Shown here: one piece after another, positions 1-38,413 of the stretch
How positions within the stretch are numbered: position 1 is the first letter of the stretch
How the letters are laid out: the number at the start of each line of letters is the position of its first letter
Source: a virus
Length of the DNA: 38,413 bases
Strand: one strand, 5' to 3'
Virus record (IMG/VR): IMGVR_UViG_3300042391_001489
Coordinates: 1 to 38,413 of that record
Notes under the pieces: model-generated
Seen by the model: only the letters and a program-made list of their open reading frames with translations
Told to the model about the DNA's origin: nothing
Database searches by the model: none
Position numbers and translations under genes: made by a program

Positions 1-1
1 A

Positions 2-60
2 AGCCCCGGCTTCGTGCTGTTGCTAGTTCATCCACCAAGACAGAATACATCTGCGGGGCT
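2..60. terminator. AGCCCCG/CGGGGCT inverted repeat
   Basis: AGCCCCG at 2-8 is complementary to CGGGGCT at 54-60, a 7-bp GC stem around a 45-nt loop. It is the first member of a family of such repeats that sit between transcription units here, just upstream of the repeated promoter. No T-run follows, so it could be a terminator, a processing site or a protein site. No gene is seen before position 161. Confidence 0.35.
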
Positions 61-92
61 GGCCCTGAAGGTATATGGGTGGTCTGCCAATT

Positions 93-122
93 TGGAAATC
101 TGAAGCACCCCCCTAGTAAGGT
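93..122 (+). promoter_or_regulatory. repeated phage promoter, copy 1
   Basis: The -35 box TGGAAA is at 93-98, followed by an 18-nt spacer that begins TCTGAAGCACC, and the -10 box TAAGGT is at 117-122. It drives the gene starting at 161 through a leader containing ACAACTACTACC and the ribosome site GAAAGGA. It is one of eleven copies with identical geometry. Confidence 0.8.
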
Positions 123-160
123 GAGTAGTGCTTATACAACTACTACCGAAAGGAATACCG

Positions 161-598
161 ATGAGCGACATATTGGAAAAAGCAGAGTTTGCCGAGAGGG
201 TAATCTCTGAACAAATACAAGGGGACTTTAGTCTGAAACGGGCTTTGTTCTTTGCTGTCAATGAAACCGATGAAGGCGTGGCACTTGTCTTGGCAAGCGA
301 ACACGGTGACATCTACGAACTCATTGACAACGATGACAGCCGAGCCGTAGCACGGGTAAGCGATTACATCGCGGTTCTTACTTGTGGTTGGGCTTCGCCT
401 ATCGCACGAGGCGATGACGATGACGAGCAGGTAGCACCTTCGCAACACCCTGAACGCAGGCGTGTTCGCCTAATGATATTCGCCAACAAAGACGGCTTCG
501 CCAGCGTTATGCGTTTCTCTGATACGCCTGACGAGACGATTACCGATGACGGGCAGGCACGAGGCGCACTCGCTGATGCGATAATGGATTTGTTCTAG
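161..598 (+). CDS. hypothetical protein, 145 aa, first gene of unit 1
   Basis: Start chosen at the ATG at 161 because GAAAGGA lies 6 nt upstream; the ATG at 128 lies almost on the -10 box and lacks a ribosome site. The protein has a helical N-terminus. Its central block contains CGWASP, then an acidic GDDDDEQ stretch, PSQHPERRRVRL and a C-terminal ARGALADAI. The block pattern looks like a conserved family rather than random sequence, and it resembles small actinobacterial and actinophage proteins I have seen, but I cannot name a function. No signal peptide or membrane segment is visible. It stands alone between promoter copy 1 and a strong hairpin at 629-664. Confidence 0.85.
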   Translation: MSDILEKAEFAERVISEQIQGDFSLKRALFFAVNETDEGVALVLASEHGDIYELIDNDDSRAVARVSDYIAVLTCGWASPIARGDDDDEQVAPSQHPERRRVRLMIFANKDGFASVMRFSDTPDETITDDGQARGALADAIMDLF

Positions 599-628
599 GG
601 CTTACCCCTTTCACCCCTACGAACACCC

Positions 629-670
629 GAAGCCCTGCTCGCCGTAACTGGTGGGCAGGGCTTCCTTTAT
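629..670 (+). terminator. perfect 10-bp hairpin, probable terminator
   Basis: GAAGCCCTGC at 629-638 pairs perfectly with GCAGGGCTTC at 655-664 around a 16-nt loop and is followed by CTTTAT. It lies 30 nt after the stop codon at 598, so it is a likely intrinsic terminator, although the T-run is short. Confidence 0.6.
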
Positions 671-680
671 GCCCGCGAAT

Positions 681-719
681 AGCCCCGCGGTACACCGCGA
701 CAATCAGCGATGCGGGGCT
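681..719 (+). terminator. AGCCCCGC/GCGGGGCT hairpin with competing inner stem
   Basis: AGCCCCGC at 681-688 pairs with GCGGGGCT at 712-719. A second stem, CGCGG-TACA-CCGCG at about 686-699, uses part of the same left arm, so the two folds exclude each other. A run of five T follows about 7 nt downstream, just before promoter copy 2. Confidence 0.4.
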
Positions 720-730
720 CTCACCATTTT

Positions 731-760
731 TGGAATTCTGAAGCACCTAACCTGTATAGT
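731..760 (+). promoter_or_regulatory. repeated phage promoter, copy 2
   Basis: TGGAAT at 731-736, an 18-nt spacer beginning TCTGAAGCACC, and TATAGT at 755-760. The leader then carries GTAACTACTACGAAAGGA ahead of the TTG start at 789. Confidence 0.85.
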
Positions 761-788
761 TTCTGTAACTACTACGAAAGGAATTACC

Positions 789-1079
789 TTGTACCTACTA
801 ACCGACAACTCAACGGACTTGACATTCGCTGAACTCACTCTTGGCGAAGTAATCGCTACCGACATAACCGTCTTGGCATTGACCAAGAAAAATGACCGAG
901 TAATAGACGATTCGTTTGCATCGTGGATTACTGTCTGCTACAACCCCAACAACGCCTTACACAAGTTCGCTGTATGGACTGTCGTTGCTCGCCCAACTGG
1001 TTGGGAGCGTTACAGCGGTGACTACTGCGCCACGCTAACGGAAGCCGTTACACGCTATTCAGGTAGGGGGGGCAAGTAA
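789..1079 (+). CDS. hypothetical protein, 96 aa, TTG start
   Basis: The frame is open from 651, but that part overlaps hairpins and promoter copy 2. The TTG at 789 follows AAAGGA by 6 nt and is the only start compatible with the promoter. The protein is 96 residues, mixed alpha/beta in appearance, with aromatic-rich segments (SWITVCYN, FAVWTVVA, GWERYSGDY) near the C-terminus. I do not recognise the family. It heads a coupled operon: its TAA overlaps the next ATG as TAATG. Confidence 0.75.
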   Translation: MYLLTDNSTDLTFAELTLGEVIATDITVLALTKKNDRVIDDSFASWITVCYNPNNALHKFAVWTVVARPTGWERYSGDYCATLTEAVTRYSGRGGK

Positions 1080-1357
1080 TGAATACTGCAATAATGACTC
1101 ACAAACTCTCTGTAGTCGGCGAGCAAAATAATCCGTTCGGCGGCATTGACGCTACCTATCAACTGGATGTTTGGGAAGATGGTACTGGCAAACTATTGGT
1201 TCGTCTCGCAAAAAACGATGGTGAGTTTGAGACTTACGCTAACGAGACATTCCGTGACTGCGAAACCCAGCACCACGATAGCGAGCGTTGGCTCAACGAC
1301 AAGATTGGATACCCAAACCCATTCGCAGGCGTACTGCTTCATAGAGCGTGGGAGTGA
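1079..1357 (+). CDS. hypothetical protein, 92 aa
   Basis: The start overlaps the preceding stop by one base, and a strong AGGGGGG ribosome site lies 5-11 nt upstream, so translation is probably coupled. The protein is acidic, with an N-terminal beta-like part (YQLDVWEDGTGKLLVRL) and a WLNDKIGYPNPFAG turn-rich C-terminus. No motif, signal peptide or membrane segment is seen. Function unknown. Confidence 0.75.
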   Translation: MNTAIMTHKLSVVGEQNNPFGGIDATYQLDVWEDGTGKLLVRLAKNDGEFETYANETFRDCETQHHDSERWLNDKIGYPNPFAGVLLHRAWE

Positions 1358-1363
1358 CCTGTC

Positions 1364-1573
1364 ATGCCTAATAACAGTTACGGATTCAGTCTTACCGTCT
1401 CAACTACGGTCACGGTGGATGTCGACGCAGACTGGATGGAGCAAGCAACCGACCTCATAACACATGAGATGGTGGCACAAGCTTTAGCCGAGCAAGTGAA
1501 GAGCGGTGACGCTTGGCTTGAGTGGACAGTTGACGATGCGGAAGTTACTCCTCATACGAAAGAGTGGAAGTAA
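1364..1573 (+). CDS. hypothetical protein, 69 aa
   Basis: It begins 6 nt after the previous stop, in the same operon. An N-terminal beta segment (FSLTVSTTVTVDVDA) is followed by a predicted helix (HEMVAQALAEQVKSG). The strand-then-helix layout resembles the 73-aa protein at 3252-3473, although the sequences are not clearly homologous. Function unknown. Confidence 0.7.
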   Translation: MPNNSYGFSLTVSTTVTVDVDADWMEQATDLITHEMVAQALAEQVKSGDAWLEWTVDDAEVTPHTKEWK

Positions 1574-1578
1574 CCGAC

Positions 1579-1779
1579 ATGGGAAAACGTGTTACGGCAA
1601 AAATTGAGTTTTCATTTGACGAGGATGCAATATATGAAGGCATGGAAGATACCGCACCAATGACCGACGATGAACTCCACGCATACGTATTGGATTCTTT
1701 TGTTGAGGATATTCATAACTTTGTGAAGTTCAACGAGGTTGCTTCTGCGGTTCAAGTAAAAATAACTCAGGTGGAGTGA
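1579..1779 (+). CDS. hypothetical acidic protein, 66 aa
   Basis: I chose the ATG at 1579, which has GGAAG 8 nt upstream. A GTG at 1564 in the same frame would overlap the previous gene by 10 nt and add five residues. The protein opens with a basic strand (GKRVTAKIEFSF), then has an acidic middle (AIYEGMEDTAPMTDDEL) and a C-terminal strand (ASAVQVKITQV). It is the last gene of the operon from promoter copy 2. Function unknown. Confidence 0.7.
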   Translation: MGKRVTAKIEFSFDEDAIYEGMEDTAPMTDDELHAYVLDSFVEDIHNFVKFNEVASAVQVKITQVE

Positions 1780-1795
1780 GCTATTTTCGTCCATA

Positions 1796-1826
1796 AGCCC
1801 CGGCGTGCACGCGGGTCTGCGGGGCT
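1796..1826 (+). terminator. AGCCCCG/CGGGGCT hairpin
   Basis: AGCCCCG at 1796-1802 pairs with CGGGGCT at 1820-1826, with a small palindromic GCGTGCACGC inside the loop. It follows the end of the operon and precedes promoter copy 3. There is no T-run. Confidence 0.4.
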
Positions 1827-1840
1827 CGATGCTGGTAGTA

Positions 1841-1870
1841 ATAAAATCGCAAATAATCGCAAATAATCGC
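1841..1870. repeat. three tandem 10-bp repeats (AAATAATCGC)
   Basis: ATAAAATCGC is followed by two perfect AAATAATCGC units, three 10-bp units in phase with one helical turn. Such an array upstream of a promoter can be an iteron or an operator. It occurs once in the window, between a hairpin and promoter copy 3. Confidence 0.5.
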
Positions 1871-1918
1871 GCGCTCTATTCGCCAGCCGAGAGGGACATC
1901 CGTACGGCCGTATTATCT

Positions 1919-1933
1919 TGACGGTGGCGGAAA
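1919..1933 (+). repeat. CGGTGGTGGA-type repeat, variant copy
   Basis: TGACGGTGGCGGAAA differs by one base from the repeated TGACGGTGGTGGAAA. It ends 7 nt before the -35 box of promoter copy 3. Confidence 0.5.
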
Positions 1934-1939
1934 GCAGAG

Positions 1940-1969
1940 TGGAAATCTGAAGCACCAACCCTGTACCAT
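1940..1969 (+). promoter_or_regulatory. repeated phage promoter, copy 3
   Basis: TGGAAA at 1940-1945, an 18-nt spacer beginning TCTGAAGCACC, TACCAT at 1964-1969. The leader carries ACACCACCTACTACAAATGGAG ahead of the gene starting at 1999. Confidence 0.8.
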
Positions 1970-1998
1970 TACACCACCTACTACAAATGGAGAAAGTC

Positions 1999-2460
1999 AT
2001 GGGCTTAGACCAATACCTATACGCAAAGAAATACACATCCGACAGCACCTACTTTAATACGGCGGGTGTTTTCACCATGCTGAAAGAGACACTTGGCGAT
2101 GATGCCAAACATCTAGTCAAGGACAATCCAAGCATCTCGATTGAGATGAAGGTGGGTCAATGGCGCAAGTCAAATCAAATCCACCAATACTTCGTGGACA
2201 ACTGTCAAGGTGGCGAGGATGACTGCCGTGAGAGTTATGTGGACAGAGAGAAAGTCGTGGAACTTCTTAGCCTGTGTAAGCAGGTTCTTGCCGACCACTC
2301 AAAGGCAGATGAGTTGCTACCTAGTCAGGAAGGTTTTTTCTTTGGCTCAACCGAATACGGCGAGTGGTACTTCCAAGACCTAGAGGACACCGTAAGCATC
2401 TTGGAAAACTGTCTCACAATGAGTGATGACTGGTCGTTCTACTATCAGTCAAGTTGGTGA
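1999..2460 (+). CDS. hypothetical phage protein (MGLDQYLY type), 153 aa
   Basis: The ATG at 1999 is preferred over that at 1987 because the latter lies inside the ribosome site ATGGAGAAAG. The N-terminus MGLDQYLYAKKY resembles small phage proteins that begin MGLDxYLY. Further on are a WRKSNQIHQYF block, a helical KVVELLSLCKQVLADHS segment and FFFGSTEYGEWYFQDLEDT. This layout looks like a real, conserved soluble protein of unknown role. It overlaps the next gene by 4 nt (GTGA). Confidence 0.85.
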   Translation: MGLDQYLYAKKYTSDSTYFNTAGVFTMLKETLGDDAKHLVKDNPSISIEMKVGQWRKSNQIHQYFVDNCQGGEDDCRESYVDREKVVELLSLCKQVLADHSKADELLPSQEGFFFGSTEYGEWYFQDLEDTVSILENCLTMSDDWSFYYQSSW

Positions 2461-2642
2461 ACGCCGTGCTGACAGCAAAACAAACGAAAATACTCGCCGA
2501 GAAACAATACCAAACACTTCAGGACATACGCCTATGGGCATATCGCGGCAAGCAGGCAGACGCAGGAGCCGACGAACGCAGGAAAATTTTACGCCACATA
2601 GAAAAGTTGGCTAAAAGTGTCTTGGAAAATTACCGACCGTAA
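2457..2642 (+). CDS. hypothetical small helical protein, about 61 aa
   Basis: The frame can start at TTG 2454, GTG 2457 or GTG 2466. GTG 2457 overlaps the previous stop as GTGA, the coupling pattern common here. The product is almost entirely helical and basic (QTKILAEKQYQTLQDIRLWAYRGK, ERRKILRHIEKLAKSVLENY in two parts), compatible with a small nucleic-acid or protein-binding helix bundle. Start uncertain and function unknown. Confidence 0.6.
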   Translation: MNAVLTAKQTKILAEKQYQTLQDIRLWAYRGKQADAGADERRKILRHIEKLAKSVLENYRP

Positions 2643-2658
2643 ACAGATAGCGAGCGAG

Positions 2659-2690
2659 GGGGTAATACCCCAAGCTTGTTACATAGCCCC
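2659..2690 (+). terminator. small hairpin GGGGT-AAT-ACCCC and half repeat
   Basis: GGGGT at 2659-2663 pairs with ACCCC at 2667-2671 around AAT. A lone AGCCCCG half of the intergenic hairpin family lies at 2684-2690 without a nearby partner. Weak terminator candidate between the unit from promoter 3 and promoter 4. Confidence 0.3.
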
Positions 2691-2700
2691 GCCCTAGAAT

Positions 2701-2730
2701 TGGAAATCTGAAGCACCCTGTCGCTAGAGT
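2701..2730 (+). promoter_or_regulatory. repeated phage promoter, copy 4 (leaderless type)
   Basis: TGGAAA at 2701-2706, an 18-nt spacer beginning TCTGAAGCACC, TAGAGT at 2725-2730. The ATG of the next gene is at 2738, where transcription should start, so the message is probably leaderless. The other members of the family have 20-40 nt leaders. Confidence 0.8.
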
Positions 2731-2737
2731 GGTACTT

Positions 2738-2983
2738 ATGGAAACAGACAAAATGACAGTGCAAGAGTGGCAAGACAGGTACATGCAACCGTTCTACAAT
2801 CTCGCCAACAACCCGACCGCAGTTCCTACATCCGAAATGGAAGACGGATACGCAGGTTTTGTGCTTGACGGTATTCTCGCCGTGAAAGACATTGACGGGC
2901 AAGAGGCAAACGATTGGGAGTGCGTAGAATTGGTTGAGGAACTAATCCGTTACGCAATTATTATGCAGGGGAGAGTGGACTGA
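2738..2983 (+). CDS. hypothetical protein, 81 aa, probable leaderless start
   Basis: The ATG at 2738 begins 8 nt after the -10 box of promoter copy 4, leaving no room for a ribosome site. Leaderless translation is common in Actinobacteria. An alternative ATG at 2753 has no ribosome site either. The protein is acidic and mixed helical (TVQEWQDRYMQPFYNLANNP, WECVELVEELIRYAIIMQ). Function unknown. The stop overlaps the next start as TGATG. Confidence 0.7.
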   Translation: METDKMTVQEWQDRYMQPFYNLANNPTAVPTSEMEDGYAGFVLDGILAVKDIDGQEANDWECVELVEELIRYAIIMQGRVD

Positions 2984-3252
2984 TGAGTAGCAAAACTTTT
3001 GAGGAATTCATAGGTGGAACTACGGATTGGTTTGAGTGTCTATGTGGCAACCAACCAAACTATGACGGCTTCTACTCTTGTCTAAGAACTGGAGAGATTG
3101 TCTCACCAACTATCTATGGAGATTGGGAAGGTGATGTTTATCTCTGTGAGCGTTGCAGTCGCATTATTGACGGCGAAACGCTAAAGGTTGTCGGAGTTTG
3201 CTCCGAAGAAATCGCATACAAAAACAACAACTACGACTGGAGTACCTACTAA
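2983..3252 (+). CDS. zinc-ribbon-like protein, 89 aa
   Basis: Starts at the overlapping TGATG and ends with TAATG into the next gene, so it is the middle of a coupled trio. Two cysteine pairs are visible, CLC at about residues 19-21 and CERC at about 52-55, a spacing compatible with a zinc ribbon, plus extra cysteines near 31 and 71. The start also carries FEEFIGGTTDWFE. A metal-binding structural role is inferred from the cysteines only; the family is not recognised. Confidence 0.75.
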   Translation: MSSKTFEEFIGGTTDWFECLCGNQPNYDGFYSCLRTGEIVSPTIYGDWEGDVYLCERCSRIIDGETLKVVGVCSEEIAYKNNNYDWSTY

Positions 3253-3473
3253 TGAACTTGATGAACACCTACCGAGTAACAGTAATGGTCACGCTTGATG
3301 TAAAAGGCGTTGATGATGGAGCGGCAGCGGGGCTTGCGATAACGCAAGTGCAAGATGCAATCGGTGACAGCGGTCAGCATGGTCGAAAAATGTGGGTTAC
3401 GGGTATTGGTCGTCACTCAAATCCAATCTCCGATGAAGAGGAACTGATGATTTACGAGCAATCGGAAATCTGA
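3252..3473 (+). CDS. hypothetical protein, 73 aa; stop codon inside promoter copy 5
   Basis: The ATG overlaps the previous TAA. The frame extends upstream to 3198, but that would overlap the previous gene by 55 nt. A strand (TYRVTVMVTLDVKGV) and helix (AAAGLAITQVQDAIG) are followed by MWVTGIGRHSNPIS, which looks like a half-domain with beta-alpha-beta folding. The last codons, TCG GAA ATC TGA, are part of the -35 box and spacer of promoter copy 5. Function unknown. Confidence 0.75.
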   Translation: MNLMNTYRVTVMVTLDVKGVDDGAAAGLAITQVQDAIGDSGQHGRKMWVTGIGRHSNPISDEEELMIYEQSEI

Positions 3474-3492
3474 TGCACCCATCCTGTAAGTT
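3463..3492 (+). promoter_or_regulatory. repeated phage promoter, copy 5
   Basis: CGGAAA at 3463-3468, an 18-nt spacer beginning TCTGATGCACC (one change from the consensus), TAAGTT at 3487-3492. The spacer supplies the stop codon of the upstream gene. The leader CAACTACCAACGAAAGG precedes the gene at 3523. Confidence 0.75.
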
Positions 3493-3522
3493 CTTATCAA
3501 CTACCAACGAAAGGCAATAACT

Positions 3523-4005
3523 ATGGGTTACACGCATTACACATACCGACCAGTCAAGAACGCAGGCTCTGCCTACTTCTTTGGCAAATTAGCGCTAGAC
3601 GCTAAGAAACTGTGCGACTACGCCAATGCCAATGGTATTCGTATTCGTAACGGTCTAGGCGAAGGCGAACCTGAGTTCACTGAGTTCAGTTTCTCCATAA
3701 ACGGCGATGCTTCTCACTATGTTGAGGGCAGAGACCTTGCGCATGAAACCTTTTACTGGGCAGGTATTCCGACACATCCCAAACACCGTGAAGGTGAAAG
3801 TCATTACTTCAACTTTTGCAAGACGGCTATGAAGCCTTATGACGCTGTAGTGACGGCGATACTCATTCGGGCTAAATCTATCTATGGCTCGTGTGTCTCT
3901 ATCTCGTCTGACGGCGACTGGCAAGAATGGCAGGCAGGGCGTGAAATGTACGAAACCGTATTCGGCGAAGTAGCAGAATGTCCATTTGAGGGGGCGAGCG
4001 TATGA
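3523..4005 (+). CDS. hypothetical phage protein (MGYTHY type), 160 aa
   Basis: GAAAGGCAATAACT precedes the ATG. The MGYTHYTYRP start recalls a family of small phage and bacterial proteins beginning MGYTHYW, for which I know no established function. Later blocks are IRNGLGEGEPEF, FSFSINGDASHYVEG, HETFYWAG, the Cys-containing FNFCKTAMKPYDAVVTAILIRAK helix region (given here in outline) and SSDGDWQEW. The several His and aromatic residues could form a metal or ligand site, but that is speculation. Overlaps the next gene by 4 nt. Confidence 0.85.
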   Translation: MGYTHYTYRPVKNAGSAYFFGKLALDAKKLCDYANANGIRIRNGLGEGEPEFTEFSFSINGDASHYVEGRDLAHETFYWAGIPTHPKHREGESHYFNFCKTAMKPYDAVVTAILIRAKSIYGSCVSISSDGDWQEWQAGREMYETVFGEVAECPFEGASV

Positions 4006-4286
4006 ACCACGAAAACTACACAGACAAGCCTTTGACATATGACGAACTGGCGATGATGATTGGTTACAGAATGATGACTGTTATTGCCCTTATGAGAAAT
4101 CTCGGACTTACAACTCTCCCTCATTTTGTGAAGTCCTACTTTGACCCAAGCCAAACAGATGACCATGTACTGCGTGATTTTGAGCGCTGGATGAAATGGT
4201 CCATAGCGCCAAAAAATGCCGAGGAACGAGAACACCTATACCCGACTGATTTTGTAGAGATATGTCAGAAAGTTCTGAAAGAGTAA
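4002..4286 (+). CDS. hypothetical protein, 94 aa
   Basis: The start overlaps the preceding stop as ATGA. The N-terminal half, PLTYDELAMMIGYRMMT, looks like a helix-turn-helix start (TYDELAMMIG), and the C-terminal half is helical with a WMKWSIAP core. A DNA-binding role is possible but unproven. It ends 4 nt before the palindrome CCCCGGGG that closes the unit. Confidence 0.7.
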   Translation: MNHENYTDKPLTYDELAMMIGYRMMTVIALMRNLGLTTLPHFVKSYFDPSQTDDHVLRDFERWMKWSIAPKNAEEREHLYPTDFVEICQKVLKE

Positions 4287-4307
4287 CCCCGGGGCTCAAG
4301 GATAAAT

Positions 4308-4337
4308 TGGAAATTTGAAGCACCAGCGTTGTATAGT
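4308..4337 (+). promoter_or_regulatory. repeated phage promoter, copy 6
   Basis: TGGAAA at 4308-4313, an 18-nt spacer beginning TTTGAAGCACC, TATAGT at 4332-4337. The leader ACCACCTACTACTAAGGAG precedes the ATG at 4367. Confidence 0.85.
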
Positions 4338-4366
4338 TCTACCACCTACTACTAAGGAGAAATGAA

Positions 4367-4885
4367 ATGGGAATGGATGTAATCGGAGTAAATCCGCAAA
4401 ACGACAGAGGAAGTTACTTCCGCAACAATGTATGGTGGTGGCGACCACTCGCAGACTTCATCTGCAACAACTATGGAGAAATTGCTAGCGGTTGCGAAGA
4501 CTGGCATTCAAACAGCGGTGATGGTCTTGACGCTAAATCGTCTAAGTCCTTAGCGCTTTCGCTCAAGGCAGACATTGCCAATGGCACGGTTGAAAAGTAC
4601 TCAAAGACTTACAACGAATGGCTCTCTTCCATCCCCCGTGAGGCTTGCAATCACTGCGAATGCACTGGTATCCGCAATGACAAGGTCGGAGAAGAGATGG
4701 GCATGCCGACTAGAGAACTAAAACCCGAGGTGCAGATTCTCACAGGGCGTACACACGGCTGGTGCAATGGCTGTGATGGCGTGGGCACTAAAGAGTCGTG
4801 GCTGTCCGTTTATCCATTTGATGTTGACAATGTCAAAGAGTTCGCAGACTTCCTAGAGAACTGCGGTGGATTCCAAATCTGCTGA
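4367..4885 (+). CDS. phage protein with two CxxC zinc motifs (MGMDV type), 172 aa
   Basis: AAGGAG lies 9 nt before the ATG. The N-terminus MGMDVIGVNP with GSYFRNNVWWWRPL matches, from memory, a widespread small phage family starting MGMDVYGxNP. The central part carries CNHC (94-97) and CNGC (133-136) in a DnaJ-like CxxCxG(x)G arrangement, so a single zinc is likely bound. The C-terminus is acidic and helical and ends in GFQIC. No enzymatic motif is seen. First gene of the unit driven by promoter copy 6. Confidence 0.85.
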   Translation: MGMDVIGVNPQNDRGSYFRNNVWWWRPLADFICNNYGEIASGCEDWHSNSGDGLDAKSSKSLALSLKADIANGTVEKYSKTYNEWLSSIPREACNHCECTGIRNDKVGEEMGMPTRELKPEVQILTGRTHGWCNGCDGVGTKESWLSVYPFDVDNVKEFADFLENCGGFQIC

Positions 4886-4889
4886 TAGA

Positions 4890-4895
4890 TATAAT
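4890..4895 (+). promoter_or_regulatory. possible internal -10 box TATAAT
   Basis: A perfect TATAAT lies between two genes, followed by the leader motif CACCTACTACAAAGGAG. Upstream is CCAAATCTGCTGA, a degraded echo of the repeated promoter, but the 18-nt geometry does not fit. It may be a weak or decayed promoter. Confidence 0.35.
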
Positions 4896-4921
4896 CACAG
4901 CACCTACTACAAAGGAGAAAT

Positions 4922-5245
4922 ATGCTTTATTCAACACTTCCACCCACACTCAAATTATTCGCAACAGAGCCTGCGGTTGATGACATTGCGAATCATTACG
5001 ACTTCAAGCTTATTAGCGAGATGGAGACATCGAGAGGCGTCACATGGATAGCGCAAATTTTAAGAAAAGGAGTTATCGTATGCCGAGTTGAAAACCACGG
5101 AAATGGTGGAGCGAACCACTACTTCAGAGGTGATGACTTAGGTGTTTATCAACTATTCCTAGATGATGCTACGAGGGCGTATCCTGATGCGAGCGAACCG
5201 CTTGACTCATTCGTTCAACTCATAGATATAGTGAGTACACGATGA
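4922..5245 (+). CDS. hypothetical protein, 107 aa
   Basis: CACCTACTACAAAGGAGAAAT leads directly to the ATG, the standard leader here. It has a helical N-terminus, then a beta-rich segment (TWIAQILRKGVIVCRVENHG) followed by GNGGANHYFRG, DLGVYQLFLDDATRAYP and a helical tail. It looks like a compact alpha/beta protein. No known motif. The stop overlaps the next start as ATGA. Confidence 0.8.
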   Translation: MLYSTLPPTLKLFATEPAVDDIANHYDFKLISEMETSRGVTWIAQILRKGVIVCRVENHGNGGANHYFRGDDLGVYQLFLDDATRAYPDASEPLDSFVQLIDIVSTR

Positions 5246-5559
5246 TAAACAAAATCAGAATCACATCCAAATTGCTAAAGGATTACCTTGTTGATGTAGT
5301 CATCGGAGACAAAATCCTGGTCGGTTTGGATGCACGGGTTCAGTGGCATGCTGATGATTACAAAGAATTGAATCACTACTATCTATCGTTTAGCAAAGAC
5401 CCTGTTGACATGCAATGGGATGACTTCGGCGCGCTAGATGATGATGTCTTCTACTATCTTGAAGGCCTAAAAGAAGCTATCTCTTTCACATGGAAAGAAC
5501 ACTGCGACGGTTGGCAGATTGTTGCTGCGGATTTGGTTACCAGCGATATTGCCGAGTAA
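5242..5559 (+). CDS. hypothetical acidic protein, 105 aa
   Basis: Coupled to the previous gene by a 4-nt overlap. The N-terminus is beta-like (NKIRITSKLLKDYLVDVVIG); the rest is acidic with many aromatics (YYLSFSKDPVDMQWDDFG, DDDVFYYLEG). Last gene before a clear hairpin. Function unknown. Confidence 0.75.
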   Translation: MINKIRITSKLLKDYLVDVVIGDKILVGLDARVQWHADDYKELNHYYLSFSKDPVDMQWDDFGALDDDVFYYLEGLKEAISFTWKEHCDGWQIVAADLVTSDIAE

Positions 5560-5569
5560 TCAAACCTAG

Positions 5570-5608
5570 AGCCCCGGCGGCTCGACGGCCCACAGGTGCA
5601 CCGGGGCT
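5570..5608 (+). terminator. AGCCCCGG/CCGGGGCT hairpin
   Basis: AGCCCCGG at 5570-5577 pairs perfectly with CCGGGGCT at 5601-5608 around a 23-nt loop, 10 nt after the stop at 5559. It is the best-formed member of the family. There is no T-run. The rest of the gap to 5774 holds the CGGTGGTGGA repeat and promoter copy 7. Confidence 0.5.
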
Positions 5609-5695
5609 ACACGAACAGGTGTTCGCTTTTAGTGGCTCAAAACCATCTGACCTGCGCATCAAAAAACCGTAGGTCAAGTATCGAACTTTCTTACA

Positions 5696-5708
5696 TGACG
5701 GTGGTGGA
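5696..5708 (+). repeat. CGGTGGTGGA repeat
   Basis: TGACGGTGGTGGA, ending 4 nt before the -35 box of promoter copy 7. Confidence 0.6.
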
Positions 5709-5712
5709 TGAG

Positions 5713-5742
5713 TTGAAATCTGAAGCACCTAGTCGCTATAGT
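5713..5742 (+). promoter_or_regulatory. repeated phage promoter, copy 7
   Basis: TTGAAA at 5713-5718, an 18-nt spacer beginning TCTGAAGCACC, TATAGT at 5737-5742. It is the copy closest to the sigma-70-type consensus and shows that the TKGAAA stretch is the -35 box. Leader CACCTACTACTAACAAGGGAG. Confidence 0.85.
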
Positions 5743-5774
5743 GGTATCACCTACTACTAACAAGGGAGAAAGAA

Positions 5775-6476
5775 ATGCCTAACTGGTGCCAGCAATACGG
5801 AGAAGTCCGTGGAAGCAACAAGGAACTAAAGCGCTTCATTGAGGCGATTCGCGTTGAGCAAACCGAAGAATGGAAAGCACTTCCTGAATGGAACAGAAAC
5901 AACTGGGATATGAATCAACTCTTCCCTATCCCAACAGAACTTCACGAAACAGTGGCTGGATTCTTGGGTAAGGATGAGGACGGAAATCCCAAGCCCGAAC
6001 AGATTGCCCTAGAGGAACAGCAAAAGCGAAACATCGACAAGTACGGTCACAAAGACTGGTACGACTGGGCGAACGAAAACTGGGACACCAAGTGGGGTGC
6101 GTGCAATGTTGATTTCGATGAAAACAGATTTGAGGAAAAAAGCACTTCCATAGACATTCATTGGGAAAGCGCGTGGAGCCCTGCTGTCGGTCTTATCAGG
6201 AACATATCTGCAAAGTTCCCTGAACTCGTATTCGGAATGCACTTCACAGAGGAAGCCAACTTCTTTGCAGGGTACATGGTCTTCCATAACGGCGAGATGG
6301 TTGCTGAAGGTGACCATGACATGGAGGGACAGCCTGAATGCGAAGACAACGGCAACGACGAGCAATATGAGAAATACGAAAAGGAAATGAGCGACTGGCA
6401 AGACAAACTCATATTTGAGATTGCAGAGGGCATGATGACAGCCATGACGGCACAACAGATTTTCAGTGCAAACTGA
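5775..6476 (+). CDS. YubB/DUF1281-like (ferredoxin-like Api92 family) protein, 233 aa
   Basis: The start MPNWCQQYGEVRGS, the DMNQLFPIPTEL block and the NWDTKWGACNVDF block, followed by HWESAWSP and FPELVFGMHFTEEANFFAG, fit the MPNWC family (DUF1281/YubB, Api92-like, ferredoxin-like fold) found on plasmids and phages. The biochemical role of the family is not established to my knowledge. The C-terminal third is very acidic (EGDHDMEGQPECEDNG onward), ending in a helix. AAGGGAG precedes the ATG. It is the first gene of the unit driven by promoter copy 7 and is followed by an HTH gene. Confidence 0.8.
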   Translation: MPNWCQQYGEVRGSNKELKRFIEAIRVEQTEEWKALPEWNRNNWDMNQLFPIPTELHETVAGFLGKDEDGNPKPEQIALEEQQKRNIDKYGHKDWYDWANENWDTKWGACNVDFDENRFEEKSTSIDIHWESAWSPAVGLIRNISAKFPELVFGMHFTEEANFFAGYMVFHNGEMVAEGDHDMEGQPECEDNGNDEQYEKYEKEMSDWQDKLIFEIAEGMMTAMTAQQIFSAN

Positions 6477-6509
6477 AATAAATAAACCAAACAACAACAA
6501 GGAGAAAAC

Positions 6510-6728
6510 ATGAATACCGAAAAGAAAGAAGCACGCGTGAGCGCGCGACTTCGGAAACTCCGTATTGAGCGAGAAATGTCGCAAGATACGCTGGCACTGA
6601 AGGCGGGGCTCGAGCGCAAGACCATTAACCGGATTGAGAACGGGCATTATTCACCAAGCCTTCAATCACTAATCCTGCTTTGCAGTGCCCTGAAGGTTAA
6701 GCCATCAGAAGTATTGGAAGGTATCTAA
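6510..6728 (+). CDS. Cro/CI-type helix-turn-helix regulator, 72 aa
   Basis: A classic HTH_3 fold: RLRKLRIEREMSQDTLALKAGLERKTINRIENGHYSPSLQ in outline, with the recognition region around residues 20-45 and the typical NGHYSPSL loop. AAGGAG precedes the ATG at 6510. The length and single domain match small phage and plasmid regulators. It is the only clear repressor-type protein in the early region, so it is a candidate reader of the repeated promoter motif, but this is inference. TAATG couples it to the next gene. Confidence 0.9.
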   Translation: MNTEKKEARVSARLRKLRIEREMSQDTLALKAGLERKTINRIENGHYSPSLQSLILLCSALKVKPSEVLEGI

Positions 6729-6973
6729 TGACCACCTCACTACAACTTGAAATGGCAAAAAACTTCATAAACGAACTCAAGGAAAACTACGGTGACTTTG
6801 AGGAACTTGACGCAATGGCTATTCTTGACACTCTTGGAGTGTGCGGTCTATCCTTTGCTATCAGCGAAGACGCTTCACATGCCTTCTTGGCTGAACTTGG
6901 GGCAACTCCCTATTCACTTTCAGAACTAACCGAACTTGGAGTAACCCTTACTCCGATAAATTCGGAAATCTGA
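6728..6973 (+). CDS. hypothetical acidic protein, 81 aa; stop inside promoter copy 8
   Basis: Overlaps the HTH gene by one base. The protein is acidic with several helices (AKNFINELKENYGDFEELD, ASHAFLAELGATPY, LSELTELGV). As a co-translated acidic partner of an HTH protein it could be an antitoxin-like or anti-repressor protein, but no motif supports this. It ends S-E-I-stop on TCG GAA ATC TGA, which is the beginning of promoter copy 8, exactly as in the gene ending at 3473. Confidence 0.75.
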   Translation: MTTSLQLEMAKNFINELKENYGDFEELDAMAILDTLGVCGLSFAISEDASHAFLAELGATPYSLSELTELGVTLTPINSEI

Positions 6974-6992
6974 AGCACCCATCCACTATCAT
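6963..6992 (+). promoter_or_regulatory. repeated phage promoter, copy 8
   Basis: CGGAAA at 6963-6968, an 18-nt spacer beginning TCTGAAGCACC, TATCAT at 6987-6992; overlaps the 3' end of the upstream gene. Leader CACCTACTACTAAGGAG. Confidence 0.8.
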
Positions 6993-7021
6993 TGTCCTCA
7001 CCTACTACTAAGGAGAAAATC

Positions 7022-7426
7022 ATGAACAAAACACTTGTCGGAGAACGAATCAAACTGGTTCAAACCAGCGACCCGTATACACGGGTTCGCAAGGGGGACC
7101 TAGGCACAATCACCCGTGACCCATATGAAAATGGTGGCGTCACATGTATTGGTGTTGATTGGGATAACGGCAGTTCAATCTCCCTCGTGGAAGGTGAGGA
7201 CTCATGGAAGACCGTCGGAGTGGCGGAGGAGTACATTACGGCGTTTGAGGAATACTTGAGTGCTGGGTACAAACTGCTCGGAATTTGGCAGAAACTTGAC
7301 AACAAGAACATCCTGTTCTCAAACATCGTCAACAGCAAGGAATTCCCATTTGCAATGTCGTTTGATGAGTACTTGGCTGAAATGGTAAACATCAAGTTCG
7401 CCCTAGATGAGTGTGGAGACAAATGA
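7022..7426 (+). CDS. DUF4314-domain protein, 134 aa
   Basis: The frame is open from 6992, but AAGGAG precedes the ATG at 7022. Residues about 5-63 (GERIKLVQTSDPYTRVRKGD, then LGTITRDP, VDWDNGSSISLVEGEDSW) match the DUF4314 pattern: a small SH3-like beta barrel with DPYT, G-D-x-GT and WDNGS blocks. The C-terminal half is helical and not recognised. DUF4314 occurs in phages and mobile elements and has no established function. First gene of a four-gene coupled unit. Confidence 0.8.
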   Translation: MNKTLVGERIKLVQTSDPYTRVRKGDLGTITRDPYENGGVTCIGVDWDNGSSISLVEGEDSWKTVGVAEEYITAFEEYLSAGYKLLGIWQKLDNKNILFSNIVNSKEFPFAMSFDEYLAEMVNIKFALDECGDK

Positions 7427-7656
7427 TAGAGAAGCGAACAGATGGTGTTGAGAGCATGTCCTACGATGCGAATATAGATGGCTTAAAAGAAGTCATCATA
7501 TTCACAAGCAAGTACGATGACACGAGCCCGAGAATCATCCGCATTGCCTTAACTGGACAGGGAATGGTTATGTACTTCTTCACGAATGCAGAACTGGAAT
7601 CGTCTACTACACTCACTTACGACGAGTGGTTTGAATTCTCACAAAGGAACCTTTAA
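7423..7656 (+). CDS. hypothetical protein, 77 aa
   Basis: The ATG at 7423 overlaps the previous stop as ATGA; an upstream ATG at 7411 lies in the same frame. Beta-rich (LKEVIIFTSKYDD, IIRIALTGQGMVMYFF), with an acidic C-terminus. Directly abuts the next gene. Function unknown. Confidence 0.7.
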   Translation: MIEKRTDGVESMSYDANIDGLKEVIIFTSKYDDTSPRIIRIALTGQGMVMYFFTNAELESSTTLTYDEWFEFSQRNL

Positions 7657-8067
7657 ATGGCTAAGAAAAAGAAAATCACAGGACAAATTGCTAAGCGATT
7701 CACCCTTGAAGAGATTGAGATGATTGTTGAGGCGCTCTGCTTGTACAGGGATGCGAATCATAGGGTTGTCTGCGGGTTGTTTGACAAGAACGGACGAATG
7801 TATTCAGAGGCTCGCCGAGAGTCCATGGAGTCTCATGACTTTATGGAACTTTTGGGTAGCGGAGAAGCAACGCTCCGTCATGTCCCCAAGGGACCTAGAT
7901 TCACCAGCGAAGAAGAAGACACGATTGAAGAATTGTGGGATGTCTTCGTCACTGGCATTGGCAAGATTGAAGAAAAAATCGAAGAAGAAATAACCGAAAC
8001 GGTTGAGGAAAATATTGGCGGTGTTATAGATGGTCTCTATAACATGTTGAAGGGCGAAGCAAAATGA
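7657..8067 (+). CDS. hypothetical protein with glutamate-rich coiled coil, 136 aa
   Basis: Starts directly after the previous TAA, with AAAGGA 7-12 nt upstream. The N-terminus MAKKKKITGQ is basic, followed by a helical ERFTLEEIEMIVEAL-like segment. The middle (KNGRMYSEARRES) is basic, and residues about 103-125 are a Glu-rich amphipathic helix (KIEEKIEEEITETVEEN) typical of a coiled coil. Oligomerisation is likely and function unknown. ATGA overlap with the next gene. Confidence 0.75.
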   Translation: MAKKKKITGQIAKRFTLEEIEMIVEALCLYRDANHRVVCGLFDKNGRMYSEARRESMESHDFMELLGSGEATLRHVPKGPRFTSEEEDTIEELWDVFVTGIGKIEEKIEEEITETVEENIGGVIDGLYNMLKGEAK

Positions 8068-8342
8068 TTGACATGGATGTGCTTGCGCAGATAGCGGAGA
8101 TTCTTGAGGAAAACTACTACACCCTGCTGTCCACTGGAGACGAAGTCATAGAGACCGCCAAGAGCGACCTAGAGAGTGGCTATTGGAACAATGACCCGGA
8201 CAACACCTACACCGATGACGAAATCTCTGCGGCAATCGAGTACTTAAGAATTAAGTTTCATATCGAAGGCAAGTTGAAAACCTCTGCCCGGCATTACTAC
8301 ACCCACGCTTGGGAAAAATCTTTCGAAAAAACAAAAGGGTAA
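8064..8342 (+). CDS. hypothetical protein, 92 aa
   Basis: Coupled to the previous gene. Acidic N-terminal helices (VLAQIAEILEENYYTLLS), a DNDPDNTYTDDE loop rich in Asp/Asn, and a basic C-terminal helix. I see no known motif. Last gene of the unit from promoter copy 8; the structured terminator at 8344 starts 2 nt after its stop. Confidence 0.75.
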   Translation: MIDMDVLAQIAEILEENYYTLLSTGDEVIETAKSDLESGYWNNDPDNTYTDDEISAAIEYLRIKFHIEGKLKTSARHYYTHAWEKSFEKTKG

Positions 8343-8343
8343 G

Positions 8344-8417
8344 ACCGGGGCTCGGGCCGGATAGTGGGTAGTAGCACTGTTCGGCCGAAGGGCCAGCTCA
8401 CCCGGTTGCGTTTTTTT
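8344..8417 (+). terminator. branched, GC-rich intrinsic terminator
   Basis: The outer stem ACCGGGGCT (8344-8352), with GGCC (about 8356-8359), pairs with GGCC-AGC near 8391-8397 and CCCGGT (8401-8406). Inside are a hairpin AGTG-GGTAGTAG-CACT and the palindrome TTCGGCCGAA. GCGTTTTTTT follows directly. It is the clearest intrinsic terminator of the region and unusually elaborate; it may also be the 3' end of a stable RNA. Confidence 0.7.
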
Positions 8418-8434
8418 AAAAAAATCAAAAAAAT
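8418..8434 (+). repeat. A-tract repeat AAAAAAATCAAAAAA, copy 1
   Basis: AAAAAAATCAAAAAAATT follows the T-run of the terminator. Near-identical copies lie at 9333 and 14474. Confidence 0.5.
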
Positions 8435-8458
8435 TGAATAGTCAGTGACTACGTATCA

Positions 8459-8472
8459 CGACGGTGGTGGAA
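8459..8472 (+). repeat. CGGTGGTGGA repeat
   Basis: CGACGGTGGTGGAA, ending 11 nt before the -35 box of promoter copy 9. Confidence 0.6.
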
Positions 8473-8483
8473 GAGTATTGTTT

Positions 8484-8513
8484 TAGAAATCTGAAGCACC
8501 CACCCTGTAGTGT
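8484..8513 (+). promoter_or_regulatory. repeated phage promoter, copy 9
   Basis: TAGAAA at 8484-8489, an 18-nt spacer beginning TCTGAAGCACC, TAGTGT at 8508-8513. A short leader with GAAAGGAAGG precedes the GTG at 8538. Confidence 0.8.
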
Positions 8514-8537
8514 GGTACATGAAAGGAAGGTACACCC

Positions 8538-9044
8538 GTGCTAAAGAAGTCAATAACAGAAACTACTATCAAGGACATTCACCGCAAGATGTGGGACAAG
8601 GCTATTGAGGAGCATGGAGACAAGTTCTCCGTGCCTAGTCAGGTCTCGCAAAACATTAGTGACCACATGAGGGCTCTATGGGTTCTTGGGGTTTGGAATC
8701 GTGATGGCGCGAAAGGCAGTCCAGTTCGCACGATGCTCTCCTACTCTCTCCCTGAATCAGTTATCGCAGATGTATCAAGCGAATACTGCGGTATAGATGT
8801 TGATGAGGAGTCTGTGGCAGGCGAAGTCAAGACCGAGAAGCGTGCCGACAAGTGGGACGCCTTCCTGAAGTGGGCTAACCAGCATCACTTTGAGCAGTAC
8901 ACCACAGAACAACTCGTGGAGCAGTGTGGCTTCTCCTATCCGACCACTCTGAAATATATTCAGGAGTCCCCGACCTTCAGAAAGATTAAGAAGGGTCTAT
9001 GGGAAGTCCGAGATGCGAAGTCTGATAGGCAGTCAGGTATCTAG
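8538..9044 (+). CDS. hypothetical protein, 168 aa, possible DNA-binding C-terminus
   Basis: GTG start with GAAAGGAAGG about 7 nt upstream. The N-terminus (TIKDIHRKMWDKAIEEHG) is helical. Residues about 110-165 (KWANQHHFEQYTTEQLVEQC, then GFSYPTTLKYIQESPTFRKI and GLWEVRD) have the spacing of a winged helix: helix, turn, recognition helix SYPTTLKYI, and a wing ending in KKGLWEV. A DNA-binding role is therefore plausible but not proven. The stop overlaps the next GTG as TAGTG. Confidence 0.8.
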   Translation: MLKKSITETTIKDIHRKMWDKAIEEHGDKFSVPSQVSQNISDHMRALWVLGVWNRDGAKGSPVRTMLSYSLPESVIADVSSEYCGIDVDEESVAGEVKTEKRADKWDAFLKWANQHHFEQYTTEQLVEQCGFSYPTTLKYIQESPTFRKIKKGLWEVRDAKSDRQSGI

Positions 9045-9226
9045 TGGGTCTCCTAGGTGGTTACATTGTCTACAAGGTAGGCAAGAACCGTGGAGAAAAG
9101 AAAGAGGCGCGTCGTTCTGCCAAAGCCGACAGTGCAAATAACTGCATAATTTGTGAGTCGCGCCGCGCTGACTGCGGCGAACACGGCGAAGTCGTATTCT
9201 GCTCTGTCTGTTGCGGTTGCAACTAG
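9044..9226 (+). CDS. small cysteine-rich protein with hydrophobic N-terminus, 60 aa
   Basis: GTG start overlapping the previous TAG. Residues 1-13 (MGLLGGYIVYKVG) are hydrophobic, followed by a very basic stretch (KNRGEKKEARRSAKA) and a cluster of seven cysteines and one histidine (CIICESRRADCGEHG, FCSVCCGC). A zinc-binding protein, possibly membrane-associated, is a reasonable reading. It resembles short phage zinc-ribbon proteins, but no family is recognised. Confidence 0.65.
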   Translation: MGLLGGYIVYKVGKNRGEKKEARRSAKADSANNCIICESRRADCGEHGEVVFCSVCCGCN

Positions 9227-9272
9227 CCCGGTCAACTTGCCGGCCTCTCAACCCTGAAGCCCCGGCCCTAGA

Positions 9273-9290
9273 TGTTAGGCCTACCTAACA
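9273..9290. promoter_or_regulatory. palindromic site TGTTAGG-CCTA-CCTAACA
   Basis: A perfect 7-bp inverted repeat with a 4-nt centre, upstream of the tandem promoters of the MoxR/VWA operon and without a T-run. It could be an operator or a hairpin in the 3' untranslated region of the preceding gene. AGCCCCGG half-sites lie on both sides (about 9258 and 9303). Confidence 0.4.
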
Positions 9291-9332
9291 ATCCAAAGTG
9301 ATAGCCCCGGGGAAACTCTGTTACACCCCTGC

Positions 9333-9349
9333 AAAAAAATCAAAAAATT
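9333..9349 (+). repeat. A-tract repeat AAAAAAATCAAAAAATT, copy 2
   Basis: The 17-mer is identical to the copy at 14474 and nearly so to 8418. It lies between a gene end and the tandem promoters. Confidence 0.5.
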
Positions 9350-9382
9350 GCTCTCTATGTGTATTGCTGTGTCAAGGGATTT

Positions 9383-9412
9383 TGGAAATCTGATGCACCC
9401 ATGATGTAGAGT
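9383..9412 (+). promoter_or_regulatory. repeated phage promoter, copy 10
   Basis: TGGAAA at 9383-9388, an 18-nt spacer beginning TCTGATGCACC, TAGAGT at 9407-9412. First of two tandem copies ahead of the MoxR/VWA operon; no gene lies between them. Confidence 0.75.
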
Positions 9413-9441
9413 CAGTAGTGCCGTAGGGCGTCAAGTGTTTT

Positions 9442-9471
9442 TGGAAATCTGAAGCACCTATGCCCTATGGT
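9442..9471 (+). promoter_or_regulatory. repeated phage promoter, copy 11
   Basis: TGGAAA at 9442-9447, an 18-nt spacer beginning TCTGAAGCACC, TATGGT at 9466-9471. It lies 59 bp after copy 10. The leader CACCAACAACTAAACACC and the ribosome site AAGGAGGG precede the ATG at 9510. Confidence 0.8.
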
Positions 9472-9509
9472 TACACCAACAACTAAACACCCTTAAGGAG
9501 GGAAAAGAA

Positions 9510-10235
9510 ATGGCTACTACTACACAAACGAAATTGCCACAATGCTGGCAAGATTTAGAGGACGCACTCAACAATGGTGTTGACCGTGTGATTCTTTTTG
9601 GACCTTCGGGTATCGGAAAGACTTACGCTGGTATGACCATTGGTGATGTTGAAGCAGGTGCATTCCGTTTGGTCTGCACAGAGGACATGACCAATATGGA
9701 TGTCACAGGAACATTCCTTCCTGATGGCAAGGGTGGCACTAAGTGGCTTGACGGCTCGGCTCTAAAGGCTTGGGAAGGCAACGGCATTAAAGGTGGGCGT
9801 CTCATCGTGGATGAAATCGACAAGGCTTCGGGCGATGTTTATGCAACGCTCTTGGCGATGTTGGACTCACCTGAATCGGCTTCCTTTGAACACCCTGACA
9901 CGGCTCGTGTCCACCGTCCAAAAGCAGGCTTCTCTGCAATTATGACCACCAATGTTGAGAATATGGGCGAGTTGCCAACGGCTCTCACTGACCGATTCCC
10001 AATCAAGATTCGTATCAACCAACCTCACCCTGACGCTCTCTTGCGCTTGTCACCTGAATTGCGCCAGTTCGCAGTTCGTATGGCTGACGCTGGCGAACGC
10101 CGTATCTCACTGCGAGCATTCATCGCCTACGACCAACTCCGCAAGGGTCTTGGTGACGAGCGAGCAAGCCAGTTGACATTCGGTGACAGGGCGCAGTCAA
10201 TCCTTGACGCCATCGCAATTGAAAAGTTGGCGTAA
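9510..10235 (+). CDS. MoxR-like AAA+ ATPase, 241 aa
   Basis: Walker A GPSGIGKT is at 31-38, Walker B RLIVDEID has D101/E102, a sensor-1 MTTN lies near 149 and an arginine-finger TDRFP near 162. The arrangement fits the MoxR/CbbQ (AAA_5) branch, usually a hexameric chaperone that remodels a partner carrying a VWA domain. The length is a single AAA+ module without added domains. The next gene, overlapping by TAATG, encodes exactly such a VWA partner. AAGGAGGG upstream is among the best ribosome sites in the window, and two tandem promoters precede it, so high expression is likely. Substrate unknown. Confidence 0.92.
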   Translation: MATTTQTKLPQCWQDLEDALNNGVDRVILFGPSGIGKTYAGMTIGDVEAGAFRLVCTEDMTNMDVTGTFLPDGKGGTKWLDGSALKAWEGNGIKGGRLIVDEIDKASGDVYATLLAMLDSPESASFEHPDTARVHRPKAGFSAIMTTNVENMGELPTALTDRFPIKIRINQPHPDALLRLSPELRQFAVRMADAGERRISLRAFIAYDQLRKGLGDERASQLTFGDRAQSILDAIAIEKLA

Positions 10236-11743
10236 TGAAAACTTTAAAAAAGCGTATCTCTGCTGAACCCGAGTTCCTTTCACGGAAAGATGTGGAAGGG
10301 GGCGTATGGAAGGTAGACGAGGTTCGTGCAATTCGTGGCGAACCTTGCACCAACATTGTCACAAGGGAAATGAAAGTTCCGACTGACGATGACCCACTGG
10401 CTCGTGCAATTCGTGCGCACGAAATGGTTCACGCAAAAGTATCGCCTGCCAACGATTGGGCGAAATGGGTTGACCGAAAAATTGCAACTCACCAGTCAAT
10501 GATTGTTGTTGAGGAATTGCGTGTTAATTATCTCTGTCAAAAGTCGGGCTTTGATGTAAAGAGCGACCTTGCCGATGGTGGAGAAATGGCTGACGGAGAA
10601 CGACTTGGAGCGACAGAGGATTGGGCTGGCGCAGTGCAGATGGCTGTTGCCACTGCTGGCACTGCTTCTAGCAAGTTGTTCCTGAACGGAATTCGCAGAC
10701 ACAAACGAGATTGGGGTCCGATACTTCTCGATATCTCTAAGCGAGCAGTAAAGGAAATGAAAAAATCTGACAAGTACGGCAACCTTGCCTCAACTGCGAT
10801 TGACGAGCGTAGCGGTCTATTCCCGATTGGATTTATTCACACGGAGAGACTGGCTGAATGGATTGACCGTCTTTGCGACAAGTCACCCGAGCAAATAGCA
10901 GAGGAGAAAGAAAAGGCTCGCAGAGAGCGTGAGGAAGCAAAACTCCGCAAGGCTCTTGACAAGGGAGAAGGTGAATCCAGTGAAGGTAATGGAGTGCATT
11001 CCAATAAAGGAATCAAGCCAACCGACACAGGCAAAGATGACGGCAACCCATACAAGGGCATTACGACATCCACTGCGACACACCGAGTTGCAAACTGGCA
11101 AAAACTGAACATTGAGTTTATGCCAATGCCAGTATTGTCAAAAGGCAACTTAGGCAAAAGGCGTGTTGCTTCCAATATGGGAATGCGTCCACGCAGAATG
11201 CACCGAATGATTACTGACCCACAGATGAGAATCTTTGACAAGGTCATTCGTGGTACTGGTGGAGTTGTAATAATTGACGGAAGTGGTTCAATGTCTTTCA
11301 GCAGAGAACAACTTACAAAAATTATCGAGAATGCTCCAGGTGCAACTGTTGCCGTGTACTCCGACAAGGGTGACCCAAGTATGACGAACCTTTGGGTAGT
11401 TTCTCACAAGGGCAAAATGGTCAATGAGTTACCAAGTGTTGGAATGGGCAACGGAGTTGACTTCCCTGCGATTGAGTGGGGAGTGAAGCAAAAGCAAACT
11501 TCACGCTCGCCAATTATTTGGGTAACTGACGGTGGAGTGTGCGGTGCTAATGGTACTTATGAATCAGTACTTGCTATGCAGTGCATTAACTTCTGCAAGA
11601 AAAACAACATTGTCGTTGTTCCTTATGTTGACGAAGCAGTTGACCAACTGAAAAAGTTGAAAAGCGGTGACAAGGCAGTGAGTATTTATCCTGAAATGTT
11701 TAAAAAGACATACAGGGAATTAAACGGAACTGAACTAATCTAA
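10235..11743 (+). CDS. HExxH metallopeptidase-like protein with C-terminal VWA domain, 502 aa
   Basis: HEMVH at 62-66 is a zincin-type zinc site, preceded by DDDPLARAIRA and followed by EELRVNYLCQ, which may give a third ligand. A basic, glutamate-rich linker lies at about 220-260 (REREEAKLRKALDKGEG). Residues about 338-495 form a VWA-like domain with the MIDAS motif DGSGSMS at 348-354 and a later IIWVTDGG strand. This combination is known for VWA-like/metallopeptidase proteins encoded next to MoxR ATPases. The pair probably forms a chaperone machine acting on a protein in the infected cell. Whether the zinc site is catalytic cannot be told from sequence. Confidence 0.9.
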   Translation: MKTLKKRISAEPEFLSRKDVEGGVWKVDEVRAIRGEPCTNIVTREMKVPTDDDPLARAIRAHEMVHAKVSPANDWAKWVDRKIATHQSMIVVEELRVNYLCQKSGFDVKSDLADGGEMADGERLGATEDWAGAVQMAVATAGTASSKLFLNGIRRHKRDWGPILLDISKRAVKEMKKSDKYGNLASTAIDERSGLFPIGFIHTERLAEWIDRLCDKSPEQIAEEKEKARREREEAKLRKALDKGEGESSEGNGVHSNKGIKPTDTGKDDGNPYKGITTSTATHRVANWQKLNIEFMPMPVLSKGNLGKRRVASNMGMRPRRMHRMITDPQMRIFDKVIRGTGGVVIIDGSGSMSFSREQLTKIIENAPGATVAVYSDKGDPSMTNLWVVSHKGKMVNELPSVGMGNGVDFPAIEWGVKQKQTSRSPIIWVTDGGVCGANGTYESVLAMQCINFCKKNNIVVVPYVDEAVDQLKKLKSGDKAVSIYPEMFKKTYRELNGTELI

Positions 11744-11750
11744 CGAGTGT

Positions 11751-11850
11751 GTCGTGGGGCAGGTGTCGGCTTGCCTCACGACATGCGCTTTAAACAGCGC
11801 AGGTGCAATCCCCTCAGCGTCCTTACCCTCCTTTCAACGCTGGGGGGATT
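11751..11850 (+). ncRNA. three-hairpin structured RNA with anti-Shine-Dalgarno loop (candidate)
   Basis: Three hairpins follow each other. The first is 11751-11761 with 11772-11782 (11 bp including one G-U). The second is TGCGCT at 11784-11789 with AGCGCA at 11796-11801. The third is a 14-bp stem, 11807-11820 with 11837-11850 (one G-U), around a 16-nt loop. That loop contains CCTCCTTTC at 11827-11835, the sequence of the 16S rRNA anti-Shine-Dalgarno end and the complement of GAAAGGAGG. It could be a 3' untranslated structure of the VWA gene, a regulatory leader of the next gene, or a separate small RNA that binds ribosome sites. No promoter or T-run is obvious, and it does not fold as a tRNA. 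Confidence 0.5.
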
Positions 11851-11898
11851 CACTAAATTGCAGATAGATTTATTTACAACTACTAACGAGGAGCAGTC

Positions 11899-12093
11899 AT
11901 GGAACAAGAAGTCAAATTAGAACCAGTGACGAGAGAAAACTTTGAACATTGGATTGAAGGTCCGCTTACCGACGAAGAATGGAAGAATGTCGCAAGCGAG
12001 GTTGAGGGAAGAGTAGAGAATTATCTCGATGGTCTACTGGCAGAACTTGTGCAGGACTACAACGATGGAGTATTTAGCGAGGATGCGTCATGA
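11899..12093 (+). CDS. hypothetical acidic protein, 64 aa
   Basis: The leader ACAACTACTAACGAGGAGCAGTC precedes the ATG and repeats the leader motif of the early genes, although no copy of the repeated promoter is present. The protein is acidic and helical (RENFEHWIEG, TDEEWKNVASEVEGRVENYL). Function unknown. ATGA overlap with the next gene. Confidence 0.75.
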   Translation: MEQEVKLEPVTRENFEHWIEGPLTDEEWKNVASEVEGRVENYLDGLLAELVQDYNDGVFSEDAS

Positions 12094-12395
12094 ATAAATT
12101 TACGCTTATTGAAAACAAAGCGATAGACAAGCCAGTTGAATATGTAATTCTGAACATCACCGAGCAGTCAGACGATACCGGGGACCAGTACTTCAGTAGG
12201 GATACTGGAGCGTGGAACCAACTAGGACTTGCTACACGCTTCACAGAGGAGGAGAGGATTAAGTTCTCCCTGCCTGCTGGGGGCATCTGGGTGAACATGA
12301 CCGAGATGATGCATGCTATGGAGATGTCTAAAGCAAATCACCCGACCACTGGGTTCAGACAGCCTCGTTTAACTATCGTTGACGAGAGCGAATAG
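12090..12395 (+). CDS. hypothetical protein, 101 aa
   Basis: Coupled to the previous gene by a 4-nt overlap. An N-terminal strand pair (FTLIENKAIDKPVEYVILNI) is followed by a Gly/Asp-rich loop (SDDTGDQYFSRDTGAW) and an amphipathic helix (NMTEMMHAMEMSKAN). No recognised motif. Its 3' end overlaps the 3' end of the convergent minus-strand gene by 23 bp. Confidence 0.75.
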   Translation: MNKFTLIENKAIDKPVEYVILNITEQSDDTGDQYFSRDTGAWNQLGLATRFTEEERIKFSLPAGGIWVNMTEMMHAMEMSKANHPTTGFRQPRLTIVDESE

Positions 12396-12675
12396 CCCTG
12401 TCCCAAATTCGCAACGACTGCACGAGGAATACCGCAGCCAATAAATTGCGAAAAGAAATTTGCCAGTCGAAAGCCCGGGACTCTCTAGCTATAACAAGTA
12501 GGCCGTTAATGATTACCGAATACACAACGATGGTTGCTGCGTGCCCAATCAAACCAACCATCAGCGCTGCAATCAGGTTGGGTTTCAGTTCGTCATCTTC
12601 GCCCGTCACTTCGTCGTACAGGTCGTACCCACGGCGTTCTTTATACGACGGTGGTGGAAAGGAATGTTTTTTCAT
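12373..12675 (-). CDS. small two-helix membrane protein, 100 aa
   Basis: A proline-rich cytosolic N-terminus (HSFPPPSYKERRGYD) and an acidic stretch (EVTGEDDELKP) are followed by two hydrophobic segments, about residues 32-61 (LIAALMVGLIGHAATIVVYS onwards) and 74-92 (SFRNLLAAVFLVQSLRIW). GTAGGA lies upstream of the ATG. Codons 4-9 contain the CGGTGGTGGA repeat on the opposite strand. It follows the HA-domain regulator on the same strand at a distance of 253 bp. A role in superinfection exclusion or immunity is possible, but this is inference. Confidence 0.65.
   Translation of the reverse strand: MKKHSFPPPSYKERRGYDLYDEVTGEDDELKPNLIAALMVGLIGHAATIVVYSVIINGLLVIARESRAFDWQISFRNLLAAVFLVQSLRIWDRAIRSRQR
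12646..12660 (+). repeat. CGGTGGTGGA repeat
   Basis: CGACGGTGGTGGAAA, read on the + strand, inside the start region of the minus-strand membrane protein gene. Confidence 0.6.
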
Positions 12676-12882
12676 GATTATTCATCCTACCCAGAAGACC
12701 TCAGCACGTTCTGATTTAATTCAAATTATTGACTTTTTTGCAACATCCCGTCGCAGCTCAAGTGCATGTGAGGGTGCACCAAATTTCACGTTTTTTTGCG
12801 CGAAGACCCGGCCGCTGCCAGGTAGAAAAAAAGATAAAATTTTAACGTTTTCAGCTTCCCGCGCCGGCCCCCAGAGTTCGCC

Positions 12883-12900
12883 AAAAAAATCGTTTTTTTT
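12883..12900 (-). terminator. A7/T8 inverted repeat, possible terminator
   Basis: AAAAAAA-TCG-TTTTTTTT, about 30 nt beyond the stop codon of the minus-strand regulator. Pure A-T stems are weak, but in the minus direction the stem ends in a T-run. The rest of 12676-12928 is rich in A/T runs, and I see no gene in it. Confidence 0.35.
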
Positions 12901-12928
12901 AAACTATTTCCCTCGACCCGGTTCTGAG

Positions 12929-13300
12929 TTAAATCGAAATATTTTTAACAATCTGATGAACCCGCTGCCGGCTCAAATCAAATTTATCTGCAATTTGGCG
13001 GAGCGAAGAACCCGCGGCGCGCATCTCCAAAATTTGAGAATTTCTGCCTTTATCTGTCGCCGGACCAGGCTTCAGTGGACCCCATTGCCAGCCGGCAACA
13101 GCCTGGATAGCCGCTGCGCGCTCTTCAGAAAGTTGATTTTTTCTGCGTCTCTGGCGCACGTACCCAACCCAAGCTCCCAGTGTGACATCAGAATTGTCAA
13201 CAATTTCAGTATGAATTGCCGGCACATCACAATGTTCCTCGCGTTGCGCAAACTGAGAAAGAGCTTTAATATAGGTATTGAATCTTGTTGTGTTGTCCAT
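12929..13300 (-). CDS. Helicase-Associated domain protein with sigma-region-4-like HTH, 123 aa
   Basis: Residues about 8-75 fit the Helicase-Associated (HA) domain pattern: YIKALSQFAQREEHCDVP, then LGAWVGYVRQRRRKNQLS, ERAAAIQAV and a final GWQWGP. Residues about 88-120 (ILEMRAAGSSLRQIADKFD, LSRQRVHQIVKN) are a helix-turn-helix close to sigma-70 region 4 or FliA-type HTH. HA domains are abundant in Actinobacteria. The combination suggests a DNA-binding regulator. It is transcribed away from a divergent control region with two TTGACA copies. The + strand frame covering it (12446-13429) is a shadow. Confidence 0.8.
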   Translation of the reverse strand: MDNTTRFNTYIKALSQFAQREEHCDVPAIHTEIVDNSDVTLGAWVGYVRQRRRKNQLSEERAAAIQAVAGWQWGPLKPGPATDKGRNSQILEMRAAGSSLRQIADKFDLSRQRVHQIVKNISI

Positions 13301-13342
13301 GCGCGCAAGATTAGTACGACATTTACTTCCTCATGGAAACAG

Positions 13343-13378
13343 TTGACAAATCTTTATTTATTACAACAAGTGTTGACA
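13343..13378. promoter_or_regulatory. divergent control region with twin TTGACA repeats
   Basis: TTGACAAATCT at 13343 and TTGACATTCT at 13373 are direct repeats with a start-to-start distance of 30 bp (nearly three helical turns), between the divergent genes starting at 13300 and 13426. The first copy has no clear -10 for the + strand, so it may be an operator. The second is the -35 box of the next entry. Confidence 0.45.
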
Positions 13379-13401
13379 TTCTGGATGTCGACGGCTAGTC
13401 T
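13373..13401 (+). promoter_or_regulatory. consensus sigma-70-type promoter
   Basis: TTGACA at 13373-13378, a 17-nt spacer, TAGTCT at 13396-13401. The start codon at 13426 with AGGAGG upstream follows. It lacks the TCTGAAGCACC element of the early promoters, so it is a different class. Confidence 0.75.
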
Positions 13402-13425
13402 TACCCCAGCCCACAGGAGGCACGC

Positions 13426-13851
13426 ATGAACCCATTTGACGACTTTGAAAAGTCTGTTCCTTTTGATAGAAAGCACGAGTTGATTGCAGCGCTTCAGCAA
13501 TCCGGCATAGACGACTCAGTATCTGCAGCAATGTTGGATGGTCTTGAAGAGACGGATGAGTCAGTGCACAACGTTATGTTCATCTCAACAGATGGTCATT
13601 ATGCGATTAAAGCCATTCACGTGCCGGCGTCAGCACTCGATGGAGAAGACGGACCTGTGCTCTTCCCTACTGCTAACTCCAAAACAATAATCGCAGCTTT
13701 CTCCAAGGAGCACATACAGAACAAAATGCGATTAATCGAAGAACTGGACCCGGGGCTCCGCGAAGATGCCTGGGTGGAGTTCCTGGAGTTGCTAACCGAA
13801 AAAGTTACGCTAGAATGCGAGTCAAACCCACCCCTATGGAAGGACCTATAA
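13426..13851 (+). CDS. hypothetical acidic protein, 141 aa
   Basis: CACAGGAGGCACGC gives a near-perfect ribosome site. The N-terminus is acidic and helical (MNPFDDFEKSVPFDRKHELI, LQQSGIDDSVSAAMLDGLEE), the middle beta-like (VHNVMFISTDGHYAIKAIHV), and the C-terminus helical (NKMRLIEELDPGLREDAWVE). No motif is recognised. First gene from the TTGACA promoter; TAATG coupling to the next. Confidence 0.8.
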   Translation: MNPFDDFEKSVPFDRKHELIAALQQSGIDDSVSAAMLDGLEETDESVHNVMFISTDGHYAIKAIHVPASALDGEDGPVLFPTANSKTIIAAFSKEHIQNKMRLIEELDPGLREDAWVEFLELLTEKVTLECESNPPLWKDL

Positions 13852-14471
13852 TGCAGCAAACAAAGTTCGATGTCCCAATTAATTCGACGGTGGTGGAAAC
13901 GATGACAGATGGTCAGCTAGACCTGGTAAAAATGACCGACTGGGTATACGGCAAGAAGCCTCCCACTACCTGGGACGACGCAGCACGCCGCGCAGTTTTT
14001 CAAATTTTTAATCATTCTTTCAGCACGTGGGACCGACTGTCCGACGTCAGGGAATACCTTGATTACCTGATTGAGGAGATTGGTCCTGAATCAAAAAAGG
14101 AAATTTCTGGAGCTGTGGCAGCGGAGTACTGGGCAATCCTTGGGCGGACGGCCGCCGTTGTTGCTGAAAAAAAGGAAATTTTTAAAGAAATTGATGAAGA
14201 GCTCGCCGGCCACGTAGACCGAATTGCTGAAATTTTAGTTAGAAAGCAGCGCGACTACGGGCACCATAACATTGCGCGCTTTGGCAGGGCTGGGTTATTG
14301 GTCAGGATGCATGACAAAGTCGCACGTCTTGAGAACCTCCTTGAATTCCTGAAGTCACCCGAGAACGAATCGGTGGTGGATAACTTCATCGATGTGATTG
14401 GTTACGCGTCAATTGGCATCATGTGGGAAAGAAACTGGTTTTTACTTCCCCTGGCGACGGCCGCTGAGTAA
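13851..14471 (+). CDS. DUF1599/Nmad1-like (all-alpha, MazG-like) protein, 206 aa
   Basis: The ATG at 13851 overlaps the previous TAA; the frame is open from 13815, but that would overlap coding sequence. The C-terminal half carries ILVRKQRDYGHHNIARFGRA, GLLVRMHDKVARLENLL and VVDNFIDVIGYASIGIMW. This is the pattern of DUF1599/Nucleotide-modification-associated domain 1, an all-alpha fold related to MazG NTP-pyrophosphohydrolases. In phages such proteins are linked to nucleotide metabolism or base modification. The N-terminal half is helical and unassigned. The gene contains two copies of the CGGTGGTGGA repeat (13885, 14369). Confidence 0.75.
   Translation: MQQTKFDVPINSTVVETMTDGQLDLVKMTDWVYGKKPPTTWDDAARRAVFQIFNHSFSTWDRLSDVREYLDYLIEEIGPESKKEISGAVAAEYWAILGRTAAVVAEKKEIFKEIDEELAGHVDRIAEILVRKQRDYGHHNIARFGRAGLLVRMHDKVARLENLLEFLKSPENESVVDNFIDVIGYASIGIMWERNWFLLPLATAAE
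13885..13899 (+). repeat. CGGTGGTGGA repeat
   Basis: CGACGGTGGTGGAAA inside the first codons of the DUF1599-like gene. Confidence 0.6.
14369..14383 (+). repeat. CGGTGGTGGA repeat
   Basis: ATCGGTGGTGGATAA near the 3' end of the DUF1599-like gene, encoding S-V-V-D. Confidence 0.5.
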
Positions 14472-14473
14472 TC

Positions 14474-14490
14474 AAAAAAATCAAAAAATT
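14474..14490 (+). repeat. A-tract repeat AAAAAAATCAAAAAATT, copy 3
   Basis: It begins 2 nt after the stop codon of the DUF1599-like gene and is identical to the copy at 9333. Confidence 0.5.
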
Positions 14491-14499
14491 AACATATTT

Positions 14500-14539
14500 C
14501 CCTCGAGACCAGATTCAGTGAACCCTCTGGCCTCGAGGG
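14500..14539 (+). terminator. CCCTCGAG...CTCGAGGG hairpin
   Basis: CCCTCGAG at 14500-14507 pairs with CTCGAGGG at 14532-14539; inside, CCAG at 14509-14512 pairs with CTGG at 14527-14530. This gives a 12-bp stem with one A/C mismatch. No T-run follows; AAAAAAGGAAAA leads into the next gene. Terminator or 5' stabilising stem. The left arm context ATTTCCCTCGA recurs at about 12906. Confidence 0.5.
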
Positions 14540-14568
14540 GGAATTACTAAAAAAAGGAAAAATTTACT

Positions 14569-15069
14569 ATGGCATCCCATTTCGAGTCTTCTGAGCTCCA
14601 GCTCACCCCACAAACAACTCCGCTTTTTGCGTACATGTTGTACATCCGCTTCACTTACACGAAGAAGTTCAAGCTGAAGACCGCGTTTATTAAACAAAAT
14701 TTTAGAATTATTGGATGGGGTGTAACCGGCGCGCATGAAGAGTATCCCAAATCCGTGCGGCCATATGTACTATTCGAAACCATGAATGGTGCTGCAGTTA
14801 TTCCGCTAGACATTCTGCAGGTGCTGAACTTCGGCCAGAGCCCACCGGAATGGGACCTCGGACGGTTCGACACACAGATGGTCGAAGACTCCGCCGGCAG
14901 CTACGCGCTTGTTCAGATATCTGACAGGAAGCCATCGAGAAAACGCTGGAAACAAATGGCAGCCATCCAACGCCTGGTCGGAGAGATGATGCAAGAATCG
15001 GCCGATTCATATGAACCAGAAGAAGAGCCAGAAGTTCAGAGCTCTAAGAAAAAAAAGAAGAAAAAATAA
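14569..15069 (+). CDS. hypothetical protein with poly-lysine tail, 166 aa
   Basis: AAAAAGGAAAAATTTACT precedes the ATG. The protein is an alpha/beta domain of about 140 residues (YMLYIRFTYTKKFKLKTAFI, FRIIGWGVTG, RPYVLFETMNGAAVIPLD). It ends in an acidic stretch (PEEEPEVQ) and KKKKKKK. The charged tail suggests nucleic-acid or protein contacts. No family recognised. It stands alone between two hairpins. Confidence 0.75.
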   Translation: MASHFESSELQLTPQTTPLFAYMLYIRFTYTKKFKLKTAFIKQNFRIIGWGVTGAHEEYPKSVRPYVLFETMNGAAVIPLDILQVLNFGQSPPEWDLGRFDTQMVEDSAGSYALVQISDRKPSRKRWKQMAAIQRLVGEMMQESADSYEPEEEPEVQSSKKKKKKK

Positions 15070-15080
15070 CTTCTTTTACA

Positions 15081-15095
15081 TGACGGTGGTGTAAA
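15081..15095 (+). repeat. CGGTGGTG repeat, variant end
   Basis: TGACGGTGGTGTAAA, 11 nt after the poly-lysine protein gene. Confidence 0.5.
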
Positions 15096-15099
15096 GGGT

Positions 15100-15158
15100 G
15101 ACCCCGGAGGAGACCAAGCGCGCCACCTACTAACCCGCCTTATCTCAACCCCGGGGTC
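15100..15158 (+). other. GACCCCGG/CCGGGGTC inverted repeat
   Basis: An 8-bp perfect stem (15100-15107 with 15151-15158) around a 43-nt loop that carries the leader motif CCACCTACTAACCC seen before early genes. No start codon follows. Confidence 0.4.
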
Positions 15159-15165
15159 GAGTGAC

Positions 15166-15194
15166 ACCGAAAGGAGAAAGGGGGACCTTTCGGT
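15166..15194 (+). other. ribosome-site-containing hairpin ACCGAAAGG/CCTTTCGGT
   Basis: A 9-bp perfect stem with an 11-nt purine loop. The left arm and loop contain GAAAGGAG, the form of ribosome site used by early genes, while the right arm CCTTTC is anti-Shine-Dalgarno-like. No start codon follows within range, so this is either a decoy ribosome site, an RNA element, or the remains of a lost gene. Confidence 0.45.
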
Positions 15195-15318
15195 ATCGAA
15201 GGTAGAATATATCACAAGATTGAGCCCCGCTGCGCTACCGCGTCCAGGTCACGTTGCAGTTCTGGATAAATCAAACCAGACAGCCGAAAAAAAATCCAAA
15301 ATTTCTTGCCTCTGTGGT

Positions 15319-15333
15319 TGACGGTGGTGGAAG
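15319..15333 (+). repeat. CGGTGGTGGA repeat
   Basis: TGACGGTGGTGGAAG in the gene-poor stretch. Confidence 0.6.
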
Positions 15334-15433
15334 ACTCTGCTAACTTTAACCCGCTGGGTAGCTCCCAGTGAAATACGTAGGCCCTACAACTCAAACACCT
15401 AGATTAACTTTCTGAATATTTCAGAGGGCTTAC

Positions 15434-15565
15434 ATGGTGGCGTACTCGATAGGACCTGCGGAAATAAAAGGTTTCCCCAGACCCCTTCCAAAGTGGGTCA
15501 CTGAGTCTTTCTGTATCTATCTAGTTTGTTTCTTGGAATTAGTTGTGAACTCATATGGACTATGA
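15434..15565 (+). CDS. possible small protein, 43 aa
   Basis: An ATG with AGAGG 7 nt upstream opens 43 codons: VAYSIGPAEIKGFPRPLPKW, then a hydrophobic FCIYLVCFLELVV segment. The length and the overlap with a nested hairpin make it doubtful. If real, it is a small membrane-associated peptide. Confidence 0.25.
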   Translation: MVAYSIGPAEIKGFPRPLPKWVTESFCIYLVCFLELVVNSYGL

Positions 15566-15585
15566 GTCGCAGAATTCTTCCAAGA
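15531..15585 (+). other. nested hairpin
   Basis: Outer arms TCTTGGAA (15531-15538) and TTCCAAGA (15578-15585); inner arms ACTCATA (15549-15555) and TATGAGT (15561-15567) around TGGAC. Both stems are perfect. It lies about 75 nt before the replication-module gene. A terminator without T-run, an RNA element or a protein site are all possible. Confidence 0.5.
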
Positions 15586-15659
15586 GAAAACGAATTAGTT
15601 ATTAGAAAGTTATAGATTCACCTACGAATCTTATAAACTCAACTTTAAAGGGGAGAACT

Positions 15660-16076
15660 ATGTCTTCAGATATATCGGTGGTGGAAAGGCTTTTTGAAAT
15701 GACCGAATCAGCTAGTAAGAGGGGACCACAGAAACGCCCCCGTGCCGCAACAGTGAGTAAGAACAAGAAGTCCTTACTTGTAGACCAGAACCAGATTAAA
15801 GAAGTATTCGACTTCTGGGTCCTGACATTCAGTAAGAAGCGCGTAGCACTAGACGAGAAGCGCAGACAAGCCATAGGAGCCGCAATACACGACTATGGAC
15901 TAGAAGCCTGCAAGGACGCAATCACCGGCTGTTCCCTATCAGACTTCCACATGGGGCGTAACAAGAACAACCGTGTGTATAACGAGATAGAACTCATCTT
16001 GCGCGACTCAGAACACATCGAGCGCTTTCTTGCCCTAGTATCTGATGACACCACCTCACAGGGAGAACCATTCTGA
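15660..16076 (+). CDS. phage replication-organiser C-terminal-domain protein, 138 aa
   Basis: AAAGGGGAG precedes the ATG. After a basic tail-like N-terminus, residues about 42-125 carry VFDFWVLTFSKKRVALDEKR, then IGAAIHDYGLEACKDAITGC, SLSDFHMGRNKN and YNEIELILRDSEHIERFL. This is a domain common at the C-terminus of phage replisome organisers and O-like initiators, thought to recruit the helicase or its loader. The usual N-terminal winged helix is absent; an inverted-repeat-rich stretch lies just upstream. The CGGTGGTGGA repeat falls in codons 6-10. The stop overlaps the next gene's likely start region. Confidence 0.75.
   Translation: MSSDISVVERLFEMTESASKRGPQKRPRAATVSKNKKSLLVDQNQIKEVFDFWVLTFSKKRVALDEKRRQAIGAAIHDYGLEACKDAITGCSLSDFHMGRNKNNRVYNEIELILRDSEHIERFLALVSDDTTSQGEPF
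15674..15687 (+). repeat. CGGTGGTGGA repeat, last copy
   Basis: ATCGGTGGTGGAAA inside the first codons of the replication-organiser-like gene, encoding S-V-V-E. No further copy is seen downstream. Confidence 0.55.
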
Positions 16077-16135
16077 TATCCAAAGACCAGACGGTAGAGA
16101 TAGTCAAGCAAGCGTATGCCACCTACAACCAGCAG

Positions 16136-16549
16136 TTGCTGAAGGTAGATGAGAAGGCAACCTTTAACGCCTGGTACGAGTTACTGTCGGACCTAGAGTA
16201 CGACGAAGTGAAGTCGGCCTTCCTCCAGCTAGCGACACACGCTAAGTTCATGCCCAGACCTGGGGACGTACGACGTACCGCAATAGATGCCCGTATAAAA
16301 ATACCCCCATTTTTAGATGCATATTCTGCTTGGGGTATTATCCAACAGGTAATAAGAGAGGTACATTCTGGTGCCCAAACAGAAAGACCCCCTTTCGATG
16401 AGGCGTTAAAAAATACGCTCATTAAATTAGGGGAAGTCGTATACGACATGCACACCAATGGCGATAGAGAAGTATTCGTACGCACCTATGAGCAGGTAGT
16501 CCAGAAGTTAGAGCAAGACAAGTACGCAATACACAAGGAGGGTTTGTAA
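16136..16549 (+). CDS. probable helicase-loader-like replication protein, at least 137 aa
   Basis: Coordinates give the first conventional start, TTG 16136, but the frame is open without a stop back through the previous gene's end, and the reading VEIVKQAYATYNQQLLKVDE is continuous with the domain. GGGAGA (16061-16066) would serve an ATT at 16070, CTG at 16073 or ATA at 16076, the last overlapping the upstream TGA as TGATA. The helical pattern AWYELLSDLEYDEVKSAFLQ followed by ATHAKFMPRPGDVRR recalls the N-terminal domain of phage helicase loaders or replisome organisers, which load DnaB at the origin. No ATPase motif is present. TAATG coupling to the next gene. Confidence 0.65.
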   Translation: MLKVDEKATFNAWYELLSDLEYDEVKSAFLQLATHAKFMPRPGDVRRTAIDARIKIPPFLDAYSAWGIIQQVIREVHSGAQTERPPFDEALKNTLIKLGEVVYDMHTNGDREVFVRTYEQVVQKLEQDKYAIHKEGL

Positions 16550-16737
16550 TGACACGAACCGGAGACGACGTAAAACATGAGAGGCTAGCGCTGTGCGCGT
16601 TTAGACTGCCACAACAAGAGCTTCAGCAGCTAGTACAACTAGCGGAAGCAAAAGGAATCAATAGGAGCATGGCAATACGAGAAGCACTGCGCTTATACGC
16701 AGACTTCAACAGCCAACACATACGGGAGGATTTGTAG
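16549..16737 (+). CDS. ribbon-helix-helix (Arc/CopG-type) protein, 62 aa
   Basis: A strand ALCAFRLPQQE is followed by two helices, LQQLVQLAEAKGINRSMAIR and EALRLYADF, the usual ribbon-helix-helix layout of small DNA-binding regulators. The start overlaps the previous stop. The strand would dimerise and enter the major groove. The target is unknown; autoregulation of the replication unit is plausible. Confidence 0.75.
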   Translation: MTRTGDDVKHERLALCAFRLPQQELQQLVQLAEAKGINRSMAIREALRLYADFNSQHIREDL

Positions 16738-16905
16738 TTGAGCACCGACAAAAAAAATTTTGAAACGAAAAAACCGCACGCGCGCAAGCTTTTTCCCCTT
16801 TTTTTCACCTTATTTGCTGTGCCTGCCATCATCATTGGTGGCGCAACCCTCTATCTCTGGCTATGCTGGTGGCTAGTTGGCCTCCTAGTATCCCTATCTT
16901 CCTGA
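16738..16905 (+). CDS. small single-span membrane protein, 55 aa, TTG start
   Basis: Begins directly after the previous TAG, with GGGAGGA 8 nt upstream. The first 20 residues are basic (STDKKNFETKKPHARK). Residues about 18-54 are strongly hydrophobic (LFPLFFTLFAVPAIIIGGAT, LYLWLCWWLVGLLVSL), enough for one long or two short membrane spans. Positive-inside charge predicts a cytosolic N-terminus. Function unknown; possible holin-like or exclusion protein. Confidence 0.65.
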   Translation: MSTDKKNFETKKPHARKLFPLFFTLFAVPAIIIGGATLYLWLCWWLVGLLVSLSS

Positions 16906-16915
16906 AAGGTCCCTC

Positions 16916-17056
16916 ATGCCAGTCATCGATTATGCTCTATTCCTTACAGGCCTAGCAGCCATTGTTTTCATCTCCTACTCTAAAGCCTCATTTATGGTCA
17001 GACTTCTTTCCATATCTCTCATAGTCCTGTTCGTTAACAGGGTTGTGTTCGGCTAA
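16916..17056 (+). CDS. small membrane protein, 46 aa
   Basis: GAAAGGTCCCTC precedes the ATG, 10 nt after the previous stop. Residues 5-20 (DYALFLTGLAAIVFIS) and 27-41 (MVRLLSISLIVLFVN) are two hydrophobic spans joined by a short loop with YSKASF. Two consecutive tiny membrane proteins with individual ribosome sites argue for real genes. Function unknown. Confidence 0.6.
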   Translation: MPVIDYALFLTGLAAIVFISYSKASFMVRLLSISLIVLFVNRVVFG

Positions 17057-17065
17057 CATCTGGCT

Positions 17066-17233
17066 ATGAAACGGAATCAGGGTCGTCCAGTGGTCCACCC
17101 AGTAAAAGAGAGTACGACAGTTACTCTTAAAGTCTCTAGAGAGTTTAAAGAGCGCCTTATCAATCAGGCCGAAGCTGTTGACCTAACACTTACCGACTAT
17201 ATAAAGGCTTTGGTTCTTCGGGATGGCTCATAA
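17066..17233 (+). CDS. ribbon-helix-helix-like protein, 55 aa
   Basis: An ATG 9 nt after the previous stop opens KRNQGRPVVHPVKESTTVTL, then KVSREFKERLINQAEAVDLT and LTDYIKALVLRDG. The basic N-terminus, TVTLKVS strand and two helices are the ribbon-helix-helix plan. No clear ribosome site is seen. It overlaps the next gene by 11 nt in another frame, and the next protein has a related layout, so the two may be partners. Confidence 0.6.
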   Translation: MKRNQGRPVVHPVKESTTVTLKVSREFKERLINQAEAVDLTLTDYIKALVLRDGS

Positions 17234-17567
17234 GCGTAAGCTCGCCAACTTCCCTAATCGTAAGTACGGCTTATCCATATCCGTTACTGGTGCTCAAAAG
17301 AATGAGATAGTCCGCTACGCCGAAGAGATAGGCGTCTCCGTCAATCAGCTAATGACCTATGCGACCCTTATGTTTATCCGGAACGAAAAGGGTATTCCAG
17401 AGCCTGGTCCTTCCCAGTACTCACGAATCACTGCTGATGATGTCATCCGTTCCTATATCACTGGAGAGAGACTCCTCCAGCCATGCGGTCAGAGGGAATG
17501 CGTTCAGGAGATTACTGAAATATCAGGTATGGAGTTCTGTAAGACTTGCAACATTCGTGTTGGTTAA
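17223..17567 (+). CDS. ribbon-helix-helix-like protein with C-terminal cysteines, 114 aa
   Basis: Residues about 12-52 (KYGLSISVTGAQKNEIVRYA, EEIGVSVNQLMTYATLMFI) follow the strand-helix-helix order of ribbon-helix-helix proteins. The C-terminal part has CGQREC and CKTC about 20 residues apart, a possible zinc site. The start lies within the 3' end of the previous RHH-like gene. A DNA-binding regulator is likely and its target unknown. Converges on the WhiB gene. Confidence 0.7.
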   Translation: MAHKRKLANFPNRKYGLSISVTGAQKNEIVRYAEEIGVSVNQLMTYATLMFIRNEKGIPEPGPSQYSRITADDVIRSYITGERLLQPCGQRECVQEITEISGMEFCKTCNIRVG

Positions 17568-17598
17568 GCGTTAGCGATTAACTAATCTTCGAAGTTGT

Positions 17599-17961
17599 CT
17601 AGTGTCCCCACATCTGGGCGAGCGTTGGTCTTGTAGGTCTTGCGCCTCTTCGTCTTTGCTCTGCTGCTAGTTGTCTTGAGGTCAATCCCGCCCATACTCC
17701 GTGCATGTCTGCAGGTGGAAACTCTAGTGCATACTCTAGACACTGATTCTTGACTGGACAGCCCTTACAGATAGCCCTAGCCTGGGCAATATAAGTAATA
17801 TCCTTATGTTCTTTGGGAAACATAAGTGCGGTCTTTTTCTTACATGCAGCTAGTTCAAACCAATCGAATCTTTCGATATACGATAAATTCTCTGGTTGGG
17901 TAGTTTTATTTACCTTTTTTTGTTTGGGCATTATAATTTGGAAATCTTCCTTCAGAACCAT
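17599..17961 (-). CDS. WhiB-family iron-sulfur transcription factor, 120 aa
   Basis: Cysteines C40, C65, C68 and C74 (FELAACKK, ICKGCPVKNQC) give the WhiB C-x24-C-x2-C-x5-C pattern that holds a 4Fe-4S cluster. DMHGVWAGLT is the diagnostic G[V/I]WGG-like turn that contacts the host sigma factor, here with Ala in place of the usual Gly. A basic RRRGARPTRP tail would contact DNA. WhiB proteins are confined to Actinobacteria and their phages; phage copies can redirect host transcription. An internal ATG (residue 11) is an alternative start. It is isolated on the minus strand between convergent and divergent + genes. Confidence 0.93.
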   Translation of the reverse strand: MVLKEDFQIIMPKQKKVNKTTQPENLSYIERFDWFELAACKKKTALMFPKEHKDITYIAQARAICKGCPVKNQCLEYALEFPPADMHGVWAGLTSRQLAAEQRRRGARPTRPTLAQMWGH

Positions 17962-18090
17962 CTAATGCGTTCTATATAATTACGTCCCCCTATATAAGCA
18001 CATGTGTTATTCCCCTCTAGGTATAGTGGACTACTTTGCTTTTGCTAACCCCGTGGCAGCAAATTAAGCGGCGTTTGTTTCCCTCAACTA

Positions 18091-18119
18091 TTGCTTCGTA
18101 CCTCTCATTTGTGTAGTCT
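18091..18119 (+). promoter_or_regulatory. sigma-70-type promoter
   Basis: TTGCTT at 18091-18096, a 17-nt spacer, TAGTCT at 18114-18119; the same -10 box as the promoter at 13396. It drives the gene at 18147. The rest of 17962-18090 is an AT-rich divergent region with two TATATA-like boxes that may serve WhiB on the minus strand. Confidence 0.6.
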
Positions 18120-18146
18120 TTCCATACCCACAAGGAAAGGGATTCT

Positions 18147-18416
18147 ATGTCGAAACAGGGAATTAAAAAAGAAGAGCGGACTCACTGTAGGAGCGGTCAT
18201 GAGTTGTCCGAAGAAAACGTACAGTTAATGAATAAGGGCGGCGGTCGTATTTACAAGAAGTGTTTAACCTGCAACACCGGGAAAACAAAGCCGGCGGCAA
18301 CCCCAAGTAAGTCTGTGCACAAAGCACCAACTGGAAGCCAAATAGAATTAGCTTTGAGTAGGGGTGTATTCGGAGAAGCCATGACACGGGCAGACATTAT
18401 GAGGAGCAGGCGTTAA
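18147..18416 (+). CDS. HNH-type zinc-finger protein without visible catalytic core, 89 aa
   Basis: AAGGAAAGGGATTCT precedes the ATG. HCRSGHELSEENV and KKCLTC form the C-x2-GH ... C-x2-C zinc finger that begins many actinophage HNH endonucleases. Here the protein stops before an HNH catalytic segment and instead has a basic, proline-rich linker and a helical tail (IELALSRGVFGEAMTR). It may be a DNA-binding remnant of a homing-type endonuclease or a free-standing zinc-finger protein. Converges on the proteasome-like gene. Confidence 0.7.
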   Translation: MSKQGIKKEERTHCRSGHELSEENVQLMNKGGGRIYKKCLTCNTGKTKPAATPSKSVHKAPTGSQIELALSRGVFGEAMTRADIMRSRR

Positions 18417-18417
18417 T

Positions 18418-18452
18418 CAGTGGAAGGTCTGGATAAATCTATCTAGACACTG
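18418..18452 (+). terminator. imperfect hairpin between convergent genes
   Basis: CAGT and GTCT pair with AGAC-ACTG, with an inner GATA-AATC-TATC stem; TTTAAAAAG follows. Likely contributes to termination of the HNH-type gene. Confidence 0.45.
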
Positions 18453-18462
18453 TTTAAAAAGA

Positions 18463-18498
18463 GAATAAAAACAACTTACTCTTACTAGTACGTAAGTT
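18463..18498 (-). terminator. intrinsic terminator of the minus-strand unit
   Basis: In the minus direction AACTTAC (complement of 18492-18498) and GTAAGTT (complement of 18473-18479) form a 7-bp stem around 12 nt, followed by GTTTTTATT. It overlaps the stop codon of the proteasome-like gene at 18497. Confidence 0.65.
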
Positions 18499-19120
18499 AA
18501 GGTTTTGGCTTCTTCTCGGAACCTGTAGAGAATGAGTGATACGGCGCGCCCGTGTACGGGTCGTATCTAGCGGCCGTCGATATGGCCTTAATGCCTATCC
18601 TTTTGGCAAGGGTTATTGTCATCTTTGTCTTTGGCATCAATACATGCAGGGCTCCCAGGGCATATTGCGCGCCGGTACCTATTGCATATACGCCATTCAT
18701 GTCAGATATCCATGAGTAGTCACCGTCGATTATGTATATCGTCCCATTGACTGCCATAAAAATAACGGAACCGTGTTCTGCGACGTGCTCTGAGTTCTCG
18801 TTCTGTGGAGAGTTGTAGCCGTGTGTTTCGAAGCATTCCCTTAACGACGGGATAAATTTAACTGTAACGAAGTGGTCAAGCTTCTTTCCCCTTAAAGTCG
18901 GTGGACAGACTGGAGGGTTAAAAGCGTGATGCAGGATGTTTATTGCCCTTACATCTCCGGCTGCCCCAAGAAGGTATCTACCGTTGTAGCTAAGTTTTGA
19001 CGATGACTCGCGGAGAGTTGCTATCTGGGTTGCGTATCCATTGTTGTCAACATCGGAAACCTGGGAATCAACACACGCAAACGCGAATCCATCCCCCTGT
19101 ATTCCAATGATTGTTGTCAT
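18497..19120 (-). CDS. proteasome-beta/HslV-like peptidase subunit, 207 aa
   Basis: The protein begins MTTIIGIQGDGFAFACVDSQ; removing Met exposes Thr2 as the N-terminal nucleophile. D18 and K42 would be the Asp and Lys partners, and LLGAAGD at 50-56 is the conserved loop that forms the oxyanion hole. Later YAIGTGAQYALGAL is another family block. About 8 extra residues lie between Asp and Lys compared with the classic spacing. This is an Ntn-hydrolase of the proteasome-beta/HslV type. No alpha subunit or unfoldase is encoded nearby, so it may form its own ring, join a host particle, or process a virion protein. Last gene of a four-gene minus-strand operon. Confidence 0.82.
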   Translation of the reverse strand: MTTIIGIQGDGFAFACVDSQVSDVDNNGYATQIATLRESSSKLSYNGRYLLGAAGDVRAINILHHAFNPPVCPPTLRGKKLDHFVTVKFIPSLRECFETHGYNSPQNENSEHVAEHGSVIFMAVNGTIYIIDGDYSWISDMNGVYAIGTGAQYALGALHVLMPKTKMTITLAKRIGIKAISTAARYDPYTGAPYHSFSTGSEKKPKP

Positions 19121-19125
19121 GGCAC

Positions 19126-19341
19126 TTATTCCTCGTCTTCGTTATCTTCTCTCGTTGCAAGAATGGCTTCATATACAGCCTTGTAGCCTTGAGCAGAGTT
19201 TAGAACCTTGATGCCCTTTTCCGTTGCACCATACAACCATTCCCCGGCTTCGTTAATCCCGACAACCTCGATTAATCCAAGCTTTATGCACTCGTCAAGG
19301 GTTTCGGTGATTACTTTGCGCTCCAAATCCTCTCCATCCAT
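19126..19341 (-). CDS. small winged-helix-like protein, 71 aa
   Basis: Coupled to the metallophosphoesterase gene by TAATG. The pattern TETLDECIKLGLIEVVGI, NEAGEWLYGATEKGIKVL is the last helix and wing of a winged-helix domain, as in small phage regulators. The acidic tail EDNEDEE is unusual for a DNA-binding protein. The call is based on pattern only. Confidence 0.65.
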   Translation of the reverse strand: MDGEDLERKVITETLDECIKLGLIEVVGINEAGEWLYGATEKGIKVLNSAQGYKAVYEAILATREDNEDEE

Positions 19342-20555
19342 TACGCAACGTATTCCTGACCTCTGAAGATACCTCTGCCTTTAAAAATCCACATTGGCTC
19401 GTAGTTGAAGTATTCTCCACCAACTCCCTTTGGCTGGTACTGGACAACCCCAAGACCTTGTTGCCAGTTCTCTGCTCCTTGCAATACAGGAACACCAAAC
19501 TCGTCAAGTCCTGATTTGACCGAAGGAACTGCGCCATCTATGCGGCACAGACATCCAGGGCTTGCAGCCATGATTGTTCGTGGTCCTTGGTCGGTTTCTC
19601 TCGTTTGATAAGCAAGCTCATTTCTATGGATGTGCCCATAAATAACTGAAACGGAGTTTGTATTCAGGTATTTGTTTGTCGTGCTGCCGTTCGAAACAAC
19701 CTTGTCGCCGTGGACAATGCGTAGATTTGAGTTGATGTAGTAAGCGGCTTCTGGATATCCTGACAAATAGTTGATTTCCAGGTCATCCATCCACAGCAAC
19801 ACAGGGAGTGATAGCACCGGCCAGTTGTCCCTAAGCGAAGTTTGCTTGGTCTTCCCTCTTGTGATTCCGAAGGCTGCCTCGGCGTTGCTTTGTATATACA
19901 TCGGAAGTCGCTTCTCGTGGTTGCCCTGAATCCAAGTGATTCTGGCATTTGGTGCAGCGATTCTGAGGTCCTCAAGGAACTGAGCAGCCCTATCGATTGC
20001 TGGCTGAATCATCTGTTTAAAGGTTGGTGCAGTTAGGTATTTGCCAAACTCTGCAAAATCTAGGTTATCCCCAACCATTACTACTTGGTCTGGGTTTACA
20101 TCCTTCACTACCTGCAATGCAACCGAGATGGCTTCATCGTCATGAATTGCGGCTATTGGAGCGTCGTGAGCGACTCCAGTTTTATAGAAACCGAACTGTA
20201 TATCAGGTATGATTACAGCAGTCTCCCACCCCTTCATGGACTTCGGTTTTGTATTTGCCTTTTGTTGTTGCTTTGCAGGCCTTGGAGCAGGCGTAATTAA
20301 AGGCCATTCCGGACCAGTATCCCACTTCGGAGATAGCTGAATGCTTGTTGTGGTCTTCCCTTGTGGGACGCCATTCTTGTCAGGCCCTATGTTGTGCTTA
20401 ATTGAAACCTTTTGGATATTGCCGATTTCATCCAGGTCAATATTGTTCTTCATTATCAAATCAGCCAGCTGGGCAGCAAGTGCTGAATTTGAGTCATTTT
20501 TGCGCTGTGAATCAGCCAACTTGGCGATGCTTGATTTTGGTTTTTGTGTTGTCAC
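19341..20555 (-). CDS. metallophosphoesterase, 404 aa
   Basis: GTG at 20555 is chosen: GGAG lies 7 nt upstream and GTGA overlaps the previous stop. The open frame to 20678 runs inside the neighbouring gene. A low-complexity N-terminus (about 1-110) precedes a calcineurin-like phosphoesterase domain with IPDIQFG, MVGDNLDFAEF, IQGNHEKR, IVHGD and IYGHIHRNE, the metal-binding motifs in order. In the first motif Gln stands where His is usual, a variant I associate with phage members. The likely substrate is a nucleic acid or nucleotide phosphodiester. It is the second gene of the HTH/phosphoesterase/winged-helix/proteasome unit. Confidence 0.88.
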   Translation of the reverse strand: MTTQKPKSSIAKLADSQRKNDSNSALAAQLADLIMKNNIDLDEIGNIQKVSIKHNIGPDKNGVPQGKTTTSIQLSPKWDTGPEWPLITPAPRPAKQQQKANTKPKSMKGWETAVIIPDIQFGFYKTGVAHDAPIAAIHDDEAISVALQVVKDVNPDQVVMVGDNLDFAEFGKYLTAPTFKQMIQPAIDRAAQFLEDLRIAAPNARITWIQGNHEKRLPMYIQSNAEAAFGITRGKTKQTSLRDNWPVLSLPVLLWMDDLEINYLSGYPEAAYYINSNLRIVHGDKVVSNGSTTNKYLNTNSVSVIYGHIHRNELAYQTRETDQGPRTIMAASPGCLCRIDGAVPSVKSGLDEFGVPVLQGAENWQQGLGVVQYQPKGVGGEYFNYEPMWIFKGRGIFRGQEYVA

Positions 20556-20827
20556 TTTTTTTCTCCATTGTTGTTCTGGTTTAAACAGCATGCTGCTGAC
20601 TGGGATGTAAAGCACTTTCTTTTTTCCCCGATGAACTCTCGACGCACCTTTATTCCATCGTCGTTCAGTGCCCGACAAATATCCATAGTTGATGCGCTAC
20701 TAGCCATCGCGCTACGCATTGCTTCTTTGGTGTCATCATCCATTCCATGGTAGATTTTTCCAAACTTACAAAATGAGCCGGCCAGTGAGCCGTCTGCAAT
20801 TGATTTGAGTGTGTCTTTGAGTGACAT
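20552..20827 (-). CDS. helix-turn-helix protein of actinophage type, 91 aa
   Basis: Helices FGKIYHGMDDDTKEAMRSAM, SSASTMDICRALNDDGIKV and RREFIGEKRKCF give the arrangement of a short actinophage HTH protein (acidic helix, turn, recognition helix, then basic R-x-K-x-C end). GCAGG precedes the ATG. It is the first gene of the four-gene unit and overlaps the phosphoesterase gene by 4 nt. A regulatory or packaging-related DNA-binding role is possible; no direct evidence. Confidence 0.7.
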   Translation of the reverse strand: MSLKDTLKSIADGSLAGSFCKFGKIYHGMDDDTKEAMRSAMASSASTMDICRALNDDGIKVRREFIGEKRKCFTSQSAACCLNQNNNGEKK

Positions 20828-20967
20828 ATTTACCTGCTAATCTCCTAATTGTAGGTCTTATGAGTTAGTTCTATACTCGCTCACCAAGGCCGCAAGTGCG
20901 GTATCAGTGGCCACACAGAGATACTACACCATTGTGATTTTAGTGTAGACACACTTAGGTAGATTTT

Positions 20968-21417
20968 ATGAAAAATGACAACCGGGCAGAGGAGGTCAAA
21001 AAGGCCATTCATGACGCCCTGGGTAGTGGTAACAAGAATGAAACACTTGAGGCTGTGCTGCAGGCCCTGGATAAACAAAAAGTATTTAGATACCACAACG
21101 ACGATGTGATTAGTCTCCTGTCGACTGCAGGGAGAGTGTTGGTGGTTCTTGTTGACGACCCGAATCTAACCCAACGAGCAATTTCGGTTTACCTAAACCT
21201 AAGCGAAACGATGATTGACAAAACAGTTAAAACCCTTATTGCATCAGGGTTTATTACAAAGACAAAAGTCAACCGACAAAATGTCTACAAAGTCAACCAA
21301 GAAGAGGTCCTAAAACACCCTGATATACGCAAGTTTTACGATGCCATATCAGCGATTAACAGGCCGAAGAAAAAGGAAACCACCACACCGCAGCAAAAGG
21401 AAGACGAACCGTTCTAA
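20968..21417 (+). CDS. winged-helix (MarR-like) DNA-binding protein, 149 aa
   Basis: Residues about 46-108 (LLSTAGRVLVVLVDDPNLTQ, RAISVYLNLSETMIDKTVKT, LIASGFITKTKVNRQNVYKV) form a typical winged helix with recognition helix SETMIDKTVKTLIASG and wing KTKVNRQNVYKV. The basic, Lys/Gln-rich tail is disordered. It is divergent from the HTH/phosphoesterase unit across a 140-bp region, so it may control that unit. No strong ribosome site is seen before the ATG (AGGTAG 6 nt upstream is weak). Its end overlaps the convergent gene by 4 nt. Confidence 0.8.
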   Translation: MKNDNRAEEVKKAIHDALGSGNKNETLEAVLQALDKQKVFRYHNDDVISLLSTAGRVLVVLVDDPNLTQRAISVYLNLSETMIDKTVKTLIASGFITKTKVNRQNVYKVNQEEVLKHPDIRKFYDAISAINRPKKKETTTPQQKEDEPF

Positions 21418-21749
21418 GGTTTTTTTGTTGCAATCAACCAAGCAGAGAATAATTCGTCTGTTTTTGGCATAAACCACACCTGTGCCAGGTCAAGGTTTTT
21501 GGGGTCTCCAAGCATCGTCCAGCATATTTGTATGCGTTCGGCGGCAGGACATACCCCAGCATTGCACTCCATGCCAAAGCGTTGAATGTAATACTCAACA
21601 ACACAGTCATGCTCATCGGATAGGCATTTTCTATCTGGGTCCTCTGGACATGAGATACTCAATACTTCGAGTTCTGACTTGTTTATGCGCAGCGTTATTG
21701 AGTGACCATCATCATGCCAGAGCATGTCGGAGTTGTCGTTTTTTGCCAT
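21414..21749 (-). CDS. hypothetical phage protein with four cysteines, 111 aa
   Basis: The protein has a beta-like N-terminus (LWHDDGHSITLRINKSELEV), then CPEDPDRKC, HDCVVEYYIQRFGMEC and GVCPAAERIQICW. It ends with DLAQVWFMPKTDELFSAWL. The spaced cysteines and the DCVVEYY...GD...AQVWFMP order look like a conserved small actinophage family, for which I have no function. No clear ribosome site. It is the last gene of the minus-strand lysis side, separated by 88 bp from the next one upstream. Confidence 0.75.
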   Translation of the reverse strand: MAKNDNSDMLWHDDGHSITLRINKSELEVLSISCPEDPDRKCLSDEHDCVVEYYIQRFGMECNAGVCPAAERIQICWTMLGDPKNLDLAQVWFMPKTDELFSAWLIATKKP

Positions 21750-21837
21750 TTAGATAAATCTGAAAAAACTCGCCCATCCCAAACGCAGGTGTGTATATAA
21801 AGAAATTACCATTATTTTGTGCCTAGTAGTGGATGCT

Positions 21838-22059
21838 TTAAAAGTGGGTATTTTCCAGAGTCCATCTCATCTGGTATGCTCTGCGTCTAGCGTTCGCCTC
21901 AAGCCTTCTGGAGCGTTCTGGCTCGGGGAGCTTCATATATGCCTCGACGCGCTTGCGGTTCTTACGCTCGCGCTCGTAAGCCTTACGCGCAGGGCCATAC
22001 CTTTTGCGGCTTTGTTCTCTCCTGTATTCCCTAGCTCGTTCTGGGTCCTTGAAAGGCAT
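21838..22059 (-). CDS. highly basic helical protein, 73 aa
   Basis: Starts MPFKDPERAREYRREQSRKR. The whole protein is Arg/Lys/Glu helix with KAYERERKNRKRVEAYMKLP. Short MPFKDPE(R/K) proteins of this kind often accompany actinophage HNH genes or bind nucleic acids; here no HNH gene is adjacent. It follows the lysis cassette by 22 nt and is probably cotranscribed with it. Confidence 0.7.
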   Translation of the reverse strand: MPFKDPERAREYRREQSRKRYGPARKAYERERKNRKRVEAYMKLPEPERSRRLEANARRRAYQMRWTLENTHF

Positions 22060-22081
22060 GCCTGAACTTTATCGCTAAAAG

Positions 22082-22363
22082 CTACTCTTCGCTATCTGGT
22101 ATCCCATTGCCGTTTTTGTCTTCGGCGTTTCTGCCTGTTGAAATCATCAAACCAGCAAGGGTTCCAGTGATGAATGTCGCTACCGATGATAGGACACCAA
22201 AGAACATTTTGTCATTTTCTGCCTGCGCCCCAATTGGCTGGGTCACAAATACGAGTGCCCAGAGAACGCCAATGGTGGTAATCATCAACACAAAACCAAG
22301 CATGCATCCAATAACAAACTTCAATCGGGCATCCAGCTCTGCTGGTGTCAAGCGCTTTTTCAT
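22082..22363 (-). CDS. holin-like two-span membrane protein with NGNGIPD tail, 93 aa
   Basis: The start at 22363 overlaps the lipoprotein stop as ATGA; the frame is open further upstream but inside the neighbour. Two hydrophobic helices (about 18-41, VIGCMLGFVLMITTIGVLWA onward; and 57-78, GVLSSVATFITGTLAGLMIS) are separated by a short QPIGAQAEN loop. The C-terminal EDKNGNGIPDSEE is an Asp/Asn calcium-loop-like sequence. Holin or lysis-associated membrane protein is inferred from position next to the endolysin cassette and topology. Confidence 0.7.
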   Translation of the reverse strand: MKKRLTPAELDARLKFVIGCMLGFVLMITTIGVLWALVFVTQPIGAQAENDKMFFGVLSSVATFITGTLAGLMISTGRNAEDKNGNGIPDSEE

Positions 22364-22578
22364 GGGGCGACCAACTCTCCTGTCGTGGTTTCTGTTACTT
22401 CGTTCGGGTCCCACCCAAGAAGCGTCTCTGTGCACGCGCCATCTACCTTGCATGCTGGCGGCTCACATTCTGTCTTGCCCCAATTTGCAGGGTCTTGACA
22501 CGCATAGCGATACTTTCCGTCATAACCACAAGAAGCAAGAGCAAGTATGGAAATGATGACAAGGCTAAACCGCTTCAT
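22360..22578 (-). CDS. phage lipoprotein, 72 aa
   Basis: I chose the ATG at 22578: it begins MKRFSLVIISILALASCGYD, a signal peptide with lipobox LASC (acylated Cys18). The mature part (YACQDPANWGKTECEPPACK, VDGACTETLLG) has a cysteine pattern I recognise from small lipoproteins of T4-like phages. It overlaps the holin-like gene upstream by 14 nt and the next one by 4 nt. In the lysis cassette it could act at the outer envelope, similar in place to an o-spanin, but no spanin partner is evident. Confidence 0.8.
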   Translation of the reverse strand: MKRFSLVIISILALASCGYDGKYRYACQDPANWGKTECEPPACKVDGACTETLLGWDPNEVTETTTGELVAP

Positions 22579-22837
22579 TCTGCTTCGCTTTGGCTGGAGC
22601 TTTTTTGTCAACTTTATTAAAAACATCGTTGATTTCCGAACTTGAAAGTTTTCCGTCTTCCAAAAATGCCCTAGACAAACCTTCTATGACTATTGCAACC
22701 CCTGCAATTCCAGCCATGAAGACAGCCTTGAGTACTGGAACCCCAGCGATAGTTCCTGCACCGATAACACCAAGACCAGATGCGGCGAAAGTAGCAAGAA
22801 TTCTAAGTAAGACATTTACGAATAAATCCTTTTTCAT
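22565..22837 (-). CDS. holin-like membrane protein, 90 aa
   Basis: The ATG at 22837 overlaps the previous stop as TAATG. Residues about 5-32 (LFVNVLLRILATFAASGLGV onward) and 32-52 (VPVLKAVFMAGIAGVAIVIE) are two hydrophobic spans. The tail FLEDGKLSSSEINDVFNKVD is polar and followed by a lysine-rich end. This two-span plus DGKLS-x-EI-x-x-F arrangement matches small holin-like proteins of phages. The position next to the endolysin supports a lysis role. Confidence 0.75.
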   Translation of the reverse strand: MKKDLFVNVLLRILATFAASGLGVIGAGTIAGVPVLKAVFMAGIAGVAIVIEGLSRAFLEDGKLSSSEINDVFNKVDKKAPAKAKQNEAV

Positions 22838-23061
22838 TATTGAACATCTTCGCTGCGCTTGAGGGAGACAACACACCCAACACCACAATAAAGTACTGAT
22901 TTGTACTCACGGACCATTCCTTTTCCACGTGAGCCACCGCACGAAGGGCACGTATGTTTTACGCCCTTGTAGCCTATGTACATCACGTTGATACCAGTGT
23001 CAACTTTAGGTATTGGCGCGACGGAGTTGGAGATGTTTCGCTTTGCTGGTTTGTTTGCCAT
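22837..23061 (-). CDS. zinc-ribbon protein, 74 aa
   Basis: CPSCGG at about 38-43 and YCGVGC at about 58-63 form a zinc ribbon. The N-terminus is basic (MANKPAKRNISNS). Its place inside the lysis cassette is odd; it may be an unrelated late protein carried by coupling (overlapping starts and stops on both sides). Confidence 0.75.
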   Translation of the reverse strand: MANKPAKRNISNSVAPIPKVDTGINVMYIGYKGVKHTCPSCGGSRGKGMVREYKSVLYCGVGCVVSLKRSEDVQ

Positions 23062-23378
23062 TACATGTCTCCCTTTGCGTGGTCATTGATATGACGGTCC
23101 AGTTTTCCTTCAACCCTGTCTAGGGAAGCATTGTTTCTGTCGATTGATTTGCCAAGGCCTTTGCTCATTTGGTTAATCATGTTGACTACCGTCGCATGGT
23201 CTGCTTTATTCTGTGCCCATTCAGCCTTGGCTTCTTCGCCGCGCCTTTTTCCAGCCTTATAAACAAACTGGAGATATGCAACAGCAATAAGACTGCTTGC
23301 CGTAATTACCGAAACAATAATGTTTTGCCAGTCGGTCATGTCTATCGCTGGGGTTATGAGTGTTTCGGCGCCGAACAT
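23061..23378 (-). CDS. membrane-anchored coiled-coil protein (holin-like, DUF2746-like layout), 105 aa
   Basis: One membrane span at about residues 18-41 (NIIVSVITASSLIAVAYLQF) is followed by a basic turn and a long helix ending in LDRVEGKLDRHINDHAKGD, a coiled-coil pattern. Mycobacteriophage DUF2746 proteins downstream of endolysins have the same layout. TGATG overlap with the endolysin gene. The biochemical role is inferred from position and topology. Confidence 0.7.
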   Translation of the reverse strand: MFGAETLITPAIDMTDWQNIIVSVITASSLIAVAYLQFVYKAGKRRGEEAKAEWAQNKADHATVVNMINQMSKGLGKSIDRNNASLDRVEGKLDRHINDHAKGDM

Positions 23379-24130
23379 CAGCCGAGTCCGAGAATTTGTT
23401 TAACTTTTGGACCCACAACAGAATCTGCAGGAAGCTTGTTGGCAACCTTGAATGCTTTTATCGCAGCATCGGTTGCGGCGTCCTTCTGACCGTTGATTTC
23501 ACCCTTGTAGAAACCCTTTGCCTTCAGGGCTCCCTGTAGGGCTTTGTGGTCGTTGATGGGTGGGGCTGTGTTCAGATTGACCACTGGGGCAGCGCCACCA
23601 GTAAACGCGACTACGGCCGGTGTTGGCTTGTCACCAGTTACGAGGCGTATATGCCATGGCTCACTTGGAACAACTTCCCAACTGAAGCCAAAATCTTTGA
23701 CATTTGCAACAAGCCAATTCAGTCGCTTTGGCTCTGATGCGCTAGCAATATCAATGGCCAAACCGAGATTATGATTCGACTTACCCGGTGTCGCCAGCAT
23801 GGCCATACCCTTTTTTAGATACCAGGTTTTTCCTTCGAACGTTTTAGTGCTTGTTCCTGCAACTGGTTCCAGAACGTAGCGCTGCTTGAAGCCCGCCAGT
23901 TGGCTCTCGTATGTGCGATATAAATCGCCGGAACTCGTGGGTTTAAGCTCGACTCCGTCTGCTTTGGCTTTCGCAACCATTGCGTTCCACGCGTCTGCGG
24001 CTCGGTGATGGAGTTTTCCCCCAGATGAGATTGCTCTGAGCAATGATTCGGGCAGTTTTCCAGGTTCAACCCCTTTCAAGTCGGCAGGCATAGCCATTGG
24101 AACGATGTAGTCCCATGCAAGTTTGTTCAT
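23378..24130 (-). CDS. endolysin: M15 D,D-carboxypeptidase-like peptidase with peptidoglycan-binding domain, 250 aa
   Basis: Residues about 30-165 form a VanY-type M15 domain: YRTYESQ near 71-77, the zinc block SNHNLGLAIDIA (H120, D127) and EPWHIR (E157, H160), with catalytic Glu157. A linker of Ala/Val/Pro follows, and residues about 195-248 are a peptidoglycan-binding-1 domain (ALQGALKAKGFYKGEINGQK, AAIKAFKVANKLPADSVVG). There is no signal peptide, so release needs a holin, and several holin-like genes follow. The predicted substrate is peptide cross-links of the host wall. First gene of the lysis operon. Confidence 0.9.
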   Translation of the reverse strand: MNKLAWDYIVPMAMPADLKGVEPGKLPESLLRAISSGGKLHHRAADAWNAMVAKAKADGVELKPTSSGDLYRTYESQLAGFKQRYVLEPVAGTSTKTFEGKTWYLKKGMAMLATPGKSNHNLGLAIDIASASEPKRLNWLVANVKDFGFSWEVVPSEPWHIRLVTGDKPTPAVVAFTGGAAPVVNLNTAPPINDHKALQGALKAKGFYKGEINGQKDAATDAAIKAFKVANKLPADSVVGPKVKQILGLG

Positions 24131-24214
24131 GTTGAGAAATCTCCACAGTTAGTGGCGCATTCTTTCAGCGCTCATTTATTTTACAACATGAATACGCTAA
24201 TTATTATCTACTAA

Positions 24215-27200
24215 CTACTCTGAGTCTGGTTCTTTCATGTGGAGGTACATGGAACCAGTGAATGCAAGGATTGTTCCCCAAAGGGCAATTTGCTGCGTCA
24301 GACCAGAAAGGGTGAAGTACATGACTGTTGCGCCAGCAAGGGTGAACCCTGATGCCAAAATTCCATAAACAAACTTTCTTGTAAAGTTCTTCCAGTCCAT
24401 AACTCTCACTCCATCCTCGTATTTGTAAATAGATATCCGCTTAATCCAATCTGGGCCTTCGCCTTCGATTGCTCCGCCTTCCTCTTGCTCCTCTTCCTTT
24501 CGGACCGCAACATCTTGTCTTGGCGCAGATGGACTGGAACCTGGGGTTGGTATTGCACCAGCAGCAGCCGCTAGAGCCACAGTGCTAGTCACCAAGTTTA
24601 CCGCAATAACGCTTCGTCTTTGCCCAACATTGATAGTTGAACCTAATGGCTCGTAAGTATCGAACACTCCAGCGAACACATTTATCTCTTCTTCAAAGGA
24701 TTCTTTGACTTCGGTTGGCGCCTCGACAAGAGCTTCCGCAATAGCTGCACCTGATTCTGCTGAAACTTCAGATACCACAATTGCGGCAAACACTGCCAAT
24801 GCTTGTTCTCCGTCAATGCTTTCCAGAACCTTTGCACTCGTTGCAAGTTCTGTTGCTTGGCCTGATTCAATTCCGCCTTCTTGTTCAATTACTAACGTGA
24901 CTACTTGTCCAACCTGCTCGCTCGTAATTGTGTCCGATTCCAACACATCCACGATTACTCCGATTGATTCGGCGTTTAGTTCACCATCCAAAACAGCGGT
25001 GAATGTTTCAATTAAAACCTCGGTGCTTACTTCTTCGTCAAAGACTGCACCAAGAACAGAGCCTAATAACTCTGCAGTTAGACCGTCTTCCAATACATCA
25101 ACGATGAGGTCAATGGTTTCTGAATCCGAGAGGTCACTGTCAAACACATTGTCAAAGACTGCTTCTGCTTCCGACGCGCTCAAGTTTGTTTCAAGCAAGT
25201 CGCTAAGTACTGTCATGGTGTCTGCGGCTGAAATGTCCTCGTCAAACACTGCACCCATTACTTTGGATATATCCTCACCACTTGCCGGACCATCAAAGAT
25301 TGAACTGAGTGCAGAAACCATCGCTTCTGGGGATGTTGTTTCCGAGAATGCGGCATCAAGAACTTTGTCAAACTCCTTATCGCTAAGGTCGGCATCAATC
25401 ATTGTTGTTAGTGCTTCAGTGAAAACTTCATCAGAGACATCTTCGGAGAACACGGCATCAAGAACCTTTGTGAACTCCTTATCGGTCAAGTCTGCTTCCA
25501 GGAACGAATCAACAACGGCACCAACGTCTGCATCCGGTTCTTCAAGCGAACCAAGAGTGGCGTCCACAACTGCGTCAAACTGCTTGCCTGTCAACTTGGC
25601 ATCAAGAAGCCCATCAAGAACCGCGGTTATTTCTTCTGTAGATGCGTCTGGAGTGAATATAGTGTCCAGAATATCCTCAAGGTCCCCTGTCGCTATTGGC
25701 TCACCGACCTCCGGAAGTTCTGGAATATCGATTGGTTCATCTACTGGGACGGTAGACTCAGGTGATGGGCTTGGGATTGTTACTATCACTTCTGGTGGAA
25801 TTGTGGTACTTATTACAATTGGCTCTAATATTTCTGGCAGCAGCGTCTCTAGAATGGTTGTTGTTGGTATTTCTGGTAACACTATCTCCGTTGGTACTCC
25901 TGGAACTAGGGGAACATCGGGGACGCTGGAAGTCGTAGTTGCAGAAGCGCCGACCTGCATTGAGACAGTGTTGGAGTTAGCAGAATACTTTGAGAAAGTA
26001 TCGTTATCTGAACGAATATGGAACGGGAATGTTTCTCCTGCTACACCAAACGAATAAATCGTTGCGTAAGAAATAAGAATTGAAGTATCCAGGGCCGTTG
26101 CACCACCAACATTTCCTGTTGCTATCCCACCGCCGCCAAGACTTCCAGACCAAGTGATTGCATATCTTTCGGGCGAGTAACCGCCAGATGCAGGTGCATC
26201 CCAATCAAGAAGTATGCCCGAGCCAGTGTCCGTTGCAGTCAGATTGGACGGTGCGCCAATCGTGTCTGGGAAAGTGTTTGTGCTTTGCGCGAATGCTGTT
26301 CCCGTCGTATATGGACGCGCTGTGAACTGAGCATTGGTGGTTCCATCCCACTGGTAGTAACGAACCCAGACACCCGAAGCATCCCAAGTGTTCCCAGTTA
26401 CGGTTGACCAACCTTGATTCTTTCGAGCATTGTTCCACGTATCGTCAAGATAAATCGCCACACCATTTGAGTTGAATGTGTTCCCAGTGATTAAGCGGTT
26501 GTTTGTTCCATAGTTGTTTCCAACCGTCATCCAGGAGTTGTGGTAAATACCAATACCGTTAGAAGTGAACGTAGAGTTCAGCACCTGTGAACGGTTCAAA
26601 CCAGTTATGCTCGCACCGTAACTATTCGTTGCAAATTGCGAGTTGACCACCTTGGTGAAGCGGTAGTTTTTGATTCCGTAGGTGTTGTTTGTGAATATGC
26701 AGTTGTCAACATAGGTTTTATTGTTGAATAAATAATCATGCGTATCTGCCCAATTTGCTGCATCGCTTGGAAGTTGTGGGGTGTCGCCGTAGTCACCAGC
26801 AATACCAGTGTTAAGGTAGTCAAACGTGCAGTTTGTGTACGTTGCGGTTGACCAACTATTGTTATTGAATACAGCAGAACCACCAGTCATCGCCGTAAAG
26901 CGGATGTTCGTGGCAACTACAGTTCCTGAGCCGTTGTATATAAGACCACCGTTGGTTGCCTGACCTTGTTTGAGTGTCATGTTTGAAACAGTTAAAGACT
27001 TACCGGACGCCACATTGAAGGGACGGTAAAGATTCTGTCCGTCAATAACCGTCTGTGTTCTGCCGTTACCAGTGACCGTAAGGTTCTGTGTTATTTGAGG
27101 AAGAGCAGAACCAAGAGAGATTGTTCCGTCAACGCCAAATGTGATTGCATCGTAAATCCCGCCAGTAGTAGCATTCGCTTGGGTGATTGCCCAGCGGAGA

Positions 27201-28846
27201 GTTCCACTCGAGGTGTTGTCATCAAGACTCGTAACAACCAGTGATGTTGGTGCGACTAGGTCGGCATTAACAAAAGAAATAGTTGAGCCGTAAGCAGAAC
27301 CAGAAGCATTGGTTACTTTGAGTCGGAAATAGTAAGTCGTTGTTAGGTTGAGGCTTGATACAACAGTCGACACTGTTGAAGGCGATGTCCCAGTGAAATC
27401 TCCAGATACCGGAATATCAACAACGGTTCCAGAGAAGTCTGGTGTAGTGCTGTATTGGAATGTTGCGGTAGCCGCAAACCCATTTGGGTTGAGTGTTCCA
27501 CTTAGTGTTACCGGGCCATCATTAATGGCAATAGTTGGGTCTTCTGATGTAACCGTAGGCGCAGAAGCAGCGAGTGTTGTTATTTGAAATACAGAAGATT
27601 CAGTGGTGCCTTTTTCGTTCGTTGCAACAACCTTTGCGTAGTAGGTAGTGCTTGGTGTTATGTCTGGCATATCCACATCAAATGTGAGTTCATCAGAACC
27701 AGTAAATGTTCCGATGGATACTGTTGTTGGGTTAGAAAAAGTTGAACTAGTTGAGTAAACAAGGTTTGCGGTAGTTGAGAAACCCTTTGGGTTTATGGTT
27801 GAAGAAACATGAGCGGTGGTTTGGCTAATACCGCTCGCGATTGGGGCACCAAGAACTGGAGCCTTATTACCTTCCGATGAAAGAACGTAACTAACACGGA
27901 ACGATGTTGTCGCACCAGCACCAAGGGTTGGAACACTAAGCGCGACATAAAGACCTGCATCGGCAGAGAACTCACCAATGTCACCTCTGTAGGTTCCAGT
28001 TGTTGCCGAAGTATCTCCAGCAGTCCAAATCTCCGATGGGTCAGGAGAAGAGAATCCACCAGTCTGTCGAGCAACACGGGCGCGAGCATCAAAGGACTGG
28101 AGTGCAATAAAGGCACCGTTACCCCAACGCGCTGTTGCTTGGGCTTCTGTTCCCTGACCCGTTACGGCATTGCATGACTGAAACATATTTGTATCTTCTG
28201 CAACACCATTGCATAAAGGAACTGTTCCTGTTCCGGTGTAGTCGTCTGGGTCAAACCCACGACCAAAGTAGATGTTGTCAATAGCAGCACCGCTTGTATT
28301 GCTAATAGTCACGTCGGTATGCAGTGCCTGTCCATCCGTTGGGACGCAATACCTTTGACTTATAGAAACGCCGTTGTATGCAGTAGCGCTATTCCAAGAC
28401 ACACATTGTGAGGAGCCAGAAGTTTGAAGGTTGGACACGGCACCAGAAATGCCAGTCGTACCATTATCGTTCTTTGCAAGATTTGAGCCAACCTTCATTT
28501 GCCAGCCCTCAAACGGAGAGCCAGGACAGAAGAAGTCGCCATCGTCTGTAGTCGCTGGGTTGTCCCAACCATCAAAAGCGCGGTCTACGCGGAAGCCAAG
28601 ACAGGTTCCAGAGTTCTGGTGAAATCCAGAAGGAACGCTTGTTGAGCCAAAGGCACCGTTTGGTCTTACGCCAACCTCGGCAAACTGGCCTTGGAGAAAG
28701 GCTTGAGAGTCACTTATTTGGCTAAGTGTGGAGAAAGTGGCTTGGACAGGGGATGAAAAGCCAAAAATTGATACCAGCAAAAGGAACACTGAAGGGACAG
28801 CCATGATGGCCGCAGGTTTATTGATGCGACGGCGCCGTACGAACAT
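24215..28846 (-). CDS. giant secreted, membrane-anchored surface protein, 1543 aa
   Basis: AAGGAGGCCTC gives an ideal ribosome site. Order of parts: signal peptide (1-36, hydrophobic VPSVFLLLVSIFGF, cut near VQA); beta-sandwich region (about 40-325); two fibronectin-III-like modules (about 330-530, with TTYYAKVVATNEKG and TTYYFRLKVTNASG); a right-handed beta-helix typical of pectate-lyase folds (about 535-860, beginning SGTLRWAITQANATTGG); another Fn3-like module; a Val/Pro/Thr-rich linker (VPDVPLVPGVP onward); about 320 residues of acidic helical repeats (units such as LSDKEFDKVLDAAFSE); a Glu-rich stretch; and two C-terminal membrane helices (about 1492-1535). It looks like a cell-surface adhesin of an actinobacterium carried by the phage. 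Its partner is unknown. Confidence 0.8.
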   Translation of the reverse strand: MFVRRRRINKPAAIMAVPSVFLLLVSIFGFSSPVQATFSTLSQISDSQAFLQGQFAEVGVRPNGAFGSTSVPSGFHQNSGTCLGFRVDRAFDGWDNPATTDDGDFFCPGSPFEGWQMKVGSNLAKNDNGTTGISGAVSNLQTSGSSQCVSWNSATAYNGVSISQRYCVPTDGQALHTDVTISNTSGAAIDNIYFGRGFDPDDYTGTGTVPLCNGVAEDTNMFQSCNAVTGQGTEAQATARWGNGAFIALQSFDARARVARQTGGFSSPDPSEIWTAGDTSATTGTYRGDIGEFSADAGLYVALSVPTLGAGATTSFRVSYVLSSEGNKAPVLGAPIASGISQTTAHVSSTINPKGFSTTANLVYSTSSTFSNPTTVSIGTFTGSDELTFDVDMPDITPSTTYYAKVVATNEKGTTESSVFQITTLAASAPTVTSEDPTIAINDGPVTLSGTLNPNGFAATATFQYSTTPDFSGTVVDIPVSGDFTGTSPSTVSTVVSSLNLTTTYYFRLKVTNASGSAYGSTISFVNADLVAPTSLVVTSLDDNTSSGTLRWAITQANATTGGIYDAITFGVDGTISLGSALPQITQNLTVTGNGRTQTVIDGQNLYRPFNVASGKSLTVSNMTLKQGQATNGGLIYNGSGTVVATNIRFTAMTGGSAVFNNNSWSTATYTNCTFDYLNTGIAGDYGDTPQLPSDAANWADTHDYLFNNKTYVDNCIFTNNTYGIKNYRFTKVVNSQFATNSYGASITGLNRSQVLNSTFTSNGIGIYHNSWMTVGNNYGTNNRLITGNTFNSNGVAIYLDDTWNNARKNQGWSTVTGNTWDASGVWVRYYQWDGTTNAQFTARPYTTGTAFAQSTNTFPDTIGAPSNLTATDTGSGILLDWDAPASGGYSPERYAITWSGSLGGGGIATGNVGGATALDTSILISYATIYSFGVAGETFPFHIRSDNDTFSKYSANSNTVSMQVGASATTTSSVPDVPLVPGVPTEIVLPEIPTTTILETLLPEILEPIVISTTIPPEVIVTIPSPSPESTVPVDEPIDIPELPEVGEPIATGDLEDILDTIFTPDASTEEITAVLDGLLDAKLTGKQFDAVVDATLGSLEEPDADVGAVVDSFLEADLTDKEFTKVLDAVFSEDVSDEVFTEALTTMIDADLSDKEFDKVLDAAFSETTSPEAMVSALSSIFDGPASGEDISKVMGAVFDEDISAADTMTVLSDLLETNLSASEAEAVFDNVFDSDLSDSETIDLIVDVLEDGLTAELLGSVLGAVFDEEVSTEVLIETFTAVLDGELNAESIGVIVDVLESDTITSEQVGQVVTLVIEQEGGIESGQATELATSAKVLESIDGEQALAVFAAIVVSEVSAESGAAIAEALVEAPTEVKESFEEEINVFAGVFDTYEPLGSTINVGQRRSVIAVNLVTSTVALAAAAGAIPTPGSSPSAPRQDVAVRKEEEQEEGGAIEGEGPDWIKRISIYKYEDGVRVMDWKNFTRKFVYGILASGFTLAGATVMYFTLSGLTQQIALWGTILAFTGSMYLHMKEPDSE

Positions 28847-28937
28847 GAGGCCTCCTTAAAAAAGACCTCTAATTCTACCACCCAAAAATTACCTGACCAT
28901 CGAATTTTCCAATGACCGATAATCGTCTAAAAGAAAT

Positions 28938-30212
28938 TTAAATATCCCTATCTGCTATTTTTCTTTTTTCTACTGGCTCAAGTCTTCCGTGATGCTTTGC
29001 TTCTCCATCTTTCCTTACCCATGTCATACCGTAAGTGGAATCAAGATTCTCAGTCCCCTCTCTACGGAGAAGCCTTTCGGCCATTGACTGGAATGTTGGG
29101 TCGTCGCTTAGGTTTAGGTATGCGTTGTGAGACCAAGGGAGGTCATAGAAGGCAGGTGCATTAACCAGAAGTGCTCCCGCAGTGGTCCAGTGTTCTTCTA
29201 TCCTTGGATTTTCATTGACAATTGGGCCAGATAGACAATATGCGGGCACATCCATCCCAACTAGGGGTCTGTTCACTTCAAGCATTTTTTCAATAGCGAT
29301 AGAGTCGAGAGACATATCTGAGTCTATGTATAGGACTGCTGAGTAATTCGCGACTCCATAGTTCAATTCTGTGCAATCTTCACCCCAGTGATGACCGCTG
29401 GTTATTCTGTTTCTTTGAGCAAATTCTCTAATTAGGTTTCTTCCAGTTTCTATTCGAATCCATCTATTTCCGGATTCAACCTTCTTCTGCATATCGTTTA
29501 TCGAATAAGTCCAGTAGTCTCCATTCACCTCCTTAAGCGCTGCTATCACTTCAGAGAATGGTTCTATTCCTCTATTATCAAGCTCGAATGAGGCAAACCA
29601 TTTAACGTTTGGAAACTTTCTGCAAATTTCGGCCTTATCGGCAAGCCAGTTCATGTGTTCTTTGGCGTCACACTTCCAGGCAACTAGTGGAGTTCCTATG
29701 ACGAAATGCTTATCATAATCAATTGGTTTTAGTACGGGTGATTCGGATAGTTTGTATTTGGGTTTGTTTAACTCTGCAACAAAATCCGAACAAACACCTG
29801 AGTACTGAATCTTCCAATCATGGTCCATCTCCCACCAGGATAATTCTGGAAGCACCTTGATGCACTTCTCCGAACTCCTCTTCTTTCCAGGAAATGCCCA
29901 GATGTAACCCCTACTGGTAATCGTGTAGTCGTCCGTATTGTGGAAAAAACAATGCAAATTATGCCTCATGGCAAAAGCTAATGATTCTGAATTTTTACAA
30001 TGAATCCATATTTGGTCAGTTCTATCAATTAGCCATTCATGAGGAACTAGATATTGTGGACCGTCATGACCTAGAAAGGCACCTGATTCATTAACCCACA
30101 AATCAACCTCAACATCAAATCCGCGCGCAATTGCTTCCTCTATATATGTTGGGTGATTTTCGAGTTCCGGCTTTGGACCGTTTAGATTTCCCCTGTGGGA
30201 TATGTAAATCAT
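28938..30212 (-). CDS. GDPD-like domain fused to a GT-A glycosyltransferase, 424 aa
   Basis: The ATG at 30212 overlaps the previous stop as ATGA. Residues 1-150 resemble a glycerophosphodiester phosphodiesterase: MIYISHRGNL, FDVEVDLW with E/D metal ligands, GHDGP and WIHCKN. Residues about 165-424 look like a GT-A glycosyltransferase with YIDSDMSLDS (DxD-type metal motif), then DVPAYCLSG and a late TYGMTWVRKDGEAKHH. A single protein with both activities could cut or modify glycerol-phosphate glycans and add a sugar, but which substrate is not visible. Last gene of the glycan operon. Confidence 0.75.
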   Translation of the reverse strand: MIYISHRGNLNGPKPELENHPTYIEEAIARGFDVEVDLWVNESGAFLGHDGPQYLVPHEWLIDRTDQIWIHCKNSESLAFAMRHNLHCFFHNTDDYTITSRGYIWAFPGKKRSSEKCIKVLPELSWWEMDHDWKIQYSGVCSDFVAELNKPKYKLSESPVLKPIDYDKHFVIGTPLVAWKCDAKEHMNWLADKAEICRKFPNVKWFASFELDNRGIEPFSEVIAALKEVNGDYWTYSINDMQKKVESGNRWIRIETGRNLIREFAQRNRITSGHHWGEDCTELNYGVANYSAVLYIDSDMSLDSIAIEKMLEVNRPLVGMDVPAYCLSGPIVNENPRIEEHWTTAGALLVNAPAFYDLPWSHNAYLNLSDDPTFQSMAERLLRREGTENLDSTYGMTWVRKDGEAKHHGRLEPVEKRKIADRDI

Positions 30213-30916
30213 TTTTGCACCTGAACCCATATCCAGTTTTTGTGATTATCACCAGGGCCGGTATCGCAAATATCTGACCGATAGTTTGTAAATCCTATTT
30301 TATCCACAAGGTCTCCCTTTAGGTCTTGCTCATCAGTAATGCTCACGTCCGAGTGACCATTTGTACTTCCAGCATCATAGTTGTTGTCGTAGTACCCAGC
30401 AGTTGGGATTTCGCCTTTGCCACCGTATCCCATCTGAAAACACAACTTGCCGCCTGGCTTTAGGACCCTATAGATATCGGTCAAGATATCGAATCTAATT
30501 TTATGCACACAAATATGCTGAAAGCAGATTACGGCGAAAACAACATCATAAACATCATCCTCAATAGCGGATAGGTTGTCACCACTGGTCACATACAGGT
30601 TTGGTTCGGCAATGTTGTTTGCCTTAACATTTATGCATGCTTTTTCAATATTCACATGAGAAATATCTATCCCATCAACCCGAGCAAATCTATCTGCAAA
30701 CTTGACCAAGTTTCTTCCAGGTCCGCATCCATATTCAAGTGCTACAAGACCATTTGTATTAAAGTCCTTGAATAAAAAATTGTCATAGTCTGACCAGTTG
30801 TTGTGTGCGTCGTACGAGCCGACAACTGGGTCCCTAAAATCAAGCGACCATTTTGATGCATATTCGTCATAATACGAATTCTGCATTCCTAGGTAATCGT
30901 CTTTTTCCTTGCTCAT
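30209..30916 (-). CDS. SAM-dependent methyltransferase, 235 aa
   Basis: ALEYGCGPGRNL at about 58-69 is methyltransferase motif I; VDGIDIS and VYDVVFAVICFQHI are motifs II and IV, and YRVLKPGGKLCFQ is motif V or post-VI, typical of class I enzymes. The DPVVGSYDAHNNW N-terminus is acidic. In this operon it probably methylates a sugar or sugar-phosphate. The start and stop overlap both neighbours by 4 nt. Confidence 0.85.
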   Translation of the reverse strand: MSKEKDDYLGMQNSYYDEYASKWSLDFRDPVVGSYDAHNNWSDYDNFLFKDFNTNGLVALEYGCGPGRNLVKFADRFARVDGIDISHVNIEKACINVKANNIAEPNLYVTSGDNLSAIEDDVYDVVFAVICFQHICVHKIRFDILTDIYRVLKPGGKLCFQMGYGGKGEIPTAGYYDNNYDAGSTNGHSDVSITDEQDLKGDLVDKIGFTNYRSDICDTGPGDNHKNWIWVQVQK

Positions 30917-31524
30917 TTGTTGTTCTCCATGTTGTAAATAACTGCCGTCATTGATAGTGGCGCATCTCGGCTGCCTCGATGGAAGACCTCAACAACATCA
31001 GCATTTTTTTGAATATATTCTGCTTCATCAGGTAGTGAATATTTTGAAGCCCATCCATTTTTGTCTATATTTTCCAACAGATTTACAGTTGCTTCCTCGT
31101 CTTGGTTTTTGTAACCAAGCCACCACGCATGAAGGTCTTCTATTATGTAAATCTTTGAATACTTGAATAAAAAAGAAAAAGACGTTTCTATCAATTCGGG
31201 AGTATGTCCACCGTCGTCGACTATCACATCATATATTTGCCCATTTATTGCGGATTCAATTTGTTCCCTATTGCCTTGGTCAACTTTTAGTACTAAGCAT
31301 CCTTCTATTTGAGGTATTTCGTCTATGTCCCACCCGTGGACCGATGAATCTTCTGGAAGCCATTCCCTCCAAGCCCTAAGAGAATAACCCCCTTGCACTC
31401 CAATCTCGAGCAGATGTTTAACAGATTCTCTTTTGATATGTCGTTCATAGACGTCCATGTATAAGTGTTGTGATTTGTCTGTCCCATGCTTCAGCCCCAA
31501 ACTATGCAACAACCCCTCGCTCAT
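30913..31524 (-). CDS. class I methyltransferase, macrocin-O-methyltransferase-like, 203 aa
   Basis: The ATG at 31524 overlaps the previous stop. LLEIGVQGGYSLRAWREWLP is the SAM-binding motif, followed by VHGWDID, VIVDDGGH (with the metal-binding DD/H) and IYIIEDLHAWWLGY. The order GVQGG, DDGGH, EDLH matches sugar O-methyltransferases of the macrocin/TylF or cephalosporin hydroxylase type. It follows the HAD-nucleotidyltransferase gene and is likely a glycan O-methyltransferase. Confidence 0.82.
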   Translation of the reverse strand: MSEGLLHSLGLKHGTDKSQHLYMDVYERHIKRESVKHLLEIGVQGGYSLRAWREWLPEDSSVHGWDIDEIPQIEGCLVLKVDQGNREQIESAINGQIYDVIVDDGGHTPELIETSFSFLFKYSKIYIIEDLHAWWLGYKNQDEEATVNLLENIDKNGWASKYSLPDEAEYIQKNADVVEVFHRGSRDAPLSMTAVIYNMENNK

Positions 31525-32894
31525 TTGTTGTTCTCCAGGTAGTAGTTCAGGTCTTCCGGCGTTCCAATTCCCCACATTTTAGGGACTTCTTTAATTCGAA
31601 TCTTTTTTCCATCCCCAATAGCTTCATTGAATACTGGACAAACATAAAACTCGTTGTTGGTTCGGATGTCTTTTTGAATCATTTGATTCGCATATTTAAC
31701 ATAATCAGAGCCATGCTTCCAGTAATAAATTCCGACAGTTGCATTATCTGAAATTGGGTTCTTTTCTGCAACCTCATCCACAAGGCCATCGTCACCAAGT
31801 TTTGCGTAAGACCACTTTGGGTGAGTTGCCTTAAATGTAAGTATTCCACCGTCGATACCCTCAGCCCCAAATGCGTAAAGACACTCGTTGCTATTCCAAT
31901 CGACTATCTGGTCAGAGTTGGCCATTAGTAATGGTTCTTCGTTGTCTATCAATCCAGATGCTAATAATGTCGTGCAAGCAGCGCCATCCGTCATCCCATC
32001 AACCAGGACAATGTCGCACCCTGGTTTGATGAGTCCTAAAACCTGTTTTAAGTTGTATTTTTCGTAGTGCTCTTTTTGTACAAGGAAAATAAAGTGCGCA
32101 TCTATGTTTAGGTTCTCGACAACTACCTGAATCATTGGTTTCCCATTAACTTCAATTAGAGGTTTTGGAAACGTATATCCAGCTTGCGCGAAGCGTGAGC
32201 CGGCTCCCGCCATCGGTATCAAGACATTCATTTTTTCATTCCTCCACGCAACAGGCTTTTTGCCCCTATTTTCTATTTCCTCAACAAAACGGATTAAACG
32301 TTCCTTGTTAAGGTCGGCAGCATTCTTTATTGCATGAAGGTTTGCGCCAGAGCTAAGCGCACCCTCCCTGCCAATATGGGAATCCTCAATAATTATAGTA
32401 TTAGCAGGACCTGCATCAAGGGAGACCATACATTGCCAGTACATCTCTGGGTGTGGTTTGTGGTTTCTTACGTCCTCGTTGCTCATTATGTAGCTGACGT
32501 ATTTGAGGACACCAATTGCATCTAGCGCGGTTATGACCGTATCTCGTATGGCGTTCGAGGCAACAGCAATGCGCCAGCCCTTTTCCTTGAGGGTCTGCAT
32601 TATGTCAATTGCTACGTAATTCTTGGGGAAATCTGAGAGTATTTTTAGAGTTGCTTTTTGCTTGTCTTCCCAGATTTGCTGATGCTTCGATTCTGGAAGA
32701 CCTTTTTCTTCAGTCAACATCTTCAACTTTGTTGTTGTCCCAAGACCGTCATATTTTGATAGGTGTTCCTCTTGCGAAATTACGTATTTAACATCAACCC
32801 TACTTAAGGCAATATTCAGTGAATCGTAATGAACGTCGCGTGATTCAATCAAAACACCGTCAAGGTCAAAGATGACGAGAAAGTTATTTTTCAT
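31521..32894 (-). CDS. HAD phosphatase fused to sugar nucleotidyltransferase, 457 aa
   Basis: I chose ATG 32894. Residues 1-205 are a HAD domain: FDLDGVL (D10, D12), VASNA (S113), HKPHPE (K146) and IIIEDSHIG (E170, D171). Residues 222-457 are a sugar-1-phosphate nucleotidyltransferase: VLIPMAGAGSRFAQAGYTFP with KPLIEV, then a SDQIVDW metal-binding segment. Such fusions supply NDP-activated sugars by dephosphorylating a sugar bisphosphate and loading the nucleotide, as in heptose pathways, but the sugar is unknown. Overlaps the glycosyltransferase gene upstream by 11 nt. Confidence 0.85.
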   Translation of the reverse strand: MKNNFLVIFDLDGVLIESRDVHYDSLNIALSRVDVKYVISQEEHLSKYDGLGTTTKLKMLTEEKGLPESKHQQIWEDKQKATLKILSDFPKNYVAIDIMQTLKEKGWRIAVASNAIRDTVITALDAIGVLKYVSYIMSNEDVRNHKPHPEMYWQCMVSLDAGPANTIIIEDSHIGREGALSSGANLHAIKNAADLNKERLIRFVEEIENRGKKPVAWRNEKMNVLIPMAGAGSRFAQAGYTFPKPLIEVNGKPMIQVVVENLNIDAHFIFLVQKEHYEKYNLKQVLGLIKPGCDIVLVDGMTDGAACTTLLASGLIDNEEPLLMANSDQIVDWNSNECLYAFGAEGIDGGILTFKATHPKWSYAKLGDDGLVDEVAEKNPISDNATVGIYYWKHGSDYVKYANQMIQKDIRTNNEFYVCPVFNEAIGDGKKIRIKEVPKMWGIGTPEDLNYYLENNK

Positions 32895-33540
32895 TTGGAT
32901 TTGGTCCTGCATGCCTATGCCACTTATTGTGACGAACAACGCTTTTTCCGTTGCATTTCATTACGTACTTACTGCGAACACGCATGGACCATTCGACGTC
33001 TTCTGCCTCATTCCATCCACGTGATTCGTCAAGCGGTTCTTCAAGCATCACATGCTTTTTAACAATAAAGAAGCCACCAGATATATACATGTATTGAGTT
33101 TGCGTCCAGTCGTTGTAGTCAAGCGACCATGCGCGACCGTGTCCTGGTTTGTCCCAGAGCGACCAATCCATTGGATTTCTGTCGCCATTTATTAGGTGCT
33201 GTGGGCAAGAGCAAATTTCCCAGTCTGTACCAAAGTTCTTGAACTCCTCATACCATCTCGCGTCAAACACGTGATAGTCGTGCATCAGTACAATATTTTC
33301 ATACTTTGCATTTTGAACAAGAATATTTTTTTTGCGAGTAATCCATCGCGGTTTGACTGATTCGTCAAAATTAATCTTGACAATATCTCCACCATCTATT
33401 CCGGTTGAGTCGCCGCCGCCAACAAGCAAGATTTCGTACTCTGGTACTCCAAGGGTTCGGATGCTGTCGAGTATCTCGTTGAGTCTGTTCTTATCTTCGT
33501 ATACGGTTATTACACCAAATGTCCAGGCGATATCCTGCAT
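32884..33540 (-). CDS. family 2-like glycosyltransferase, 218 aa
   Basis: The ATG at 33540 follows AGGTG; the open frame to 33588 would overlap the neighbour. WTFGVITVYEDKNRLNEILD, LLVGGGDSTG and MHDYHVFDARWYEE are the nucleotide- and metal-binding parts of a GT-A fold; ISGGFFIVKK and WNEAEDVEWSMRVRSK are the acceptor-side blocks of GT2 enzymes. No membrane segment. It likely adds a sugar to the glycan made by this operon. Confidence 0.82.
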   Translation of the reverse strand: MQDIAWTFGVITVYEDKNRLNEILDSIRTLGVPEYEILLVGGGDSTGIDGGDIVKINFDESVKPRWITRKKNILVQNAKYENIVLMHDYHVFDARWYEEFKNFGTDWEICSCPQHLINGDRNPMDWSLWDKPGHGRAWSLDYNDWTQTQYMYISGGFFIVKKHVMLEEPLDESRGWNEAEDVEWSMRVRSKYVMKCNGKSVVRHNKWHRHAGPNPNEK

Positions 33541-33548
33541 GGAAACAC

Positions 33549-34646
33549 CTAGATTTTTTCTAGGATGACGCGCATTGTTGCATCCCAATCTTCGCCGCGC
33601 TTGTTCATCGTGAAATTTTGCAGCATTTCAAGATTGTGGCCAACCTCGTCTCTTCTGATATGGGTTCGACGTAATTCGTCTAAATGGTGAACCCAGTCGT
33701 CCGGAGTATACGCAACACGGCCAATTCCTTGGTCGGCAAGAATTTTGTACTCTGGAGAGTATGAGGAAATAAAAGGAACACCAGCAGCAGCATATTCAAG
33801 GCCTTTGATGAAAGATTTTGCATGGTTGAATGGAATGTTGTTTAGAGGCACCATGCCAATGTCTATCGGTTGAAATAGTCCTGGATACGACAAAATTGGA
33901 GCCAATGGGAGGGTTCTTGTTATGTTGTCGGGTATACCGAGTTGGCGGTTTGCTGATGGAGCTCCATTTGTTGTATGCCCAGAGTGATGAAAACCTATTC
34001 TTCTATCAACCAAGTATTTACCAAGAAATGATGAGAGCGTCTCTAGGTCACCAGAGCGCCATGGGGTAGCCCCAACCCACCCGAGTCTTAAGCGATGATT
34101 CGTTCTTGGTGTGCGTGGTTTCCATCTTTCTATGTCTATTCCATTCCTGACCATGAAAACATTTTCTCTTTTTGCTGCATAATAGTCAAACAGGAATGGA
34201 GTTGAAGTGATTACAGCGTCTGCCTGCATTATTATCTGCGCGTAAATATCTCTATTGTTATCGGGATTAGTCGTTGGGTCTGTGGCTTTGTATGCTTGAT
34301 TTGTTGTGGCGAGTCCGTCAAACCAGTCATCGACGTCAACTACTATTTTCTGTCCCATTTTTTGCGCAAGGGGCATCGCTTCAAGCACTTCGCGTTGCAT
34401 TAGAAGTTTGAAAACAATAATATCCCAACCATGGATAGCTTTGTCTCCAGGGACAACCATCCCAAACCCGCGTTGTGGGTTGAAGCCCGGAAAACCAACA
34501 GTGGCAAACCATCCATGTTTGTTCAGTTGGTCTGCGGGGAGCTTGCATCTGTACCAAGCACAACCATTGGGTTGCAGTGGGTCAGTACCCCAGGCCCAGT
34601 CTGATGTTAGGTAGCCAATTGTCGGCTTGCGTTTCTTTGGGGCCAT
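33549..34646 (-). CDS. GT-B (family 4-like) glycosyltransferase, 365 aa
   Basis: The N-terminal Rossmann half has GYLTSDWAWGTDPLQPNGCA and a VVDVDDWFDG segment. The C-terminal half has LRLGWVGATPWRSGD, IGMVPLNNIPFNHAKSFIKG and LEYAAAGVPFISSYSPEY, the last two being the E-x7-E-like donor-binding region of GT4/GT1 enzymes (KGLEYAAAGVPFISS). It is the first gene of the operon on the minus strand, about 90 bp from the divergent holin-like gene. Confidence 0.85.
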   Translation of the reverse strand: MAPKKRKPTIGYLTSDWAWGTDPLQPNGCAWYRCKLPADQLNKHGWFATVGFPGFNPQRGFGMVVPGDKAIHGWDIIVFKLLMQREVLEAMPLAQKMGQKIVVDVDDWFDGLATTNQAYKATDPTTNPDNNRDIYAQIIMQADAVITSTPFLFDYYAAKRENVFMVRNGIDIERWKPRTPRTNHRLRLGWVGATPWRSGDLETLSSFLGKYLVDRRIGFHHSGHTTNGAPSANRQLGIPDNITRTLPLAPILSYPGLFQPIDIGMVPLNNIPFNHAKSFIKGLEYAAAGVPFISSYSPEYKILADQGIGRVAYTPDDWVHHLDELRRTHIRRDEVGHNLEMLQNFTMNKRGEDWDATMRVILEKI

Positions 34647-34675
34647 TCGATAGACAATAGCATGTACCGCAAGGA

Positions 34676-34704
34676 TTGTAGGACTAAATCATGTGTGGTA
34701 AATT
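34676..34704 (+). promoter_or_regulatory. sigma-70-type promoter
   Basis: TTGTAG at 34676-34681, a 17-nt spacer, TAAATT at 34699-34704, followed by the leader ATACACCTAAACAAATTGGAG and the ATG at 34735. It drives the virion-side genes. Confidence 0.6.
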
Positions 34705-34734
34705 AGATACACCTAAACAAATTGGAGAAAACAT

Positions 34735-34950
34735 ATGGGAACTTCCTTTATCAAAGACATTGCGGAAAGAGCAGCTAGAACATTCGTTCAGGCTTACCTT
34801 GGGGCATGGATTGCAACTGGAGCAGATTCTGACGGTCTCCTAAATCAGGACAACCTCAAAATCGGAGTTACGGCAGTTGCGCTTTCAATAGCCATGTCGA
34901 TGGGTCTCAAAAAGGTCGGCCCAAACAAGGATTCAGCTTCGGCTATTTAG
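34735..34950 (+). CDS. r1t-type holin-like protein, 71 aa
   Basis: GGAG 8 nt before the ATG. The start GTSFIKDIAERAARTFVQAY with a long hydrophobic helix (LGAWIATGADSD) and a second one (IGVTAVALSIAMSMGLKK) matches the WKDxAERAxRTFxQ pattern of r1t-like phage holins. The second helix is amphipathic and ends in a lysine-rich tail. It is the second lysis-type protein in the window, located at the virion side rather than next to the endolysin. Confidence 0.8.
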   Translation: MGTSFIKDIAERAARTFVQAYLGAWIATGADSDGLLNQDNLKIGVTAVALSIAMSMGLKKVGPNKDSASAI

Positions 34951-34955
34951 TGATA

Positions 34956-34970
34956 TCTGCTCGTAGCAGA
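34956..34970 (+). terminator. hairpin TCTGCT-CGT-AGCAGA
   Basis: A perfect 6-bp stem 5 nt after the holin-like stop, followed by CTGTTTCC. Weak terminator or processing signal. Confidence 0.35.
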
Positions 34971-34976
34971 CTGTTT

Positions 34977-35009
34977 CCTAATCTACAATCGTTATGGTTT
35001 CTGATTAGG
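34977..35009 (+). promoter_or_regulatory. hairpin that buries the ribosome site of the next gene
   Basis: CCTAATC at 34977-34983 pairs with GATTAGG at 35003-35009; the right arm contains most of the TTAGGAG ribosome site of the gene at 35021. A TATGGT -10-like box lies in the loop. Translation control by opening of this stem is plausible. Confidence 0.45.
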
Positions 35010-35020
35010 AGAGCGCGCCC

Positions 35021-35404
35021 ATGATTGCTGGTATCTACAACATAACCTGTGAGCAGGGTTCGTCGTTTTCGCGCATCCTGGAAATAGAGCAGCCAGACCT
35101 CGCAACCGACCCAACTGGTCAGACATACGAAGAATTTGACTTAACTGGTTACACCGCGAGAATGCAGGTACGAAGAACCATCGAGTCAGCATCTGCAATA
35201 GTCACCTTGACCACAGAGAACCTAGGGTTGGAAATAAATCCGGTTGGCGGCACTACAAATTTAATAGCGATGTCGATGTCTGCGTCGGTTACGGCATCTA
35301 TAAATAGTAGTGGTGTCTATGACCTTGAAATCATTGACAACGGTGGCTTTGTGTCAAAGGTTATAAAAGGAGCATTTACGCTCATCCCAGAGGTTACTAG
35401 ATGA
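35021..35404 (+). CDS. tail-associated structural protein, 127 aa
   Basis: IYNITCEQGSSFSRILEIEQ followed by YEEFDLTGYTARMQVRRTIE and a beta-rich rest (SSGVYDLEIIDNGG, KVIKGAFTLIPEV) match a family found beside tail-fibre genes in T4-like phages, with an immunoglobulin-like all-beta appearance. It is probably a baseplate or fibre-attachment component. ATGA coupling to the next gene. Confidence 0.7.
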   Translation: MIAGIYNITCEQGSSFSRILEIEQPDLATDPTGQTYEEFDLTGYTARMQVRRTIESASAIVTLTTENLGLEINPVGGTTNLIAMSMSASVTASINSSGVYDLEIIDNGGFVSKVIKGAFTLIPEVTR

Positions 35405-35712
35405 GCAATGTCCCAAATCAGGTAAATATTCGCGAGGATACCCCAAATCAGGTAATCGTAAATCAAGATGCACAAAATCAGGTTGTTGTCAGGTTTGCTG
35501 GAGCCGGCTCCTCAAACACTAGACGCCATATTCACGAACAGGGGAGTGCTTCAACGACATGGGTAATAACCCATACGCTCGGAGGAAAGCCACAGGTAAC
35601 CATTGTGGATTCTGCAGATACCCATGTATTTGGTGAGGTACAATACAATAGTAATACTCAGATTACGGTCATGTTTTCTTCGGCATTTTCTGGAAAAGCA
35701 TATCTCACATAA
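35401..35712 (+). CDS. small tail-fibre-associated protein with NQV repeats, 103 aa
   Basis: NQV appears four times near the N-terminus (NQVNIRED, NQVIVNQD, NQVVVRF), one every 9-14 residues, suggesting a short repeating beta structure. The C-terminal STTWVITHTLGGKPQVTIVD onward resembles the last domain of phage fibre and tail-tip proteins. Virion structural role likely. Confidence 0.7.
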   Translation: MSNVPNQVNIREDTPNQVIVNQDAQNQVVVRFAGAGSSNTRRHIHEQGSASTTWVITHTLGGKPQVTIVDSADTHVFGEVQYNSNTQITVMFSSAFSGKAYLT

Positions 35713-35724
35713 GGTGGAGCAAAA

Positions 35725-37038
35725 ATGGCGCAAAAATTTCTAACCAACATTGACCTCAATCGCAATCAGCTCATTAATTCTAGCTTTGAGGTGCTTGCAA
35801 GCGACCCATCGACAAACCTATTTGATGGACGGATGTACTTCAATAGCGCCGATGGTGTTATCAAGATTTATGACTTAACCGCTGCCGCATGGCGAAAGGT
35901 CGTTGCCGGGGTTGGCGAGGCCGCCGGTGTAATTGCGGGCGGTTCACACGCCACAGCACTCACCATTGTTGAGTCCAATGGACAAATCACGATTACTCCA
36001 AACCTTGCAACATCTGCAAGCGCTGGTTTGTTGTCCGCTTCAGACTTTTCGAAGCTGGCTGATGCCGCATCTGAAGCAACCGCAAACAAGCTTGTCATAA
36101 GAGATGGAAGCGGTCAAGCAAAGTTTGGTACACCAACTGACGATGCACATGCTGCTACCAAGGCTTATGTAGATGCTGCCCGCTCGGGCCTAGACGTCAA
36201 GCAGTCAGTTCGCGCTGCAACTACTACTGCTGTACTTCTTGCTTCTGGTCTAGAGAACGGCGACACGCTTGATGGCGTAACTCTTGCTACTGGGGACCGT
36301 GTTCTCGTAAAGAACCAGAGCACCCAGTCTGAAAACGGTATCTACGTTGTTCAGGCAACTGGCGCTGCGGTTCGTGCAACTGATTTTGATGGAACCGGCG
36401 AAGTGTCCGGTGGAGCGTTTACTTTTGTTGAAGAAGGTACCGCAAATGCAGACTCTGGCTGGGTTGTAACAAGCAACGGAGCCATCACTGTAGGCACAGA
36501 TGCAATCGAATGGGTCCAGTTCTCTGGTGCTGGCCAAATCACTGCTGGTGACGGTCTCACAAAAACTGGAAATACGATTAATGCTGTTGGAACAGCGGGT
36601 CGTATATCTGTTTCTTCGGATGCCATTGACATCGATTCTACGTACATTGGTCAAAACACCATCACAACCCTTGGAACAATCACTACTGGTGTTTGGAACG
36701 GTACAGATGTTGCTGTCGCAGACGGTGGTACTGGTGCGTCAGATGCAGCAAGTGCTCGCACAAACCTTGGTATTAAAACGTCTGCAGGAACTGCGAATAC
36801 TACTACTCCAGCTCTTGCTCGCATCGCAAGCAAAGGCTGTGCAGCTAGCGCTGGTGGAACCTCCACAACCCAGGTTGACCACATGTTCAACTCAACGAAC
36901 GTTATTGTTCAGATTTTTGAAGTATCAGGTGGTGCTACGGTAATTGGTGACGTTGCTCGCACGAACGCCGACACGGTAACAGTTACTCTTCTTGGAACAA
37001 TTACAGCAGGTGACTACACTATCGTAGTAACGGGTTAA
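35725..37038 (+). CDS. tail-fibre-like structural protein, 437 aa
   Basis: Start MAQKFLTNIDLNRNQLIN. The middle TPTDDAHAATKAYVDAARSG, LDVKQSVRAATT, GDRVLVKNQSTQSENGIYVV, EEGTANADSGWVVTS and VQFSGAGQITAG is the recurrent pattern of T4-like and marine phage tail fibres. A VADGGTGASDAASARTNLG block, common in phage fibres, sits before a trimerisation-type C-terminus. All-beta, low in Cys. It is probably the host-recognition fibre or its connector. Confidence 0.85.
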   Translation: MAQKFLTNIDLNRNQLINSSFEVLASDPSTNLFDGRMYFNSADGVIKIYDLTAAAWRKVVAGVGEAAGVIAGGSHATALTIVESNGQITITPNLATSASAGLLSASDFSKLADAASEATANKLVIRDGSGQAKFGTPTDDAHAATKAYVDAARSGLDVKQSVRAATTTAVLLASGLENGDTLDGVTLATGDRVLVKNQSTQSENGIYVVQATGAAVRATDFDGTGEVSGGAFTFVEEGTANADSGWVVTSNGAITVGTDAIEWVQFSGAGQITAGDGLTKTGNTINAVGTAGRISVSSDAIDIDSTYIGQNTITTLGTITTGVWNGTDVAVADGGTGASDAASARTNLGIKTSAGTANTTTPALARIASKGCAASAGGTSTTQVDHMFNSTNVIVQIFEVSGGATVIGDVARTNADTVTVTLLGTITAGDYTIVVTG

Positions 37039-37051
37039 GTTTTAAAAACAA

Positions 37052-38413
<1,362 letters not shown>

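Follow-up and report, generated by a model that had tools for sequence, protein, structure and literature searches.

A conserved phage gene pair encoding a MoxR-class AAA+ ATPase and a HExxH/VWA partner of an unclassified family

The window, which here means the whole 38,413-base virus record analyzed, comes from a freshwater phage with related contigs of up to 150-172 kb. Two of its plus-strand genes, one for an AAA+ ATPase and one for a larger protein combining an HExxH motif with a VWA domain, overlap in a TAATG stop/start sequence and form a real, conserved AAA+/partner pair of a known kind, whose partner belongs to a distinct and unclassified family. A preliminary description of this DNA had reported the overlap and the partner's HEMVH motif and had named residues H62 and E102; all were found where claimed, E102 being in the Walker B of the ATPase with D101, and the motifs are conserved. 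The coding features of the pair are the following:

9510..10235, +, MoxR/CbbQ-NorQ-type AAA+ ATPase, 241 aa (Pfam, AF2 and PDB matches)
9600..9623, +, Walker A GPSGIGKT, residues 31-38 (G31, P32, G34, G36, K37 and T38 invariant)
9798..9821, +, Walker B RLIVDEID (D101 and E102 invariant)
10233..10237, +, TAATG stop/start overlap of the AAA and VWA genes
10235..11743, +, HExxH/VWA partner protein, 502 aa (motifs, AF2 model, fold comparison)
10418..10432, +, HEMVH, residues 62-66, zincin-type motif on helix 54-69 of the AF2 model (H62, E63 and H66 invariant)
10511..10528, +, EELRVN, residues 93-98, with E93/E94 as candidate third zinc ligand (alignment, profile comparison)
10961..11095, +, variable disordered linker, approximately residues 243-287 (lowest pLDDT at 244-271; variable in alignment)
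11096..11248, +, conserved basic stretch ahead of the first VWA strand, residues 288-338 (low pLDDT at 305-336)
11276..11290, +, MIDAS DGSGS, residues 348-352 (conserved)
11447..11461, +, GNGVD, residues 405-409, loop in which the canonical MIDAS Thr is replaced (alignment)
11525..11533, +, TDG of the VWA domain (Asp, D432, conserved)

Judged from its predicted structure, the first protein is a compact MoxR-class AAA+ ATPase of the CbbQ/NorQ branch. It matched Pfam AAA_5 (1.2e-12), and its AF2 model (pLDDT 89.6), with a helix-2-insert hairpin at residues 67-81, had NorQ (9qh8, 5e-14) and CbbQ (6l1q) as best PDB matches, which bears out the parallel drawn earlier to MoxR-VWA chaperone machines. 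All features of the MoxR class were present (Walker A and B, sensor 1, Arg finger/sensor 2 and helix-2 insert), and the sensor and Arg positions were invariant among aligned homologues, as were the Walker motifs. Because Pfam gave no match to the C-terminal CbbQ_C domain (PF08406) at E<=1, the protein was not filed as CbbQ/NorQ itself. It also matched the phage CobS family phrog_249 (1.9e-11), and its sequence relatives in GenBank phages were weak matches only.

The partner lies outside Pfam, which is a new point: no model in Pfam, NCBIfam or PADLOC covers it, and direct sequence search of GenBank phages found no relatives of it at 1e-5. Its strongest library match was phrog_33218, a group of unknown function (2.1e-44 over residues 278-478), and the best match in BFVD was A0A1B0XTW8 (1.8e-21), followed by several phage "cobalamin biosynthesis" proteins. 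The AF2 model (pLDDT 81.6) comprises an N-domain, a disordered linker, the conserved basic stretch and then a VWA fold, which structure comparison placed at residues 339-480 (Z up to 8.9); Foldseek against the PDB with the full model gave no match below 1e-3, and searching PDB sequences with the profile of the VWA protein gave only chance-level matches. In the N-domain, the EELRVN stretch sits on helix 86-103 of the model. Zn-peptidases typically show an HExxH motif with a conserved acidic residue after it; the domain appears zincin-like and Zn-peptidase-like, with zinc binding and peptidase activity predicted. HExxH, DxSxS and the VWA Asp were kept in all 87 full-length homologues (73/73 phage and 14/14 cellular), and only two of them, both phage rows, lack the acidic+R[VI]N signature. 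Lack of conservation of HEMVH and the MIDAS residues had been named as grounds for refuting the earlier reading; with HExxH, DxSxS and the Asp kept throughout, this check did not refute it. The MIDAS Thr is lost, however: the canonical DxSxS...T...D pattern is absent, the Thr position being Val in the alignment and Cys in one relative (GNGVD in the window; GNGCD or GNIVD in cellular relatives). We found no published biochemistry of this AAA-VWA family in the literature.

Among environmental viral loci, at least 152 held the VWA protein and 117 the AAA protein. A search for co-occurrence of the two, as had been suggested, found the AAA gene directly upstream of the VWA gene in 165/165 loci holding both regions (three further loci, cut by a contig end, were left out of this count) and adjacent to it in all 78 distinct loci. 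The coupling of a MoxR AAA+ ATPase to a HExxH/VWA protein is supported. Strong purifying selection acts on both genes, with dN/dS of about 0.1 or lower (dN 0.02 and dS 0.4 for the AAA gene; dN 0.06-0.07 and dS 0.55 for the VWA gene). A fixed neighborhood recurs up- and downstream of the pair across the 78 distinct loci:

8538..9044, +, conserved 168 aa gene upstream of the pair (67/78 loci)
12373..12675, -, conserved downstream gene, 100 aa, hydrophobic-looking, possible membrane protein (67/78 loci)
12929..13300, -, conserved HTH-type protein (74/78 loci)
13426..13851, +, conserved 141 aa protein (76/78 loci)
13815..14471, +, DUF1599-like protein (66/78 loci), Pfam match below the curated cut-off
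15660..16549, +, two genes conserved downstream, one replication-initiator-like and one weakly matching a helicase loader

Upstream of the pair, the plus strand of the first 9.5 kb (1-9.5 kb) carries 11 copies, against 0.14 expected, of a phage-specific promoter-like motif, TTGGAAATCTGAAGCACC-N7-TANNNT. The copies (window positions 92-9458) precede small, early-looking genes, and related lineages seem to have changed versions of the motif. Three features lie immediately ahead of the AAA gene:

9382..9412, +, promoter-like motif copy 1, TTGGAAATCTGATGCACC-N7-TAGAGT (motif count)
9441..9471, +, promoter-like motif copy 2, TTGGAAATCTGAAGCACC-N7-TATGGT, in tandem, 59 bp downstream of copy 1
9495..9501, +, Shine-Dalgarno AAGGAGG, spacing 8

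The pair had been singled out as the only genes behind two tandem repeated promoters, and the tandem proved real at the level of promoter-like motif copies: those at 9382 and 9441 are the sole tandem among the 11, and in close relatives, too, a tandem occupies this position, even with an altered motif core. Promoter activity, promoter strength and early timing are predictions from these motifs. The assertion that the pair has the strongest ribosome site applies to the AAA gene, whose Shine-Dalgarno was the longest match among 32 gene starts compared, and not to the VWA gene, which lacks a strong one of its own.

The idea of a phage MoxR ATPase working with a metallopeptidase-VWA protein is already known, as the same architecture occurs in N4 gp24/gp25 and in a published jumbo-phage pair. 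A 2021 survey described the latter as MoxR plus a vWA protein that carries a metallopeptidase domain at its N terminus, and proposed a role in virion assembly (PMC7824862). Salicola phage SCTP-2 was considered as source of the jumbo-phage examples and rejected, its proteins starting at ASV44016 and being too few to reach ASV44728; the neighbor genes GuuelaD 135 and HHTV2 gp8 were likewise rejected as HExxH partners, neither containing HExxH. Like the window pair, N4 gp24/gp25 (core genes of N4-like phages [PMC4193335, PMC7650795]) and the DUF2201_N-DUF2201 pairs, a type present in 567 phage records, join an AAA+ protein to one with an N-terminal HExxH and a C-terminal VWA. N4 gp25 matches PF13203 (3e-87) and PF09967 (1e-46); the window partner matches neither and was rejected as a DUF2201/COG3864 member by Pfam. 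The families also differ in the acidic third-ligand position, Glu in the window partner and Asp in DUF2201, and in the MIDAS loop Thr, kept in DUF2201 (GGT) but lost in the window family.

A likeness was also seen with T4-like cyanophages, in which the MoxR-like AAA_5 gene cobS (T4-GC150) adjoins a HExxH/VWA "peptidase" (T4-GC146; 463 phage records) that carries HExxH-x4-TP ... E[DE]xRI and a VWA DxSxSM. The window sequence HEMVHAKVSP ... VEELRVN agrees with the broader pattern HExxH-x4-[ST]P ... E[DE]xR[VI] plus a VWA beside an AAA, and the "peptidase" of Prochlorococcus phage P-HM2 reads HEVGHALYTP ... TEDIRI and DWSGSM. In profile comparisons by hhalign, which used small alignments, the window N-domain matched that of the cyanophage "peptidase" at 85% (score 43.6; highest of 40 column-shuffled controls, 16.1), that of the Gordonia/Brevibacterium phage "CobT-like" protein at 71% (39.5 against 20.7 for shuffles) and that of DUF2201 at 50% (35.5 against 16.4); between the VWA domains of the window family and DUF2201 the match was stronger, at 92%. 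True CobT, at 21.1 against 21.6 for shuffles, did not rise above controls. These comparisons suggest, short of proof, common descent of the N-domains of the window family and the compared phage families; that the partner's zincin-like domain appears related to the "peptidase" of the cyanophage cobS pair is new. The cyanophage pair differs from that of the window in often having other genes between its members, in its 700-780 aa proteins, in an AAA of about 25% identity, and in its annotation as cobalamin biosynthesis; in P-HM2 it lies among replication genes, and the gene order is reversed, with the peptidase first. The AAA/cobS gene followed the "peptidase" within two intervening genes in 5/5 phages examined. 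The "peptidase" and cobS of P-HM2 (L223, 1895-5274) themselves look like a MoxR/HExxH-VWA pair.

Cellular systems offer further parallels. NorQ/NorD and CbbQ/CbbO resemble the window pair in AAA fold, VWA MIDAS and a partner layout of N-domain, disordered linker and VWA; we found no HExxH domain described for NorD in the literature, unlike in the window partner, and the window AAA gave no CbbQ_C match. In NorQD structures, a VWA finger is in the AAA pore and the VWA domain twists against the N-terminal domain (PMC13036017); by analogy with the NorD finger (PMC9976466, PMC13036017), partner segment 288-338 is a candidate pore-inserting finger. With cobaltochelatase, the link lies in the phage CobS match of the AAA and in a VWA plus degenerate H...H...P...EQARVE stretch in CobT that recalls the window partner, although the partner has no Pfam match to CobT (PF06213), and the N-domain comparison fell within shuffled controls. 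RavA/ViaA likewise joins a MoxR AAA+ to a VWA partner (PMC10585395), yet RavA has extra domains (PMC4124505) and was not among the top structural matches listed for the window AAA.

Chromosomal relatives were found in 4/296 genomes of the phylum of G003 (G003 itself included), 4/148 genomes of one order (centre genome included) and 9/284 genomes of the phylum of G438 (seed genome included), and in the AAA tree the phage rows formed one group (83/93) near Actinomycetota rows. In three Actinomycetota genomes (G220, G240 and G432), the AAA-VWA genes run divergently from lexA, with nrdR and dinB next to them; a fourth, G251, has nrdR-dinB beside AAA-VWA without lexA. LexA-type boxes (GAACN4GTTC) occur in the lexA-AAA gap: G220 has two, and G240 and G432 have a single box apiece, close to the start of lexA. 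All four genomes carry two further boxes downstream of VWA. This lexA-nrdR-dinB setting with LexA boxes is new; its four genomes, from one order, perhaps reflect one insertion event. The chromosomal pair loci beside lexA (three genomes) or nrdR-dinB (four) are L189, L190, L200 and L191. No lexA/nrdR-type neighbors adjoined the pair in the Myxococcota relatives examined, five of which (L214, L215, L216, L218 and L221) have a conserved gene of ~250-330 aa just upstream, with 23-41% identity. Because LexA-type boxes preceded the phage AAA gene in 2/78 loci only, no SOS link is claimed for the phages.

Since the partner combines the NorD layout with a zincin-like N-domain, ATP-driven remodeling or cleavage is the simplest reading, and we put at about an even chance a NorQ/NorD-like ATP-driven remodeling machine with a zincin-like head, acting in replication or nucleotide metabolism. 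The AAA+ protein would form a hexameric ring, on which the VWA protein would dock via its VWA domain and pore-inserting segment; ATP turnover would then shift the VWA domain with respect to the HExxH domain at the N terminus, and the latter may hold or cut the target. The phage would use this machine in its early or middle phase, in DNA replication or nucleotide metabolism. Gene neighborhood is weak evidence for function, and it is what favors such a process over virion assembly: replication or nucleotide genes flank the pairs in the window, N4, Acinetobacter phage Presley, Cantare and P-HM2. That the pair is instead a virion-assembly chaperone, remodeling and cleaving structural proteins, seems unlikely. 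This role was the one proposed for jumbo-phage pairs of the same architecture (PMC7824862), a similar role is supported for p618/p892 of Acidianus two-tailed virus, where p618 interacts with p892 and virion proteins (PMC4124505), and in RPP1 the N4 gp24/25 homologues have some structural genes nearby (PMC4193335). However, the window pair lies near replication-initiator genes and ~12 kb from the tail/lysis genes, themselves encoded on the opposite strand; related pairs fall within replication/nucleotide clusters of unrelated phages, and cellular homologues occur without any virion.

We likewise consider it improbable that the pair loads metal into a viral or host enzyme such as ribonucleotide reductase (RNR) and that its HExxH domain binds the metal or the target instead of acting as a peptidase. 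In favor of this reading, iron is inserted by NorQ/NorD, the nearest relatives with solved structures (PMC13036017), a connection of phage cobS with cobalamin and ribonucleotide reductase has been described (PMC2984593), and the cellular pair adjoins nrdR. Neither RNR nor CobN is among the window genes identified without a specific search for either, and the lack of N-domain similarity to CobT above controls also argues against such insertion. So does the Zn-peptidase-type arrangement of HExxH and acidic residue. The earlier proposal had the complex cut a host protein, or strip a metal cofactor from it, in host takeover or anti-defense. The strong Shine-Dalgarno, the tandem promoter-like motifs and the promoter-rich, early-looking region in which the pair lies would fit such a protease. 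PADLOC gave no convincing match to known defense models, however, and very strong conservation in one fixed neighborhood is unlike fast-evolving anti-defense genes; with chromosomal homologues also existing, this proposal is very unlikely to be correct.

Beyond the window, the pairs described here (window, cyanophage cobS-"peptidase", actinophage "CobT-like" and N4 gp24/25) could, as a tentative and somewhat doubtful proposition, be branches of one replication-linked AAA+/zincin-VWA machine. If so, cyanophage cobS would be the motor of an ATP-dependent metalloprotease or remodeler rather than a vitamin-B12 auxiliary gene, and an SOS-linked bacterial version would sit beside lexA, nrdR and dinB. 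Given the link between the window N-domain and the cyanophage "peptidase", the common view that cyanophage cobS serves B12 synthesis becomes doubtful; phage cobS may be misannotated in this respect, which can be tested directly with phage N4 and with cyanophages in culture. Roughly a thousand sequenced phages (463 + 567 + 16 records) have related pairs, and we found no function reported for these pairs in the literature.

Two other minus-strand genes of the window were recorded. Positions 24215-28846 hold a 1543 aa open reading frame with fn3-like matches below cut-off, and the gene at 18497-19120 matches the HslV-family peptidase group phrog_1040 (2.9e-23). A 160 kb relative has, at a comparable position (L247, 6880-7503), an open reading frame of the same length and strand as the latter, judged by eye to be apparently the same gene.
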